The notes below the pieces were generated by a model. The model had not been told where the DNA came from, did not search any database, and saw only the letters and a list, made by a program, of their open reading frames with translations. From Photorhabdus khanii NC19 (GTDB lineage Bacteria; Pseudomonadota; Gammaproteobacteria; Enterobacterales; Enterobacteriaceae): a DNA stretch of 64,000 bases. Of this stretch, positions 1 to 64,000 are shown piece by piece; the stretch's first letter is position 1; each line of letters opens with the position of its first letter. Both the position numbers and the translations under genes were made by a program. The stretch is taken from positions 1,005,701-1,069,700 of the forward strand of contig NZ_AYSJ01000002.1 in assembly GCF_000517265.1 (NCBI RefSeq), read 5' to 3'.

Positions 1-1686
1 GGGAGGAGATCCCTATCGGCCGTCCCATAAACAATACCCGTATCTACTTGCTTGATGCGCGGGGTCAGCCGGTACCGCGGGGTGCGGTAGGTGAACTCTA
101 TCTCGGTGGTGTGGGTGTCGCCCGGGGTTATCTGAACCGGCCGGATCTGACCGCAGAGCGTTTTCTGGATGACCCATTTTCAACTATTCCGGGTGCCCGC
201 ATGTATCGGACCGGTGACCTTGCCCGTTATTTGTCGGATGGTAACCTGATTTATGTGGGACGCAATGATCAGCAGGTAAAAATCCGGGGATTCCGTATAG
301 AACCCGGCGAGATAGAGGCGCGTCTGATGGAATACCCTTCAGTTCAGGAGTCTCTGGTGGTCACTTATAGCAAAGGGGAGGATAAGCGTCTGGTCGCTTA
401 TGTGGTCGCGGATGATGAGGAAGAACTGGCTCAACATTTGCGTTCGCATCTGTCAGCCCGATTACCTGAATATATGATACCGTCAGCGTTTGTCAGGCTG
501 GATGCTTTCCCACTGACCCGAAACGGCAAGCTGGATCGCCGGGCATTACCCGCACCGGACGAAAAAGCGGTTGCCCGTCAGGTTACGCCGCACCGCGAGG
601 AGAACAGAAATAGCATTGGCGGACATTTGGCGTGAATTACTGGGGATTGAACAGATCAGCCGGCATGACAACTTCTTCGCCTTGGGCGGTCATTCTCTGC
701 TTGCCATGCGAATGGTCAATCTTGTCGCTGGTCAGGGTTTGATTTGTACCTTGAATGCCTTGTTCCAATTCCCTGTGTTGTCCGAATTGGCGGCAAAAAT
801 CACCTCAGATTTGCTGTCTCAGCCGCAGACCAGTGCCATACCGGTGCGACCGGGTGGAACGGAGCTGCCACTGTTCTTTGTACCCAGTGGAATGGAAGAT
901 TATTCCTATGTTTACGGGCTGGCTCAACATATCCGGTCAGACTATCCGGTTTATACGTTGCCCTGGCCGTCCATCAGTGAAGAACCGATGTCAACGATGG
1001 AAGAACAGGCGGTCAGAATGATCAACTTGATGAAAGCGGTTCAACCGACAGGTCCGTACCGGATAGCGGGTTACTCTTCCGGCGGCATATTGGCTTATGC
1101 CGTTGCCCAGTGGCTTTTACATGCTGGGGAAATGGTTAACTTCCTGGGATTGATTGATACGCCGGCTCCTCATGATGTCAGCGAGGAGCCTGTGCAACTT
1201 AACCATCTGTTCCTTGATGCGTTAGCAAAGCAGCTTGAGGAGGAACATACAGAAGAGGTTGCGGCATTGTACCGGCGAATTGATGAACTGAATTTGGTGC
1301 AATTTATTGAAGCGGCACAGGAACTGGCGTTATACCCCGCCAGTTTGCGCCCTGATTTAGTCGCAAAACGTTGGGAGCAGGGAGAGCATTATATACAAAT
1401 AGTCAAAGAGTATGAGCCGCAGGCATTAGCGGTAACGCTGCATCAGTTTTATGCGATGGAGCCTTCCCCTCCTAATCCTTTTGTTGTGAATGAAGAACCG
1501 AAGCCTTTAACTATGGACCCATCGTTAGGTTGGGGGCGGGTAATGCCTGATTCTTTACTTCAATTGATTGCTGTTCCGGGTAACCATGCGAGTTTGATGG
1601 AGAATAAGGAACATAGAATCGCTTTAGCTCAGGCTCTGAATAGGGCGTTGGCAATGTATTGTGATGAGGAGGCGCTGCAATACTGA
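1..1686 (+). CDS. Non-ribosomal peptide synthetase, C-terminal part (A-T-TE), partial at the window edge and frameshifted
   Basis: This is the tail of an NRPS that begins outside the window. It reads from base 3 as the C-terminal part of an adenylation domain, with A7 (YRTGDLARY), A8 ([20 protein letters not shown]) and A10 ([10 protein letters not shown]). A thiolation domain (GGHSLL, about 687) and a type I thioesterase follow, with nucleophile motif GYSSGG and a C-terminal PGNH catalytic His. The reading frame changes in the A-T linker. Compared with the paralogous linkers downstream, one T is missing at 583-584 (GTTAC for GTTTAC) and one A at 603-604 (GAACA for GAAACA). Restoring both gives an uninterrupted linker and T domain. 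As sequenced, the A domain ends at a stop at 635 and the T-TE part could only start from a TTG at 571. The ends closely resemble those of the NRPS at 3117-19238. The product is unknown because the specificity region lies outside the window. Confidence 0.9.
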
Positions 1687-1725
1687 TAAATTAATCAATA
1701 TTGAATAATTTAATGTTGGTGTGAT

Positions 1726-1760
1726 AATCCGGTATATATTGTTTATACCGGATTATTTTT
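1726..1760 (+). terminator. Intrinsic terminator after the first NRPS
   Basis: An 11-bp perfect stem (AATCCGGTATA / TATACCGGATT) with a 7-nt loop is followed by ATTTTT. It lies 40 bp after the NRPS stop codon. A near-identical copy follows the second NRPS at 19284. Confidence 0.85.
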
Positions 1761-2865
1761 GTAGTAAAACAAAATAATGACAGGGATAATTTTCATAACA
1801 AGCTGTTTGATTATATTTGTTCGTTATTATTATTGTTGTTATTCTCTATTATGTGATCTAAATCGGGTTTTATTATTAATTTTATTATGTTTTTTTGATT
1901 AAACGGGTATCTCGAATATATATTTAGTTGTAGAGTAATTGTTGAGAATATTTATTCTGATAAAAATAATCGAAAATTTGATAATGGCAATGTGTTTTCT
2001 GGTGGTCATGTAGGCTGATTTAATCAGCTTTAATTTCATGATCTCCCCTTGATATATATTTTTTTATTTTAAATAACTTGGGATAATAAGAGTGAAAAAA
2101 CGGTGGCGGATAGTCTCAGTGTCTATGTTAGTCGGTGTTTTTGAACTGAATAACATTAAATTTTTTTCCTGCTTATACCTCGTAATGGTCAATATCGCCG
2201 GATGTCCGAAAAATCGCATCAAAGAGCGATCTCCCAGGTTTTTTTGTATTTTAAATCAATATTATACATGGTTGATAATTATTCCTGTTACATTATTTTA
2301 TTATTATTGAATAATATGTTGTGGAGTTAATTATAAATTATAATTGTTTCTGGGTGGTACTGGGTTAAATAACATTTCTATTTGTAATGGAATTTAATGG
2401 TTATAAAGCAATGTGCTTAAGTTGGTGTGGGTTTGCTTATGGCATCTACACTAGGGGTACTCTTTTGTTGTTATAAAATAATATCGTATGTGATTGTTTT
2501 GAACCTGAGGTTATATTTTTGTTAAATATGCATCATGAATGCAGGGAATTGTCTTGTCTTTAATTGTGTAATTTATCATCAGCCAATGGGAGTTATAGAG
2601 AATTAATCTAATTTATCTAAAAAACAGGAGCAAAAATGGAATATTTTATTCCAGATCATACATTGAATTATTTATTTTGCTGTCAGGGGAATTAGCATCG
2701 TAGTGTTGTGAATGATATGGCTATTAACCGGGCTATGGCATCCAATATTTGCGTATTTTGAAGAGATATCGGTTATTTCTTGGGGGTAAGAAGTAAGAAA
2801 AATACGGGTGATGGCTGTCAGGAATGACAGTTTTCAAATTTCTAACAGATTCGTTGAGGTCGTAA
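1761..2865. other. AT-rich intergenic region between the two NRPS genes
   Basis: About 1.1 kb with no supported gene. A 72-codon open frame at 2092-2310 starts with GTG, begins with a basic MKKRWR and has hydrophobic stretches, but it has no recognisable family and poor codon use for a protein. The promoter of the downstream NRPS should lie here, but I could not pick one out with confidence in such AT-rich sequence. The last 15 bases hold a good ribosome binding site (GAGGT, 5 nt before the ATG at 2866). Confidence 0.5.
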
Positions 2866-3096
2866 ATGAAAGATAGCATTGCTCAAGCAGGAAGTGCTCT
2901 TAACGCTGAACTCCTCTCTCAAACATCAGAAAACATAATCAGTGCAAATGACACTTTACCACCGACTCAGAATGTAAAGAATATTCCCCAGACGTTTACT
3001 TCCAATGAATCATTCTGGTATGAACGCCTTGCTGCTTTGAACCCCTTCAATTACCTTTCGAAACCGCCGGAGAGCAAGCGGAACCCTGCTGGGTAA
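2866..3096 (+). CDS. N-terminal fragment of the five-module NRPS, cut off by a one-base frameshift
   Basis: The ATG at 2866 has a GAGGT ribosome binding site 5 nt upstream and is the natural start of the large NRPS. The first ~63 codons end in FWYERLAALNPFNY, the opening of a condensation-type domain. After that the frame gives nonsense (LSKPPESKRNPAG) and stops at 3096. Reading frame 3 instead continues PFETAGEQAEPCWVISDWHSPL straight into the 3117 open frame. One C missing from the TACC(C)TTTC context at about 3054 explains the break. If the base is restored, the gene runs 2866-19238 and encodes about 5,457 residues. Confidence 0.75.
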   Translation: MKDSIAQAGSALNAELLSQTSENIISANDTLPPTQNVKNIPQTFTSNESFWYERLAALNPFNYLSKPPESKRNPAG

Positions 3097-3116
3097 TCAG
3101 TGACTGGCACTCCCCA

Positions 3117-6100
3117 TTGCCAAAAAATGGTGAAGAAGAGCCACTGCGAACGTTGTTACAGGCATTCGTTATCTATCTTGCGCGTTTGACTCAGCAGGCT
3201 ACATTCCAAATTGGCTGGTGTGTGGATGGCGTAAGCGATACGTCGGCAGATCTGGCATCGGTGGTGCCAATGGTCGTTGAGGTGGCGTTTGATAAACCGT
3301 GGCATATGGTAGCTAACTGGCTGGATGGCGAGCTGGCCCGGTTGGCCCGGCACCACACATTTAGTCGAGATTTCCTCTCGCGTTCTCCTTCATTGTGGGC
3401 TATTCCGGCGTTGACAACCCACCGGCCATGGCGGATCGCCGTTGCTGCCATCGCGGAGGATAGGCCGTGTGATCAGCCGGTGCCCGGCGAATTGCTGACC
3501 CTCCAAATCAATGCGCAGGGTGGTTTTCGTTGGATCTACGATGAAAATCGCCTGAGCACAGAAGTGGTTATGCGCATGGGTGAACATTTACAGATGCTGG
3601 CAGCGTCAAAAAGGCAGGGAGAGGAAGTTCCTATCTGGCAGCTTAATTTGTTATCTGAGGCTGAACGTACCCTGTTACTGGAAACCTGGAATGCCACTGA
3701 TACCCCTTATCCTGACCCATTATGTATTCATCAATTGTTTGAACAACAGGCAGAGCAAGCCCCGCACGCCACGGCATTAGAATATCAAGAACAGACCCTC
3801 AGTTATGCGGAATTGAATATCCGTGCTAACCGGCTGGCTCATCAACTGATGGCGCTAGGTGTCACACCGGATAGGCGGGTGGCGATTTGCGTGGCACGCT
3901 CACCGGCAATGGTGGTGGCTTTGCTGGCGGTACTGAAAGCCGGCGGGGCTTATGTGCCGCTGGATTCAACTTATCCGCGGGAACGTCTGGCGTATATTCT
4001 GAGTGATAGTGCCCCGTCAGTGGTACTGGTTGATGAAGCTGGCCGGGCGGCGCTGGGCGAACAGGCGCTGGTAGGCATGACGGTACTTGATCCGAATATC
4101 CAACTTGACCAGCCCGACAGCAATCCGCAGATCCCGGCGTTAACGCCACAGCATCTGGCCTATGTGATTTACACCTCCGGCTCAACCGGACAGCCGAAAG
4201 GGGTGATGGTGGAACATCAGGCGATTTATCAACGTTATCTGGGTTTTAATGACACCTATGCCGTCACTGCACAAGATCGGCTATTGCAATTTGCCGCGTT
4301 TGCGTTTGATGTTTCAATGGAAGATTTCTTCTCGTCATTATGCAACGGGGCCACACTGGTTATCCGGGATGATAGCTGGCTGGCGTCGATACCAGAATTT
4401 GTTGCTTTAACCCGACAATATCGTATTACGGTGATGTCACTGCCGACTTTATTCTGGTCTGAACTGGCGGCCAGAGATTCAGGATTACCGCTGCCGGATT
4501 GTCTCCGGCTCATCATCATTGGGGGTGAGGCGGTCAAAAAGAGTGCCATTCAGGACTGGTTTAGACAAGCCGGCCACCGGCCTCGGTTGTTGAATGGTTA
4601 TGGCCCGACGGAAAACACCGTGACGGTGACCTATAAAGACGTGTTATCGCCGGAGGATGCCCATTCTATCGGCAGACCGGCTAAAAATGCCCGTATCTAC
4701 CTGCTGGACAAATATGGCGAACTGGTACCGGTAGGTGGCGTGGGCGAGATGTATATTGGTGGCGTGGGTGTGGCACGAGGTTATCTGAACCGGCCGGCGT
4801 TGAGTGTGGAACGTTTTATGTTGGATACTTTTAGTCCGCTATCTGGTGAACGGATGTATCGCTCTGGGGATTTAGCCCGCTACCTGCCGGACGGTGACCT
4901 GGAATTTCTGGGCCGTAACGATGAGCAGGTTAAAATTCGCGGTTTTCGGATTGAACTGGGGGAAATTGAAACCCGACTGACGGAACACCCGGCGGTACGA
5001 GAGGCGGCGGTGTTGGCACTGGATGGCGATCAGGGCAAACGGCTGGTGGCTTATGTGGAGGCGGAAGCGAATGAGCGATTGGTGGCTGATTTGCGTGAAT
5101 ACCTGAGTGCCATTTTGCCTGACTATATGGTGCCGGCGGCCTTTGTGCGGCTGGATACCTTCCCGCAGACCCCGAGCGGCAAGCTGGATCGTCGGGCGTT
5201 GCCTGCGCCCGGGGAAAACGATTTTGCCCGTCAGGTTTATGAAGCGCCACAAGGGAAGGCTGAGATCACTCTGGCGGACATCTGGCGTGAACTATTGGGC
5301 ATTGAATACATCAGCCGGCATGACAGTTTCTTTGCGTTGGGCGGTCATTCCCTACTCGGCGTACAGATGATTGAGCGCTTGCGCCACCTGGGTTTGACAC
5401 TGACGGCACGTGATCTGTTCCAGTCGCCGGTGCTGTCAGCATTGGCTCAAACGTTGGGACAGCATCAGGCTGTGATAGTCCCGCTTAACGTCATCACTCC
5501 AGCCACCACGGCGCTGACGCCGGCGATGTTGCCGCTGATTGATTTGGTTCAGACTGACATTGACCGCATCGTTGAGCAGGTTCCGGGTGGGATAACGAAT
5601 ATTCAGGATATCTATGCGTTGTCGCCGTTACAGGACGGTATCCTGTTCCACCACCTGTTGGAACAGGAAGGTGACCCCTATCTGGTGCTCTATCCGGTGG
5701 CTTTTGCTAATCGGTCTTTGCTGGACCGTTATCTGGCGGCGGTGCAACAGGTGGTTGATCGCCATGACATCCTGCGGACGGCGTTTATCTGGCAAGGATT
5801 ATCCGTGCCGGCGCAGGTGGTCTGGTGTCGGGCACGGTTGCCCGTGACGGAACTGACGCTGGATCCAGCTGACGGTCCAGTGATTGACCAGTTAACCCGG
5901 CGTTTTGATCCTGCTTGGTATCGTCTTGACTTGAGTCAGGCGCCGCTACTGCATTTTGTTATCGCTCAGGAAACCGATGGCCGCTGGTTTTTACTGGAAT
6001 TACAGCATCACTTGATCGGTGACCATGAAACGATGGAAGTGATGCACCATGAAGTGCAGGCTTATTTTGCCGGACAGGAGGAGTGCCTACCTGCTCCGGT

Positions 6101-9100
6101 GCCGTTCCGTAATCTGGTGGCTGAGGCCCGGTTGGGGGTAAGTCAGGCAGCGCATACCCGCTTCTTCACTGATATGTTGGCGGCAGTGGATGAACCAACG
6201 TTGCCGTTTGGGCTGACGGGCGTGCATCGTGATGGATCTCAGAAGACCGAATCTCATCGGATGTTGGTTCCTGAGCTAAATGACCGTCTGCGCAGTCAAG
6301 CTCGGCGTTTGGGCGTCAGTCTGGCGGCGTTGTGTCATCTGGCCTGGGCGCAGGTGTTATCGCGTACCAGCGGACAAGAGAAAGTGGTGTTTGGTACCGT
6401 CCTGTTTGGGCGCATGGCCGTGGGGGAAGGAATGGGGTTGTTTATCAATACCCTGCCGCTGCGGCTGGATATGGATGAGACCCCGGTACGAGATAGTGTG
6501 CGGGAGGCACATCTGCGACTGGCTGAATTGTTGGAGCATGAGCATGCTCCGTTGGCGTTGGCTCAACGATGCAGTGGGGTTGACAGCGGTGTGCCACTCT
6601 TTAGTGCCCTGTTGAACTATCGCCATAATGAGCAACCAGATCCTTTGGATGAAACAATGGCCGGGATTGAATTCTTGGGCGAACAGGAGCGAACTAACTA
6701 TCCGTTTGTGCTGTCGGTAGAGGATGGGGGTTCTACTCTGGGGCTGACGGCTCAGGTAGTGCAACCGTTTGATCCGGAAAGCCTATGCGGTTATATGCAA
6801 CAGGCACTGGGGAGTCTGGTGGAAGCGCTGGAGCAAGCTCCAGAAATGCCCGTTCGGGGATTGGACATCCTGCCGGAAGCGGAGCGTACCTTGTTGCTGG
6901 AAACCTGGAACGCCACGGAAACCGTCTATCCTGATCAGCTATGTGTCCATCAGTTGTTTGAACAACAGGTGGAGAAGACCCCAGCGGCGACGGCGCTGAT
7001 AGCCGGAGATAAAACGCTAAGCTATACGGAGCTGAATACGCGAGCTAACCGGCTGGCTTATCAGTTAATCGAACAAGGGGTTTATCCCGGTGATCATATT
7101 GCGCTCCTGTTAGAGCGATCGATAGAACTGGTGGTGGCTCAGTTGGCGATTCTTAAAGCTGGCGCCGTTTACGTGCCGGTTGATCCCAGTGTGCCGGATG
7201 AGCGGAAAAACGGGTTGATAAATGATTGTTCCGCTCGGTTGTTGCTCACCGATATACAGGCGGATATTCCGGCTAACTTGGCTGTTCCGCTGCTTCGTTT
7301 CTCGGATGAGACAGACACAAGCAAAGAGGAAGATTGCCTTAACCCCGATTTACCGCATTCCAGCGCCGATTTAGCGTATATCATGTACACCTCCGGTTCG
7401 ACCGGTACACCCAAAGGGGTGCTGGTACCGCATCGTGCTGTGGTTCGGCTGGTCATCAATAACGGCTATGCTGAAATCGACCAAGATGACCGAGTTGCTT
7501 TTACGGCTAATCCGGCTTTCGATGCCAGTACATTTGAAGTCTGGGCACCGTTGCTCAATGGCGGGGCATTAGTGGTTATTGACCGCGCCACGTTATTAAC
7601 GCCGCCGGAGTTAGTCCGGGTTTTACAGGCTCATCACATCACAGTGCTGTGGCTGACGATTGGGTTATTTAACCGGCTGGCGGCAGAGTTATCCTCGGTT
7701 CTTCCGCAGATTAAGATCCTGATTTTCGGGGGAGATATCCCCGATTTACAGGTGATTGCTCAGGTCCTGAATAATCGCCCGCCACAACAATTATTACAAG
7801 CTTATGGTCCGAGTGAGGGAACCACTTTTACCACTATGTATCCTATCGTGGCATTAGCGCAGGGAGTGACCCGGATCCCCATTGGCCGACCGATAGCCAA
7901 TACACGTATTTATCTGCTGGATGCTTACGGTCTGCCGGTACCGTCAGGTGCGGTTGGTGAGATTTATGTGGGGGGAGATGGGGTTGCTTGTGGCTATCTT
8001 AATCGCCCTGACCAGACGGCTGAACGTTTCCTGACAGATCCATTTAGTGATCAACCGGATGCGCGCATGTACCGGACCGGGGATTTGGCCCGTTATCTGC
8101 CGGATGGCAATCTGGAATTTCTGGGCCGTAATGACCAGCAGGTTAAAATCCGTGGCTTCCGCATTGAACCGGGGGAAATTGAGACGCGTCTGGTGGAGCA
8201 TTCGGCGGTGCGTGAGGCGGCGGTGTTGGCGCTGGGTGATGGGCCGGATAAACGGCTGGTGGCCTATGTGGTGGCGGAAGCCCATGAGGGGCTGGCGATT
8301 AGCCTGCGTGATCACCTGAGTGCTATTTTACCGGATTACATGGTACCGACAGCCTTTGTGCGTCTGGATATATTTCCGTTGACCCCGAACGGTAAGTTGG
8401 ATCGCCGGGCATTGCCGGCACCGGACAATGAGGCTTTGGCTCGTCAGGTTTATGCTGCGCCGCAAGGCGAAACCGAAATGGCATTGGCGGCGATTTGGCG
8501 TGAATTACTGGGGATCGAACAAGTTAGCCGGTATGACAGCTTTTTTGCTTTGGGCGGCCACTCGCTGCTCGCTGTACGGATGGTTGAACACCTGCGTCAC
8601 TTGGGGTTGACGCTGGCGGTGCGTGACCTGTTCCAGTCGCCAGTGTTGTTTGAATTGGCGCAAACCCTGGGGCAGCACCCGGTTATGGTGGTGCCACCGA
8701 ATGTGATTACGTCAGCGACGACGAAAATCACTCCAGAGATGTTGCCGCTGATTGATCTGATTCAGGCTGAGATTGACCGTATCGTCGGGCAGGTACCGGG
8801 TGGAATAGCCAATATTCAGGATATCTATGCCCTGTCGCCGTTGCAGGACGGCATTTTGTTCCACCACTTACTGGCAAACGAAGGGGATCCCTATCTGGTG
8901 GTCAGTCAGATGGCTTTTGCTGACCGGTCTTTGCTAGATCGTTATTTAGCGGCGGTGCAACAGGTGATTGATCGCCACGATATTCTGCGCACCGCCTTTA
9001 TCTGGCAAGGATTGTCAATGCCGGCACAGGTAGTCTGGCGTCAAGCATCCTTATTAGTGACTGAATTGACGCTGGACCCGGTTGATGGGCCGGTTAGCGA

Positions 9101-12100
9101 TCAACTGGCTCGACGTTTTGATCCCCGTCATTATCGTCTCGATTTGGCTCAGGCACCGCTGTTACGTTTTGTGGTGGTGCAGGAGACCAATGGCCGCTGG
9201 TTGTTACTGGAATTGCAACATCACTTGATTGGTGACCATACCACCATGAAAGTGATGAATCGTGAAGTGCAGGCGTACCTTGCCGGGCAAGGGAATAGCC
9301 TGCCTGACCCGGTTCCTTTCCGCAATTTGGTGGCTCAAGCCCGGCTAGGGGTGAGTCAGGATGCGCATATCCGTTTCTTTACTGACATGTTGGCGGAGGT
9401 GGATGAGCCCACGCTGCCGTTCGGGCTGGCGGATGTGCATCGTGATGGATCTCAGGAGATAGCATCCCACCGGATGCTGACAACCAACTTGAATGACCGT
9501 CTGCGTAGCCAAGCCCGGCGTTTGGGTGTCAGTTTGGCGGCGTTGTGCCATCTGGCCTGGGCACAGGTACTGTCGTGTACCAGTGGACAGGAGAAAGTGG
9601 TATTCGGCACCGTGTTGTTTGGGCGTATGGCGGCGGGGGAAGGGGCTGACAATGGTATGGGGCTGTTTATCAATACCCTGCCGTTACGGCTGGATATCGA
9701 TGATACGCCAGTGCGTGATAGTGTACAGGCCGTACATACCCGGCTGGCGGGGTTGTTGGAACATGAGCATGCTTCACTGGCGTTGGCTCAGAGATGCAGT
9801 GGGGTTGCCAGCGGCACGCCACTTTTTAGTGCCCTAATGAACTATCGACATAATGATCAGTTTGATCCTTTGGATGAAACGATAGACGGGATTGAATTTC
9901 TGGGCGAACAGGAGAGCACTAACTATCCTTTTGGAATGTCGGTGGAGGACGATGGCACCACATTAGGGCTGATCGCTCATGTGGTGCAACCGTTTGATCC
10001 GGAAAGCTGGTGCAGTTATATGCAGCAGGCGCTGGAGAGTTTGGTCGAGGCTCTTGAGCAGGCCCCAGAGACACCGGTACGAGCACTGAATATCTTGCCT
10101 GAAACCGAACGCACGTTGTTACTGGAAACCTGGAACGCCACGGAGAGCCCGTATCCTGACGCGTTATGCATTCATCAGTTGTTTGAGCAGCAGGTGGAGA
10201 AAACCCCGCAGGCCACGGCGCTGGTGTATCAAGAGCAGACGTTTAGTTATGCCGAGTTAAATGCCTGTGCCAACCGCCTTGCCCATCAACTGATTGCGTT
10301 TGGCGTAACCCCGGAGCAACGGGTGGCGATTTGCGTGGCACGCTCACCAGCGATGGTGGTGGCGTTGCTGGCGGTGTTGAAAGCCGGAGGAGCTTATGTG
10401 CCGCTGGACTCAACTTACCCGGCGGAGCGTCTGACGTATATCCTGAATGACACTGCCCCATCAGTGGTATTAGCTGATGCGACTGGACAGGCTGCATTGG
10501 GTGAGGAGGCGCTGGCCGGGCTGACGGTACTTGACCCGAATAGCCAACCTGACCAACCGGACAGCAACCCGCAGGTTTTGGCGTTGATGCCACAGCATCT
10601 GGCCTATGTGATTTACACCTCTGGTTCAACCGGGCAGCCGAAAGGGGTGATGGTAGAACATCAGGCGGTCTATCAGCGTCATCTAGGGGTGAATGAACAC
10701 TATGCCGTTACGGCACAAGACCGGGTATTGCAATTTGCTGCTTTTGCGTTTGATGTTTCAGTAGAAGAGTGTTTCTCGACGTTATGCAACGGTGCCGCAC
10801 TGGTTATTCGCGATGATAGCTGGCTGGCTTCAATGCCGGAATTTATTGCCTTAGCCCGGCAAAACCGTATCACGGTGATGTTTCTGCCGACCTTATTCTG
10901 GTCTGAACTGGCGGCCAGAGACAATGGATTACCGCTGCCGGAGTGTCTCAGACTTATCATCATTGGCAGTGAGGCGGTCAAAAAGAACGCCATTCAGAAC
11001 TGGTTTAGACAGGAAGGCCACCGACCTCAGCTATTGAACGCTTATGGTCCGACGGAAAATACCGTGACGGCGACCTGTAAAGAAATATTATCGCCAAAAG
11101 ATGATAGTTCTATCGGTCGGCCGATTAGGAATACTCGCATCTACTTACTGGACAGACACGGCCAACCTGTGCCATTGGGCTGCGTAGGCGAAATGTATAT
11201 TGGTGGCGTGGGGGTGGCACGGGGTTATCTGAACCGGCTGACATTGAGCGAGGAACGTTTTATACCCGATCCCTTTAATCCGGTGTCTGATGCACGGATG
11301 TATCGTACCGGGGATTTGGCTCGTTATCTGCCGGACGGTGAACTGGAATTCCTGGGGCGTAACGACCAACAGGTTAAAATTCGCGGCTTCCGGGTTGAGC
11401 TAGGGGAAATTGAAACCCGGCTGGTGGAACACCCGGCGGTGCAAGAGGCGGCGGTGTTGGCGCTGGATGATGAACTGGGCAAACGGCTGGTTGCCTATGT
11501 GGCGGCACAAGCGCATGAGGGATTGACTGCCGGTTTACGTGAACACCTGTGTGCCGTTTTACCTGACTATATGATACCGGCGGCCTTTGTGCGGCTGGAT
11601 AGCTTCCCGCAGACGCCGAATGGCAAGCTGGATCGCCGGGCGTTGCCAGCGCCGGGGGAAGCGGCGTTTGCCCGTCAGGTCTATGAAGCCCCACAAGGGA
11701 AGAGAGAAACGATGCTGGCGGCTGTCTGGTGTGAATTACTGGACGTTGAGCAGATTAGTCGACATGACAGCTTCTTTGCGTTGGGCGGCCATTCACTGCT
11801 CGCCGTGCGCATGATTGAACGATTGCGGCGTGTCGGTCTTGGCGTATCGGTACAAACGCTATTTCAACATCCAACACTCTGTGTTTTGGCACAATCTCTG
11901 GTTCAGCATGATGAAATCCAGGTGCCCGACAACCGTATTATACCGGATACGACGGTACTGACACCGGAGATGTTGCCGCTGATTGATTTGACTCAGCCTG
12001 ACATTGACTACATCGTCGGACAGGTACCGGGCGGGATGGCGAATATTCAGGATATCTATGCGCTGTCACCGTTGCAGGATGGCATTTTGTTCCACCATCT

Positions 12101-15100
12101 GCTGGAGAATGAAGGTGATCCGTATCTGTTAATCAGCCAGATGGTTTTTGCTGACCGGGCGCTGTTGGATCGTTATTTGGTGGCGATTCAACGGACCATT
12201 GATCGGCACGATATCTTACGTACTGCCTTTATCTGGCAAGGATTGTCAGTGCCGGCACAGGTGGTTTGGCGTCAGGCCCCATTGTCAGTGACGGAATTGA
12301 CGCTAAACCCGGCTGACGGTTCGGTTAGTGACCAGTTAACTCGGCGTTTTGATCCCGCTCAGTATCGTCTCGACCTGAGTCAGGCGCCGCTATTGCGTTT
12401 TGTTATCGCGCAGGAAACTGATGGTCGCTGGTTGTTACTGGAATTGCATCATCACTTGATCGGTGACCATGAAACGATGGAAGTGATGCATCGCGAAGTG
12501 CAAGCGTATCTAACGGGTCAGGAGGAGAGCTTGCCTGCGCCGGCTCCTTTCCGCAATTTGGTGGCGCAGGCCCGGTTGGGTGTCAGTCAGGAAGAACATA
12601 CCCGCTTCTTTACCGAGATGCTGGCGGAGGTGGGTGAACCGACGCTGCCGTTCGGATTGACGGAGGTGCATCGTGATGGTTCGCAGGTGACGGAATCCCA
12701 TCGGATGCTGACAAGTACACTGAATGACCGTTTGCGTAATCGGGCCCGGCATCTGGGTGTCAGTCTGGCGGCGCTGTGTCATCTGGCTTGGGCACAGGTA
12801 TTATCCTGTACCAGTGGTCAGGAGAAAGTGGTGTTTGGTACGGTGCTGTTTGGGCGTATGCAGGCGGGAAATGGTGCTGACAATGGTATGGGGTTGTTTA
12901 TCAATACCTTGCCGTTGCGGCTGGATATCGATGAGACCCCAGTACGGGACAGTGTGCAAGCTGCCCATACCCGACTCGCCGGATTATTAGCACATGAGCA
13001 TGCTTCACTAGTACTGGCTCAGCAGTGCAGTGGGATTGCCAGCGGTACGCCACTCTTTAGTGCGCTGTTGAACTATCGGCATAATGCTTTGTCGGCAACG
13101 TCAGATGAACTGATCAACGGTATTGAATTTCTTGGCGGACAGGAGCGAACCAACTACCCATTTGTGCTGTCGGTGGAGGATTTTGGTGAATCTCTGGGGC
13201 TGACGGCTCAGGTCGTGCAACCGTTTGATCCGGAAAGCTTGTGCGATTATATGCAACAGGCGCTGGAGAGTTTGGTAGAAGCGTTGGAGCAAACCCCGGA
13301 GACACCGATACGGGCCTTGAACATCCTGCCTGAAACGGAACGCACGTTGTTGCTGGAGACCTGGAATGCCACGGAAACCGCCTATCCTGATGCGTTATGT
13401 ATTCATCAATTGTTTGAGCAGCAGGTGGAGAAAACTCCAGCGGCTATGGCGCTGATAGCGGGAGATAAAACCCTAAGTTATACGGAACTGAATACGTGTG
13501 CTAACCGATTGGCTCATCAGCTAATCGAACAGGGGATTCGTCCGGATGACCATGTTGCGATCCTGTTAGAACGATCGATGGAACTGGTGGTGGCCCAATT
13601 GGCTATCCTCAAAGCTGGCGCTGTTTACGTGCCAGTTGATCCCAGTATGCCGGATGAACGGAAACATTGGCTAATAAGTGATTGTTCCGCCCGGTTGCTG
13701 CTTACCGATGCACGGACTGATATTCCAGCTAACTTGACTATTCCGCTGTTGCGTCTCTCGGATGAGAAAAATGCGAACAGAGAGCAAGATCGTATCAACC
13801 CTGATTTGCCGCGTTCCAGTACAGAATTGGCGTATATCATGTATACCTCCGGTTCTACCGGCACACCCAAAGGGGTTTTGGTGCCGCATCGTGCTATGGT
13901 CCGGCTGGTCATCAATAATGGTTATGCCAACATCGGACCGGAGGATCGGGTTGCCTTTACAGCTAATCCCGCTTTCGATGCCAGCACGTTTGAAGTCTGG
14001 GCACCGTTGCTTAACGGTGGTGCTTTAGTAGTTATTGACCACGCCACGTTGTTGACACCACCGGAGTTAGCTCTGGCTTTACAGGCTCACCGCATCACGG
14101 TTCTGTGGTTGACTATCGGGTTGTTTAACCGACTGGCGGCAGAGTTATCTCCCATTCTCCCGCAAATTAAAATCCTGATTTTCGGGGGAGACATCCCCGA
14201 TTTACAGGTGATTGCTCAGGTTTTGGATAATCGTCCGCCACAACAATTATTGCAGGCTTATGGCCCGAGTGAGGGAACCACCTTTACCACTATGTATCCT
14301 ATCGAGGCGTTACCACAGGGAGCAACCCGAATCCCTATTGGTCGGCCGATAGCCAACACGCGAGTTTATTTGTTGGATGCGTATGGTCAGCCGGTACCGT
14401 CAGGTGTGATCGGTGAGATTTATGTCGGTGGCGATGGGGTAGCCCAAGGTTATTTCAATCGCCCTGAGTTAACCGCCGAACGTTTCCTTGTCGATCCGTT
14501 CAGTGATGACCCGGAGGCACGTATGTACCGCTCTGGGGATTTGGCTCGTTATCTGCCGGACGGTAATCTGGAATTCCTGGGCCGTAATGACCAGCAGGTT
14601 AAAATCCGGGGCTTCCGAATTGAACCGGGAGAAATCGAGGCGCGTCTGGTAGAGCATCCGGCGGTGCGTGAGGCGGCTGTGCTGGCGTTAGGGGATGGGC
14701 TGGACAAACGGCTGGTGGCCTATGTGGTGGCACCTGTGGATGATGGGTTGGTGAATAGTTTGCGTGATCACCTGAGTAAAATTTTGCCTGACTATATGGT
14801 GCCGTCAGCCTTTGTGCGTCTGGAGGCGTTTCCGTTGACATCGAACGGTAAGCTGGATCGTCGGGCGTTACCCGCACCGGATAGTGAAGCTGTTGCCCGT
14901 CAGGTTTACTCAGCGCCACAAGGCGAAACGGAAATGGCGCTAGCGGCGATTTGGCGTGAATTACTGGGAATGGAACAGGTCAGCCGGTATGACAGTTTTT
15001 TTGCACTGGGTGGCCATTCATTGCTCGCTGTACGCATGATTGAACGCCTGCGTCACTGGGGGTTGACACTGGCGGCGCGTGATCTGTTCCAGTCTCCGGT

Positions 15101-18100
15101 ACTGTCAGATCTGGCCCAAACGTTGGGACAGCATCAGGCTGTAATCGTACCGTCTAACGTCATCACCCCGGAAACTACGGCGTTGACACCGGAGATGTTA
15201 CCGCTGATTGATGTGATTCAGACTGACATTGATCGCATCGTCGGGCAAGTGCCGGGCGGGGTTGCCAATATTCAGGATATCTATGCCTTGTCGCCGTTGC
15301 AGGACGGTATTTTGTTCCACCATTTACTGGCAAACGCAGGGGACCCGTATCTATTAACCGGCCAGATGGTCTTTACTGAGCGAACTCTGCTGGACCGTTA
15401 TCTGGCGGCGGTGCAACAGGTGATTAATAGACACGATATCCTGCGTACCGCCTTTATCTGGCAAGGGCTTTCAGTGCCCGCCCAAGTGGTTTGGCGTCAG
15501 GCATCCTTATCGGTGACTGAACTGACACTGGATTTGGCTGATGGGCCGGTTAGCGGGCAATTGACTGAGCGTTTTGATCCCCGTCACCATCGTCTCGACC
15601 TGAGCGAAGCACCGTTATTGCGGTTTGTGGTGGCACAGGAAAGGGATGGCCGTTGGATTGTTCTGCAATTGCTGCATCATCTGATTGGCGACCATACCAC
15701 GCTGGACGTGATGAACCGTGAAGTACAAGCTTATCTGGACGGACAGCAGGAGAGTCTACCTGCTCCAGTATCGTTCCGTAATCTGGTGGCTGAGGCCCGG
15801 CTGGGGGTGAATCAGGAAGCGCATATCCGTTTCTTTACCGAAATGCTGGCGGAGGTGGATGAACCCACATTACCGTTCGGATTGACGGAGGTGCATCGTG
15901 ATGGCTCCCAAGTGACGGAATCGCAGCGGATGTTGGCACCTGAGCTGAATGATCGTCTACGCAGTCAAGCTCGGCGTTTGGGGGTGAGTCTGGCGGCTTT
16001 ATGTCATCTGGCTTGGGCGCAGGTGTTGTCGCGTACCAGCGGACAGGAACAGGTGGTGTTTGGTACCGTAATATTTGGACGCATGGCGGTAGGGAAAGGG
16101 GTTGACAGTGGTATGGGGTTGTTTATCAATACTTTGCCGTTGCGGCTGGATATCGATGATACCCCGGTGCGTGATAGTGTACAGGCGGCGCATAATCGGT
16201 TGGCCGGATTGTTGGAACATGAGCATGCCTCACTGGCGCTGGCCCAGCGTTGCAGTGGTGTGCAGGATGGTGTTCCACTGTTTAGCGCCCTGTTGAACTA
16301 CCGGCATAATGAGCAACCAGATCCTTTGGATGAAACGATGGACGGGATTGAATTCCTTGGGGCACAGGAATTTACCAACTATCCGTTTGCCTTGTCGGTG
16401 GAAGATTTTGGTGATGCTCTAGGGCTGACGGCTCAAGTGATCCAGCCGTTTGAGCCTGAACGGGTATGCGGCTATATGCAACAGGCATTGGAGAGCTTGG
16501 TGGAGGCATTGGAACAGACCCCGGAAACGCCGGTACGGACATTGAACATCCTACCTGAAATTGAAAGTACGTTGATGCTGAAAACTTGGAACGCCACGGA
16601 AACAGCAGCATATCTTGACCCGTGGTGTATACATCAATTATTTGAACAACAGGTGGAGAAAACCCCTGACGCGACCGCGTTAGTGTATGAAACGCAAACC
16701 TTCAGTTATGCTGAATTAAATGCCCGCGCTAATCGGTTAGCCCATCAGCTAATTGCGCTAGGTGTAAAACCGGACCAGCGGGTGGCGATTTGCGTGGCAC
16801 GTTCACCGGCAATGGTAGTGGGACTATTGGCGGTGCTGAAAGCGGGCGCGGCTTATGTGCCACTTGATCCGGATTATCCGGGCGAACGACTGACGCATAT
16901 TTTGGTCGATGTTTCACCGGTTATTTTACTGGCTGATACTGTTGGGCGTACTGCTTTGGGCGAGAATGTGCTTACCGGGCTGGCAGTGCTTGATCCGAAT
17001 ACCTTGCTTGATCAGCCAGACAGCAATCCACAGATACCTGAATTGACTTCACGACATCTGGCGTATGTGATTTACACCTCCGGTTCGACCGGCACACCAA
17101 AGGGCGTTATGGTTGAACATAGGCAACTGGTCAGTCAAATTACTTCGCTGAACATGAAGTGGTCGCTTAGTGCCTCTGACCGTATATTACAATTTTGCAA
17201 CCCTTCTTTTGACGTTTGCGCATCAGAAATATTTTGCGCAATAACACTGGGGGCACAATTAGTTCTGAGAACAAATCAGTGGCTCCTGAGTGCGCAGGAG
17301 TTCTGGCGTCTGTGTGAGTCTTATCAAATTACTTACATTGCAATACCTGCCCAATTCTGGCGGATAATATCGAATGTTAATGAAGGCGATATCTATCAGG
17401 GCTTAAGGATTATTTGCATTGGTGGGGAAGCGATACTTGATCATGAGTTACAACGTTGGCTATCGGCTCACGGTGAATACCCGGTTCTTGTTAATTGCTA
17501 CGGTCCTACAGAAGCCACGATTACCACGACGACATCCTGCCTAAACAAGGAGATGGGGCAGGCTAATATTATTGGTCGTCCTCTGCCGAATACGCGTGTT
17601 TATCTGCTGGATGCTCAAGGTCAACCAATACCGCTAGGAGCAGTAGGGGAATTGTATGTTGGCGGGGCCGGTGTAGCACGGGGCTATCTCAATCGTCCTG
17701 AGCTGACCGCTGAATGCTTCCTTACTGATCCGTTTAATGATAACCCAGAGGCCCGGATGTACCGTACTGGGGATTTGGTTCGCTACTTGCCGGATGGCAA
17801 CCTGGAATTCCTGGGTCGCAACGACCAGCAGGTGAAAATTCGTGGCTTCCGGGTTGAACCGGGTGAAATTGAGGCCCGGTTGGTGGAGCATCCTGCGGTC
17901 AGTAAATCTGTAGTACTGGCGCAGGGTGAGGGGCAGGACAAACGGCTGGTTGCTTATGTGGTGGCGGAAGCGGATGAGGGGCTGGCGAATAGCCTGCGTA
18001 CCCACCTGAGTGCCATTTTACCGGACTATATGCTGCCGTCAGCCTTTGTGCGTCTGGAGGCGTTTCCATTGACGCCAAACGGTAAGTTGGATCGTCGTGC

Positions 18101-19238
18101 GTTACCGGAGCCGGACAATGAAGCGTTTGCTCATCAGGCTTATGAAGCGCCACAAGGCGAAACGGAAACCGTATTAGCCGCGATTTGGAGTGAATTGCTG
18201 GGGATTGAGCAGGTTAGCCGGTATGACAATTTCTTCGCGTTGGGCGGCCACTCATTGCTTGCTATGCGAATGATGAATCTTGCCGCCGGTCGGGGTTTGA
18301 TTTTTACATTGAATGCTTTGTTCCAATTCCCGGTGTTATCTGAATTGGCATCGAAAATCACCTCGGATTTACTGTCTCTGCTACAAAGCGAGGCTATATC
18401 GGTGCGACCTGACGGAATAGGGCTGCCATTGTTCTTTGTTCCCAGTGGTATGGGTGACTATTCCTATGTTTTCGGACTGGCTCAACATATCCCGTCGGGC
18501 TACCCGATTTATGCGCTGCCCTGGCCGTCTATTCATGAAGAACCGATGTCAACGATGGAAGAGCAGGCTGCCAGAATGATCACCTTGATGAAAGCGGTAC
18601 AACCCGTAGGCCCGTATCGGATAAGTGGCTACTCTTCCGGTGGGATATTGGCTTATGCCATTGTCCAGCGGCTTTTGAGTGCTGGCGAGCGGATTAATTT
18701 CCTGGGGTTAATCGATACGCCGGCACCGCATTATTTTGGCAAAGAGGTTATGCAGCCCAAATACCATTTCTTTATTGAGCTGGCCCGGCAATTAGGGGAG
18801 GAATACAAAGAAGAGATTGCGGCGTTGTACCGGCAAATTGATGAGTTGAATTTGGTGCAGGTTATTGAAGCGGCACAAGCATTGGCGTTATATCCGGCAA
18901 GTCCGCGTGCTGATGTGATCGCAAAACGTTGGGAACAAATCGCGGGTTATGGACAAATCGTTGCGGATTATAAGCCGTCAGCATTAGCAATAACGCTGCA
19001 TCAGTTCTATGCGGTAGAACCTTCTCCTGCTGTTTCTTTTGCGGCGGATGAAAAGCCAGAGTCCGTGAACATAGAACCGTCGTTAGGTTGGGAGCGAGTA
19101 ATGCCTGATACTTCACTTCAGTTGATTGCTACTCCGGGTAACCATTTTAGTTTATTGGAAGATAATGAAAATAAAGCCGCTTTAGCTCAGGCTTTGAATG
19201 TGGCGCTGGCAATCAGTAGTGATGGGGAGGCGCTATAA
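3117..19238 (+). CDS. Five-module non-ribosomal peptide synthetase with four dual E/C domains and a terminal thioesterase
   Basis: The order of domains, with approximate residues, is: truncated condensation-like region without an HHxxxDG motif (1-180), A1-T1 (T motif near 742), dual E/C-A2-T2 (near 1812), dual E/C-A3-T3 (near 2890), dual E/C-A4-T4 (near 3965), dual E/C-A5-T5 (near 5043), TE (5100-5373, GYSSGG with Ser near 5173, PGNH at the end). Every internal condensation domain carries the extended HHLLxxxGD motif known for dual epimerisation/condensation domains, plus HHLIGDH at the second motif. Residues 1-4 of the peptide should therefore be D. By eye, the A2 and A4 specificity pockets read D-A-F-W-I-G-A-T-F-K, close to the known valine code. 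A1 and A3 resemble each other (D-V-E-S/F-I-G-G/A-V-T-K), and the Glu would suit a basic side chain. A5 is unassigned. The TTG at 3117 is not the true start: the gene should begin at 2866, but a frameshift near 3054 intervenes. No tailoring gene is adjacent. Confidence 0.93.
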   Translation: MPKNGEEEPLRTLLQAFVIYLARLTQQATFQIGWCVDGVSDTSADLASVVPMVVEVAFDKPWHMVANWLDGELARLARHHTFSRDFLSRSPSLWAIPALTTHRPWRIAVAAIAEDRPCDQPVPGELLTLQINAQGGFRWIYDENRLSTEVVMRMGEHLQMLAASKRQGEEVPIWQLNLLSEAERTLLLETWNATDTPYPDPLCIHQLFEQQAEQAPHATALEYQEQTLSYAELNIRANRLAHQLMALGVTPDRRVAICVARSPAMVVALLAVLKAGGAYVPLDSTYPRERLAYILSDSAPSVVLVDEAGRAALGEQALVGMTVLDPNIQLDQPDSNPQIPALTPQHLAYVIYTSGSTGQPKGVMVEHQAIYQRYLGFNDTYAVTAQDRLLQFAAFAFDVSMEDFFSSLCNGATLVIRDDSWLASIPEFVALTRQYRITVMSLPTLFWSELAARDSGLPLPDCLRLIIIGGEAVKKSAIQDWFRQAGHRPRLLNGYGPTENTVTVTYKDVLSPEDAHSIGRPAKNARIYLLDKYGELVPVGGVGEMYIGGVGVARGYLNRPALSVERFMLDTFSPLSGERMYRSGDLARYLPDGDLEFLGRNDEQVKIRGFRIELGEIETRLTEHPAVREAAVLALDGDQGKRLVAYVEAEANERLVADLREYLSAILPDYMVPAAFVRLDTFPQTPSGKLDRRALPAPGENDFARQVYEAPQGKAEITLADIWRELLGIEYISRHDSFFALGGHSLLGVQMIERLRHLGLTLTARDLFQSPVLSALAQTLGQHQAVIVPLNVITPATTALTPAMLPLIDLVQTDIDRIVEQVPGGITNIQDIYALSPLQDGILFHHLLEQEGDPYLVLYPVAFANRSLLDRYLAAVQQVVDRHDILRTAFIWQGLSVPAQVVWCRARLPVTELTLDPADGPVIDQLTRRFDPAWYRLDLSQAPLLHFVIAQETDGRWFLLELQHHLIGDHETMEVMHHEVQAYFAGQEECLPAPVPFRNLVAEARLGVSQAAHTRFFTDMLAAVDEPTLPFGLTGVHRDGSQKTESHRMLVPELNDRLRSQARRLGVSLAALCHLAWAQVLSRTSGQEKVVFGTVLFGRMAVGEGMGLFINTLPLRLDMDETPVRDSVREAHLRLAELLEHEHAPLALAQRCSGVDSGVPLFSALLNYRHNEQPDPLDETMAGIEFLGEQERTNYPFVLSVEDGGSTLGLTAQVVQPFDPESLCGYMQQALGSLVEALEQAPEMPVRGLDILPEAERTLLLETWNATETVYPDQLCVHQLFEQQVEKTPAATALIAGDKTLSYTELNTRANRLAYQLIEQGVYPGDHIALLLERSIELVVAQLAILKAGAVYVPVDPSVPDERKNGLINDCSARLLLTDIQADIPANLAVPLLRFSDETDTSKEEDCLNPDLPHSSADLAYIMYTSGSTGTPKGVLVPHRAVVRLVINNGYAEIDQDDRVAFTANPAFDASTFEVWAPLLNGGALVVIDRATLLTPPELVRVLQAHHITVLWLTIGLFNRLAAELSSVLPQIKILIFGGDIPDLQVIAQVLNNRPPQQLLQAYGPSEGTTFTTMYPIVALAQGVTRIPIGRPIANTRIYLLDAYGLPVPSGAVGEIYVGGDGVACGYLNRPDQTAERFLTDPFSDQPDARMYRTGDLARYLPDGNLEFLGRNDQQVKIRGFRIEPGEIETRLVEHSAVREAAVLALGDGPDKRLVAYVVAEAHEGLAISLRDHLSAILPDYMVPTAFVRLDIFPLTPNGKLDRRALPAPDNEALARQVYAAPQGETEMALAAIWRELLGIEQVSRYDSFFALGGHSLLAVRMVEHLRHLGLTLAVRDLFQSPVLFELAQTLGQHPVMVVPPNVITSATTKITPEMLPLIDLIQAEIDRIVGQVPGGIANIQDIYALSPLQDGILFHHLLANEGDPYLVVSQMAFADRSLLDRYLAAVQQVIDRHDILRTAFIWQGLSMPAQVVWRQASLLVTELTLDPVDGPVSDQLARRFDPRHYRLDLAQAPLLRFVVVQETNGRWLLLELQHHLIGDHTTMKVMNREVQAYLAGQGNSLPDPVPFRNLVAQARLGVSQDAHIRFFTDMLAEVDEPTLPFGLADVHRDGSQEIASHRMLTTNLNDRLRSQARRLGVSLAALCHLAWAQVLSCTSGQEKVVFGTVLFGRMAAGEGADNGMGLFINTLPLRLDIDDTPVRDSVQAVHTRLAGLLEHEHASLALAQRCSGVASGTPLFSALMNYRHNDQFDPLDETIDGIEFLGEQESTNYPFGMSVEDDGTTLGLIAHVVQPFDPESWCSYMQQALESLVEALEQAPETPVRALNILPETERTLLLETWNATESPYPDALCIHQLFEQQVEKTPQATALVYQEQTFSYAELNACANRLAHQLIAFGVTPEQRVAICVARSPAMVVALLAVLKAGGAYVPLDSTYPAERLTYILNDTAPSVVLADATGQAALGEEALAGLTVLDPNSQPDQPDSNPQVLALMPQHLAYVIYTSGSTGQPKGVMVEHQAVYQRHLGVNEHYAVTAQDRVLQFAAFAFDVSVEECFSTLCNGAALVIRDDSWLASMPEFIALARQNRITVMFLPTLFWSELAARDNGLPLPECLRLIIIGSEAVKKNAIQNWFRQEGHRPQLLNAYGPTENTVTATCKEILSPKDDSSIGRPIRNTRIYLLDRHGQPVPLGCVGEMYIGGVGVARGYLNRLTLSEERFIPDPFNPVSDARMYRTGDLARYLPDGELEFLGRNDQQVKIRGFRVELGEIETRLVEHPAVQEAAVLALDDELGKRLVAYVAAQAHEGLTAGLREHLCAVLPDYMIPAAFVRLDSFPQTPNGKLDRRALPAPGEAAFARQVYEAPQGKRETMLAAVWCELLDVEQISRHDSFFALGGHSLLAVRMIERLRRVGLGVSVQTLFQHPTLCVLAQSLVQHDEIQVPDNRIIPDTTVLTPEMLPLIDLTQPDIDYIVGQVPGGMANIQDIYALSPLQDGILFHHLLENEGDPYLLISQMVFADRALLDRYLVAIQRTIDRHDILRTAFIWQGLSVPAQVVWRQAPLSVTELTLNPADGSVSDQLTRRFDPAQYRLDLSQAPLLRFVIAQETDGRWLLLELHHHLIGDHETMEVMHREVQAYLTGQEESLPAPAPFRNLVAQARLGVSQEEHTRFFTEMLAEVGEPTLPFGLTEVHRDGSQVTESHRMLTSTLNDRLRNRARHLGVSLAALCHLAWAQVLSCTSGQEKVVFGTVLFGRMQAGNGADNGMGLFINTLPLRLDIDETPVRDSVQAAHTRLAGLLAHEHASLVLAQQCSGIASGTPLFSALLNYRHNALSATSDELINGIEFLGGQERTNYPFVLSVEDFGESLGLTAQVVQPFDPESLCDYMQQALESLVEALEQTPETPIRALNILPETERTLLLETWNATETAYPDALCIHQLFEQQVEKTPAAMALIAGDKTLSYTELNTCANRLAHQLIEQGIRPDDHVAILLERSMELVVAQLAILKAGAVYVPVDPSMPDERKHWLISDCSARLLLTDARTDIPANLTIPLLRLSDEKNANREQDRINPDLPRSSTELAYIMYTSGSTGTPKGVLVPHRAMVRLVINNGYANIGPEDRVAFTANPAFDASTFEVWAPLLNGGALVVIDHATLLTPPELALALQAHRITVLWLTIGLFNRLAAELSPILPQIKILIFGGDIPDLQVIAQVLDNRPPQQLLQAYGPSEGTTFTTMYPIEALPQGATRIPIGRPIANTRVYLLDAYGQPVPSGVIGEIYVGGDGVAQGYFNRPELTAERFLVDPFSDDPEARMYRSGDLARYLPDGNLEFLGRNDQQVKIRGFRIEPGEIEARLVEHPAVREAAVLALGDGLDKRLVAYVVAPVDDGLVNSLRDHLSKILPDYMVPSAFVRLEAFPLTSNGKLDRRALPAPDSEAVARQVYSAPQGETEMALAAIWRELLGMEQVSRYDSFFALGGHSLLAVRMIERLRHWGLTLAARDLFQSPVLSDLAQTLGQHQAVIVPSNVITPETTALTPEMLPLIDVIQTDIDRIVGQVPGGVANIQDIYALSPLQDGILFHHLLANAGDPYLLTGQMVFTERTLLDRYLAAVQQVINRHDILRTAFIWQGLSVPAQVVWRQASLSVTELTLDLADGPVSGQLTERFDPRHHRLDLSEAPLLRFVVAQERDGRWIVLQLLHHLIGDHTTLDVMNREVQAYLDGQQESLPAPVSFRNLVAEARLGVNQEAHIRFFTEMLAEVDEPTLPFGLTEVHRDGSQVTESQRMLAPELNDRLRSQARRLGVSLAALCHLAWAQVLSRTSGQEQVVFGTVIFGRMAVGKGVDSGMGLFINTLPLRLDIDDTPVRDSVQAAHNRLAGLLEHEHASLALAQRCSGVQDGVPLFSALLNYRHNEQPDPLDETMDGIEFLGAQEFTNYPFALSVEDFGDALGLTAQVIQPFEPERVCGYMQQALESLVEALEQTPETPVRTLNILPEIESTLMLKTWNATETAAYLDPWCIHQLFEQQVEKTPDATALVYETQTFSYAELNARANRLAHQLIALGVKPDQRVAICVARSPAMVVGLLAVLKAGAAYVPLDPDYPGERLTHILVDVSPVILLADTVGRTALGENVLTGLAVLDPNTLLDQPDSNPQIPELTSRHLAYVIYTSGSTGTPKGVMVEHRQLVSQITSLNMKWSLSASDRILQFCNPSFDVCASEIFCAITLGAQLVLRTNQWLLSAQEFWRLCESYQITYIAIPAQFWRIISNVNEGDIYQGLRIICIGGEAILDHELQRWLSAHGEYPVLVNCYGPTEATITTTTSCLNKEMGQANIIGRPLPNTRVYLLDAQGQPIPLGAVGELYVGGAGVARGYLNRPELTAECFLTDPFNDNPEARMYRTGDLVRYLPDGNLEFLGRNDQQVKIRGFRVEPGEIEARLVEHPAVSKSVVLAQGEGQDKRLVAYVVAEADEGLANSLRTHLSAILPDYMLPSAFVRLEAFPLTPNGKLDRRALPEPDNEAFAHQAYEAPQGETETVLAAIWSELLGIEQVSRYDNFFALGGHSLLAMRMMNLAAGRGLIFTLNALFQFPVLSELASKITSDLLSLLQSEAISVRPDGIGLPLFFVPSGMGDYSYVFGLAQHIPSGYPIYALPWPSIHEEPMSTMEEQAARMITLMKAVQPVGPYRISGYSSGGILAYAIVQRLLSAGERINFLGLIDTPAPHYFGKEVMQPKYHFFIELARQLGEEYKEEIAALYRQIDELNLVQVIEAAQALALYPASPRADVIAKRWEQIAGYGQIVADYKPSALAITLHQFYAVEPSPAVSFAADEKPESVNIEPSLGWERVMPDTSLQLIATPGNHFSLLEDNENKAALAQALNVALAISSDGEAL

Positions 19239-19283
19239 TACTAATATATTAAGAAATATTTAATAATTTAACGTTGGTGTGAT

Positions 19284-19318
19284 AATCCGGTATACATTGT
19301 TTATACCGGATTGTTTCT
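19284..19318 (+). terminator. Intrinsic terminator after the second NRPS
   Basis: The stem AATCCGGTATA / TATACCGGATT with loop CATTGTT is followed by a T-rich tract (GTTTCTCT). The hairpin and the ~20 bases before it match the terminator after the first NRPS (1726-1760), so the two gene ends share ancestry beyond the coding sequence. Confidence 0.8.
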
Positions 19319-20076
19319 CTGTTAAACAGAATAAGGAAAGAAATTACTCCCATAAATAATTCTCTTCGGGTAGCCTCTTATCTGTTTCTCTACCCAAGTA
19401 AATCATTAGGATAAGGTTGGACGTGATCAATTTTTTACAAATAATCTGATCAGGTAGTGATGTTGTTATTGCTTGAAATCTAACAAAGTTCAGACATCGC
19501 TAATCTTCTTGTCAAGATAGTTAATTTTGTATTAAGTTATAGTCAGATTGTTCACTTATTTTGTTATTTTGACGATAGATTTACCCCGGTTTTTGCAAAT
19601 TAAATTCCGTCAAATTTTATTTGACATTTAAATAGATAAGTTTCTGGCGTTATTAATGAATAATTATTTATTTATTTTTCTCATCTATAGGTAGCAGGTT
19701 TAATTTATTCATCATTTATTCTTTGTTTATTCATAATTAGTGCATAAGTCGTGCATAAAAATACTTCTTGGAATTTTGAACGAGATCAAAAAGTATTTTT
19801 TTTGTTTATGACTTGTGTTGACTTTGTTAAGCATGAGCAACAGTATCTGTCCAATGGCTGAGCAACTATTTTTCGAAAATAGTGATGAGGATTAATAAGC
19901 ATAATATTAACGAAATCCTGTAATTTTATTATTTTTAAGGCTTTTTAGGTTTCAACTTAGTCAACCTTATTACCTCAGCATTCATTAATAATTTGTGTAA
20001 GTATGAGATGAAAAATGATGCGGAGCATATTGTTTTATCTCGTCCGAATACTCTCTATTTTAAGGGGAAATGATCT
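19319..20076. other. AT-rich region upstream of the ast operon
   Basis: About 760 bp with no supported gene. It must hold the ast promoter. I looked for a sigma-54 type site (TGGCAC-N5-TTGC), which drives astC in E. coli, and did not find a convincing one. An ArgR-like dyad is listed separately. A strong ribosome binding site (AAGGGGA, about 8 nt before the ATG at 20077) closes the region. Confidence 0.5.
19655..19672. promoter_or_regulatory. Possible ArgR box upstream of astC
   Basis: The sequence AATGAATAATTATTTATT matches the E. coli ARG-box consensus (TGAAT-W4-ATTCA) except for one base in the second arm (ATTTA). Isolated ATTCA half-sites follow at 19700-19735. ArgR controls the ast operon in E. 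coli and Salmonella, which gives context, but in DNA this AT-rich a single near match can occur by chance. Confidence 0.35.
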
Positions 20077-21285
20077 ATGTTAGAAAATATTCAGAGAAGT
20101 TGGTTTGATCACTATATGGTACCTTGTTTTTCTCCGGCTAAGTTCATACCTGTTCGGGCTAAAGGTTCGAGAGTATGGGATCAGGATGGCAAGGAATATA
20201 TTGATCTTGCTGGTGGAATTGCGGTGAATTCATTAGGGCACGCCCATCCGGAATTAAAAGATGAGTTAATTTCTCAGATTGAGAAAATATGGCATATAGG
20301 AAATGGTTACACCAATGAGCCCGTGCTGAAATTAGCAAAGAAACTCGTGGAAAATACTTTTGCTGATAAAGTGTTTTTCTGTAATTCAGGGGCAGAAGCT
20401 AACGAGGCGGCATTAAAATTAGCCAGAAAATATGCTGCTGATAAATATGGAAAAAATAAAAACGAGATTATCTCATTTAACGATTCTTTTCATGGCAGGA
20501 CATTATTTACTGTTACGGTAGGAGGGCAACCAAAATATTCACAAGATTATGCTCCTCTGCCTCAAGAAATTACTCATCTTCCTTATAACGATTTGTCTGC
20601 GATCAGAGAACGCATTTCTGAGCATACCTGTGCGGTTATTGTTGAGCCGATTATCGGTGAAGGTGGCGTTATTCCTGCTGATCCTGCATTTTTGAAGGGA
20701 TTGCGTACGTTATGTGATCGTTTTCAAGCGCTGCTCATTTTTGATGAAATTCAGACTGGAGTGGGCCGTACCGGATATCTTTATGCTTATCAGGAATATG
20801 GTGTCGAGCCTGATATTCTTACCAGTGCTAAAGGTCTCGGAGGGGGCTTCCCTATCGGTGCCATGTTGACAAAACAACCTATTGCAGAGGTTTTTCAACC
20901 GGGAACACACGGCACGACGTTTGGTGGTAATCCGCTGGCAGCAGCCGTTGCCAATAAGGTGCTTTCAATTGTTAATCAGACAGAGCTTCTCACCGGAGTT
21001 CAGCAGCGCCATGAATATTTCATGGATAAGTTATCGGAACTGAATCAGCGTTATCAATTATTTAGCTGTTTGCGGGGCAAAGGGCTACTTTTGGGCGCTG
21101 AATTGAATCAAGCCTGGCAGGGTAAGGCGAAGCAGTTAACCAATATAGCCGCAGAGGAAGGATTAATTGCCTTGATTGCCGGCCCGGATGTATTGCGCTT
21201 TGCGCCGGCATTAAACATCGAATTTGCTGATATTGATGAAGGTTTGGTTCGTCTTGAAAGCGCCATCATGCGGTTCATAGGTTAA
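20077..21285 (+). CDS. astC: Succinylornithine/acetylornithine aminotransferase AstC (class III PLP enzyme)
   Basis: The third enzyme of the arginine succinyltransferase (AST) pathway, which transfers the amino group of succinylornithine to 2-oxoglutarate. The 402-residue length is normal for the AstC/ArgD family. It shows the class III aminotransferase signature [13 protein letters not shown] and the PLP-binding lysine in SAKGLGGG (Lys252), plus [13 protein letters not shown]. It is the first gene of an astCADBE operon; astA starts 21 bp later. The operon context favours astC over the biosynthetic argD, although many family members have both activities. The ATG is supported by an AAGGGGA ribosome binding site. 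Confidence 0.93.
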
Positions 21286-21306
21286 TAGTAGGTTGAAGGT
21301 GACGTT

Positions 21307-22338
21307 ATGATGCTTTTCCGAACTGTCCGGCATAGTGACTTAAATGGTATTCAGTCCTTATCTGAACGCGCTGGTATAGGTCTGACATCTTTGCCAAATA
21401 ACCTGGAGCAATTACGTGCACGTATTTCACGTAGCGTAGATACTTTCGATGGAAAACTGACCAGGGCCCAGCAGGGATTCCTTTTTGTGCTGGAAGATAC
21501 CAGCGAGAATCGTGTCGTGGGAGTCAGCGCCATAGAAGCGGCAGTAGGACTGGAGGAGCCGTTTTATAATTTTCGTGTACAAAGAACCATTCGTTCGTCA
21601 CGTGAGTTGGGAATTTATAAGGTTATTGAAGCCTTATCTCTGGAACAAGATCAGACCGGTAACACCGAGTTATGTACCTTGTTCCTGGATCCGGAATATC
21701 AGAAAGGGAAAAACGGCACGTTTCTTTCTAAAGCCCGTTTTCTTTTTATTGCCGCATTCAGGGATCTTTTTTCGAAAATATTATTCGCTGAAATGCGCGG
21801 TGTGGCAGATGAGAAAGGCAATTCACCTTTTTGGAATGCACTGGGACAGCACTTTTTTGGTATTCCTTTCTCCCAGGCAGACTACTTAACCGGTATTGGA
21901 TCGAAAACCTTTATTGCCGAATTGATGCCCCTTCACCCTGTTTATATCTCCTTATTACCCTCGGAGGCACAGAGGGTGATAGGGCAGGTTCATGAGAAAA
22001 CGGTCCCGGCCCGCGCAATCCTCGAAAAAGAAGGTCTGGCCTATGAAGGCCATATCGATATTTTTGATGCAGGCGCTTTACTACAGGCCGAGATCGACCG
22101 GATACGCGCAGTAAAAGAGAGCCGGCTTGTTCCTGTCAGCCGGGTTAAGTCAGTTGCCAGAAACGATGGGGTACCCTGCATCATTGCTAATCAGCGCTTT
22201 AGTGACTTTCGTGCGCTGTTACTGAATGTTGCGTATGGCAGTGATGAGATTCTTTTAACATCAGCGGAAATGGACGCACTCCAAATCAATGACGGAAATC
22301 AGGTACGACTCGTCACTCTTTTTCCAAGGGAACACTAA
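21307..22338 (+). CDS. astA: Arginine N-succinyltransferase AstA
   Basis: Catalyses the first step of the AST pathway: arginine plus succinyl-CoA to N2-succinylarginine. It is collinear with E. coli AstA over the whole length (343 against 344 residues). Shared blocks include GLTSLP near the N-terminus, ELCTLFLDP, SKARFLFIAAFRD, AEMRGV, SPFWNALG, KTFIAELMP, VIGQVHEKT-PARA-LEKEG and IDIFDAG. Two adjacent ATGs (21307, 21310) are possible; GAAGGTG upstream fits either. It lies between astC and astD (3 bp gap). Confidence 0.95.
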   Translation: MMLFRTVRHSDLNGIQSLSERAGIGLTSLPNNLEQLRARISRSVDTFDGKLTRAQQGFLFVLEDTSENRVVGVSAIEAAVGLEEPFYNFRVQRTIRSSRELGIYKVIEALSLEQDQTGNTELCTLFLDPEYQKGKNGTFLSKARFLFIAAFRDLFSKILFAEMRGVADEKGNSPFWNALGQHFFGIPFSQADYLTGIGSKTFIAELMPLHPVYISLLPSEAQRVIGQVHEKTVPARAILEKEGLAYEGHIDIFDAGALLQAEIDRIRAVKESRLVPVSRVKSVARNDGVPCIIANQRFSDFRALLLNVAYGSDEILLTSAEMDALQINDGNQVRLVTLFPREH

Positions 22339-22341
22339 GAT

Positions 22342-23817
22342 ATGAATCATAAAGTACATTACATTGGGGGCAAGTGGGTTGAGGGGCAGGGTGAGTTGAT
22401 GACTAAATTTGCCCCAATAGATCAGAAAATGCTGTGGCAAGCTAACAGTGCTGATTCTTCTCAAGTGAAAGAAGCTTGTCAGTTTGCCCGTGAGGCGTTT
22501 TATTCGTGGTCACATCTGCCGGTTAGCGAGCGAATTAAGATTGTCCAGAAGTTTGCCGCTTTGCTAAATGACGAGAAAGAGCCTTTGGCGCATGTTATCA
22601 GTCAGGAAACCAGCAAGCCATTATGGGAAGCTCGTACTGAAATACAATCCATGATAGGTAAGGCGGCGATTTCTATCGAAGCATGGGAACAGCGCACCGG
22701 AGAGTCGGAAATCATTATGCCGGACGGCCGGGCCTTACTGCGCCACCGTCCTCATGGTGTGATGGCGGTTTTTGGTCCGTATAATTTTCCTGGTCACTTA
22801 CCGAATGGTCATATTATCCCTGCGCTTATTGCCGGTAATACGCTGGTGTTTAAACCGAGTGAACTGACACCGATGACCGCAGAAGAAACCATAAGACTAT
22901 GGGAAAAAGCCGGTTTGCCCGCCGGTGTGCTTAATCTGGTTCAAGGGGCGCGCAATACCGGCACGGCGCTGCTAGAGGACAAGCAGATTGATGGTGTGCT
23001 GTTTACCGGGAGCGCCAATACTGGCTTTCACTTTCACCGCCTGTTTGGCGGTCAGCCAGAGAAAATGCTCGCCCTTGAAATGGGAGGGAACAACGCACTG
23101 ATCGTAGATACTTGCGATGATATTGATGCAGCCGTTTACACTATTGTGCAGTCAGCATTTATCTCAGCCGGTCAGCGTTGCACTTGTGCCCGCAGATTAC
23201 TGGTAAAAAATGGCGCGCACGGGGATGCGGTGATTAAGCGTCTGGTGGAGGTGACTGAACAGATTGTTCCAGCGCATTGGGATGCACAACCCCAACCTTT
23301 TATGGGGGGCGTCATTTCTCTACAGGCGGTTCAGAATCTGTTGGAAGCGCAAGATCGGTTGCAAAAACTCGGTGGGATTTCGCTGGTTTTGTTGGAACAA
23401 CGCGATCCTCAATCAACGTTGCTGACACCTGGGATTATTGATGTTAGCCAGGTGGCTGATGTGCCTGATGAAGAGTATTTTGGCCCGCTACTCACGCTTA
23501 TGCGTTATGACACGTTTGATGAAGCGCTGGCAGTAGCGAATAACACCCGGTTCGGATTGGCTACGGGTTTGATTTCGCCGGATGCTTCGTTGTTCCAACG
23601 CTTGTCGGAAGATGCGAGAGCCGGAATTGTGAACTGGAATAAGCCATTGACAGGGGCTTCCAGTAAAGCGCCTTTTGGTGGCATTGGCGCTTCGGGAAAC
23701 TTCCGCCCCAGCGCTTATTATGCTGCTGATTACTGCGCCTGGCCTATGGCATCTTTGGTGACTGACAAACTCGCTTTACCTGAAACGCTCGCGCCGGGGA
23801 TCCATTTTCCTGATTAA
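22342..23817 (+). CDS. astD: Succinylglutamate semialdehyde dehydrogenase AstD
   Basis: NAD-dependent oxidation of N-succinylglutamate 5-semialdehyde to succinylglutamate, the fourth AST step. The 491 residues match the family (492 in E. coli). It has the aldehyde dehydrogenase hallmarks [31 protein letters not shown], the catalytic Glu in LEMGGNNAL and the catalytic Cys in [10 protein letters not shown]. It begins 3 bp after the astA stop, which suggests translational coupling, and astB follows 26 bp downstream. Confidence 0.95.
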
Positions 23818-23843
23818 CTTATACAATCTTTCCAGAGGTATTT

Positions 23844-25187
23844 ATGTCCGGTTTTGAAGCAAATTTTGATGGTTTGGTTGGCCTGACTCATCATTACGCA
23901 GGGCTTTCAGTCGGCAATAAAGCGTCTATACATAACCGGGACCGGGTGTCTAACCCACGTAAAGCTGCGCTGCAAGGGCTGATGAAAATGAAAGCGCTGG
24001 CTGATGCGGGGTTTGTTCAGGGGGTACTGCCACCACAACAACGTCCCAATATTCCAGCCTTACGTAATTTAGGTTTTACGGGCAGTGATGAGCAAATACT
24101 TGATAAAGCAGCTAAATATTCTCCAGTGTTATTATCAAAACTGAGTTCTGCTTCATCAATGTGGACAGCAAACGCGGCAACAGTGTCACCTTCGGCGGAT
24201 AGTGCTGACCAACGGGTACACTTCACCGTAGCAAATTTAAATAACAAACTGCACCGTTTGCTGGAAGTCGAAACGACGGCAGCCGCGTTAAAAGCCACTT
24301 TTGCTAATCAAAACCATTTTGTCCATCATCAGGCGCTTGTGCAGCATGAAAATTTCGGTGATGAAGGAGCGGCAAACCATAATCGCCTCGGTGGTGAATA
24401 TGATAGGCCCGGCGTACAGGTGTTTGTCTATGGCCGTAGCGCGTTTCGTGGCAGTCCGGTGCCCCAGCGCTATCCCGCACGACAAACACTGGAAGCAAGT
24501 GAAGCCATTGCACGGTTGCATCAGCTTAATCCGGCACAAACCGTTTTTGTGCAGCAAAACCCGGTCGCCATTGACAGCGGTGTTTTCCATAATGATGTGA
24601 TTGCGGTGAGCAACCGAAATGTTCTTTTTCATCATCAGCATGCTTATCTGGATCAGGATCAGGCTTTGACTGAAATTAAGCAGAAAATGGCGGTGTTGGG
24701 ACATGATTTTATCTCAATTGAAGTCTCTTCCGAGCAGGTCAGTATCAAAGATGCGGTCGCTTCTTATCTCTTTAATAGTCAATTACTGAGTAAAGCTGAT
24801 GGAAAAATGGTGATTGTTGTGCCGGAAGAGTGCCGCCAGAGTGCGATTGTCTGGGCCTATTTACAGTCACTGACTGCGCAAACGTCATCACCCATTAATG
24901 AAGTATGCGTTTTTGATCTGCGGGAAAGTATGCGTAATGGCGGCGGCCCGGCGTGTTTACGTCTGAGGGTTGTGCTGAATGACGCTGAATTTAGCGCGGT
25001 TAATCCTGCGACAATAATGAATACCCGGCTTTATGATCGCCTGACTCAATGGATAGAACAGCACTATCGTGATGAGTTATGTGCTGGCGAACTGGTTGAT
25101 CCCCAATTACTTCGTGAAGTTTATACCGCTCTGGATGAGCTTACGCAGATCCTGAATTTAGGGTCGATCTATGAATTTCAACGCTAA
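23844..25187 (+). CDS. astB: N-succinylarginine dihydrolase AstB
   Basis: Hydrolyses N2-succinylarginine to succinylornithine, releasing two ammonia and CO2 (second AST step). The length of 447 equals E. coli AstB. It starts with the family block [24 protein letters not shown] and has the catalytic Cys in [12 protein letters not shown] (Cys371 here). An AGAGGT ribosome binding site precedes the ATG. It is placed between astD and astE as in enterobacteria. Confidence 0.95.
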
Positions 25188-25199
25188 ATTGGAGCAGAT

Positions 25200-26192
25200 A
25201 TGGATCTGTTAACTTTATTGCTTGAAAAGAAACTTGCCAGCCACCTGACGTTTCCAGAAACAATTAATGCGAGTTGGCTGGCAGAAGGAGTATTGCAACT
25301 TATTCCCCATGTTCCCCATGAAGGAAAAAACCGGTCACTGGTGATTTCTGCCGGTATTCACGGTAATGAAACCGCGCCCATTGAAATACTGATTCAGTTA
25401 CTGGCACAGTTGGCAGATGGCACGTTACCGTTAAAAAATAACCTGTTGATTATCTTTGGTAACTTGCCGGCTATGCGGGAGAATCGACGTTATCTGCATA
25501 ACGATTTGAATCGCATGTTTGGTGGCCGTTATCTGGATTTTCCTCTGGGAAATGAGCGATCACGCGCGGCTGAACTTGAAAATATTGTCAGTTGCTTTTT
25601 TGCTGAACCTTCAGTGTCCTCTGCAAATATGCGCTGGCATATTGATCTGCATACCGCTATACGTGCTTCTCATCATGAACAATTTGCATTGTTACCTGCT
25701 CAAAGCCGTCCATTTTCTGCTGAATTTATGCAATGGTTGAATGACAGCGATATTGATGCGCTTGTTTATCATCGTTCAAAAGCAGGGACTTTCAGCCATT
25801 TTCTGCATGAAAAGTTTGGGGCGGATAGCTGTACGATGGAAATGGGTAAGGCGATGCCTTTTGGTAGAAATGATTTAACAAGGTTCCAAAAAATTACGGA
25901 TTCTCTTTATGGTTTAATCTCTTTATCACAAATAGCCGCACGAGTTAAACCTGAGCTGAAACATTACCAGGTAATGGATGCCATTATTAAGAGCGATGAA
26001 AGTTTCCAGCTTCATATTCCCGCAGATACCATGAACTTCACTGAATTGCCGGAGGGATTTGAAATCGCCAGCCAGCATGATCACCATTGGAAAATTAAAT
26101 TCCCGGCAAAATTTATTTTATTTCCTAATGCTGAGGTTGCTAATGGATTACGAGCGGGATTGTTACTTGCCTTAAATGAAAAAAATAATTAA
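25200..26192 (+). CDS. astE: Succinylglutamate desuccinylase AstE
   Basis: Last AST enzyme: releases succinate and glutamate from N-succinylglutamate. It is a zinc carboxypeptidase-like protein of the AstE/aspartoacylase family. Zinc-ligand motifs are visible as GIHGNETAPIE (near residue 53) and the HIDLHTA block (near 148). The RENRRYLHNDLNRMFGG segment is typical of the family. Its 330 residues compare with 322 in E. coli. It starts 12 bp after astB with GGAG upstream. Confidence 0.93.
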   Translation: MDLLTLLLEKKLASHLTFPETINASWLAEGVLQLIPHVPHEGKNRSLVISAGIHGNETAPIEILIQLLAQLADGTLPLKNNLLIIFGNLPAMRENRRYLHNDLNRMFGGRYLDFPLGNERSRAAELENIVSCFFAEPSVSSANMRWHIDLHTAIRASHHEQFALLPAQSRPFSAEFMQWLNDSDIDALVYHRSKAGTFSHFLHEKFGADSCTMEMGKAMPFGRNDLTRFQKITDSLYGLISLSQIAARVKPELKHYQVMDAIIKSDESFQLHIPADTMNFTELPEGFEIASQHDHHWKIKFPAKFILFPNAEVANGLRAGLLLALNEKNN

Positions 26193-26291
26193 ATAAAATA
26201 AACTCCATTTTCTTCCTGAAGCAGTGACAACTTCTTCTTCAGAAAGATTCAGCGGTCTGTTTCTTCGCTTTAATGACGGACGGGTATTATC

Positions 26292-27737
26292 ATGATACAA
26301 AATAATAAAAATCAACAAAACATTTCGGCAGAAAAATGCTCTGGTTCGCAAGAGCTTCATCGGGGATTGAGTGCACGCCATATTCAGTTAATTTCCATTG
26401 GCGGTGCTATTGGTACAGGCTTATTTATGGGGTCAGGAAAGACCATTGCCATATCCGGTACATCGATCATTATTACCTATGCCATTGTGGGTTTTTTTGT
26501 CTATATGGTGATGCGGGCGATGGGGGAATTACTTCTCACTAAACTGAATTATCGCTCTTTTGCTGATTTCGTATCTGATTATTTAGGGACGAAAGCGAGT
26601 TTTTTTCTCGGCTGGACTTACTGGATGAGTTGGATTGTATCCTGTATTGCTGATGTTGTGGTTTGTGGCGGATATATTCAATATTGGTTCCCTGGCGTCT
26701 CTCTTTGGGTACCTGCGTTTTTGACGCTGGGTTTACTTTGTACTTGCAATCTTCTTTCTGTGCGATTATTTGGCGAAGCTGAATTTTGGTTCGCCATTAT
26801 TAAGGTGATTGCTATTTTAGCGTTGATTATGGTGGGTATCGGTATGGTGATGATAGGTTGGCAATCACCGGATGGTATGACCGCATCTATTAATAATTTG
26901 ACTGATCCATCAGTATTTCTGCCGAATGGTATTTTTGGTTTTTTTGCCGGTTTCCAGATAGCGATTTTTTCTTTCACGGGTGTTGAACTGGTGGGGACCA
27001 TGACAGCGGAAACAAAAGATCCGGAAAAGATATTGCCGAAAGCGATCAAGAATATTCCGATAAGAATCATTATTTTCTATATTTTCTCCATGCTAAGCAT
27101 CATTGCGGTGACTTCCTGGGGAAGGATTTCATCTGAAACCAGTCCTTTTGTGACCTTATTTGCTCTGGCTGGTTTGCCTGCCGCCGCCGCTATTGTTAAC
27201 TTTGTTGCATTAACGTCGGCAATGTCCTCTGCTAACAGTGGGTTATACGCCTGTACGCGCATGCTTTATGGCTTATCAACGGAAAGAAATGCGCACCGGA
27301 AATTTAAAATTCTTTCCCGTAATACAGCGATTCCTGTACATAGCCTGATATTTTCCTGCTTCTGCATGATCATTGGCACATCACTTTTATTTATCATGCC
27401 GGATGTCATGAGATTATTTATTATTGTATCAACCGTTGCCTCTATTATGGTTATTTATAGCTGGTGTATGATATTGATTGCTTATTTAGCTTATCGTAAA
27501 CATCATCCTGATTTGCATAAGTGTTCAATATTTAAGATGCCTCTGGGGGTGCCAATGACCTGGATAACGCTGGTTTTTTTCGCTCTGACTGTCGTCGTTA
27601 TGGTTTTTGATCCGGATACATTGGTTGCGCTCTGTGGCACCCCTTTATGGTTTATTGCGTTAAGTATTTTGTGGCGCATGAAGAAGAAAAATGAGGCGCA
27701 GGAAGAACAATGTTCGAGGAGTCACCAGTTATTTTAA
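26292..27737 (+). CDS. Amino-acid permease of the CycA type (APC superfamily)
   Basis: An inner-membrane amino-acid:proton symporter of 481 residues with about 12 membrane segments. It aligns from end to end with E. coli CycA (D-alanine/D-serine/glycine permease): GGAIGTGLFMGSGKTI in TM1, VMRAMGELLL, FGEAEFWFAIIKV, FFAGFQIAIFSFTGVELVGT-AETKDPEK, SSANSGLYA-TRMLYGL, YRKHHPDLH-SIFKMPLG. It lies 99 bp after astE on the same strand and probably supplies or belongs to the AST unit, although no arginine-specific feature is visible. The substrate could be small neutral D/L amino acids, as for CycA, or another amino acid linked to catabolism. Confidence 0.85.
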   Translation: MIQNNKNQQNISAEKCSGSQELHRGLSARHIQLISIGGAIGTGLFMGSGKTIAISGTSIIITYAIVGFFVYMVMRAMGELLLTKLNYRSFADFVSDYLGTKASFFLGWTYWMSWIVSCIADVVVCGGYIQYWFPGVSLWVPAFLTLGLLCTCNLLSVRLFGEAEFWFAIIKVIAILALIMVGIGMVMIGWQSPDGMTASINNLTDPSVFLPNGIFGFFAGFQIAIFSFTGVELVGTMTAETKDPEKILPKAIKNIPIRIIIFYIFSMLSIIAVTSWGRISSETSPFVTLFALAGLPAAAAIVNFVALTSAMSSANSGLYACTRMLYGLSTERNAHRKFKILSRNTAIPVHSLIFSCFCMIIGTSLLFIMPDVMRLFIIVSTVASIMVIYSWCMILIAYLAYRKHHPDLHKCSIFKMPLGVPMTWITLVFFALTVVVMVFDPDTLVALCGTPLWFIALSILWRMKKKNEAQEEQCSRSHQLF

Positions 27738-28245
27738 AGTAAGATTGCATTTTCTATTGAAAGCTATTTTACAAAAGATATAAATAGTTATTGGACTTTA
27801 TTATCAAAATGGTTTTTTTATAAAAATAACTGTAGATCGAGTATTTAGATTATTATGGAATAAAAAAATAATGATTATTCTATTGTGTGTATAATATTAT
27901 GATAATTTGCGATGGTTGGTTTTGCATATTATTGAAATTATTCTTTTTTTATCTTATTGTTATCTTGTTTTTTAATATTTCAATAAGTTTTTTTTAACTT
28001 GGTCATTCTTGAATTTGTTTTTTCTGATTGTGTCATCTATCTTTATTTAAAGGTGGGTGATAATGAGAGAGGCTAACGAAATAATCTTATATTAATGGCA
28101 TAATAAGTTTTATAGTGGAATAGTGTTTTAAATTATTATGTGCTATTTAGCGCCATAGTATATTCTAACATTAATTTATTAATGATGACAATGAAGTTTA
28201 TCTTTTATTGGGTGTAAAAACTATTAATAACACAAGGATAACAAT
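27738..28245. other. AT-rich region upstream of the first secreted paralogue
   Basis: About 500 bp with no supported gene. Short stretches, for example the TTTATTTAA-type block near 28043 and the AT-rich leader just before the start codon, recur upstream of the two other paralogues (32400-32930 and 35290-35688). The repeated unit therefore appears to include its promoter region. Confidence 0.45.
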
Positions 28246-28875
28246 ATGAGTTTTAATAAAAAAGTTTTTCTTATTTCCCCTTTTTTACTCATTATGAGTA
28301 GTTTTAGTATGGCATGTAAAACAGATCCGGAAGTAGAAAAAGTCATAATCAAAAATAATCTGCAAGATACCAAAGTTATGTCTATGTATAAAAGTTGCAC
28401 GCTTACAGTCGATGTAAACACGCCGAATAAAATTACGCTAATAAATAAAAAAGCTTTAAATCTTGATAGTAATTCAGAAAAAGCAATGTATTGGTATAGA
28501 GGGATGGGTATAAATGAATATAAAGTATTTGATCATAATAAATATACAAAAGTTCCTTGCGTCACAGAAGAAAGTTTCTGTGGAATAGCCCCCGAATATA
28601 CCTATGCGAAAAGTTATCTGACAAATAAAAACCCAGGAGTTGTTATTGAGTTCAGTACGATAGAACCGGGGTGGTTATATAATGATTTTACAGTTAAAAA
28701 TAAGTGTCAAATTAAAGCTGAAGGTGGAGGAACATACGGGCTTGGTAAAACAGGAACATCGGCAAGTTGTGATGTGGAATATAAGAAACTTGGAATAGGA
28801 AATGTATTTAATAAGTGGTTGGAAAAACCAACAAAAATAGACGTTATAATTTCTTATGTGGTATTAGCAAAATAG
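28246..28875 (+). CDS. Small secreted cysteine-rich protein of unknown function, paralogue 1 of 3
   Basis: 209 residues with a clear Sec signal peptide (MSFNKKVFLISPFLL..SSFSMA, cleavage just before Cys24). It is not a convincing lipoprotein because the -3 residue is Ser. The mature part has six conserved cysteines in the family (ACK, SCT, PCV, FCG, KCQ, SCD), enough for three disulfides, so a periplasmic or exported location is likely. Blocks shared with the paralogues are KVMSMY, YWYRGM (Arg85), CGIAP-YTYA, VIEFST (135-138), WLYN-F and the glycine-rich AEGGGTYGLG (Glu159). The order Arg in YRG, then a F-S-T strand, then a late Glu resembles the R-S-E layout of ADP-ribosyltransferases, but this is speculative. 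I do not recognise a named family. Confidence 0.8.
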   Translation: MSFNKKVFLISPFLLIMSSFSMACKTDPEVEKVIIKNNLQDTKVMSMYKSCTLTVDVNTPNKITLINKKALNLDSNSEKAMYWYRGMGINEYKVFDHNKYTKVPCVTEESFCGIAPEYTYAKSYLTNKNPGVVIEFSTIEPGWLYNDFTVKNKCQIKAEGGGTYGLGKTGTSASCDVEYKKLGIGNVFNKWLEKPTKIDVIISYVVLAK

Positions 28876-28900
28876 GTTTTAAACGATATTCTCTAAATAT

Positions 28901-28932
28901 ATAGCACCGAATGTTGATAACTTCGGTGCTAT
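28901..28932 (+). terminator. Hairpin after secreted paralogue 1
   Basis: An 11-bp perfect stem (ATAGCACCGAA / TTCGGTGCTAT) with a 10-nt loop lies 26 bp after the stop codon. It has no T-run, so its efficiency is doubtful. The core AGCACCGAA / TTCGGTGCT recurs after paralogue 2 with a proper T-run, which identifies this as the same element. Confidence 0.6.
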
Positions 28933-29442
28933 GCCTGTGCAGCAGGTGATGTACAGTTACACAGAATTCTTGGTCGCCATTGACAGCTCAATCTTTCGCT
29001 AATGCAGAGATATTCAGTTTTTATCGTACTGGATGCTCTCTTTATTCCATTTCATGAATAAGTTCCTATATGTGTCAGTAAATTTTAATTAATTATTGTG
29101 ATTGTTCTATTTTGTTAATGTTAACTCTATAATTTATTTCTGGTCGATAACTGATGATTTACGATGGTGAATTACAAGTTAATTATAAATAACATTTTGT
29201 TTAATCTATATATTCAATATATAAATATATATATGCATTATTAATATTTTATTAAATTATTAATTAATTGCTAACTAAATATATTGAAATATATAATTAA
29301 TTACCCACAGAATAACTATTCTGAGGGAGGTGCTCATAGTGAGTGAAATTCAGAGATCCACCGGGGACGTTCGAGGGGTCATACTGTTTTCAACGCTATG
29401 GCACGGACTTTCGATTAACAATAACAACAATAGCGAGAGCAT
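28933..29442. other. AT-rich region, then a GC-rich cassette border with a possible leader frame
   Basis: From 28933 to about 29320 the DNA is very AT-rich without genes. At about 29325 the composition changes sharply. A strong ribosome binding site (GAGGGAGG, 29323-29330) precedes a GTG at 29339 that opens a 61-codon frame ending at 29524, overlapping the next gene's start in another frame. The frame has no recognised family. It may be a short leader peptide coupling translation to the cassette, a remnant of a former gene, or chance. Confidence 0.35.
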
Positions 29443-30327
29443 ATGCAACAAATCAGCATCTCACACAGCCACCGTCTGGTTCAATCCGAGGCAGAGTTAT
29501 TCGATCTTATTCTCACCGAAGTGACTAACACGCCGCATTCGGATCTCGTCATTATGGCAGGGCATTTCATGCTCTTCCTTGATGAAGCCCAAGGATGCCT
29601 CGTACCGGGGGTCATTGAAGAAAATACTTCGCCCATGCGAGAAAAAATTGAACGGCGCGTAGGAATCTTTCCTGGATACACCTGGGAACTTGGTGTTCGA
29701 ATCGCAGAGCAGCTTAATAACCAATTCAAAGCGATTAAATTTCTGCTGCTCATTAACGATTGGCAATATGTTTCACTCTCCAGTGGACCTGCATCCGAAC
29801 TAAGAAGTGTTTATTATGAGAAATTCTCCGCGCTGCCGGATTCGTATAGCTCCGTTTTGAAACGTAGCGGGCAATTCTCTGAGCAAAACATGCTCGCCAG
29901 CCGAAAGCATCCTCTTGTCTATCCGGAAACCTGGCTGAAATACCGGTTCCAGAAAAGCGCCGATAAGTTAGTAAAAGCGGGGCTGTTAAATCGTCGCGTT
30001 CTCGATAATGGCCCTGATGCCGGAACCGAAATTTCCCTTGTGGACGAAAATGGTAACTATAAGCCTCTTATTACTTGCGGTGTTACCGGATGTGCGGGAG
30101 AGATCACTGAGATGATCTCTGAGGTCTACAAGGCGCAACATCGTCTTCTGGTGATCTTTGCTCCCGGCGAATGCTTTCAACCTGTCAAAACAGGGGTAAG
30201 CACTGCGCTCTCCCTGTATGGGCTTTCGGGTATGAAGGTGATCGTTGCGGATCCCGGTGGAAGCGGAGAAATGCAGACACAGGAGATCTATTCGAAGCTT
30301 GTTAACGTTGCCGTCTTCACTTCCTGA
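29443..30327 (+). CDS. Protein of unknown function, first gene of the cysteine desulfurase/methyltransferase cassette
   Basis: 294 residues, no signal peptide or membrane segment, so probably cytoplasmic. I do not recognise the family. Visible features are a first half with alternating hydrophobic strands (SDLVIMAGHFMLFLDE, FKAIKFLLLINDWQYVSL), a cysteine pair in ITCGVTGCAGEITE (CX4C, near residue 210), and a third cysteine in IFAPGECFQP, followed by a strand-loop with glycines (IVADPGGSGEMQ). The alternating strands and helices suggest a Rossmann-like alpha/beta fold. With a cysteine desulfurase 12 bp downstream, these cysteines could carry or receive sulfur, but that is inference. The ATG at 29443 has a GAGAG 4 nt upstream. 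GC content and codon use are clearly higher than in the flanking island genes, which suggests transfer as a unit with the next two genes. Confidence 0.8.
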   Translation: MQQISISHSHRLVQSEAELFDLILTEVTNTPHSDLVIMAGHFMLFLDEAQGCLVPGVIEENTSPMREKIERRVGIFPGYTWELGVRIAEQLNNQFKAIKFLLLINDWQYVSLSSGPASELRSVYYEKFSALPDSYSSVLKRSGQFSEQNMLASRKHPLVYPETWLKYRFQKSADKLVKAGLLNRRVLDNGPDAGTEISLVDENGNYKPLITCGVTGCAGEITEMISEVYKAQHRLLVIFAPGECFQPVKTGVSTALSLYGLSGMKVIVADPGGSGEMQTQEIYSKLVNVAVFTS

Positions 30328-30339
30328 TGGGGAGTTATT

Positions 30340-31494
30340 ATGAATGTTAATGAAAACCCGAATGGCATCATCTATCTGGATCATTGTGCCACGACACCAT
30401 GTTTTCCTGAGGTTGCCGACATCATGCGGTTCTACATGGAGCATGAATTTGGTAATTCTTCTTCTGCTCATGTGATGGGGCGTCGTGCCCGGCATGCGAT
30501 TGAGAACGCAGCCCAACAAGTTGCGTCTCTCATCGGTGCCCGTCCAGAGGAGATTGTTTTTACATCAGGCGCTACAGAAGCCAATAACATGGCTTTTTTC
30601 TCGAGTTTTGCTCACAACGAATGCGCTCCTGCGGGGGCGCTACTTTGTCCCATCGACCATAAATCTGTGTTACTTGTGGGTAAAGAGTTGGCTCGCCGGG
30701 GGCTTGCCGTTGAGTACCTGCCGGTTGCCGCTAATGGTCGGGTACAAGTGGAAGATGTCATGACCAAACTGACTGCCGACACCCGTATTGTCAGCATTGC
30801 TCATGTGAATTCTGAGCTAGGCACCGTTCAGCTGGTGGATGAGATCGCCGCGACCACGCGTCGGTCAGGCGCTTGGCTACATGTGGATGCCGTCCAGTCT
30901 GTCGGCAAAATTCCCGTGAACGTCAAGGAAACTGGCATTGATATGCTTTCATTTTCCGCTCACAAACTACGGGGGCCGAAAGGAATTGGGGCACTTTTCG
31001 TTGATAGAAGTATCGCGGCGCATTTGCGGCCCTTCATCTATGGTGGTGGTCAGAATCATTTGCGCAGCGGCACCTTGCCAACGCCGTTAATTGTAGGGTT
31101 TGGCCTTGCGTGCCAGAGGGTTCAGTCAACCCTCATGCAACGTCAAGCAAAAGTCAATGCATTGAGAGACTATTTCATTACTCGTCTTCATCAAAGAGTG
31201 CCGGATGCAGTATTGAATACCGATATCTCTTGCAGTTCCCCATACATCGTGAATGTTCAGTTCGAAGGTATCGCTTCGGAGGCGCTAATCTCTGGGTTGC
31301 ATCAGGTGGCTATATCGTCAGGTTCAGCCTGTAACTCCGCGGAACTACAGCCTTCGCACGTGCTCACAGGCATTGGCTTGAGCTCGGCTCAGGCCAATGC
31401 GTCGGTTCGGTTCTGTTTTGATCCGGATCTCGACAATGCGGTGCTGGATACTGCAATCGAACATCTTGTCTTCCGACTCAATTCTATTCGTTAG
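30340..31494 (+). CDS. Cysteine desulfurase of the IscS/NifS family
   Basis: A PLP-dependent enzyme that takes sulfur from cysteine as a persulfide and leaves alanine. All key parts are present in 384 residues: N-terminal YLDHCATTP, FGNSSSAH, FTSGATEANN, the PLP lysine in SAHKLRGPKGIGAL (Lys209), and the catalytic cysteine in SSGSACNSAELQPSHVL (Cys331) in the long loop typical of group I enzymes. It is not the housekeeping iscS, because no iscR, iscU or hscBA lies nearby. Its partners are an unknown protein upstream (12 bp) and a methyltransferase downstream (11 bp). The sulfur probably goes to a dedicated product or nucleic acid modification instead of general Fe-S assembly (inference). Confidence 0.9.
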   Translation: MNVNENPNGIIYLDHCATTPCFPEVADIMRFYMEHEFGNSSSAHVMGRRARHAIENAAQQVASLIGARPEEIVFTSGATEANNMAFFSSFAHNECAPAGALLCPIDHKSVLLVGKELARRGLAVEYLPVAANGRVQVEDVMTKLTADTRIVSIAHVNSELGTVQLVDEIAATTRRSGAWLHVDAVQSVGKIPVNVKETGIDMLSFSAHKLRGPKGIGALFVDRSIAAHLRPFIYGGGQNHLRSGTLPTPLIVGFGLACQRVQSTLMQRQAKVNALRDYFITRLHQRVPDAVLNTDISCSSPYIVNVQFEGIASEALISGLHQVAISSGSACNSAELQPSHVLTGIGLSSAQANASVRFCFDPDLDNAVLDTAIEHLVFRLNSIR

Positions 31495-31505
31495 GAGTAC
31501 TACCT

Positions 31506-32330
31506 ATGACTATGCAAACTTCCCTTTCAAGTACTGGCAGTGGCTTTTACGAACGGGCTTTCGGTAGTTTCTCTGCCGAAGCGGTATCCGAGGTACGCAA
31601 AGAGACCTATGGCGAAGACTTGGGACAGAACAACTGGTCCCCTGTTGACGAGTTTAGACAGTTCTCGCAATGGCTTCAATTATCCGACCGCTCGCATGTG
31701 CTGGATGTATGCAGTGGATCTGGGGGGCCGGCCCTGTTCCTGGCGAGGAACAACGGTTGTAGGGTGACGGGTGTTGATATTCATCCTGACGGCCTTCTTA
31801 CTGCCAGGCAACTTGCGGCGGATTTCGGGCTGAAAGACCAAAGCAACTTCGTTGACAGTGATGTGCGTCAGCCTCTGCCATTTCCTGACGGCACTTTTGA
31901 CGCGTTATGGTGCATCGATTCTGTCATTCATATTCCGGATCGATTGGCCCTGTTGCGCGAATGGTGCCGGCTACTGAAACCGGGCGGGCGGTTCTTGTAT
32001 ACCGATCCTACTCTGGTAACAGGGATGCTCAGTAAAGACGAAATAGTGTTACGTGGTATGCCGGGTTATTTCCTTTACACCCCGATTGGATTGAACGAGA
32101 GTTTAATCAGCGAGGCGGGGCTTTGCCTCGAAAGGCAGGTGGATCTCACTCAAAGCGTTGTTGAGCTTAGTGAGCGTTGGCGTGCCGGGCGCGAGAAGCG
32201 CAGGGAGCAATTCACCGCAATGGAGGGTGAAGAAGCGTTCGAGCGTATGCAAAACTTCTTGTCTACCACGCGGTTAATCTCAATCGAACGAAGGATGTCG
32301 CGCGTGGCCTTTATCGGTTATCGTCCGTGA
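31506..32330 (+). CDS. SAM-dependent class I methyltransferase
   Basis: 274 residues with SAM-binding motif I VLDVCSGSGGPALFLA (near residue 64), acidic motif VTGVDIHPDG, and LPFPDGTFDALWCIDSVIHIPDR followed by LLKPGGRFLYTDP. The N-terminal YGEDLGQNNW and the C-terminal RMSRVAFIGY resemble small-molecule methyltransferases acting on amines such as glycine derivatives and phosphoethanolamine. The substrate here is unknown. It is the third gene of the cassette, 11 bp after the desulfurase, and is closed by a perfect terminator. Thiol or sulfur methylation is possible given the neighbour. The ATG at 31506 has GGAG in reach. Confidence 0.88.
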   Translation: MTMQTSLSSTGSGFYERAFGSFSAEAVSEVRKETYGEDLGQNNWSPVDEFRQFSQWLQLSDRSHVLDVCSGSGGPALFLARNNGCRVTGVDIHPDGLLTARQLAADFGLKDQSNFVDSDVRQPLPFPDGTFDALWCIDSVIHIPDRLALLREWCRLLKPGGRFLYTDPTLVTGMLSKDEIVLRGMPGYFLYTPIGLNESLISEAGLCLERQVDLTQSVVELSERWRAGREKRREQFTAMEGEEAFERMQNFLSTTRLISIERRMSRVAFIGYRP

Positions 32331-32338
32331 TATCTTTT

Positions 32339-32371
32339 ACCTCTTTGCCCTATTGGGCAAAGAGGTATTTT
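32339..32371 (+). terminator. Intrinsic terminator closing the desulfurase/methyltransferase cassette
   Basis: A perfect 12-bp stem (ACCTCTTTGCCC / GGGCAAAGAGGT) with a 4-nt TATT loop is followed by ATTTT, starting 8 bp after the methyltransferase stop. Confidence 0.85.
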
Positions 32372-32930
32372 ACATATTTTATGTGAATAAATACGAACCT
32401 GTTTACTCGTAGAGTCATTATGTTGTACTTATTATGTGAAGCCGGGTTTAATTTAAAGTAAATGTAGAGATTGTTCCAAAATATATTTTTAATGTTATCG
32501 GGATATGTCTGTATTTTCTTTAATTATATTTGGGATTTTCAGAGTTTATCTAAATGATTATTCGATTTTATTATCATTGCAATATGTTTTTAGACCATTG
32601 CAGAATAAAAAATTAGATAATTATTCCATTCTGTCTATTTGTGAAATTATTTTGAATTTATGTTGTTAATATATTATTTTTATGTTGTCTTGATATATAA
32701 ATGAAATATTTTTTATTTTAATCATATTGGAATTTGTTTTTGTTTTTTATGATTTAATAACATATCTTTATTTAAGTCAGGTCATAGCAAGAGAGAATGA
32801 TGTAATTGGTTAATTTATTATATGTCATCTGTAATGATATGTTTTAAAATAAGTATATTAACAACAATGAAATTTATTTTTATTCCATTGAACGTTAAAC
32901 TTCTTAATTAAATAACGCAAGGAGATAAGT
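32372..32930. other. AT-rich region upstream of secreted paralogue 2
   Basis: No supported gene. A segment near 32428 (ACTTATTATGTGAAGCCGG) has a close counterpart near 35291 upstream of paralogue 3, and further short matches run to both start codons, ending in a shared leader (ACGCAAGGAGATAAGTATG against AAGCAAGGAGATAAATATG). The promoter should lie here. Confidence 0.5.
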
Positions 32931-33563
32931 ATGATTTTGAATAAAAAAGTTTTCCTGATTTCCCCTTTTTTACTTGCTATAAGTAGTTTTAGTATGGCGG
33001 CATGTAAAACAGATCCGCAGATAGAGAAAATAATCACTAAAAATGGACTGGAAAATACCAAAGTGATGTCTATGTATAAAAATTGCACACTTTCAGTCTT
33101 GGCAAATACACCCAATAAAGTGACATTAGTCAATAAGAAAGCGGCAAAACGTGATGATGAAGCAAAAAATGCGATGTACTGGTATAGAGGAATGGAAATA
33201 AAAGAATATAAAGCATTTCACCAGAATAAGTATAAAAGCCTTCCTTGTGTTAAAGGAGAAAGTTTTTGTGGAATTGCTCCCCAATATACCTATTCGCAAG
33301 GTTATCTGACAAATAAAAAACCTGGAGTTGTTATTGAGTTTAGTACAATAGAACCGAAATGGTTATATAATGAATTTACAACTAAACATAAGTGTCAAGT
33401 TAAAGCTGAGGGAGGAGGCACATACGGGCTTGGTGTGACAGGAACATCAGCGAGTTGTGATGACCAATACAAGAAACTTGGAATAGGGAATGTATTTAAT
33501 AAGTGGTTGGGAAAACCAGCAAAAATAGATGTTATAATTTCTTATGTGTTATTGGCAAAATAA
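32931..33563 (+). CDS. Small secreted cysteine-rich protein of unknown function, paralogue 2 of 3
   Basis: 210 residues with signal peptide MILNKKVFLISPFLLAISSFSMAA, cleaved near the first cysteine. It is very similar to paralogue 1 over its full length: same six cysteines, KVMSMYKNC, YWYRGM, CGIAPQYTY, VVIEFSTIEP-WLYNEFT and KAEGGGTYGLG-TGTSASC. Differences are spread evenly, as expected for an older duplication under constraint. A GGAG ribosome binding site lies 8 nt before the ATG. It is the middle copy, between the GC-rich cassette and the toxin-like pair. Function is unknown; a secreted effector or toxin is a reasonable guess. Confidence 0.8.
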   Translation: MILNKKVFLISPFLLAISSFSMAACKTDPQIEKIITKNGLENTKVMSMYKNCTLSVLANTPNKVTLVNKKAAKRDDEAKNAMYWYRGMEIKEYKAFHQNKYKSLPCVKGESFCGIAPQYTYSQGYLTNKKPGVVIEFSTIEPKWLYNEFTTKHKCQVKAEGGGTYGLGVTGTSASCDDQYKKLGIGNVFNKWLGKPAKIDVIISYVLLAK

Positions 33564-33620
33564 TATTTAATATCTTTTTTAGTTGTATGATTGTCAGTTT
33601 TAAATGATTTTTCTAAATAC

Positions 33621-33654
33621 AGCACCGAATATTCATGATTTCGGTGCTTTTTTA
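33621..33654 (+). terminator. Intrinsic terminator after secreted paralogue 2
   Basis: The stem AGCACCGAA / TTCGGTGCT is followed by TTTTTTA. It is the same core hairpin as after paralogue 1 (28901), here with a functional-looking T-run. Confidence 0.8.
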
Positions 33655-34019
33655 TTGGTGATGGATTTATATATGTTTGGTTTTCTCTTAAATAACATTT
33701 TATTTACTTATTAGAAGAAATGGCTTTGTTTGTAATAGGCGTTTTGGAAAATGGCATTTAAAATATTTCTGATCGTTTTATATTTATCATTCCTGTACTT
33801 AAGTATCCATTCCCGTCTCGTCAGGTTAAATAAGATTTGACTATCGGGATTTTGTCTTGTCCCTTGTTCAACACTTTGCTATTGTATAATTGATGTGGCT
33901 ATTTTTTATGCGGCTGAGTTATGTTTTAATTTTTAATGAGTTTAGCTGTATGGGTGATAGAGAATAGTTACTACAACAACTCGGTGATGCGTTAGTGAAT
34001 TATTGAAGGAGGTTTCACC
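33655..34019. other. Intergenic region upstream of the toxin-like pair
   Basis: About 365 bp of AT-rich sequence with no supported gene. It ends in a strong ribosome binding site (GAAGGAGG, 34006-34013) 7 nt before the ATG at 34020. Confidence 0.5.
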
Positions 34020-34889
34020 ATGACATATAAAAAATACTGCCCCTCTTGGGAAGGTTATATGGGAGATTTCCTAAGAGGTCATGTTGGGGATAATCAATTA
34101 AAACCCCAGCATGAGTTCTTTGATGCTATTGGTCTTGAAAAGCAGTTAAGAGAGAATACAATGTATATTGCATTGCTATCATTGGAAGAGGCAAAAAGTG
34201 TTTTGGAAGATATTGATTCTCCAAAACCAAAAAGTCCGTTTATGAAGCGTGTGTTCTCGGTTGCGGATCCAATATCACCCTATGCAGGTAACATACGTGA
34301 TGCTTTTGATTTTACAAATGTAGTGAGAGAATTTAAGAGATTAGGGATTAAAGCGACAGAGTATGTTGGTAAAAATGGGGAGAAATATATTAAAATATCA
34401 GGTTATGCCGGATTCAGGAAAATTATTACTGCTTCACGATACGGCGCTTCTAACATGAAGATGATATCTATGGGGATTGGGCAGCAGGGAATAAATAGTG
34501 GCATAGTTAAAGGATTAAAATTCGGTATATTATTTTCCGCAGCTTATAGAACTGTTGAACTTATATTTAAGGATGAATACACACTGGCTGATTTTTTAGG
34601 TAATATTGCTGTAGATCTGGCTAAGGCAGCAGTAGCAGCCTTTGTTTCTTGGGCTACGGGGGTTTTTCTTTCAGCTTTGTTTGTGACAGGTGCTAGCGTA
34701 ATTGTTGTGGCTGGTGCTATGCTTCTTGTGGGAGTTTTAACGGTATATACACTTGATATTATAGATAAGAAATTTAAAGTTAGTGAAACTGTAATTAATT
34801 TACTCAAAAAAGAAATGGAGAGAAAACTAAAAGCACCAGAAGCTAATTTCAATCAATTTCTTTATAACTGGGGGCGCTATGGGAAATAG
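34020..34889 (+). CDS. Putative membrane-active toxin with hydrophobic C-terminal hairpin
   Basis: 289 residues. The N-terminal ~140 are soluble and charged. The KYIKISGYAGFRKIITASRYGASNMKM segment and the long hydrophobic stretch from about residue 160 to 245 (glycine- and alanine-rich, at least two membrane helices around FLGNIAVDLAKAAVAAFVSW and LSALFVTGASVIVVAGAMLLVG) resemble enterobacterial membrane-permeabilising effector domains and the YafU type of inner-membrane protein. The gene overlaps the next one by 11 bp and the pair looks like a toxin with its immunity protein. No secretion system or long delivery polypeptide is fused to it here, so it could be an orphan effector module. The functional call is inference. 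Confidence 0.6.
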   Translation: MTYKKYCPSWEGYMGDFLRGHVGDNQLKPQHEFFDAIGLEKQLRENTMYIALLSLEEAKSVLEDIDSPKPKSPFMKRVFSVADPISPYAGNIRDAFDFTNVVREFKRLGIKATEYVGKNGEKYIKISGYAGFRKIITASRYGASNMKMISMGIGQQGINSGIVKGLKFGILFSAAYRTVELIFKDEYTLADFLGNIAVDLAKAAVAAFVSWATGVFLSALFVTGASVIVVAGAMLLVGVLTVYTLDIIDKKFKVSETVINLLKKEMERKLKAPEANFNQFLYNWGRYGK

Positions 34890-35280
34890 AAAAAAAGTTA
34901 TACATATCATCGGCGCTTTTGCTATTTTTCTTTTAACGTTATCAGGTTTCTTTTTGACCGGAGAAAATTTAATTTCTTTAGTTAAAATGGATGAGAAAAT
35001 AACATTTTCAAGTAGTGTTTTTATGATATTTTTTTCTTTTCCTTTGCTTTCATACCTTATGATTTTTGTTATTTTTTTTAATATAACGAACCGTTGCCCA
35101 AAACATCATGATAGTTTTATTAATTATTTTGGGTTTATTGCTATTGCTTCAATTTTTCTAAGTTTCCCAACATCTTTATACGTGAATTATAAATTAAGAA
35201 GTGATAATTATTTGGTATGTGAAAGAATATCCTGGATGTCCCCTAATACTTATGTAAAAGATATTAAGCTATGTGATTAA
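34879..35280 (+). CDS. Small integral membrane protein, probable immunity partner (resembles DUF1240)
   Basis: 133 residues with three or four membrane helices (VIHIIGAFAIFLLTLSGFFL, VFMIFFSFPLLSYLMIFVIFF, YFGFIAIASIFLSFPTSLYV) and a short C-terminal tail with two cysteines (LVCERISWMSPNTYVKDIKLC). The tail pattern is what I remember of the DUF1240 family, common in Photorhabdus and Xenorhabdus. The start codon lies within the last codons of the toxin-like gene, so translation is coupled. A membrane immunity protein against a membrane toxin is the simplest reading. Confidence 0.6.
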   Translation: MGNRKKVIHIIGAFAIFLLTLSGFFLTGENLISLVKMDEKITFSSSVFMIFFSFPLLSYLMIFVIFFNITNRCPKHHDSFINYFGFIAIASIFLSFPTSLYVNYKLRSDNYLVCERISWMSPNTYVKDIKLCD

Positions 35281-35688
35281 TATTATTGAACTTACTATGT
35301 GAAACCGGCAAGTTTACGGTCAGCTATAATCGTAATCTTATGAGGTCTTTTATATTATTATGATATAAAAAAACAGTAGCTATTACTTTATTATAGATAA
35401 CATGTAAATATTGATAAATAATTTATTTTATATGTTATTGAAATTGTGTTGTTTTTAAATTTTCTCTGTCTTGTCTCTCATATATTTAAATGGATTTTTT
35501 TAATTTAAATATTCTACAATTTGTGTTTTTTGATTTAATAATCTATCTTTATTTTATAACAATGTTATGTATTAGGTAATTATATTCTTATGAAGTTTAT
35601 ATTTATATGTGTTTTATAAAGATGAAGTCTATATTATTCCATTTTGGATTAAATAAATAAATAAATTAAATCAAGCAAGGAGATAAAT
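35281..35688. other. AT-rich region upstream of secreted paralogue 3
   Basis: About 410 bp, no supported gene. It shares short blocks with the region upstream of paralogue 2 (near 32428), including ACTATGTGAAACCGG, the TATCTTTATTT block near 35545 and the GCAAGGAGATAA leader. The three copies therefore carry related control regions. Confidence 0.45.
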
Positions 35689-36348
35689 ATGCATTTGAAT
35701 AAAAAAATCTTCCTAATTTCCCCTTTTTTACTCGCTATGAGTAGTTTTAGTATGGCATGTATAAAAGATCCGGAGGTAATTAGGAATCAGGTAAAAGACG
35801 CAATAATTAAAAATGGATTGGAAAAGACCAAAGTGATGTCTATGTATGAGAATTGCAAACTTAGAGCGAATGTAAAAGATTTTGAAAAGAGAAGGGATAT
35901 TGAGTTAAATAATACTTCTACTTATAATCAAGACAATGATGCAGTAAACGCGAAGTATTGGTATAGAGGGATGAGTAGAGATGAATATATATTATTGGAT
36001 CGCAATGGATATAATAAAATCCCTTGTGTTGAAGAAGAAAGCTATTGCGGAATTGCACCTCAATATACTTATGCAAAAACGTATCCGAAAAGTGTAAAAC
36101 CAAAGATTACTATAGAATTCAGCACAGAAGGACTTGGTTGGTTATATAATGAATTCACAACTAAAAATAAATGTCAAACTAAAGCAGAAGGTGGAGGGAC
36201 ATATGGGCTTGGCAGAACGGGAACATCGGGTGATAAAGTAAGTAGTTGTGTTGCTGGATATAAGGTAGGGGTTGAATTTAACAACTGGTTATCAGGACAT
36301 AAAATACAATCTCAAGTTTCTTATGTATTATTACCCAAAAATCCGTAA
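35689..36348 (+). CDS. Small secreted cysteine-rich protein of unknown function, paralogue 3 of 3
   Basis: 219 residues, the most diverged copy. Signal peptide MHLNKKIFLISPFLLAMSSFSMA before Cys24. It keeps the family frame: VMSMYENC, KYWYRGM, CGIAPQYTYA, IEFST, WLYNEFTTKNKCQTKAEGGGTYGLG-TGTS and a C-terminal SYVLLP. It has a ~10-residue insertion after the second cysteine (around VKDFEKRRDIELNN) and an extra -DKVS- before the last cysteine. A strong GGAG ribosome binding site lies 8 nt before the ATG. It lies last in the island and converges with hicB. Confidence 0.78.
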   Translation: MHLNKKIFLISPFLLAMSSFSMACIKDPEVIRNQVKDAIIKNGLEKTKVMSMYENCKLRANVKDFEKRRDIELNNTSTYNQDNDAVNAKYWYRGMSRDEYILLDRNGYNKIPCVEEESYCGIAPQYTYAKTYPKSVKPKITIEFSTEGLGWLYNEFTTKNKCQTKAEGGGTYGLGRTGTSGDKVSSCVAGYKVGVEFNNWLSGHKIQSQVSYVLLPKNP

Positions 36349-36423
36349 AAATAGCTGTAATATTTGTTCTGCAACTCATGTTGTTATTAACCTTAAATGT
36401 GCGCAGATAAATATAAACGCGAA

Positions 36424-36460
36424 GTGCCGCAGATATGCGGCACAATTAAATTGTTTTTTG
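36424..36460. terminator. Hairpin between paralogue 3 and hicB (convergent genes)
   Basis: A 7-bp perfect stem GTGCCGC / GCGGCAC with a 6-nt loop lies between converging genes and abuts the hicB stop codon. A T-run (ATTGTTTTTTG) follows on the plus strand but about 9 nt away, so termination strength is uncertain. Confidence 0.5.
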
Positions 36461-36859
36461 TAGTTCATTACGCGCAGCCTGAGCCAGAAAACCGCTTCTG
36501 CTGCTATATTCAGGATGGTCATGTACAATGGTATCAATACGATGTAATAAACGATGTGGCAAGGTAATGTTGATCCGTTCGGCTCTGCCATCGAATTTAT
36601 CCATATTGACATCAATTAAGAACCATTGACCACCAACATATTCACAAATATTTTCAGCGAGATGTTCTTGCATTGTTCTTGCCTTGGGGAGTTCTGATTC
36701 ATTTTGCGCTAATAATTCAAAATGTGTCTCAATAGCACTTTTTGCATCTTGCCAGGTTTCTTCAAGTGTATCGCCAGCAAAATAACAGCCGGATACATCA
36801 GGAAACCAGCCGCTTGCGCTGCCATCTGTATCAACTTCAATAAAAGCGGGATATAACAT
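36446..36859 (-). CDS. hicB: HicB-family antitoxin, apparently orphan
   Basis: 137 residues. The N-terminal half is a typical HicB partial RNase H-like fold (MLYPAFIEVDTDGSASGWFPDVSGCYFAGDTLEETWQDAKSAIETHFELLA). The C-terminal half is a ribbon-helix-helix type DNA-binding domain (RINITLPHRLLHRIDTIVHDHPEYSSRSGFLAQAARNEL). HicB normally neutralises the mRNA interferase HicA encoded just upstream. No intact hicA is present: only a short stump with a HicA-like C-terminus lies 35 bp upstream (see 36895-36972). A GGAGA ribosome binding site precedes the ATG. The protein could persist as an autoregulator or protect against HicA toxins from elsewhere. Confidence 0.88.
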   Translation of the reverse strand: MLYPAFIEVDTDGSASGWFPDVSGCYFAGDTLEETWQDAKSAIETHFELLAQNESELPKARTMQEHLAENICEYVGGQWFLIDVNMDKFDGRAERINITLPHRLLHRIDTIVHDHPEYSSRSGFLAQAARNELQKTI

Positions 36860-36894
36860 ATTTTTTCTCCTGATTTGAGTATTTTTGGTTTACT

Positions 36895-36972
36895 TCATTG
36901 AAGATCCGCATCTTTCATAATCTGGCGCAATCTTTCAATTTTATCTCTTTCCGGGGATAAAAATGAAAATAA
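36895..36972 (-). pseudogene. Possible 3' remnant of hicA
   Basis: About 24 codons are open on the minus strand just upstream of hicB and end in SPERDKIERLRQIMKDADLQ. HicA toxins usually end in a pattern such as HPKKDL-GTLRSIMKQAGL, so the spacing of the basic residues, the I/L-R-x-I-M-K-x-A-x-L tail and the place directly before hicB fit a truncated hicA. The 5' part, including the catalytic His, is gone; the pta terminator takes its place. This is a weak similarity over a short length. Confidence 0.35.
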
Positions 36973-37006
36973 AAAGGCCGAACCCAGTGAAACACAGGAT
37001 TCAGCC
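36965..37006 (-). terminator. Intrinsic terminator of ackA-pta
   Basis: Read on the minus strand: GGCTGAATCCTG, loop, CTGGGTTCGGCC (a 12-position stem with two G-U pairs and one mismatch), then TTTTTATTTT. It lies 36 bp after the pta stop. Confidence 0.8.
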
Positions 37007-37042
37007 TTTATCAGCCATTAATCTGCTATGGATAAGAAACGG

Positions 37043-39184
37043 TTACGCTTCTCCCTGTGCTGATTGAATCGCAGTCAGTGCAACGGTGTAAACAATATCG
37101 TCTACTAAAGCGCCACGGGACAAATCGTTAACCGGTTTACGCATACCTTGCAGCATTGGCCCGATAGAAACCAGATCCGCAGAACGTTGTACTGCTTTAT
37201 AAGTGGTGTTACCGGTGTTCAGATCAGGGAAGATGAACACGGTGGCTTGACCGGCAACCGGTGAGTTTGGCGCTTTGGATTTCGCCACATCTGCCATGAT
37301 AGCGGCGTCATATTGCAATGGACCATCAATGATCAGGTCTGGACGTTTTGCTTGCGCCAGACGGGTTGCTTCACGTACTTTTTCAACATCACTGCCCGCA
37401 CCGGAGTTACCGGTAGAGTAGGAGATCATAGCAACACGAGGCTCGATACCAAATGCTTTAGCAGAATCCGCCGATTGAATGGCGATTTCAGACAGTTGTT
37501 CAGCCGTCGGATCTGGGTTGATTGCACAGTCGCCGTAAACCAGAACTTGTTCTGGTAGCAGCATAAAGAATACGGAGGATACCAGCGAGCTACCCGGTGC
37601 AGTTTTGATTAACTGCAATGGTGGACGGATCGTGTTGGCTGTGGTGTGTACCGCACCGGAAACCAAGCCGTCAACTTCGCCCTGTTCCAGCATCAAGGTA
37701 CCCAGAACAACGTTGTCTTCCAGTTGTTCGCGTGCGACGACTTCGGTCATGCCTTTGTTTTTACGCAGTTCAACTAGACGTGGGACATAGCGCTCACGTA
37801 CAGCAACCGGATCAACAATTTCAATACCGGTACCCAGTTCTATTCCCTGAGCCGCCGCAACACGACGGATCTCTTCTGGATCGCCCAGCAGCACACAGCG
37901 CGCAATACCCCGGTCAGCACAGATAGACGCCGCTTTCACGGTACGAGGCTCATCACCTTCAGGCAGAACAATCCGCTTACCTGCTTTGCGTGCCAGCTCA
38001 GTGAGTTGATAACGGAATGCCGGTGGCGACAGGCGGTGTGGGCGTTCAGAGTTCGCTGTCAGCGAGTCGATCCACTCTTTGTTGATGTGTTGTGCGACGT
38101 AGTTTTGCAGTTTTTCGATACGTTCATGGTCATCTGCCGGTACTTCCAGGCTGAAACTTTGCAGGCTCAGGGAAGTCTGCCAGGTGTTGGTATCAACCAT
38201 AAAGACGGGCAGGCCAGTGCCGAAAGCACGTTCACACAGTTGCTTAATAGGTTCATCAATGGCATAGCCGCCGGTTAGCAGAATTGCACCGATTTCAACG
38301 CCATTCATAGCCGCCAGACAAGCTGAAACCAGAACATCTGGACGATCAGCAGAAGTCACCAGCAGGGATCCCGGACGGAAGTGCTCCAGCATATGTGGAA
38401 TGCTGCGTGCACAGAAGGTCACGGATTTCACCCGGCGGGTTTTAATTGCGCCTTCGTTGATAATGCGGGCGTTCAGGTGTTTTGCCATATCGATTGCACG
38501 CGTCGCAATCAGATCAAAATTCCACGGAATGCAGCCAAGGATTGGCAATGGGCTATTTTTAGCCAGCTTGTTTGGATCGATGTTAGCGACGATGGCTTTT
38601 GAGGATTCGTCAAAGATCTCTGACAGATCAGGACGGGTACGGCCTTGATCATCAACCGGCGCATTCAGTTTGTTAATAATAACACCGGTAATATTCTGGT
38701 TTTTGCTGCCGCCAAATTCAGCACGAGCCAGTTCAACGCGTTCTTTCAATTGCTCCTGGGAATCGTTACCCAACGCCAGTACGAACACAATTTCAGCGTT
38801 CAGTGTCTTGGCGATGTCATAGTTCAGCGATTGGGAGAACGGATGTTTACGGGTTGGAACCAAACCTTCAATCAGGATAACTTCTGCGTCTTTGGTGTTT
38901 TCGTGGTAAAGGGCCACGATCTTTTCCATCAGGACATCTTTCTGATTCGTGGTCAGTAAAGATTCCACATAGGCCATATCCAGTGGTTCAGCGGTTTTAA
39001 TGCTGGAATGAGAACGGATGATTGCCGTGGTTTGATCTTGTGCGCCACAGCAACGGGATTGGGCGATGGGTTTGAAAACACTCAGGCTGACGCCTTTCTG
39101 CTCCATTGAGCGGATAACACCCAAACTCACACTGGTCAGGCCGACGCTGGTGCTGGTAGGGATCAACATAATTGTGCGGGACAC
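37043..39184 (-). CDS. pta: Phosphate acetyltransferase Pta
   Basis: Interconverts acetyl-CoA and acetyl phosphate, the first half of the overflow route to acetate. The 713 residues are the long enterobacterial form (714 in E. coli). It has an N-terminal P-loop/BioD-like domain ([17 protein letters not shown]), a central DRTGG-type regulatory region, and a C-terminal catalytic phosphotransacetylase domain with [53 protein letters not shown] and [16 protein letters not shown]. It lies 69 bp downstream of ackA in the same transcription unit and is followed by a terminator. Confidence 0.97.
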
Positions 39185-39253
39185 GGAAACCTCTTTACGG
39201 TTGCTCGTTGGTCAAAATAGTACCGCCAGCAGTGGCTGGCGGTGTGCAAAGTA

Positions 39254-40456
39254 TTACGCGGTCAGGCGTGCAGCGTCTTGAGCGATGACTAATTCTTCAT
39301 TCGTCGGGATCACCAGAGCAGGACGGCTGTTGTCAGTAGTGATAGTACCGGATTTACCGAAACGGGCAGCCAGGTTGCGTTCGTGATCATATTCAAAACC
39401 TAACAGAGCCAGTTTTTTCAGCACCAGTTTACGCACCAGTGAGGAGTTTTCACCGATACCACCGGTAAAGATAATGGCATCCAGACGGCCTTCCATCAGT
39501 GCAGTGTACGAGCCAATGTATTTAGCCAGACGGTGGCAGTAGACATCCATAGCACGTTTAGCATCGGCTTTGGTTTCGTAGTTATCTTCGATATAACGGC
39601 AATCGCTGGTGACTTCTGTCAGACCCAGCAGGCCAGATTCTTTGGTCAGCAGTTTGTTGATTTGTTCAACGCTCATGCCCAAAGCGTCATGCAGGTGGAA
39701 AATGATAGCAGGATCGATATCACCGCTGCGGGTACCCATGACCAGACCTTCCAATGGCGTTAATCCCATAGACGTGTCGACACATTGACCATTAACGATA
39801 GCGGAGATAGAACCGCCATTACCCAGATGGCAGACGATAACATTCAGCTCTTCAACCGGTTTGTTGAGCGTTTTTGCCGTTTCACGGGAAACGAAGAAGT
39901 GGCTGGTTCCGTGTGCGCCATAGCGACGGATACCATGCTCTTTATACAGATTGTATGGCAGGGCATACAGGTAAGCTTCTTCCGGCATGGTTTGATGGAA
40001 AGCGGTGTCGAAAACAGCAACGTTTTTGTCCGCCAGATGTGGGAAGCCTTTTTTCGCTTCTTCAATACCAATCAGGTGAGCAGGGTTGTGCAGTGGTGCG
40101 AATGGAACTGCATCTTTAATGCCCTGAATAACGTCATCATTGATGGTGACAGAAGCGGTGAATTTTTCACCGCCGTGAACAATACGGTGACCGATGGCGG
40201 CGATTTGAGCAGAAAGTTCTGGTTTTTCCGCCAGAATAGTATTAACAATAAAGTTCAATGCTTCACTGTGGGCTGCACCAGCACCTAAAGCGGCTTCATG
40301 TTTTGCGCCATCCATTTTCCACTTAATACGGGCTTCAGGCAGGTTAAAACACTCAGCTAGACCAGAAAGATATTCTTCACCGTTAGTAGGATCGATGATA
40401 GCAAATTTCAGAGAAGAGCTACCGCAATTGAGAACCAGTACCAGCTTACTTGACAT
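39254..40456 (-). CDS. ackA: Acetate kinase AckA
   Basis: Converts acetyl phosphate plus ADP to acetate and ATP. The length of 400 residues equals E. coli AckA. It shows the acetokinase signatures [14 protein letters not shown] at the N-terminus and [12 protein letters not shown], plus [27 protein letters not shown] and [10 protein letters not shown]. It is the promoter-proximal gene of ackA-pta and is divergent from yfbV across a ~390-bp control region. Confidence 0.97.
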
Positions 40457-40550
40457 GGAAATACCTATATCTTGTTTGTCATTGTGTCTTACAGATAAGA
40501 CATGTGATTAATAAAACGTCAATTACTCATCAGCATAGCGCATAGCAGTG

Positions 40551-40574
40551 ATGACGTTAAATGATTAACATCAT
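40551..40574. promoter_or_regulatory. Dyad in the ackA-yfbV control region
   Basis: An inverted repeat with arms ATGACGTTAA and TTAACATCAT (9 of 10 pairs) around ATGA lies 95 bp upstream of the ackA start. A second dyad (TAAATCA / TGATTTA, spacer 5) is at 40642-40660. Both are plausible operators for the divergent promoters. Neither matches the FNR consensus (TTGAT-N4-ATCAA) in its usual orientation, so I name no factor. Confidence 0.35.
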
Positions 40575-40848
40575 GCCAGGTGTAAAGAGCATGATGATAA
40601 GGTTTACATTTTTTTAAGAACCTTTTTTACCCGCCTGGTGTTAAATCATAGGGTGATTTATTAACAAAATGAGCCTAAATGCAGTAAAAAAGGTAAAATA
40701 TGCTGCTTTACTGCTATGGACAGTATAAACGTGGGTGTAGGATACCGATAGCCAGCAGTAAAGACAAAATATACTTAATCCTACAAAAAATATTTTATCT
40801 TTTACATTCTTTTTTTAAAAATTATGTTTTTAATTGATCGAGGTCATG

Positions 40849-41304
40849 ATGAGCACAATGCCTCCTGCCAGTAGCGGATGGATAAGAAAGATGCGATTGG
40901 GACAGCAATATATGAAGACTTGGCCGATTGAGAAACAACTTGCGCCAATGTTTCCTGAAAACCGGATTATTAAAGCAACTCGTTTTGGTATCCGGTTGAT
41001 GCCACCGTTGGCTATTTTTACGCTGACGTGGCAAATCGCACTGGGTGGTCAACTGGGCCCGGCTGTTGCGACTGCGCTGTTTGCGTGTAGTTTACCTATG
41101 CAAGGATTATGGTGGTTGGGGAAACGGGCATCAACACCCTTGCCTGCGACGTTGCTGAAATGGTTTCATGAGATCCGTGCTAAATTTGTCGAAGCCGGTA
41201 TCGCAATGGCACCGGTGCAACAAACGCCGACTTATCAATCTCTCGCAGAGCTGCTGAAACGGGCGTTTAAACAACTCGATCGGTCGTTTCTTGATGATAT
41301 TTAG
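40849..41304 (+). CDS. yfbV: UPF0208 inner-membrane protein YfbV
   Basis: A conserved enterobacterial membrane protein; in E. coli it is linked to the control of Ter macrodomain insulation, but its biochemical role is unclear. It matches E. coli YfbV closely: [28 protein letters not shown], then two membrane helices with [36 protein letters not shown], and [16 protein letters not shown] at the end. I chose the ATG at 40849 (151 residues, equal to E. coli) because GAGG lies 5 nt upstream; a TTG at 40834 would add five residues. Divergent from ackA. Confidence 0.92.
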
Positions 41305-41426
41305 CCGGAAGAAATTGAAAAAACAGACATATTGTTGATCGCAACTGGAGATTTTCCCTCAATAAAATGGTCTACTAATCACGTTTTCGACACCATATCT
41401 TCTTTAATTTTTTGATAGAGGCCATT

Positions 41427-43259
41427 TTGAGTAGCGAACTCTTGTGGGTGCTGACCCTGCTATTGATAGCTATCGTTCTGTTTACCACCAATAAACTTCG
41501 TATGGATATTGTCGCGTTATTGGTGATTATCGCGTTTGTCATGAGTGGAACCTTGACGCTGAGTGAAGCGACCAGTGGTTTCAGCGATCCCAACGTTTTG
41601 CTGATAGCAGCCTTGTTTGTTATCGGTGAAGGGCTGGTGAGAACCGGTGTCGCTTATCAAATGGGGGATTGGCTGGTAAGAGTCGCCGGAAACAGTGAAA
41701 CCAAGATGTTGGCGTTACTGATGATGACAGTTGCCGGTCTTGGTGCTTTTATGAGTTCTACGGGGGTGGTGGCGATTTTCATTCCGGTGGTACTGAGTGT
41801 TGCGGCCAGAATGAAAATTTCGCCGGGGCGGTTGATGATGCCACTGAGTTTTGCCGGGCTTATCAGTGGCATGATGACGTTGGTCGCGACGCCACCCAAT
41901 ATGGTCGTTAACAGTGAATTGATTCGGGAAGGGTTGCCCGGTTTCAAATTTTTCTCCATTACCCCCATTGGTGTTTTGATTCTGTTTGCTGGCATTGGCT
42001 ATATGCTGATCGCGCGTCATTGGCTGGCAAAAAACCAGTCTGATAACGGTAATGATAAATGGAACCGCCGCACTTTCCGTGACCTTATCCGCGACTATAA
42101 ATTATCAGGTCGTGCCCGTCGCCTGGCAATCCGGCCAGGTTCCCCGCTGATTGGCTTCTCTCTTGATGAATCGAATTTGCGTGCCCGCTATGGGGCTAAT
42201 GTCGTTGGTATTGAGCGCTGGCGGCGTTTCCGGCGTGTTATGGTCAGCGCGGTCGGCAATACAGAATTGAGAGAACGGGATGTCTTGCTGATTGATATGT
42301 CAGACAGTGAGGTGGATCTGCGGCAATTTTGCAGTGAACAATGGTTGGAGCCGATGGTACTGCGCGGGGAATATTTCTCTGAACAATCCCGTAATGTGGG
42401 TATGGCGGAAGTCTCTCTGATCCCAGAATCAGACTTATTGGGTAAGTCCCTGCGGGAAATGCATTTTCGTACCTGCTATGGTTTAAATGTTGTCGGCATT
42501 CGGCGTGATGGTGAACCGTTGTTGGGTAAACTGGTGGATGAACCACTGCAACTTGGGGATATTTTACTGGTTATTGGTGACTGGAAACTGATCCGCGTTC
42601 TGCAAACTAAAATGCGCGATTTTATTGTTCTCAATTTGCCCATTGAGATTGAGGAAGTGGCCCCGGCAACATCTCAGGCTCCACATGCACTTTTTAGTCT
42701 GGCGCTGATGGTTGCTATGATGCTTACCGATGAAGTCCCCAATGTGATTGCCGCGTTGATAGCTTGCCTGTTGATGGGGAAATTCCGTTGTATCGATATG
42801 GAAAGTGCTTACCGTTCTGTTCACTGGCCCAGTATTATCCTGATTGTCGGGATGATGCCGTTTGCACTGGCATTACAGAAAACCGGCGGGATTGATCTGA
42901 TTGTCTGCGGCCTGATGGATATTGCGGGTGATATGGGGCCGAGGGTAATGCTGTTATGTCTGTTTGTACTTTGTGCGGTAATTGGTTTGTTTATTTCCAA
43001 CACGGCAACGGCGGTATTAATGGCGCCGATAGCCATTGCTGCGGCGCGTGAAATGGCCGTATCGCCTATGCCATTCGCCATGATTATTGGTGTGGCCGCT
43101 TCTGCTGCATTTATGACCCCGGTTTCATCACCGGTGAATACGTTGGTTCTTGGTCCGGGTGGTTATAAGTTTTCTGATTTTGTCCGTTTGGGTGTGCCGT
43201 TTACCGTTTTGGTGATGGTGATCAGTGTGCTGGTTATCCCTTGGTTGTTCCCATTTTAA
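41427..43259 (+). CDS. yfbS: Putative anion transporter YfbS (SLC13/DASS-like, two TrkA-C domains)
   Basis: An inner-membrane transporter of about 610 residues. The first block of membrane helices (about 1-190) is followed by a cytoplasmic part with two RCK/TrkA-C-like domains (around 200-400: [32 protein letters not shown]) and a second membrane block to the C-terminus. It keeps E. coli YfbS blocks such as [37 protein letters not shown] and [15 protein letters not shown]. The substrate is unknown. The TTG at 41427 is preferred (SSELLWV aligns with the E. coli start, GAGG 5 nt upstream); a TTG at 41412 would add five residues. Its stop overlaps the yfbR stop. Confidence 0.93.
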
Positions 43260-43855
43260 TCTGGGATATCGAGGCTAATCTCATCCAGTGACAGGCTGAA
43301 CCCAGGTACAAAAACTGCCATAAAGTAATCCATCTCTTGGCTGTGGCGAGCAGCCAGGGTTTTTTCAAGCCGGGCTTTCGCCAGATTGAATTCACTGTTA
43401 CCTGCTGATAGCTCTTCCAGACATTTGAGATAAGCGCACAGGGCGTCGGCCTGTTTAACTATAAAAATTTCTTCTTCTGTATGCTGGCTGTCATCCAATA
43501 TCGGACGAAAATCTTCTTGCAACTCCGCTGGTAGCATTTCCAGTAATTTTTTCTGCGCGATTTTCTCTATTTTTTTATATTCCCGTGCAATATGCGGGTT
43601 GTGATATTTGATAGGGGTGGGTAAATCCCCGGTGATAACTTCGCTGGCATCGTGATACATCGCCAGCAACGCAATGTGTTCAGCATTCACATTGCCACTG
43701 AATTTGCGGTTTTTAATAATCGCTAAAGCGTGTGCGACAAAGGCCACTTGCAGGCTGTGTTCAGAAACATTTTCTGTGCGTACATTGCGCATAAGAGGCC
43801 AACGATTAATCAGTTTCAGACGGGAAAGGTGGGCAAAAAAGTGGCTCATATTCAT
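43256..43855 (-). CDS. yfbR: 5'-deoxynucleotidase YfbR
   Basis: A metal-dependent HD-domain phosphohydrolase that dephosphorylates deoxyribonucleoside 5'-monophosphates and takes part in the dUMP/thymidine salvage balance. 199 residues as in E. coli. HD-domain elements are visible as the first His in [17 protein letters not shown], the HD pair in [22 protein letters not shown], and the later Asp in [16 protein letters not shown]. It converges on yfbS with a 4-bp stop-codon overlap (TTAA at 43256). Confidence 0.95.
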
Positions 43856-44376
43856 TCTCTTAATTTACATTTACTATTAACTGGCAGTGTTATAATCATA
43901 ATGGGTTTCTTTTTTTTAAAGAAATTTATTTTTCCACTCCATTTTATATACAAAACGTATACAAAAATTTCATATAATTTACAATAGTTCATTATTCCTT
44001 CAAGCGATCTCCTTTATCAAGTTTAATAAATGCGATGTTTAATTCTTTTATATCCTGTCAATGCCTTATATAATCGCCATAAAATTCCCGGTGAAAATAA
44101 AAAAAACGAGTCTGTGTTACCGGTAAAAAATGAAAATTGACTGACCTTAATTTTGTAAAATGTCGTCATTTGATATCAATAAAGAAAGTAATAGAAATGG
44201 TTACCAGAGATTTCTGGCTGACAGGTGACGTGTTCACCAGTGAAGACAAATCGGTCAGGTTAATTTATCGGTGTAATCGGTGCAGAAGAAAGTCGGTTTT
44301 CTTCTACACCGAGAGAACTCATGGTATGAATAATGTCTGTTATCAGTAATATCCGCTTATCGAATGGTTCTTATTT
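43856..44376. other. Intergenic region between yfbR and alaA
   Basis: About 520 bp. It contains the yfbR promoter side and the 3' side of alaA. A 70-codon open frame at 44137-44349 (TTG start, no clear ribosome binding site) is not supported as a gene. It overlaps an imperfect 13-bp hairpin at 44279-44310 (GGTGCAGAAGAAA / TTTCTTCTACACC) whose pairing is better on the minus strand. Confidence 0.45.
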
Positions 44377-45591
44377 TTACTGATGATATTTGCCAATAAA
44401 TCGGGCGAATTTCTGAATGGCCATCTCCAGTTCATCAAGCCTTGGCAGTGTTACGATGCGGAAATGATCGGGTTGCGGCCAGTTAAATGCCGTTCCCTGC
44501 ACGAGCAGGACCTTCTCTTGTAATAAGAGGTCAAGTACCATCTTCTGGTCATCATGAACGTTAAAACGCTTCGCATCAATTTTCGGGAACATATATAAAG
44601 CTCCCTTAGGTTTCACGCAGGAAACGCCGGGGATTTGATTAATTAATTCCCATGCTTGGTTGCGTTGTTCATACAAACGACCACCCGGTAAAATGAATTC
44701 ACTGATACTCTGGTAACCGCCTAATGCGGTTTGAATAGCGTGTTGCATTGGCACATTTGCACATAAACGCATTGATGCCAGCATCTCTAAACCTTCAATA
44801 TAGCTCTTGGCGTGCTTTTTCGGACCGTTTAATACCATCCAGCCCTGACGAAAACCAGCTACCCGATATGTTTTAGATAATCCGTTAAATGTTACCGTTA
44901 ACAAGTCAGGGGCAAGTGCGGCAATTGAATGATGCTCGGCATCGTCATATAAGATTTTGTCGTAAATCTCATCAGCAAAAATAATCAAATTATGCTGACG
45001 GGCTATTTCAACAATTTCCAGTAACAGCGCCTTACTATATACAGCACCCGTTGGATTATTGGGGTTAATAATCACAATCCCGCGCGTGCGAGGGGTAATT
45101 TTGTTACGGATATCATCTAAGTCAGGAAACCAATCTGCCCCTTCGTCACACATATAATGTACGGCTTTTCCGCTGGAAAGTGAAACCGCCGCAGTCCAGA
45201 GAGGATAATCGGGGGCAGGAACCAGCATTTCATCACCGGTATTCAGTAATGCCTGCATTGCCTGAACGATTAATTCAGAAACACCATTGCCGATATAAAT
45301 ATCTTCAACACTCACATCCAGCATATTCCGGGCTTGATAATGTTGCATGATCGCTTTACGTGCAGAATATAGACCTTTTGAATCGGAATAACCCTGTGCT
45401 GTTGGTAAGTTGCGGATAACATCAACCAGGATTTCATCGGGTGCTTCAAAACCAAAAGGGGCTGGATTACCGATATTTAATTTGAGGACTTTGTTACCTT
45501 CTTCTTCAAGGCGTTTAGCTTCCTTGAGTACGGGTCCGCGGATGTCGTAACAAACATTATCCAATTTGCTGGATTTTTTAACTGCTAGCAT
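44377..45591 (-). CDS. alaA: Glutamate-pyruvate (alanine) aminotransferase AlaA
   Basis: A PLP-dependent class I aminotransferase making alanine from pyruvate and glutamate. 404 residues (405 in E. coli) and near-identical over most of the length: GNPAPFGFEAPDEILVDVIRNLPTAQGYSDSKGL, NGVSELIVQAMQALL, INPNNPTGAVYS, ADEIYDKILYDD, and the PLP lysine in FNGLSKTYRVAGFRQGW. It is transcribed away from lrhA, as in E. coli. Confidence 0.96.
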   Translation of the reverse strand: MLAVKKSSKLDNVCYDIRGPVLKEAKRLEEEGNKVLKLNIGNPAPFGFEAPDEILVDVIRNLPTAQGYSDSKGLYSARKAIMQHYQARNMLDVSVEDIYIGNGVSELIVQAMQALLNTGDEMLVPAPDYPLWTAAVSLSSGKAVHYMCDEGADWFPDLDDIRNKITPRTRGIVIINPNNPTGAVYSKALLLEIVEIARQHNLIIFADEIYDKILYDDAEHHSIAALAPDLLTVTFNGLSKTYRVAGFRQGWMVLNGPKKHAKSYIEGLEMLASMRLCANVPMQHAIQTALGGYQSISEFILPGGRLYEQRNQAWELINQIPGVSCVKPKGALYMFPKIDAKRFNVHDDQKMVLDLLLQEKVLLVQGTAFNWPQPDHFRIVTLPRLDELEMAIQKFARFIGKYHQ

Positions 45592-46398
45592 AGAGTCTTA
45601 CCTTAATCTTGGTAAAAAGGGGTACCTGGCATATAGCGTCTGACATTTAATGTACTCTTCCCTCCAGGTGTTTTGAAGATGCATTGATATATTTGGTTAA
45701 AATGGTTGTTTTAGTAGGGGTGTTGTTATTTTAGTATCTTTTTATGCAAATTATGTCAGTGTTAAATTCTTAAATTTATTGTAATGTTGAATTTATAATC
45801 TGAATTGTTCTTGTTTTTTAGTGTGGATATGAAGCATTTTTAACGTCACAGCGGCGTGGTTACGTGGTTATGGGGGGGAAATGAGCACGGCTCAATTTGC
45901 CAATAAAAATGATTGTGTTTGTATAATTTATTCTTATGTATAAGATTTGTCTTGAATTGGCAATTTAGAACTATATATTTTAGAAAGATCGAACAATATT
46001 TTGATCATTTCTGGAAACTAGTTGTAAATTTATCTGAATAGGATTATCAAACATTAGTAATATTGTAGATTTTTACTTTATATTTAGTTTTTCTGATATA
46101 ACTTATGTTATTCTTTGACGTGAGTCAGAAAACAAAATAACCAAACTAGAAATCACATATAGGGTGTTGTAAATAGGGATTGTCCTTAGTTTATTTAGGA
46201 ATCCGAGTAACTTTTGCTAAGACAGAGAGGAGAAAATAAAACCCACTATGGGTTCAATAGGTAAAAAAACAGCAGTAAATCTTTGCCCTATTTAATAGAG
46301 TAGAGTACTGTCTAACCGATGTTATTTAATTTGATAGTGCTTACGTAAAAACACCAGGCTAGTAGTAATTAAAATCAAAAAAAAGTGATGAATAAACA
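45592..46398. other. Long alaA-lrhA divergent control region
   Basis: About 800 bp with no supported gene. A long leader in front of lrhA is also found in E. coli. The promoter positions could not be fixed by eye in this AT-rich sequence. The part next to lrhA holds a candidate sRNA pairing site (46350-46358). Confidence 0.5.
46350..46358 (+). promoter_or_regulatory. Candidate ArcZ sRNA pairing site in the lrhA/hexA leader
   Basis: The nine bases AACACCAGG, 40 nt upstream of the hexA ATG, are perfectly complementary to CCUGGUGUU, the conserved core of the Hfq-dependent sRNA ArcZ in Enterobacterales. ArcZ is known to repress hexA/lrhA in Photorhabdus and Xenorhabdus, so the match is meaningful, but it is a short site and the arcZ gene is not in the window. 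Confidence 0.5.
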
Positions 46399-47331
46399 AT
46401 GATAAATGCAAATCGTCCGATAATGAATCTCGATCTCGATCTGCTAAGAACTTTTGTTGCTGTTGCTGATTTAAATACGTTCGCAGCAGCAGCAGCAGCA
46501 GTCTGCAGAACGCAATCGGCTGTAAGTCAGCAAATGCAACGTTTGGAGCAGTTGGTGGGCAGAGAGTTGTTTGCCCGCCACGGCCGTAATAAGCTTCTTA
46601 CAGAGCATGGTCTTCAACTTCTTGGCTATGCAAGACAGATCCTGCGCGCTAATGATGATGCCAGTGCATCATTAACCTATAGCGATGCAGAAGGTGAGTT
46701 AAGAATCGGTGCATCCGATGATACTGTGGATACACTGCTCCCTTTTTTGTTAAATCGCATCGCTTCGGTTTATCCGCGGATGGCAATAGATGTTCGTATA
46801 AAGCGAACCCAATTTATTGAAAGTATGCTGGATAGCCATGAGATCGATTTAGCGCTAACAACGGCAAAGATCAGTCATCATCCAAGGACTGTTCTGCGTT
46901 CGACACCGGTATTATGGCATTGCGCCCCTGATTTTCAGCTACAGACGAACGAGCCTGTGCCGCTGGTTGTGATGGATGAAACGAATCCATTCCGCCAATT
47001 GGCGCTGGATACGCTGGATGAGGTCGGGATATCGTGGCGTATTGCTTATGAGGCTGCTTCTCTGTCGGCTGTTCGCACGGCAGTGAATGCCGAAGTCGGT
47101 ATTACTGCCCGTCCTTTGGAAATGCAAAATGCTGATCTGCGTATTTTAGGCGAGAGTGAAGGGCTTCCTCGTTTGCCTGAAACTCAGTTTTCTCTATATA
47201 GACATAGTAATGAACAGAATGAATCTGTTCTGACTGTTTTTAGTGCGATAGAGAATAAGAAAACCCTATACACTATATCGGGTGTTTCTGAAGAACCGCT
47301 TTCTGATGATGGCGACATTATTAAAGAGTAA
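46399..47331 (+). CDS. lrhA: LysR-type global regulator LrhA/HexA
   Basis: 310 residues. The N-terminal winged helix-turn-helix (LDLDLLRTFVAVADLNTFAAAAAAVCRTQSAVSQQMQRLEQLVGRELFAR) is almost identical to E. coli LrhA. The C-terminal effector-binding domain is more diverged, ending in EEPLSDDGDIIKE. In E. coli LrhA represses flhDC. In Photorhabdus and Xenorhabdus the orthologue HexA represses secondary metabolite genes and affects the switch between symbiosis and virulence, so it may control NRPS genes like those at the left of this window (inference). The Ala run in the HTH is coded by six consecutive GCA codons (46483-46500). It is located upstream of nuoA, as in E. coli. Confidence 0.96.
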   Translation: MINANRPIMNLDLDLLRTFVAVADLNTFAAAAAAVCRTQSAVSQQMQRLEQLVGRELFARHGRNKLLTEHGLQLLGYARQILRANDDASASLTYSDAEGELRIGASDDTVDTLLPFLLNRIASVYPRMAIDVRIKRTQFIESMLDSHEIDLALTTAKISHHPRTVLRSTPVLWHCAPDFQLQTNEPVPLVVMDETNPFRQLALDTLDEVGISWRIAYEAASLSAVRTAVNAEVGITARPLEMQNADLRILGESEGLPRLPETQFSLYRHSNEQNESVLTVFSAIENKKTLYTISGVSEEPLSDDGDIIKE

Positions 47332-47353
47332 TATCTAAAGCACTTAATCTTTT

Positions 47354-47394
47354 GCTAATACCTCCATTATGGATGAAAGGAGGTATTAGCTTTC
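47354..47394 (+). terminator. Terminator after lrhA
   Basis: A perfect 12-bp stem GCTAATACCTCC / GGAGGTATTAGC with a 13-nt loop is followed by TTTCC, 22 bp after the lrhA stop. The T-tract is short. Confidence 0.7.
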
Positions 47395-48039
47395 CAGATA
47401 TATTTATAAGTAATCATCAACTAAACTCACCTTATTTTGCCGTTATCATGATCATTGAATATACGGTGGCTTTTTTCCTAACCCCTTCCTGATTTGGTTA
47501 ACAAATTGTTATATTGTTAACAAAGTAATAATTTGCAGAATTGATAAAATAAGCGTTTCTGTAGTTAACCGTGGTTTTTTTCTTATCTCACGGATGAAAA
47601 ATATAATTTCCTCAGATTTGAATGAATTATCATCAGCGTTAACATTTTTTTCTGCCAAACTGTGTACTTGATCAAAGAAATACCCCCTATGAAACAGTGG
47701 AAAGGCCGGTTTTTCCTGAGATAATGATGTAGTAAAAGCGAGTTATCGGTTAAACTAGATTCCGACGCTGTTTGCCTGTCAAGTGACTGACACGTTTTAG
47801 CCGTGCGGTAGCACGATCTGTTAAGATTAAGTTTGTTGTTTGTAAATAAATGTTAGATTAATTTTGTCATAACAGACAAAATATTGTTGAGAGGAGTAAA
47901 AACCAAGAAGATTCACTCCATCAATCATTGATTAGCAGTGTTTCAGATTTGGTTGTTACCCCTTCCCTTGAATCGATGTGGTGCAACACTGCCAGACAAA
48001 AGAGCAGACATTTTTGACACCACTTTTGATGAGTAAGCA
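47395..48039. other. nuo operon promoter and leader region
   Basis: About 640 bp with no supported gene. In E. coli the nuo promoters and a long leader lie in this position, under ArcA, NarL, FNR and Fis control. I see TTGATCA at about 47669 but no full FNR or NarL arrangement that I would call. Confidence 0.5.
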
Positions 48040-48489
48040 ATGAGTATGTCAACATCCACTGAACTCTTTGCCCATCACTGGGCATTCGCGGTATTTCTTT
48101 TAGGTGCTTTCGGTCTGTGTGCTTTGATGCTGTTAGGGGCGTTTTTTCTGGGCGGGAGAGCTAAAGCCCGGGCAAAACATATCCCTTATGAATCAGGTAT
48201 TGATTCTGTCGGCAGTGCTCGTCTCCGTATGTCGGCCAAGTTCTATCTGGTTGCCATGTTCTTTGTCATCTTCGATGTCGAAGCCCTGTTTCTATATGCA
48301 TGGTCAGTTTCTATCAAAGAGAGTGGCTGGTTAGGCTTTATCGAAGCAAGTATTTTCATTTTGGTGTTATTGGCAGGCTTGTTTTACCTGGTGCGTATTG
48401 GTGCGCTGAATTGGACGCCATCCCGATCAAGTCGCCAGGTGAGTAAACCAAGCGTTGTGATTAACATTAACAATAGTCATCCGCAGTAA
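48040..48489 (+). CDS. nuoA: NADH-quinone oxidoreductase subunit A
   Basis: A small membrane subunit of respiratory complex I, at the junction of the peripheral and membrane arms. 149 residues with three membrane helices and the family core [40 protein letters not shown]. The start MSMSTSTE agrees with E. coli NuoA. It opens the 13-gene nuo operon; nuoB follows 15 bp downstream. Confidence 0.97.
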
Positions 48490-48504
48490 TAGCGAGGCAT
48501 AAAG

Positions 48505-49179
48505 ATGGATTATACGCTCACCCGCATAGATCCGAACGGTGAGAATGACCGTTATCCCCTGCAAAAACAGGAAATTGTCGTTGACCCACTGGAGCAACAC
48601 GTCCACCGTAGTGTTTATATGGGCAAACTGGAACACGCTCTGCATGATTTGGTGAACTGGGGACGTAAAAACTCCCTGTGGCCTTATAACTTCGGTCTTT
48701 CCTGCTGTTATGTGGAAATGGCGACATCATTTACTGCCGTTCATGACGTCGCCCGTTTTGGTGCTGAAGTTTTGCGTGCGTCACCCCGTCAGGCGGATTT
48801 TATGGTGGTCGCTGGAACCTGTTTTACCAAAATGGCTCCGGTTATTCAGCGCCTTTATGACCAGATGCTTGAGCCGAAATGGGTTATCTCAATGGGAGCC
48901 TGCGCCAACTCTGGTGGTATGTACGATATCTACTCTGTGGTTCAGGGGGTTGATAAGTTTATCCCCGTTGATATTTATATCCCTGGTTGTCCTCCCCGCC
49001 CTGAAGCCTATATGCAGGCTCTGATGTTGTTGCAGGAGTCGATCGGCAAAGAGCGTCGTCCGTTGTCTTGGGTCGTGGGCGATCAAGGGGTTTACCGTGC
49101 CAATATGCAGTCAGAAAGAGAACGTAAGCACGGGGAACGTATCGCAGTGAAAAATCTGCGTACACCAGACGAAGTTTAG
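48505..49179 (+). CDS. nuoB: NADH-quinone oxidoreductase subunit B
   Basis: The peripheral-arm subunit that carries the terminal [4Fe-4S] cluster N2, which reduces quinone. 224 residues. The cluster ligands are visible in LSCCYVEMA (adjacent Cys pair), [11 protein letters not shown] and [12 protein letters not shown]. The C-terminal tail ([19 protein letters not shown]) is as in enterobacteria. An AGGCATAAAG stretch precedes the ATG. Confidence 0.97.
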
Positions 49180-49269
49180 GGCTTTTAGCCGTACAGCGTA
49201 ACCAGAGCAATGTGTTGCGATAACAATACCTGATCAAAACAAACACTGATCAAAGCGTTGTGGTGAAGA

Positions 49270-51069
49270 ATGATGATAGATCAGATAGCGCAAGAAAGCG
49301 CCCGGCCTGCGTGGCAAACTCATGACCATCTTGATGATCCGGTTGTGAGTGAGCTGCGTAACCATTTTGGCCCGGATGCCTTTACTGTTCAGCCAACCCG
49401 CACCGGTATACCGGTGGTCTGGGTGAAGCGTGAACAATTACTGGAAGTAATCACTTTTCTGAAAAAACTGCCTAAGCCTTATGTCATGCTATTTGATTTG
49501 CATGGCATGGATGAACGCCAGCGTACTCACCGCCAGGGGCTGCCTGACGCGGATTTTTCTGTGTTTTATCATTTACTTTCTATTGAGCGTAACCGCGACA
49601 TTATGTTGAAGGTTGCGCTTAGTGAGAAAGATTTGCATCTCCCGACGGCAACTCCTCTGTTCCCAAATGCCAACTGGTATGAGCGCGAAACATGGGAGAT
49701 GTTCGGGATTGTCTTTAACGGCCATCCGAACCTGCGCCGCATTATGTTGCCGCCGACTTGGGAAGGGCATCCGCTGCGTAAGGACTATCCGGCCCGTGCG
49801 ACAGAATTCGATCCTTTCGAGCTAACCCGGCAGAAAGAAGATCTGGAAATGGAAGCGTTGACTTTCAAGCCGGAAGAGTGGGGAATGAAACGGGGTACCG
49901 ATAACGAGGACTTCATGTTCCTTAACCTTGGTCCTAACCATCCTTCTTCTCATGGTGCATTCCGTATCATTCTTCAACTGGATGGCGAAGAGATTGTCGA
50001 TTGTGTACCGGATGTTGGCTATCACCATCGCGGTGCGGAAAAAATGGGTGAGCGCCAGTCCTGGCACAGCTATATTCCCTATACAGACCGTATTGAGTAC
50101 CTCGGTGGTTGCGTCAACGAAATGCCTTATGTGCTGGCGGTGGAAAAGCTGGCGGGTATTGAGGTGCCTGATCGGGTGAAAACCATTCGTGTCATGTTGT
50201 CGGAATTGTTCCGGATTAATAGCCACCTGTTGTATATCTCGACCTTTATTCAGGACGTCGGTGGGATGACACCGGTGTTCTTCGCCTTTACCGACCGCCA
50301 GAAAATTTATGATCTGGTGGAAGCGATTACCGGTTTCCGTATGCACCCGGCATGGTTCCGTATTGGCGGTGTGGCGCATGATCTGCCGCGTGGTTGGGAT
50401 AAATTGCTGAATGATTTCCTGAACTGGATGCCGAAACGCCTTGATTCCTATGTGAAAGCGGCGCTGAAAAACAGCATCTTGAAAGGCCGTTCTATTGGCG
50501 TTGCTGCCTATAATTCTAAACAAGCTCTTGACTGGGGCACGACCGGGGCCGGTTTGCGGGCAACGGGTATTGCATTTGATGTACGTAAATGGCGCCCATA
50601 CTCTGGTTATGAAAATTTTGAATTCGACGTGCCGATTGGTAATAACGGCGACTGTTATGACCGTGTGATGCTGAAAGTGGAAGAAGTCCGTCAAAGTATG
50701 CGGATCCTGAAACAGTGTCTGAAAAATATGCCGGAAGGCCCATTCAAGGCCGATCACCCATTGACGACTCCACCGCCGAAAGAACGCACTTTGCAGCATA
50801 TTGAAACCATGATTAACCACTTTCTGCAAGTGTCATGGGGGCCGGTAATGCCAGCAAATGAGTCTTTCCAGATGATTGAAGCAACCAAGGGTATCAACAG
50901 TTACTATCTGACCAGTGACGGCAGTACCATGAGTTATCGTACCCGTGTCCGTACACCGAGTTTTCCTCATTTGCAGCAAATTCCTTCGGTGATCCGCGGT
51001 AGCTTGGTTTCTGACCTGATCGTGTATCTGGGCAGTATTGATTTTGTTATGTCTGATGTGGATCGCTAA
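49270..51069 (+). CDS. nuoCD: NADH-quinone oxidoreductase fused subunit C/D
   Basis: A fusion of the 30-kDa and 49-kDa complex I subunits, the form usual in gammaproteobacteria. 599 residues: the NuoC part runs to about 190 ([36 protein letters not shown]), and the NuoD part follows, with the quinone-site region [35 protein letters not shown] and the C-terminal [21 protein letters not shown]. Two ATGs in a row (49270, 49273) are possible starts. A gap of 90 bp separates it from nuoB. Confidence 0.97.
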
Positions 51070-51071
51070 CT

Positions 51072-51620
51072 ATGCAAAGTGAAATTAACGCGAATGCTCA
51101 ACAGGCGCGCCTTGATGTGGTTAACGTGACAGAGCCTCAGGCAAAAGCAGGTTTTGTACTGAGTACCGAAGAGCACGATGCGATTGAGCATGAAAAACAC
51201 CATTACGAAGATCCGCGCGCCGCTTCTATCGAAGCATTGAAAATTGTGCAGAAGCATCGTGGTTGGGTGCCGGATGGCGCCATTTACGCGATTGCTGATG
51301 TGCTTGGTATTCCCGCCAGTGATGTGGAAGGTGTGGCAACATTCTACAGCCAGATTTATCGCCAGCCAGTGGGCCGCCATATTATCCGTTACTGTGACAG
51401 CGTGGTTTGTCACATTACCGGTTATCAGGATGTCCAGGCCGCTATTGAAAGGCATTTGAAGATCTGTCCGGGCCAGACGACGCAAGACGGGCGTTTTACG
51501 CTGCTGCCAACCTGTTGTCTGGGTAACTGTGATAAAGGTCCGACCATGATGATCGATGACGATACTCACAGTTCTGTCAAACCTGAAGAGATTGAGAAGT
51601 TACTGGAGCAGTATCCATGA
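51072..51620 (+). CDS. nuoE: NADH-quinone oxidoreductase subunit E
   Basis: The 24-kDa thioredoxin-like subunit with [2Fe-2S] cluster N1a. 182 residues, about 15 longer at the N-terminus than E. coli NuoE (166). Cluster cysteines are in YCDSVVCH and [13 protein letters not shown]. The gene starts 2 bp after the nuoCD stop and its last bases overlap nuoF (ATGA). The long N-terminus ([22 protein letters not shown]) is poorly conserved, and no internal ATG replaces it before the conserved part. Confidence 0.96.
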
Positions 51621-52981
51621 CAGCACATTCAGGAATAAAAGAAATTATCCGTACTGAGGAAACCCATCCTCTTACCTGGCGCTTGCGTGATGACAAACAG
51701 CCGGTATGGCTGGATGAGTACCGCAGCAAAAGTGGTTATCGCGGTGCTGAAAAAGCACTGAAAGGCATGGCTCCGGCAGAAGTGGTTTCTTTGGTAAAAG
51801 ACGCCGGGCTGAAAGGTCGTGGAGGTGCCGGTTTCTCCACCGGTCTGAAATGGAGTCTGATGCCGAAAGACGAAAGCATGAATATTCGTTATCTGCTGTG
51901 TAACGCAGATGAAATGGAGCCGGGTACTTACAAAGACCGTTTGCTGATGGAGCAGCTTCCTCATCTGCTGGTGGAAGGGATGCTGATCAGTGCGTTTGCC
52001 CTGAAAGCTTATCGTGGCTATATCTTCTTGCGTGGTGAATATGTGGAAGCGGCGGTGCATCTGCGTAAAGCCATTGAAGAAGCTAAGGTGGCAGGTTTGT
52101 TGGGTAAAAATATTATGGGCAGCGGCTTTGATTTTGAGCTGTTTGTTCATACTGGCGCAGGGCGTTATATCTGTGGTGAAGAGACCGCGCTGATTAATTC
52201 CCTGGAAGGCCGTCGGGCTAACCCTCGCTCAAAACCGCCATTTCCAGCCACTTCCGGCGCATGGGGCAAGCCGACTTGTGTCAATAATGTTGAAACCTTA
52301 TGCAACGTTCCCTCAATTCTTGAATTCGGTAAAGAGTGGTATATCGGCCTGAGTGCGGGCAAGAGTAAAGATGCCGGTACTAAATTGATGGGATTCTCCG
52401 GTCGGGTGAAAAATCCGGGGTTGTGGGAATTGCCATTCGGGGTGACTGCCCGTGAAATTCTTGAAGATTATGCTGGTGGCATGCGTGACGGCCTGAAATT
52501 CAAAGCGTGGCAACCGGGTGGCGCAGGAACAGACTTCCTGACCGCTGAACATCTGGATCTGCCAATGGATTTTGAAAATATCGCTAAAGCGGGCAGCCGT
52601 TTGGGTACTGCGTTGGCAATGGCTGTTGACCACGAAATCAACATGGTTTCTCTGACCCGTAATCTTGAAGAATTCTTTTCCCGTGAATCCTGCGGCTGGT
52701 GTACCCCATGTCGTGACGGACTGCCGTGGAGCGTGAAAATTCTGCGTGCAATAGAACGTGGAGAAGGGCAGCCAGGGGATATCGAAACGTTGGAACAGCT
52801 CTGTCGCTTCCTTGGGCCGGGTAATACATTTTGTGCTCATGCACCCGGGGCTGTGGAACCCTTACAGAGTGCCATCAAATATTTCCGTGATGAATTCGAA
52901 GCTGGAATTGTGACCCAAGACTATGGGAACACTCACCTGATTGCGGGTATCCAACCAAACCTGCTAAAGCAGCGTTGGTAA
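51617..52981 (+). CDS. nuoF: NADH-quinone oxidoreductase subunit F
   Basis: The 51-kDa subunit that binds NADH and FMN and holds [4Fe-4S] cluster N3. 454 residues. Glycine-rich NADH/FMN site [35 protein letters not shown], and cluster cysteines in [12 protein letters not shown] with a fourth downstream in [10 protein letters not shown]. Overlaps nuoE by 4 bp. Confidence 0.97.
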
Positions 52982-53047
52982 TGGGTTCTTCACGAAATTA
53001 GCAGAATTTTTGATTAACACTTGCTGAAAAGCAGGTCACTTGGAAGC

Positions 53048-55783
53048 ATGCTGACTATGGCTACGATACATGTAGACGGCAAAAAATATGATGTAGACGG
53101 GGCTGATAACCTGTTACAAGCTTGCCTCTCTTTAGGGCTAGATATTCCTTATTTTTGCTGGCATCCAGCGCTGGGAAGCGTTGGCGCTTGCCGCCAATGT
53201 GCGGTAAAGCAATACCAAAACGCGGATGATACGCGCGGTCGTCTGATTATGTCCTGTATGACTCCGGCAACGGATGGCACTTTCATCGCTATTGATGATG
53301 AAGAGGCCAAACAATTTCGTGCGAGTGTGGTTGAGTGGCTGATGGCCAACCACCCGCATGATTGTCCCGTGTGTGAAGAAGGGGGCAACTGCCACTTGCA
53401 GGATATGACCGTGATGACCGGCCATACATTCCGTAAATACCGTTTCACTAAGCGTACACATATTAACCAGGAATTGGGGCCGTTTATTTCTCATGAAATG
53501 AACCGCTGTATTGCCTGTTATCGCTGTGTGCGCTACTACAAAGATTACGCTGACGGCTCTGATTTTGGTGTCTATGGCGCTAACGATAACATCTATTTCG
53601 GTCGCCCTGAAAGCGGCACGCTGGAAAGTGAATTCTCCGGTAATCTGGTAGAAATCTGCCCGACTGGGGTATTCACTGACAAAACCCATTCCGAACGTTA
53701 TAACCGTAAATGGGATATGCAGTTTGCGCCAAGCATCTGCCAGCAGTGCAGTATTGGCTGTAACACCAGTCCTGGGGAACGTTATGGTGAATTACGCCGT
53801 ATTGAGAACCGTTATAACGGTACGGTAAACCACTACTTTATGTGTGACCGCGGTCGCTTTGGCTACGGTTATGTCAACCGTAAAGACCGGCCTCGTCAGC
53901 CACAACAATTGCGTGGTGATCATTGGATCTCGCTTAACGCTGAACAAGCTATGCAGGGTGGGGCGGATATTTTACGTCAGGCCAAAAATGCCATTGGTAT
54001 CGGTTCACCACGGGCCAGCCTGGAAAGCAATTTTGCCCTGCGTGAACTGGTGGGCGCGGAAAACTTCTATAGCGGGATTGCTGCTGCTGAACAGCAACGC
54101 CTGGATATGATGTTGGAAATTCTCCAGCAGGGTGGCGTTTATACGCCGTCGCTGCGTGAAATTGAAAGCTACGATGCGGTGCTGATTTTAGGTGAAGACC
54201 TGACTCAGACCGGTGCCCGTATGGCACTGTCCGTTCGTCAGGCGGTGAAAGGCAAAGCCCGCGAAATGGCAGCAGCTCAGAAAGTCGCTGACTGGCAGAT
54301 TGCCGCGGTGATGAATATCGGCCAGCGTGCTAAATATCCCCTGTTTGTGACTAACGTGGATGATACCCGTCTGGATGATATCGCGGCGTGGAATTACCGT
54401 GCGCCGGTTGATGATCAGGCCCGTTTTGGTTTTGCCGTCGCTCATGCATTGGATAACACGGCACCGGCAGTCGAAAATTTACCTGATGAACTGAAAGCGA
54501 AAGTGGAAATGGTTGCGCAGGCACTGATTGGCGCGAAGAAACCATTGATTATCAGCGGCAGTAACGTGGGTAGTGATGCGATCATTCAGGCGGCAGCCAA
54601 TGTTGCCTGGGCGCTGAAGGATAAAGGCTCAGATGTCGGTCTGTCGTTTGTCGCGATCTATGCGAACAGCATTGGATTAGGAATGATGGAGGCCCAGCCA
54701 CTGGATGTTGCTTTGCAACGTATTAGCAGTGGTCAATCTGATACGGCTATCGTGATGGAAAATGATCTCTATCGACATGCGGCAGCCGATAAGGTCGATG
54801 ATGCACTGAACACGCTGAAAAACCTGATTGTGGTTGACCATCAGCGCACGGCTATCATGGATAAAGCCCATCTGATCCTTCCGGCTGCCAGCTTTGCAGA
54901 AAGCGACGGCACGCTAGTGAATCAGGAAGGCCGGGCACAGCGTTACTTCCAGGTTTTCCAGCCTTCTTTCTATGACAAATCCGTGGTGATGCTGGAGAGC
55001 TGGCGTTGGCTGCACTCTCTGCACGCGACTTATACCGAATGTCATTTGGATTGGACTCAGCTTGACCATGTTATTGATGCTTGTGTTGGCGTGATGCCAC
55101 AGCTTAAGGGCATTGTTGATGCTGCGCCTGATTCCACATTCCGCATCCGTGGTCAGAAACTGGCGCGTTCACCGCACCGTTACAGTGGCCGTACTGCGAT
55201 GCTGGCGAATCTCAGTGTCCATGAGCAGCGTCAGCCACAGGATATTGATTCAGCGTTTGCTTTCTCAATGGAAGGCAACAATAGCCCTGATGCAAATCGT
55301 CAGCAGGTTCCGTTTGCCTGGGCGCCGGGCTGGAACTCACCGCAGGCGTGGAATAAATTCCAGGCGGAAGTCGGTGGTCATCTGCGCTTTGGTGATCCGG
55401 GTGTACGTCTGATTGAAACGACTGACGGTGGTCTGAACTACTTTGATCAGATTCCGGCTGAATTTTCTGTACGGGATAACCAATGGGTCGTCGCGCCTTA
55501 CCACCACCTGTTTGGCAGTGAAGAATTAACCCAACGTTCCGATGTGATTCAGGAACGTATGCCGGAGCCTTATGTGATGCTCAATAACAAAGATGCGGAT
55601 CAACTGGGAGTGAAAACAGGTTCTATTCTGGAGTTTGATTGTTTTGGTCAGCAACTGCGTTTGGCAGTTCGTTTGAGTGAAAAGCTCGCTCAAGGTCAGA
55701 TTGGCTTGCCAATGGGAATGCCGGGTATTCCTCCGGTACTGGCGGGTGTTTCAGTGAATAATCTGCGGGAGGCGGCACAATGA
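53048..55783 (+). CDS. nuoG: NADH-quinone oxidoreductase subunit G
   Basis: The largest peripheral subunit, with several Fe-S clusters. The N-terminal ferredoxin-like domain carries N1b ([20 protein letters not shown]). Further cluster motifs are [17 protein letters not shown] and [19 protein letters not shown]. The extra cluster N7, found in some bacteria, is present (CQQCSIGCN, later CDRGRFGYG). A large molybdopterin oxidoreductase-like domain follows. The start is uncertain: ATG 53048 (911 residues) and ATG 53057 (908, as in E. coli) both fit the GGAAG nearby. The TTG at 53021 is unlikely. Confidence 0.95.
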
Positions 55784-56757
55784 GTTGGTTAACCCCCGAC
55801 GTTATTGATGTACTGATCGCTATTCTGAAATCGGTGGTGATCTTGGTGGTGGTGGTTGCCTGTGGGGCATTAATGAGCTTTGGTGAACGACGTTTGCTGG
55901 CGTTGTTTCAGAACCGTTATGGGCCAAACCGTGTCGGTTGGGGCGGATCATTACAGATCGTGGCCGACATGATCAAAATGTTCTTCAAGGAGGACTGGGT
56001 ACCTCGTTTTGCTGACCGGTTGATCTTTACCTTAGCGCCTGTTATTGGTTTCTGCTCTCTGTTGCTTGCCTTTGCCATTGTGCCTATCACTCCGAACTGG
56101 ATGGCTGCGGACCTCAACATCGGCATTTTATTCTTCATGATGATGGCGGGTCTGGCTGTCTACGCGGTTTTGTTTGCCGGATGGGCAAGTAACAACAAAT
56201 ACTCCCTGCTGGGGGCGATGCGTGCTTCTGCACAGACACTGAGTTATGAGGTGTTTCTCGGCCTCTCTTTTATGGGCGTTGTTGCACAGGCTGATTCCTT
56301 CAATATGGTGGATATCGTCAACGCACAGGAACACATGTGGAATATCATTCCTCAATTCTTTGGCTTCCTGACTTTTGCTATCGCGGGTGTGGCCGTGTGT
56401 CACCGTCACCCATTTGACCAGCCGGAAGCAGAACAGGAACTGGCTGATGGCTACCACATTGAATACTCCGGTATGAAATTTGGTCTGTTCTTCGTGGGTG
56501 AATATATCGGTATTGTCACGGTTTCTGCCTTGATTGTGACAATGTTCTTTGGTGGTTGGCACGGTCCATTCCTGCCGCCGTTTGTCTGGTTTGCGCTGAA
56601 AACTGCGTTTTTCATGGTGATGTTCATCCTGATACGTGCCTCTTTACCGCGCCCGCGTTATGACCAGGTAATGGCATTTGGCTGGAAAATTTGTTTGCCG
56701 CTGACCTTACTAAACCTGCTGGCGACTGCGGCAGTGATTTTGTACAACGCTCAATAA
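55780..56757 (+). CDS. nuoH: NADH-quinone oxidoreductase subunit H
   Basis: The membrane subunit that forms much of the quinone chamber. 325 residues with eight membrane helices and family blocks [66 protein letters not shown] and [14 protein letters not shown]. The ATG overlaps the nuoG stop (ATGA). Confidence 0.97.
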
Positions 56758-56771
56758 GGGGGGAATGAACC

Positions 56772-57314
56772 ATGACATTAAAAGAGTTAGCGGTTGGTTT
56801 CGCCACCCAGGTACGCAGTATTTGGATGATTGGCCTGCATGCTTTTCATAAGCGCGAAACCCAAATGTATCCTGAAGAACCGGTTTATCTGCCACCCCGT
56901 TACCGTGGCCGTATTGTGTTGACACGTGATCCGGACGGCGAAGAGCGTTGTGTTGCCTGTAACCTGTGTGCGGCAGTTTGCCCGGTTGGCTGTATTTCAT
57001 TGCAAAAGGCCGAGCATAAAGATGGTCGCTGGTATCCGGAGTTTTTCCGCATTAACTTCTCACGTTGCATTTTCTGTGGTCTGTGTGAAGAGGCTTGCCC
57101 GACTACCGCAATCCAGTTAACACCGGATTTCGAAATGGGGGAGTTTAAGCGCCAGGATCTGGTGTATGAAAAAGATGACCTGACGATTTCAGGGCCAGGT
57201 AAATATCCTGATTATAACTTTTACCGTAAGACAGGTATGGCGATTGACGGCAAATCAAAAGGTGAAGCCGACGACGAAGCAAAACCTATCGACGTTAAAA
57301 GCCTGTTGCCGTAA
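56772..57314 (+). CDS. nuoI: NADH-quinone oxidoreductase subunit I
   Basis: The 23-kDa ferredoxin-type subunit with clusters N6a and N6b. 180 residues with two CxxCxxCxxxCP motifs: [16 protein letters not shown] and [16 protein letters not shown]. The spacing from nuoH is 14 bp with a GGGGGGAA ribosome binding site. Confidence 0.97.
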
Positions 57315-57326
57315 GGAGCGATATTC

Positions 57327-57872
57327 ATGGAATTTACGTTTTATACCGCCGGGCTGGTTGCGATATTGGCAACCATCAGGGTGATTACACACACCAATCC
57401 AATACACGCGCTTTTGTATTTGATTGTTTCTCTGCTGGCGCTTTCAGCGGTGTTTTTTTCGCTGGGTGCTTATTTTGCCGCAGCGCTGGAGATCATCGTT
57501 TACGCCGGGGCCATTATGGTGCTGTTCGTTTTCGTGGTGATGATGCTTAACCTTGGCAGATCTGTTGTTGAACAGGAGCGTATTTGGCTGAAACCGCGGA
57601 CCTGGGTTGGTCCGGGTCTGCTGTCAGCCGTGTTGCTTATCGTGCTGGTGTATACCATTGTCAACGTTTCTCATGGTGATATTGCCGACAATATCACGGG
57701 GGAAGTTGTCAGCGCCAAAGAAGTGGGTATCAGCCTGTTTGGCCCCTATGTGCTGGCTGTTGAACTGGCTTCTCTGCTGTTACTGGCCGGTATGGTGGTG
57801 GCTTATCACATAGGCCGTGAACACAAACAGGGTGAAGTGCTCAGTAACCGAAATGCGGAGGAACAACCATGA
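57327..57872 (+). CDS. nuoJ: NADH-quinone oxidoreductase subunit J
   Basis: A membrane subunit of the proton-pumping arm, 181 residues and five helices, including the conserved third helix [22 protein letters not shown]. Its end overlaps nuoK by 4 bp. Confidence 0.96.
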
Positions 57873-58171
57873 TACCTCTTCAACATGGACTGATTTTGGC
57901 GGCAATCCTATTTGTTCTGGGCCTGACCGGGCTCATCATCCGTCGTAATCTGTTGTTTATGTTAATTGGCCTTGAAGTGATGATTAATGCTGCGGCTCTG
58001 GCTTTTGTGGTGGTAGGCAGCTATTGGGGGCAGCCGGATGGTCAGGTGATGTTCATTCTGGCGATTAGTTTGGCTGCGGCAGAGGCGAGTATTGGCCTGG
58101 CGTTGTTATTGCAGCTTTATCGTCGTCGCCAGAGTCTGAATATTGATACAGTCAGTGAGATGCGCGGATGA
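57869..58171 (+). CDS. nuoK: NADH-quinone oxidoreductase subunit K
   Basis: A small membrane subunit (100 residues, three helices) with conserved buried glutamates in [16 protein letters not shown] and [14 protein letters not shown], which belong to the proton path. ATGA overlaps with nuoJ and nuoL on both sides. Confidence 0.97.
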
Positions 58172-60015
58172 ACTTACTCTATTTAACAATTCTGCTGCCA
58201 CTGCTGGGATTTTTGCTGTTGGCATTTTCCCGTGGCCGCTGGTCTGAAAACACATCAGCCACCATCGGGATTGGTTCTGTTGGTCTGGCTGCGCTGGTGA
58301 CTTTGTGGGTTGCTATTGATTTCAACAGCCAGAATGTGGCGGGTGATCTGGTTTACAGCCAAAACCTGTGGAACTGGATGGAGGTTGGGGATTTCAGTAT
58401 TCCTTTCACGCTGGTTCTTGATGGTTTGTCTCTGACCATGCTGAGTGTGGTCACCGGTGTTGGTTTCCTGATCCATATGTATGCCTCATGGTATATGCGT
58501 GGTGAAGAGGGTTATTCCCGTTTCTTCGCTTATACCAACCTGTTTATCGCCAGCATGGTGATACTGGTTCTGGCAGATAACATGATGCTGATGTATCTCG
58601 GCTGGGAAGGGGTGGGGCTGTGCAGTTATTTGCTGATTGGCTTCTACTATACCAACCCGGCAAATGGTGCCGCGGCAATGAAAGCCTTTGTCGTTACCCG
58701 TGTGGGTGACGTCTTCCTGGCTATCGGCATGTTTATTCTGTATGACAATTTGGGAACCCTGAACTTCCGCGAATTGGCGGTTTTGGCACCGCAACATCTG
58801 GAAGCCGGTTCTTCGGTGATTACCTGGGCGACCCTGATGATATTAGGGGGAGCAGTCGGTAAATCAGCTCAATTGCCGTTACAAACCTGGTTGGCTGATG
58901 CGATGGCCGGCCCGACGCCGGTTTCTGCGCTTATTCACGCCGCAACGATGGTGACCGCCGGGGTTTATCTGGTTGCCCGAAGTCACGGTCTGTTCTTGAT
59001 GGCCCCGGAAATCCTGCAATTGGTTGGGACTATTGGCGCTGTTACTCTGGTGTTGGCAGGTTTTGCTGCGTTGGTGCAAACCGATATTAAACGTGTACTG
59101 GCTTACTCAACGATGAGTCAGATTGGCTACATGTTCCTGGCGTTGGGGGTTCAGGCGTGGGATGCGGCAATCTTCCACCTGATGACGCACGCATTCTTTA
59201 AGGCGCTGTTGTTCCTGGCCTCGGGTTCCGTCATCCTGGCTTGTCATCACGAGCAGAATATTTTCAAAATGGGTGGATTGCGTAAATCCATTCCGTTGGT
59301 TTATATCTGCTTCCTGGTCGGTGGCGCGGCGCTATCGGCGTTGCCAATCGTCACTGCCGGTTTCTACAGTAAAGATGAAATTCTGTGGGGGGCAATGTCA
59401 CATGGTCATATCAACCTCATGTTAGCGGGTCTGGCCGGTGCGTTTATGACGTCTCTGTATACCTTCCGTATGATTTTTATCGTGTTCCACGGTGAGGCAA
59501 AAACCAAAGCGCACCCGGTTAAAGGGATTACCCATCACCTGCCATTACTGGTATTGCTGGTGCTTTCCACCTTTGTGGGCGCATTGATTGCGCCACCACT
59601 GGCGGGTGTGTTGCCGCAAGACCATGCAACGGGCGATACAGGTAAAATGATGCTGGAAGTGGTTTCTGGTGTGGTGGCGGTTGCGGGTATTTTGCTGGCG
59701 ATGGCACTGTATTTAGGTAAACGTCAGTTGGTGAATAGCGTGGCGCAAAGTGCTCCGGGACGCTTCTTTTCCGTATGGTGGTTTAATGCCTGGGGCTTTG
59801 ATGTTCTGTATGACTGGGTATTTGTTAAGCCATTCAAGAGCATTACCCATTTATTACGGAGCGATCCGCTAAATTCACTGATGAATATTCCGGCGGTGTT
59901 ATCACGCTGGAGTAACAAAGGTCTTAGCCTGAGTGAAAATGGGCAAGTCCGTTGGTACGTTGCCTCTATGGGGTTGGGTGCAGTGCTGGTTTTAGCTCTG
60001 CTGCTACTGGTTTAA
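58168..60015 (+). CDS. nuoL: NADH-quinone oxidoreductase subunit L
   Basis: The largest antiporter-like proton-pumping subunit, with a long lateral helix at the C-terminus. 615 residues (613 in E. coli). Core blocks include [57 protein letters not shown], the lysine in [18 protein letters not shown] and [17 protein letters not shown]. It begins within the nuoK stop. Confidence 0.97.
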
Positions 60016-60035
60016 TTTAAGGGACACATTGCGCC

Positions 60036-61556
60036 ATGCTATTACCTTGGCTAATTCTTTTGCCCTTCATCGGAGGTTTGCTGAGCTGGCAGACTGAACG
60101 CTTTGGTACCCGTGTACCACGTTGGATCGCGTTAATTTCGATGGGGTTGACTCTGGTGCTCTCACTGCAATTGTGGTTGCAGGGGGGCTATACCCTGGCT
60201 AATCCGCAGGGGATCCCTCAATGGCAATCAGAATTTTTTATGCCGTGGATCCCACGTTTTGGTATCAGCATTCACCTTGCACTGGATGGTTTATCCCTGC
60301 TGATGGTCGTGTTGACTGCGCTGCTGGGGCTGATGGCTATTCTCTGTTCATGGACGGAAAATCAACCATATCAGGGCTTCTTCCACTTGAACCTGCTGTG
60401 GATCCTGGGTGGTGTGATGGGGGTGTTCCTCGCTATCGACATGTTCCTGTTCTTCTTCTTCTGGGAAATGATGTTGGTACCGATGTACTTCCTGATTGCA
60501 TTGTGGGGACACAGAGGATCAGGCGGTAAGACCCGTATCACCGCGGCGACCAAATTCTTCATTTATACCCAGGCGAGCGGTCTGGTGATGCTGATTGCGA
60601 TTATGGCGCTGGTATTGGTGCACTACAACGGGACAGGCGAATGGACATTCAGTTATGAGAAATTACTGAATACGCCAATGTCACATACCGTTCAATACCT
60701 GCTGATGTTGGGTTTCTTTATCGCCTTTGCGGTAAAAATGCCGGTTGTGCCTTTGCATGGGTGGTTACCGGATGCTCACAGTCAGGCACCAACTGCGGGT
60801 TCTGTTGACTTGGCGGGGATCTTGTTGAAAACGGCGGGTTATGGTCTGTTGCGTTTTGGCTTGCCACTGTTCCCGGAGGCTTCTCACGAGTTCACCCCAA
60901 TCGCCATGTGGTTGGGTGTGCTTGGGATCTTCTATGGCGCATGGATGGCATTCAGCCAGACAGATATCAAACGCCTGATTGCTTATACCAGTATCTCGCA
61001 TATGGGATTTGTGTTGATAGCGATTTACTCTGGCAGCCAGCTTGCTTACCAGGGGGCGATTATTCAGATGATTGCTCATGGTTTATCAGCCGCGGGCCTG
61101 TTTATTCTTTGTGGTCAGCTTTATGAGCGCTTGCATACCCGTGATATGAATCTAATGGGGGGGTTGTGGCGACGTGTGCAGTTTTTGCCTGCGTTGTCGC
61201 TGTGCTTTGCTGTTGCGACCCTGGGGATGCCGGGAACCGGTAACTTTGTCGGTGAGTTTATGATTCTGTTTGGCAGTTTTAGTGAATACACGTTAATTAT
61301 AACGATCTCTGTGTTCGGACTGGTTTTCGCTTCTGTATATGCCCTGTATATGATGCAGCGGGCTTATTACGGCGCGCCAAAATCAGATGAGCCACTAAGA
61401 CGGATGGATATGCGGGAAATATCTATTGTCATGTTGCTGTTGATATTACTGGTGGTGATGGGCTTCTACCCACAACCTATCCTTGATACTTCAGCGGCAG
61501 CGATGGATAACATCCAGACCTGGTATTCAGCTTCAATTTCAACTACAAGGCCGTAA
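60036..61556 (+). CDS. nuoM: NADH-quinone oxidoreductase subunit M
   Basis: An antiporter-like membrane subunit of complex I, 506 residues (509 in E. coli). It has the glutamate in FFFFWEMMLVPMYFLIALWG, KMPVVPLHGWLPDAHSQAPTAGSVDLAGILLKTAGYGL, and TDIKRLIAYTSISHMGFVL. It starts 20 bp after nuoL and is followed 6 bp later by nuoN. Confidence 0.97.
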   Translation: MLLPWLILLPFIGGLLSWQTERFGTRVPRWIALISMGLTLVLSLQLWLQGGYTLANPQGIPQWQSEFFMPWIPRFGISIHLALDGLSLLMVVLTALLGLMAILCSWTENQPYQGFFHLNLLWILGGVMGVFLAIDMFLFFFFWEMMLVPMYFLIALWGHRGSGGKTRITAATKFFIYTQASGLVMLIAIMALVLVHYNGTGEWTFSYEKLLNTPMSHTVQYLLMLGFFIAFAVKMPVVPLHGWLPDAHSQAPTAGSVDLAGILLKTAGYGLLRFGLPLFPEASHEFTPIAMWLGVLGIFYGAWMAFSQTDIKRLIAYTSISHMGFVLIAIYSGSQLAYQGAIIQMIAHGLSAAGLFILCGQLYERLHTRDMNLMGGLWRRVQFLPALSLCFAVATLGMPGTGNFVGEFMILFGSFSEYTLIITISVFGLVFASVYALYMMQRAYYGAPKSDEPLRRMDMREISIVMLLLILLVVMGFYPQPILDTSAAAMDNIQTWYSASISTTRP

Positions 61557-61562
61557 TTCGCC

Positions 61563-63020
61563 ATGACAATAACTCCTCAACAACTGATCGCGCTGTTACC
61601 GCTGTTGATCGTCGGATTGACGGTAGTGGTTGTGATGCTGTCCATTGCGTGGCGACGCGATCACTTTATCAATACCACGCTGACCGTAGTAGGTTTGAAT
61701 CTGGCTCTGCTGTCCCTCTACTTTGTTGGGCAGCAGGAAGCGATGGATGTCACCCCACTGGTTCATGTGGACGGCTACGCTATGCTCTATATCGGTCTGG
61801 TACTGGTTGCGAGCCTGGCAACGTCTACTTTTGCCTATTCCTGGCTGGAAAACTATCCGGATAACAAAGAAGAGTTCTACCTGCTGGTGCTGATTGCGAC
61901 CGTGGGCGGTATTCTCCTGGCTTGTGCAAACCATCTGGCATCATTGTTTATCGGTATTGAACTGCTTACTTTGCCGCTATTTGGTTTGATTGGTTATGCC
62001 TATCGTCAGAAACGCTCTCTGGAAGCGGCGATTAAGTACATGCTGTTGTCTGCGGCAGCATCTTCTTTCCTGCTGTTTGGTATCGCGTTGCTGTATGCGG
62101 AATCCGGCGATCTCTCTTTTGCTGCCTTGGGTCATCGTTTGTCTGACAGCTATATCTACCAACCTTTGATACTGGCAGGTCTGGGTATGATGGTTGTTGG
62201 CATTGGCTTCAAACTATCACTGGTTCCCTTCCATCTTTGGACACCGGATGTTTATCAGGGGGCGCCTGCACCTGTTTCTACCTTTCTGGCAACAGCCAGT
62301 AAGATAGCGATTTTCGCAGTAGTGATGCGCCTGTTCGTTGAAGCACCGATGGCGGACAGTGAAGCGTTGCGCACGGTATTAACCGTCATTGCGATTGCCT
62401 CTATGTTGTTCGGTAACTTGATGGCGCTGACTCAGACGAATATCAAACGCCTGCTTGGTTACTCTTCTATTGCCCACTTAGGTTATCTGTTAGTGGCGCT
62501 GGTAGCGGTACAAAACAACCAGCTTGCAGAAGAAACCGTGGGTATCTATCTGGCGGGTTATCTGTTTAGCAGCATCGGTGCGTTTGGTGTCGTTAGCCTG
62601 ATGTCCAGCCCATATAAAGGACCGGATGCGGATTCCCTCTACTCATACCGTGGCCTGTTTTGGCATAAGCCGATTTTGTCTGCGGTAATGACAGTGATGA
62701 TGTTGTCACTGGCGGGTATCCCAATGACATTGGGCTTTATTGGTAAGTTCTATGTGATTGTCGTGGGTGTACAGGCTGAACGGTGGTGGCTGACTGCGGC
62801 GGTGGTTCTTGGCAGTGCTATCGGCCTTTATTACTATCTCAGAGTGATGGTGAGTCTGTACTTGCATGCGCCAAAAACCCTTAACCGTGATACACCGAGG
62901 AATTGGGCCTTAACTGCCGGTGGGATGGTCGTGCTGATTTCTGCATTATTGGTACTGGCGCTGGGTATCTGGCCTCAGCCACTGATTGATGTGGTACAAC
63001 AAGCGAAAATCATACTCTAA
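61563..63020 (+). CDS. nuoN: NADH-quinone oxidoreductase subunit N
   Basis: The third antiporter-like subunit, 485 residues, the same length as in E. coli and with an identical first 30 residues as far as I recall. Family blocks are [76 protein letters not shown] and [21 protein letters not shown]. Last gene of the operon. Confidence 0.97.
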
Positions 63021-63060
63021 ATAGTCAGTCGGTTGTGATGAATTATTTGGAATAATCGAA

Positions 63061-63091
63061 ACCCGGTAAGGTTGTCCTTACCGGGTCAGTT
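63061..63091 (+). terminator. Terminator of the nuo operon
   Basis: A perfect 11-bp GC-rich stem ACCCGGTAAGG / CCTTACCGGGT with a 4-nt TTGT loop, then CAGTTTT, 40 bp after the nuoN stop. Confidence 0.85.
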
Positions 63092-64000
63092 TTGAAAAGA
63101 CTTGGGTTATAAAAATAAAATTTTTTATTTATTAAAATAGTCTCGTCATATGATTTTAGGTTTTCTCTTAAAACCATGTCTATTTAAATGATGTTTAAAT
63201 AAATCAGTAAATTCATTTAATAATATTTTATTACAGGAAAATTAATTAGCCAGAAAGGTTATAATGATTAAAGGGATATTTAAGTGTTAAAAGAGCACGA
63301 AAATATCTTTTAAAAATAACGATATGAATTTATTATAGCGTTAAATTACATTAAAGGTATGAAATATAGGTATAATTTAAATAAAATCGTAGAAAAGCAA
63401 TGTTATTGGCTAGTATAAAATAAGTTTAAAAGGGCATATTTAACGTGTCGCGGTGTTGCATAATAAATGCAACATAATAACGATAAAAGTAATCCAGCTC
63501 GATTTGATTAAATCATTTATTTGCGAATTTTGTCATTGGGATTATTTATAAACGATTATTTAACTGGCTGATAAAAAGTTTAATCCCCAGTTGAAAACAT
63601 TATTAAAATCGGTTTGTTTTTTTAATATATTGTCTTTTTAATCTATTTTATATTCTTATTTTCCTTTTTTACAGGGTGTATAATCATTAATAAAGCCAAT
63701 TCTTTTTCTCATTTTTCACTGATGGTTTTATGGTGATCGGGTTTTAATCGGTTATTAAAAGCCATTTTTTTGACCTCTGGTTTTACTCATTGTTTTTATT
63801 ACTCTTAATACCTGATTTCTATTAAGTTTAATCATCATGGTATATTGTGTTTTACGTTTAATCAACGTTAATCATACTTGATTTTTATCTTTGTTGATGC
63901 TGTTTTAATGGCAATTTTGAACAGTTTTCATAAGTTACCTTCTTATCTTTTATCTTTATAAATCAACCAGTAAATAGCTTGGTGGTATAAAGATGCCCAT
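63092..64000. other. AT-rich gene-free end of the window
   Basis: About 900 bp. I see no open frame with a plausible start, no tRNA and no clear repeats. It probably holds the control region of a gene beyond the window. Confidence 0.5.

Follow-up and report, generated by a model that had tools for sequence, protein, structure and literature searches.

The window analysed here, a stretch of 64,000 nucleotides from the insect-killing bacterium Photorhabdus khanii NC19, carries three adjacent genes that stand out from very AT-rich surroundings and encode a protein of no evident family, a cysteine desulfurase and a methyltransferase. What does this cassette do, and does it belong to a described system? 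A previous sequence-only reading had considered the trio as the best candidate in the window for an undescribed system. Our analysis shows that it is indeed an undescribed sulfur-linked gene set, though its core is the pair formed by the first two genes, A and B, rather than the trio, and its connection with tRNA is the main new point.

Organization of the cassette

The locus comprises the following elements:

29330–29404, + strand, leader hairpin predicted by RNA folding, 38 nt upstream of gene A
29443–30327, + strand, gene A, 294 aa (ORF list)
30340–31494, + strand, gene B, 384 aa, cysteine desulfurase of NifS/IscS/DndA type
31506–32330, + strand, gene C, 274 aa, SAM-dependent methyltransferase of small-molecule type
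32338–32367, + strand, intrinsic-terminator-like stem and T run, 13 pairs, loop of 4

As described in the sequence-only reading, the three ORFs are tightly spaced on the + strand, with gaps of 12 bp (A–B) and 11 bp (B–C), and their GC content is clearly raised (A 48.4%, B 51.1%, C 52.8%; whole cassette 50.7%) compared to 29.0% at 28000–29338 and 31.1% at 32372–36900. The start then assigned to the feature, 29339, falls inside the leader that can fold as a hairpin and is not the coding start of A. A terminator had also been proposed to close the set. A 13-pair stem is indeed present after C at 32338–32367, with TTTT directly 3' of it, but a scan of the region found 3 terminator-like sites versus 3.8 in shuffled sequences. 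Since this count is no higher than in the shuffles, it is the length of the stem and its position directly after C that argue for a terminator.

The dN/dS of A, B and C is 0.06–0.12 (ten pairwise comparisons per gene), and the three genes are conserved beyond chance expectation. The isc and suf partners, previously noted as missing, were not found among the ORFs at 24000–38000, either by inspection of the ORF list by eye or by profile scans of eight and five proteins. The genes located 5' of A are identical in kind across the Photorhabdus loci, thus the position of the cassette is common to the genus; the neighbours differ in Xenorhabdus and Burkholderia.

A and B form the conserved core

Protein A of the window is 89–97% identical to A of seven Photorhabdus species. 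With its own genome counted (5.2 Mb, G000), A occurs in 8 of 12 Photorhabdus genomes but in 0 of the 46 others sampled in the family; the order sample gave one distant match among 39 other genomes. Searches with a profile of A matched 3/398 genomes in the phylum sample (the own genome, G063 and G256). In the class that includes G475, the two matches among 398 genomes had been found before; of the two among 399 genomes in the order that includes G478, one had been found before and the other is the G256 remnant described below. The distant homologue in G063 (23.6%) has neither B nor C within 15 kb.

A scan of genome contigs with six peptide patterns of window A, which misses distant members, yielded 47 A loci: 27 in Streptosporangiales, seven in Photorhabdus, four in Xenorhabdus, two each in Burkholderia and Pseudomonas, and one each in Pandoraea, Brucella, Paenibacillus, Halalkalibacter and Caldalkalibacillus. 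Together with two near-identical Priestia records from a plasmid search, they make up the set of 49 loci used below. The plasmids gave no match to the distant homologue and phage records none to A; pattern matches were obtained at 18 stretches of viral contigs, but no relative is encoded there, and E. coli genomes had no match to 28800–32800.

The start of B lies −4 to 134 nt past A in 47 of the 49 loci. One exception is P. thracensis, which has a frame-broken A, no B and a shortened C; in the other, the contig ends inside A. The sequence-only reading had proposed to count how often A occurs next to a desulfurase and a methyltransferase in other genomes, and that the genes not being found together elsewhere would speak against a system. 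For A and B the opposite was found, whereas the whole trio recurs in part, C being present in 13/49 loci only. The distances of A correlate with those of B (r 0.97, 42 rows), which is weak evidence because shared descent also yields such a correlation.

B is a class-V PLP enzyme (PF00266, E 8.5e-73), and its catalytic residues are as previously stated, Lys209 and Cys331 being kept in 48/48 aligned B proteins. It shares its fold family and catalytic Lys and Cys with IscS, NifS and DndA but scores below the cut-offs of the named NCBIfam families listed (NifS 345.8/530.75, DndA 344.6/480, IscS 326.7/643.2 bits), and its genomic companion is A rather than any isc, nif or dnd gene. The proposed likeness of C to small-molecule enzymes agrees with its matches: it is a SAM methyltransferase (PF08241, E 1.3e-20), and its best NCBIfam match is sarcosine/dimethylglycine N-methyltransferase, though below the cut-off (79.8 vs 550 bits).

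Other neighbours vary between lineages. Of the 49 loci, 25 encode condensation-domain proteins, 21 carrier proteins and 15 AMP-ligases. A Ddl-like ligase is encoded at six, EamA-type exporters were counted at 5 plus 2, a B12-radical-SAM protein is found at three loci and a Cys/Met-type PLP enzyme also at three. The counts were obtained by clustering ORFs from a custom gene caller, which is imprecise in GC-rich DNA, and families were checked on representatives only. Judged by these genes, the locus resembles a small-molecule module whose tailoring steps differ between lineages.

Protein A has a synthetase-like predicted fold

Protein A had been described as unrecognised, and it indeed stays outside any well-known family. 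The only Pfam match is PF18830 (LPD16), at 21.1 bits under a cut-off of 27 bits, which A of two congeners passes (29 and 27.4 bits). The NCBIfam scan gave no match, and no convincing hit came from PDB sequence searches (best E 0.22 and 0.04). In the available part of PMC5512222, LPD16 is listed among domains of conjugative elements, named without a function.

The CX4C pair and further Cys that had been put forward as possible sulfur acceptors are present and conserved. Indeed, Cys212, Cys217, Cys244 and His41 are invariant in the 42 aligned rows, while Cys52, the fourth cysteine, is not conserved. The three cysteines could accept sulfur; equally, together with the histidine they could form a zinc site. 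In PP-loop sulfurtransferases such as LarE and TtcA three cysteines bind an Fe-S cluster, for which the invariant three of A would be candidate ligands. The PP-loop motif SGGXDS and the HIGH and KMSKS motifs were each found in 0/42 rows.

We modelled A of the window (42-row alignment, pLDDT 88.8) and A of Brucella (25-row alignment, many rows shared, pLDDT 88.2). In structure comparison, both models match class I aminoacyl-tRNA synthetases best, and the predicted model of A has the catalytic-core fold of this class. Foldseek agreed to a modest degree, with one match at E < 0.001 (E 8.0e-4, TM 0.41). Profile comparison detected no kinship to CysRS (1.4%) or ArgRS (0.1%), while the positive control, CysRS versus ArgRS, gave 98.1%; it is therefore the predicted fold alone that links A to synthetases. 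Thus, A has a synthetase-like predicted fold but is not established as a synthetase. In the model, Cys212/217 and Cys244 follow the neighbouring predicted strands 206–211 and 235–239, and they may meet at the active edge of the protein.

tRNA genes precede A in several relatives

ARAGORN found 13 tRNAs in the 49 loci (775,091 bases), of which 12 lie on the strand of A and end 40–485 nt before its aligned start. Two Priestia plasmids carry four tandem copies and two copies, Paenibacillus has two, and Halalkalibacter, Caldalkalibacillus, Pandoraea and Brucella have one each. In addition, the remnant locus of G256 (L065) has a tRNA before an 82-aa piece of A; being 92% identical to the Pandoraea copy, it is not independent.

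Nine distinct linked tRNAs fold as cloverleaves with real covariation. Their bodies are of tRNA-Cys type in Bacillota (four genera) and tRNA-Ala-like in the others. U73, the discriminator of tRNA-Cys, is present in 9/9 distinct rows, those with Ala-type bodies included, while A73 is found in the ordinary tRNA-Ala genes of the four loci used for comparison. Position 33, which is U in decoding tRNAs, is C in both Paenibacillus copies, Pandoraea and G256 and G in Caldalkalibacillus, and the Brucella anticodon loop has six bases. The linked tRNAs of Priestia and Halalkalibacter have U33 and could decode. Ordinary tRNA-Cys genes are present elsewhere in the three Bacillota genomes searched; all 12 genomes searched for ordinary CysRS have it, two of them as split or sub-cut-off pieces. 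Mapping tRNA presence onto the tree of A requires two changes, and the two types of body suggest two recruitments.

No tRNA lies beside A in 42/49 loci, including all 27 of Streptosporangiales as well as the window, the other Photorhabdus, Xenorhabdus, Burkholderia and Pseudomonas. For the window this was also the result with Rfam and model R1, as it was for Burkholderia and Pseudomonas TH31. In G000, there were 14 RNA-model matches at E up to 1e-12, and the ten checked are ordinary tRNAs.

The leader hairpin of the window occupies the same place as the linked tRNAs of relatives. A hidden tRNA in the Photorhabdus leader was considered and rejected, ARAGORN, Rfam and model R1 all being negative and the hairpin showing little covariation: in an alignment of 12 Photorhabdus/Xenorhabdus leaders, 2 of 18 pairs changed on both sides, as much as in 232 of 500 shuffles.

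A possible tRNA-dependent sulfur insertase

We tentatively propose that the cassette is an accessory biosynthetic module with A–B as its core pair, combining sulfur transfer from B to A, a tRNA-borne aminoacyl substrate and methylation by C. This model builds on the A–B pairing, the predicted fold, the invariant cysteines, the tRNA linkage in relatives and the variable tailoring genes. B would draw sulfur from cysteine as a persulfide and pass it to A, a putative sulfur insertase that would take the aminoacyl ester from tRNA; since the amino acid would arrive in activated form as this ester, an ATP site in A would be dispensable. The carrier would be a dedicated tRNA in some relatives and an ordinary one in Photorhabdus. 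The amino acid so delivered would become an amino thioacid or a similar product, which C would methylate; in other lineages it would be coupled by a Ddl-like ATP-grasp ligase or by NRPS condensation proteins and exported by EamA proteins.

An insertase fits the synthetase-like pocket lacking ATP motifs, the three invariant cysteines, the obligate desulfurase and the tRNAs kept though many cannot decode. A precedent is provided by LarE of T. maritima, whose three conserved cysteines, fed by IscS, serve to make thiocarboxylates (PMC9283937); a thiocarboxylate is proposed for A by analogy. LarE, unlike A, has the PP-loop motif and uses ATP. Going further, A–B could represent a new class of tRNA-dependent sulfur insertase, in which a synthetase-shaped A would release the tRNA-borne amino acid by means of sulfur from B, with a non-decoding tRNA serving solely as carrier in some lineages and with amino thioacids or related antimetabolites methylated, coupled or exported according to the lineage, a broader claim that we regard as possible yet rather doubtful.

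Alternative explanations and known systems

Unlikely, though the first of the alternatives to be considered, is an A acting like MshC: cysteine or a relative would be activated with ATP and joined to a small amine, B would remove or supply sulfur later, C would methylate, and the tRNAs would be unrelated to catalysis or used in relatives only. A does resemble class I synthetases (ArgRS, CysRS) and MshC in its predicted catalytic core, but HIGH and KMSKS are missing in 42/42 rows, its 294 aa include no anticodon domain, and no profile similarity to CysRS was seen. Dedicated tRNAs with a lost U33 would also stay unexplained.

It is distinctly less probable that A is a minimal synthetase charging its own tRNA with cysteine, B then desulfurating the tRNA-bound cysteine or making a persulfide, and the charged tRNA feeding ligases or condensation proteins. 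The predicted fold, the Cys-type bodies in Bacillota and the constant U73 agree with this, but A has no ATP motifs, most loci have no tRNA, and the ordinary CysRS could do the charging instead. As a likeness, cysteine of a charged tRNA enters a sulfur-containing small molecule in 3-thiaglutamate synthesis, where TglB uses Cys-tRNA; that pathway, in the part of its description available, relies on a peptide scaffold and a PEARL enzyme, neither of which was found at A–B loci.

We consider it very unlikely that A–B thiolates the linked tRNA itself to form a thionucleoside. The combination of a desulfurase, a fold of nucleotide-binding type and a link to tRNA is reminiscent of tRNA thiolation pathways, but degenerate anticodon loops are frequent in the linked tRNAs and A has no PP-loop motif. 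Moreover, the neighbours are ligases, exporters and NRPS parts, and C resembles small-molecule methyltransferases. Of the two outcomes suggested in the sequence-only reading, a sulfur metabolite suits the neighbours in other phyla, whereas a thio-modification of nucleic acid suits them less well. Two thio-metabolite clusters were also compared and set aside: the thm cluster of Photorhabdus (4'-thiothymidine) is different, relying on radical SAM, with no desulfurase mentioned in the accessible text of PMC12691670, and as regards the 6-thioguanine cluster of Erwinia, A lacks a PP-loop motif.

There is little likelihood that A acts like a cyclodipeptide synthase (CDPS), using charged tRNA with B serving a later step. 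The general logic is the same, namely a class I synthetase-like fold without ATP motifs and a link to tRNA, but no CDPS was among the 50 matches listed for either A model, which is not an exclusion, and CDPSs are not known to share an obligate desulfurase. According to the portion of PMC12945691 available, CDPS, AcmF, SbzA and PEARLs use charged tRNA outside translation, as proposed for A, some with synthetase-like folds; no desulfurase or tRNA gene is mentioned there, and A–B belongs to none of these families.

Least probable of all is an incidental link, the tRNA genes being old island insertion sites, since 12/13 tRNAs in 775,091 bases, with two unlike bodies, share place and direction beside A, up to four in tandem on one plasmid, even though it is common for islands to lie next to tRNA genes, where pseudo-tRNAs may also form (PMC3399842). 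The pseudo-tRNA of that source, tRNA-Other of Bacillus cereus, is likewise a tRNA-like gene unused in translation but, in the text available, is tied to an island and regulation, not to an A–B pair.

Among the titles listed by searches of an open-access library, none describes an A–B system. If the proposed tRNA-dependent insertase model is true, a further enzyme family would join the small number known to draw on charged tRNA for purposes other than translation, and bacteria would have evolved tRNAs retained solely as carriers in the synthesis of small molecules. This idea can be tested directly in the lineages that have linked tRNAs. Furthermore, A and B, together with the tRNA where a host has one, would offer a genetic handle for finding sulfur metabolites not yet described in Photorhabdus, Xenorhabdus, Burkholderia, Bacillota and Streptosporangiales.

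Genomic surroundings of the cassette

The cassette is flanked by three mutually paralogous AT-rich ORFs with signal-like starts, all of the 209-219 aa size class:
28246-28875, AT-rich paralogous ORF
32931-33563, AT-rich paralogous ORF
35689-36348, AT-rich paralogous ORF

A Pfam scan of these three ORFs gave no match, and ORF clustering assigned 18 members to the group across seven Photorhabdus loci. The region also carries a further pair of genes:
34020-35280, 289-aa protein, then DUF1240 protein (Pfam)

The 289-aa protein is hydrophobic in part and has no Pfam family above cut-off, the second is a DUF1240 protein (E 1.1e-41), and their ORFs overlap by a few bases; the pair looks like a two-gene unit.

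Neighbours of gene A in other genomes

Among relatives of A, the protein with a predicted class I synthetase-like fold, two Bacillota loci carry additional tRNA-Cys copies or remnants:
L009 7442-7951, four tRNA-Cys copies in tandem (Priestia megaterium plasmid)
L024 7642-8000, tRNA-Cys plus a second, degraded tRNA-Cys-like stretch (Halalkalibacter)

The tandem copies have a period of 145 bp, and a sister plasmid has two; further downstream there is a comX-type pheromone set. The degraded stretch, closer to A than the tRNA-Cys, is 89% identical to it over the first 36 bases.

In Burkholderia (L021 and L022, around 6000-14000), A-B-C is surrounded by ORFs on the opposite strand, judged trp-like by eye from their translations. 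In Pandoraea, Brucella pecoris and P. guariconensis (L050, L052, L057), A is accompanied by a B12-binding radical SAM protein (TIGR04434, assignment checked in L050) and a Cys/Met-type PLP enzyme.

A distant homologue of A

L064 7260-8105, distant A homologue (23.6% over 267 aa)

This protein retains the GH, NDWQ and CAGE stretches. A transporter-like ORF adjoins its gene, and no B, the cysteine desulfurase gene, was found within 15 kb around it. The existence of this homologue shows that A is part of a wider family.
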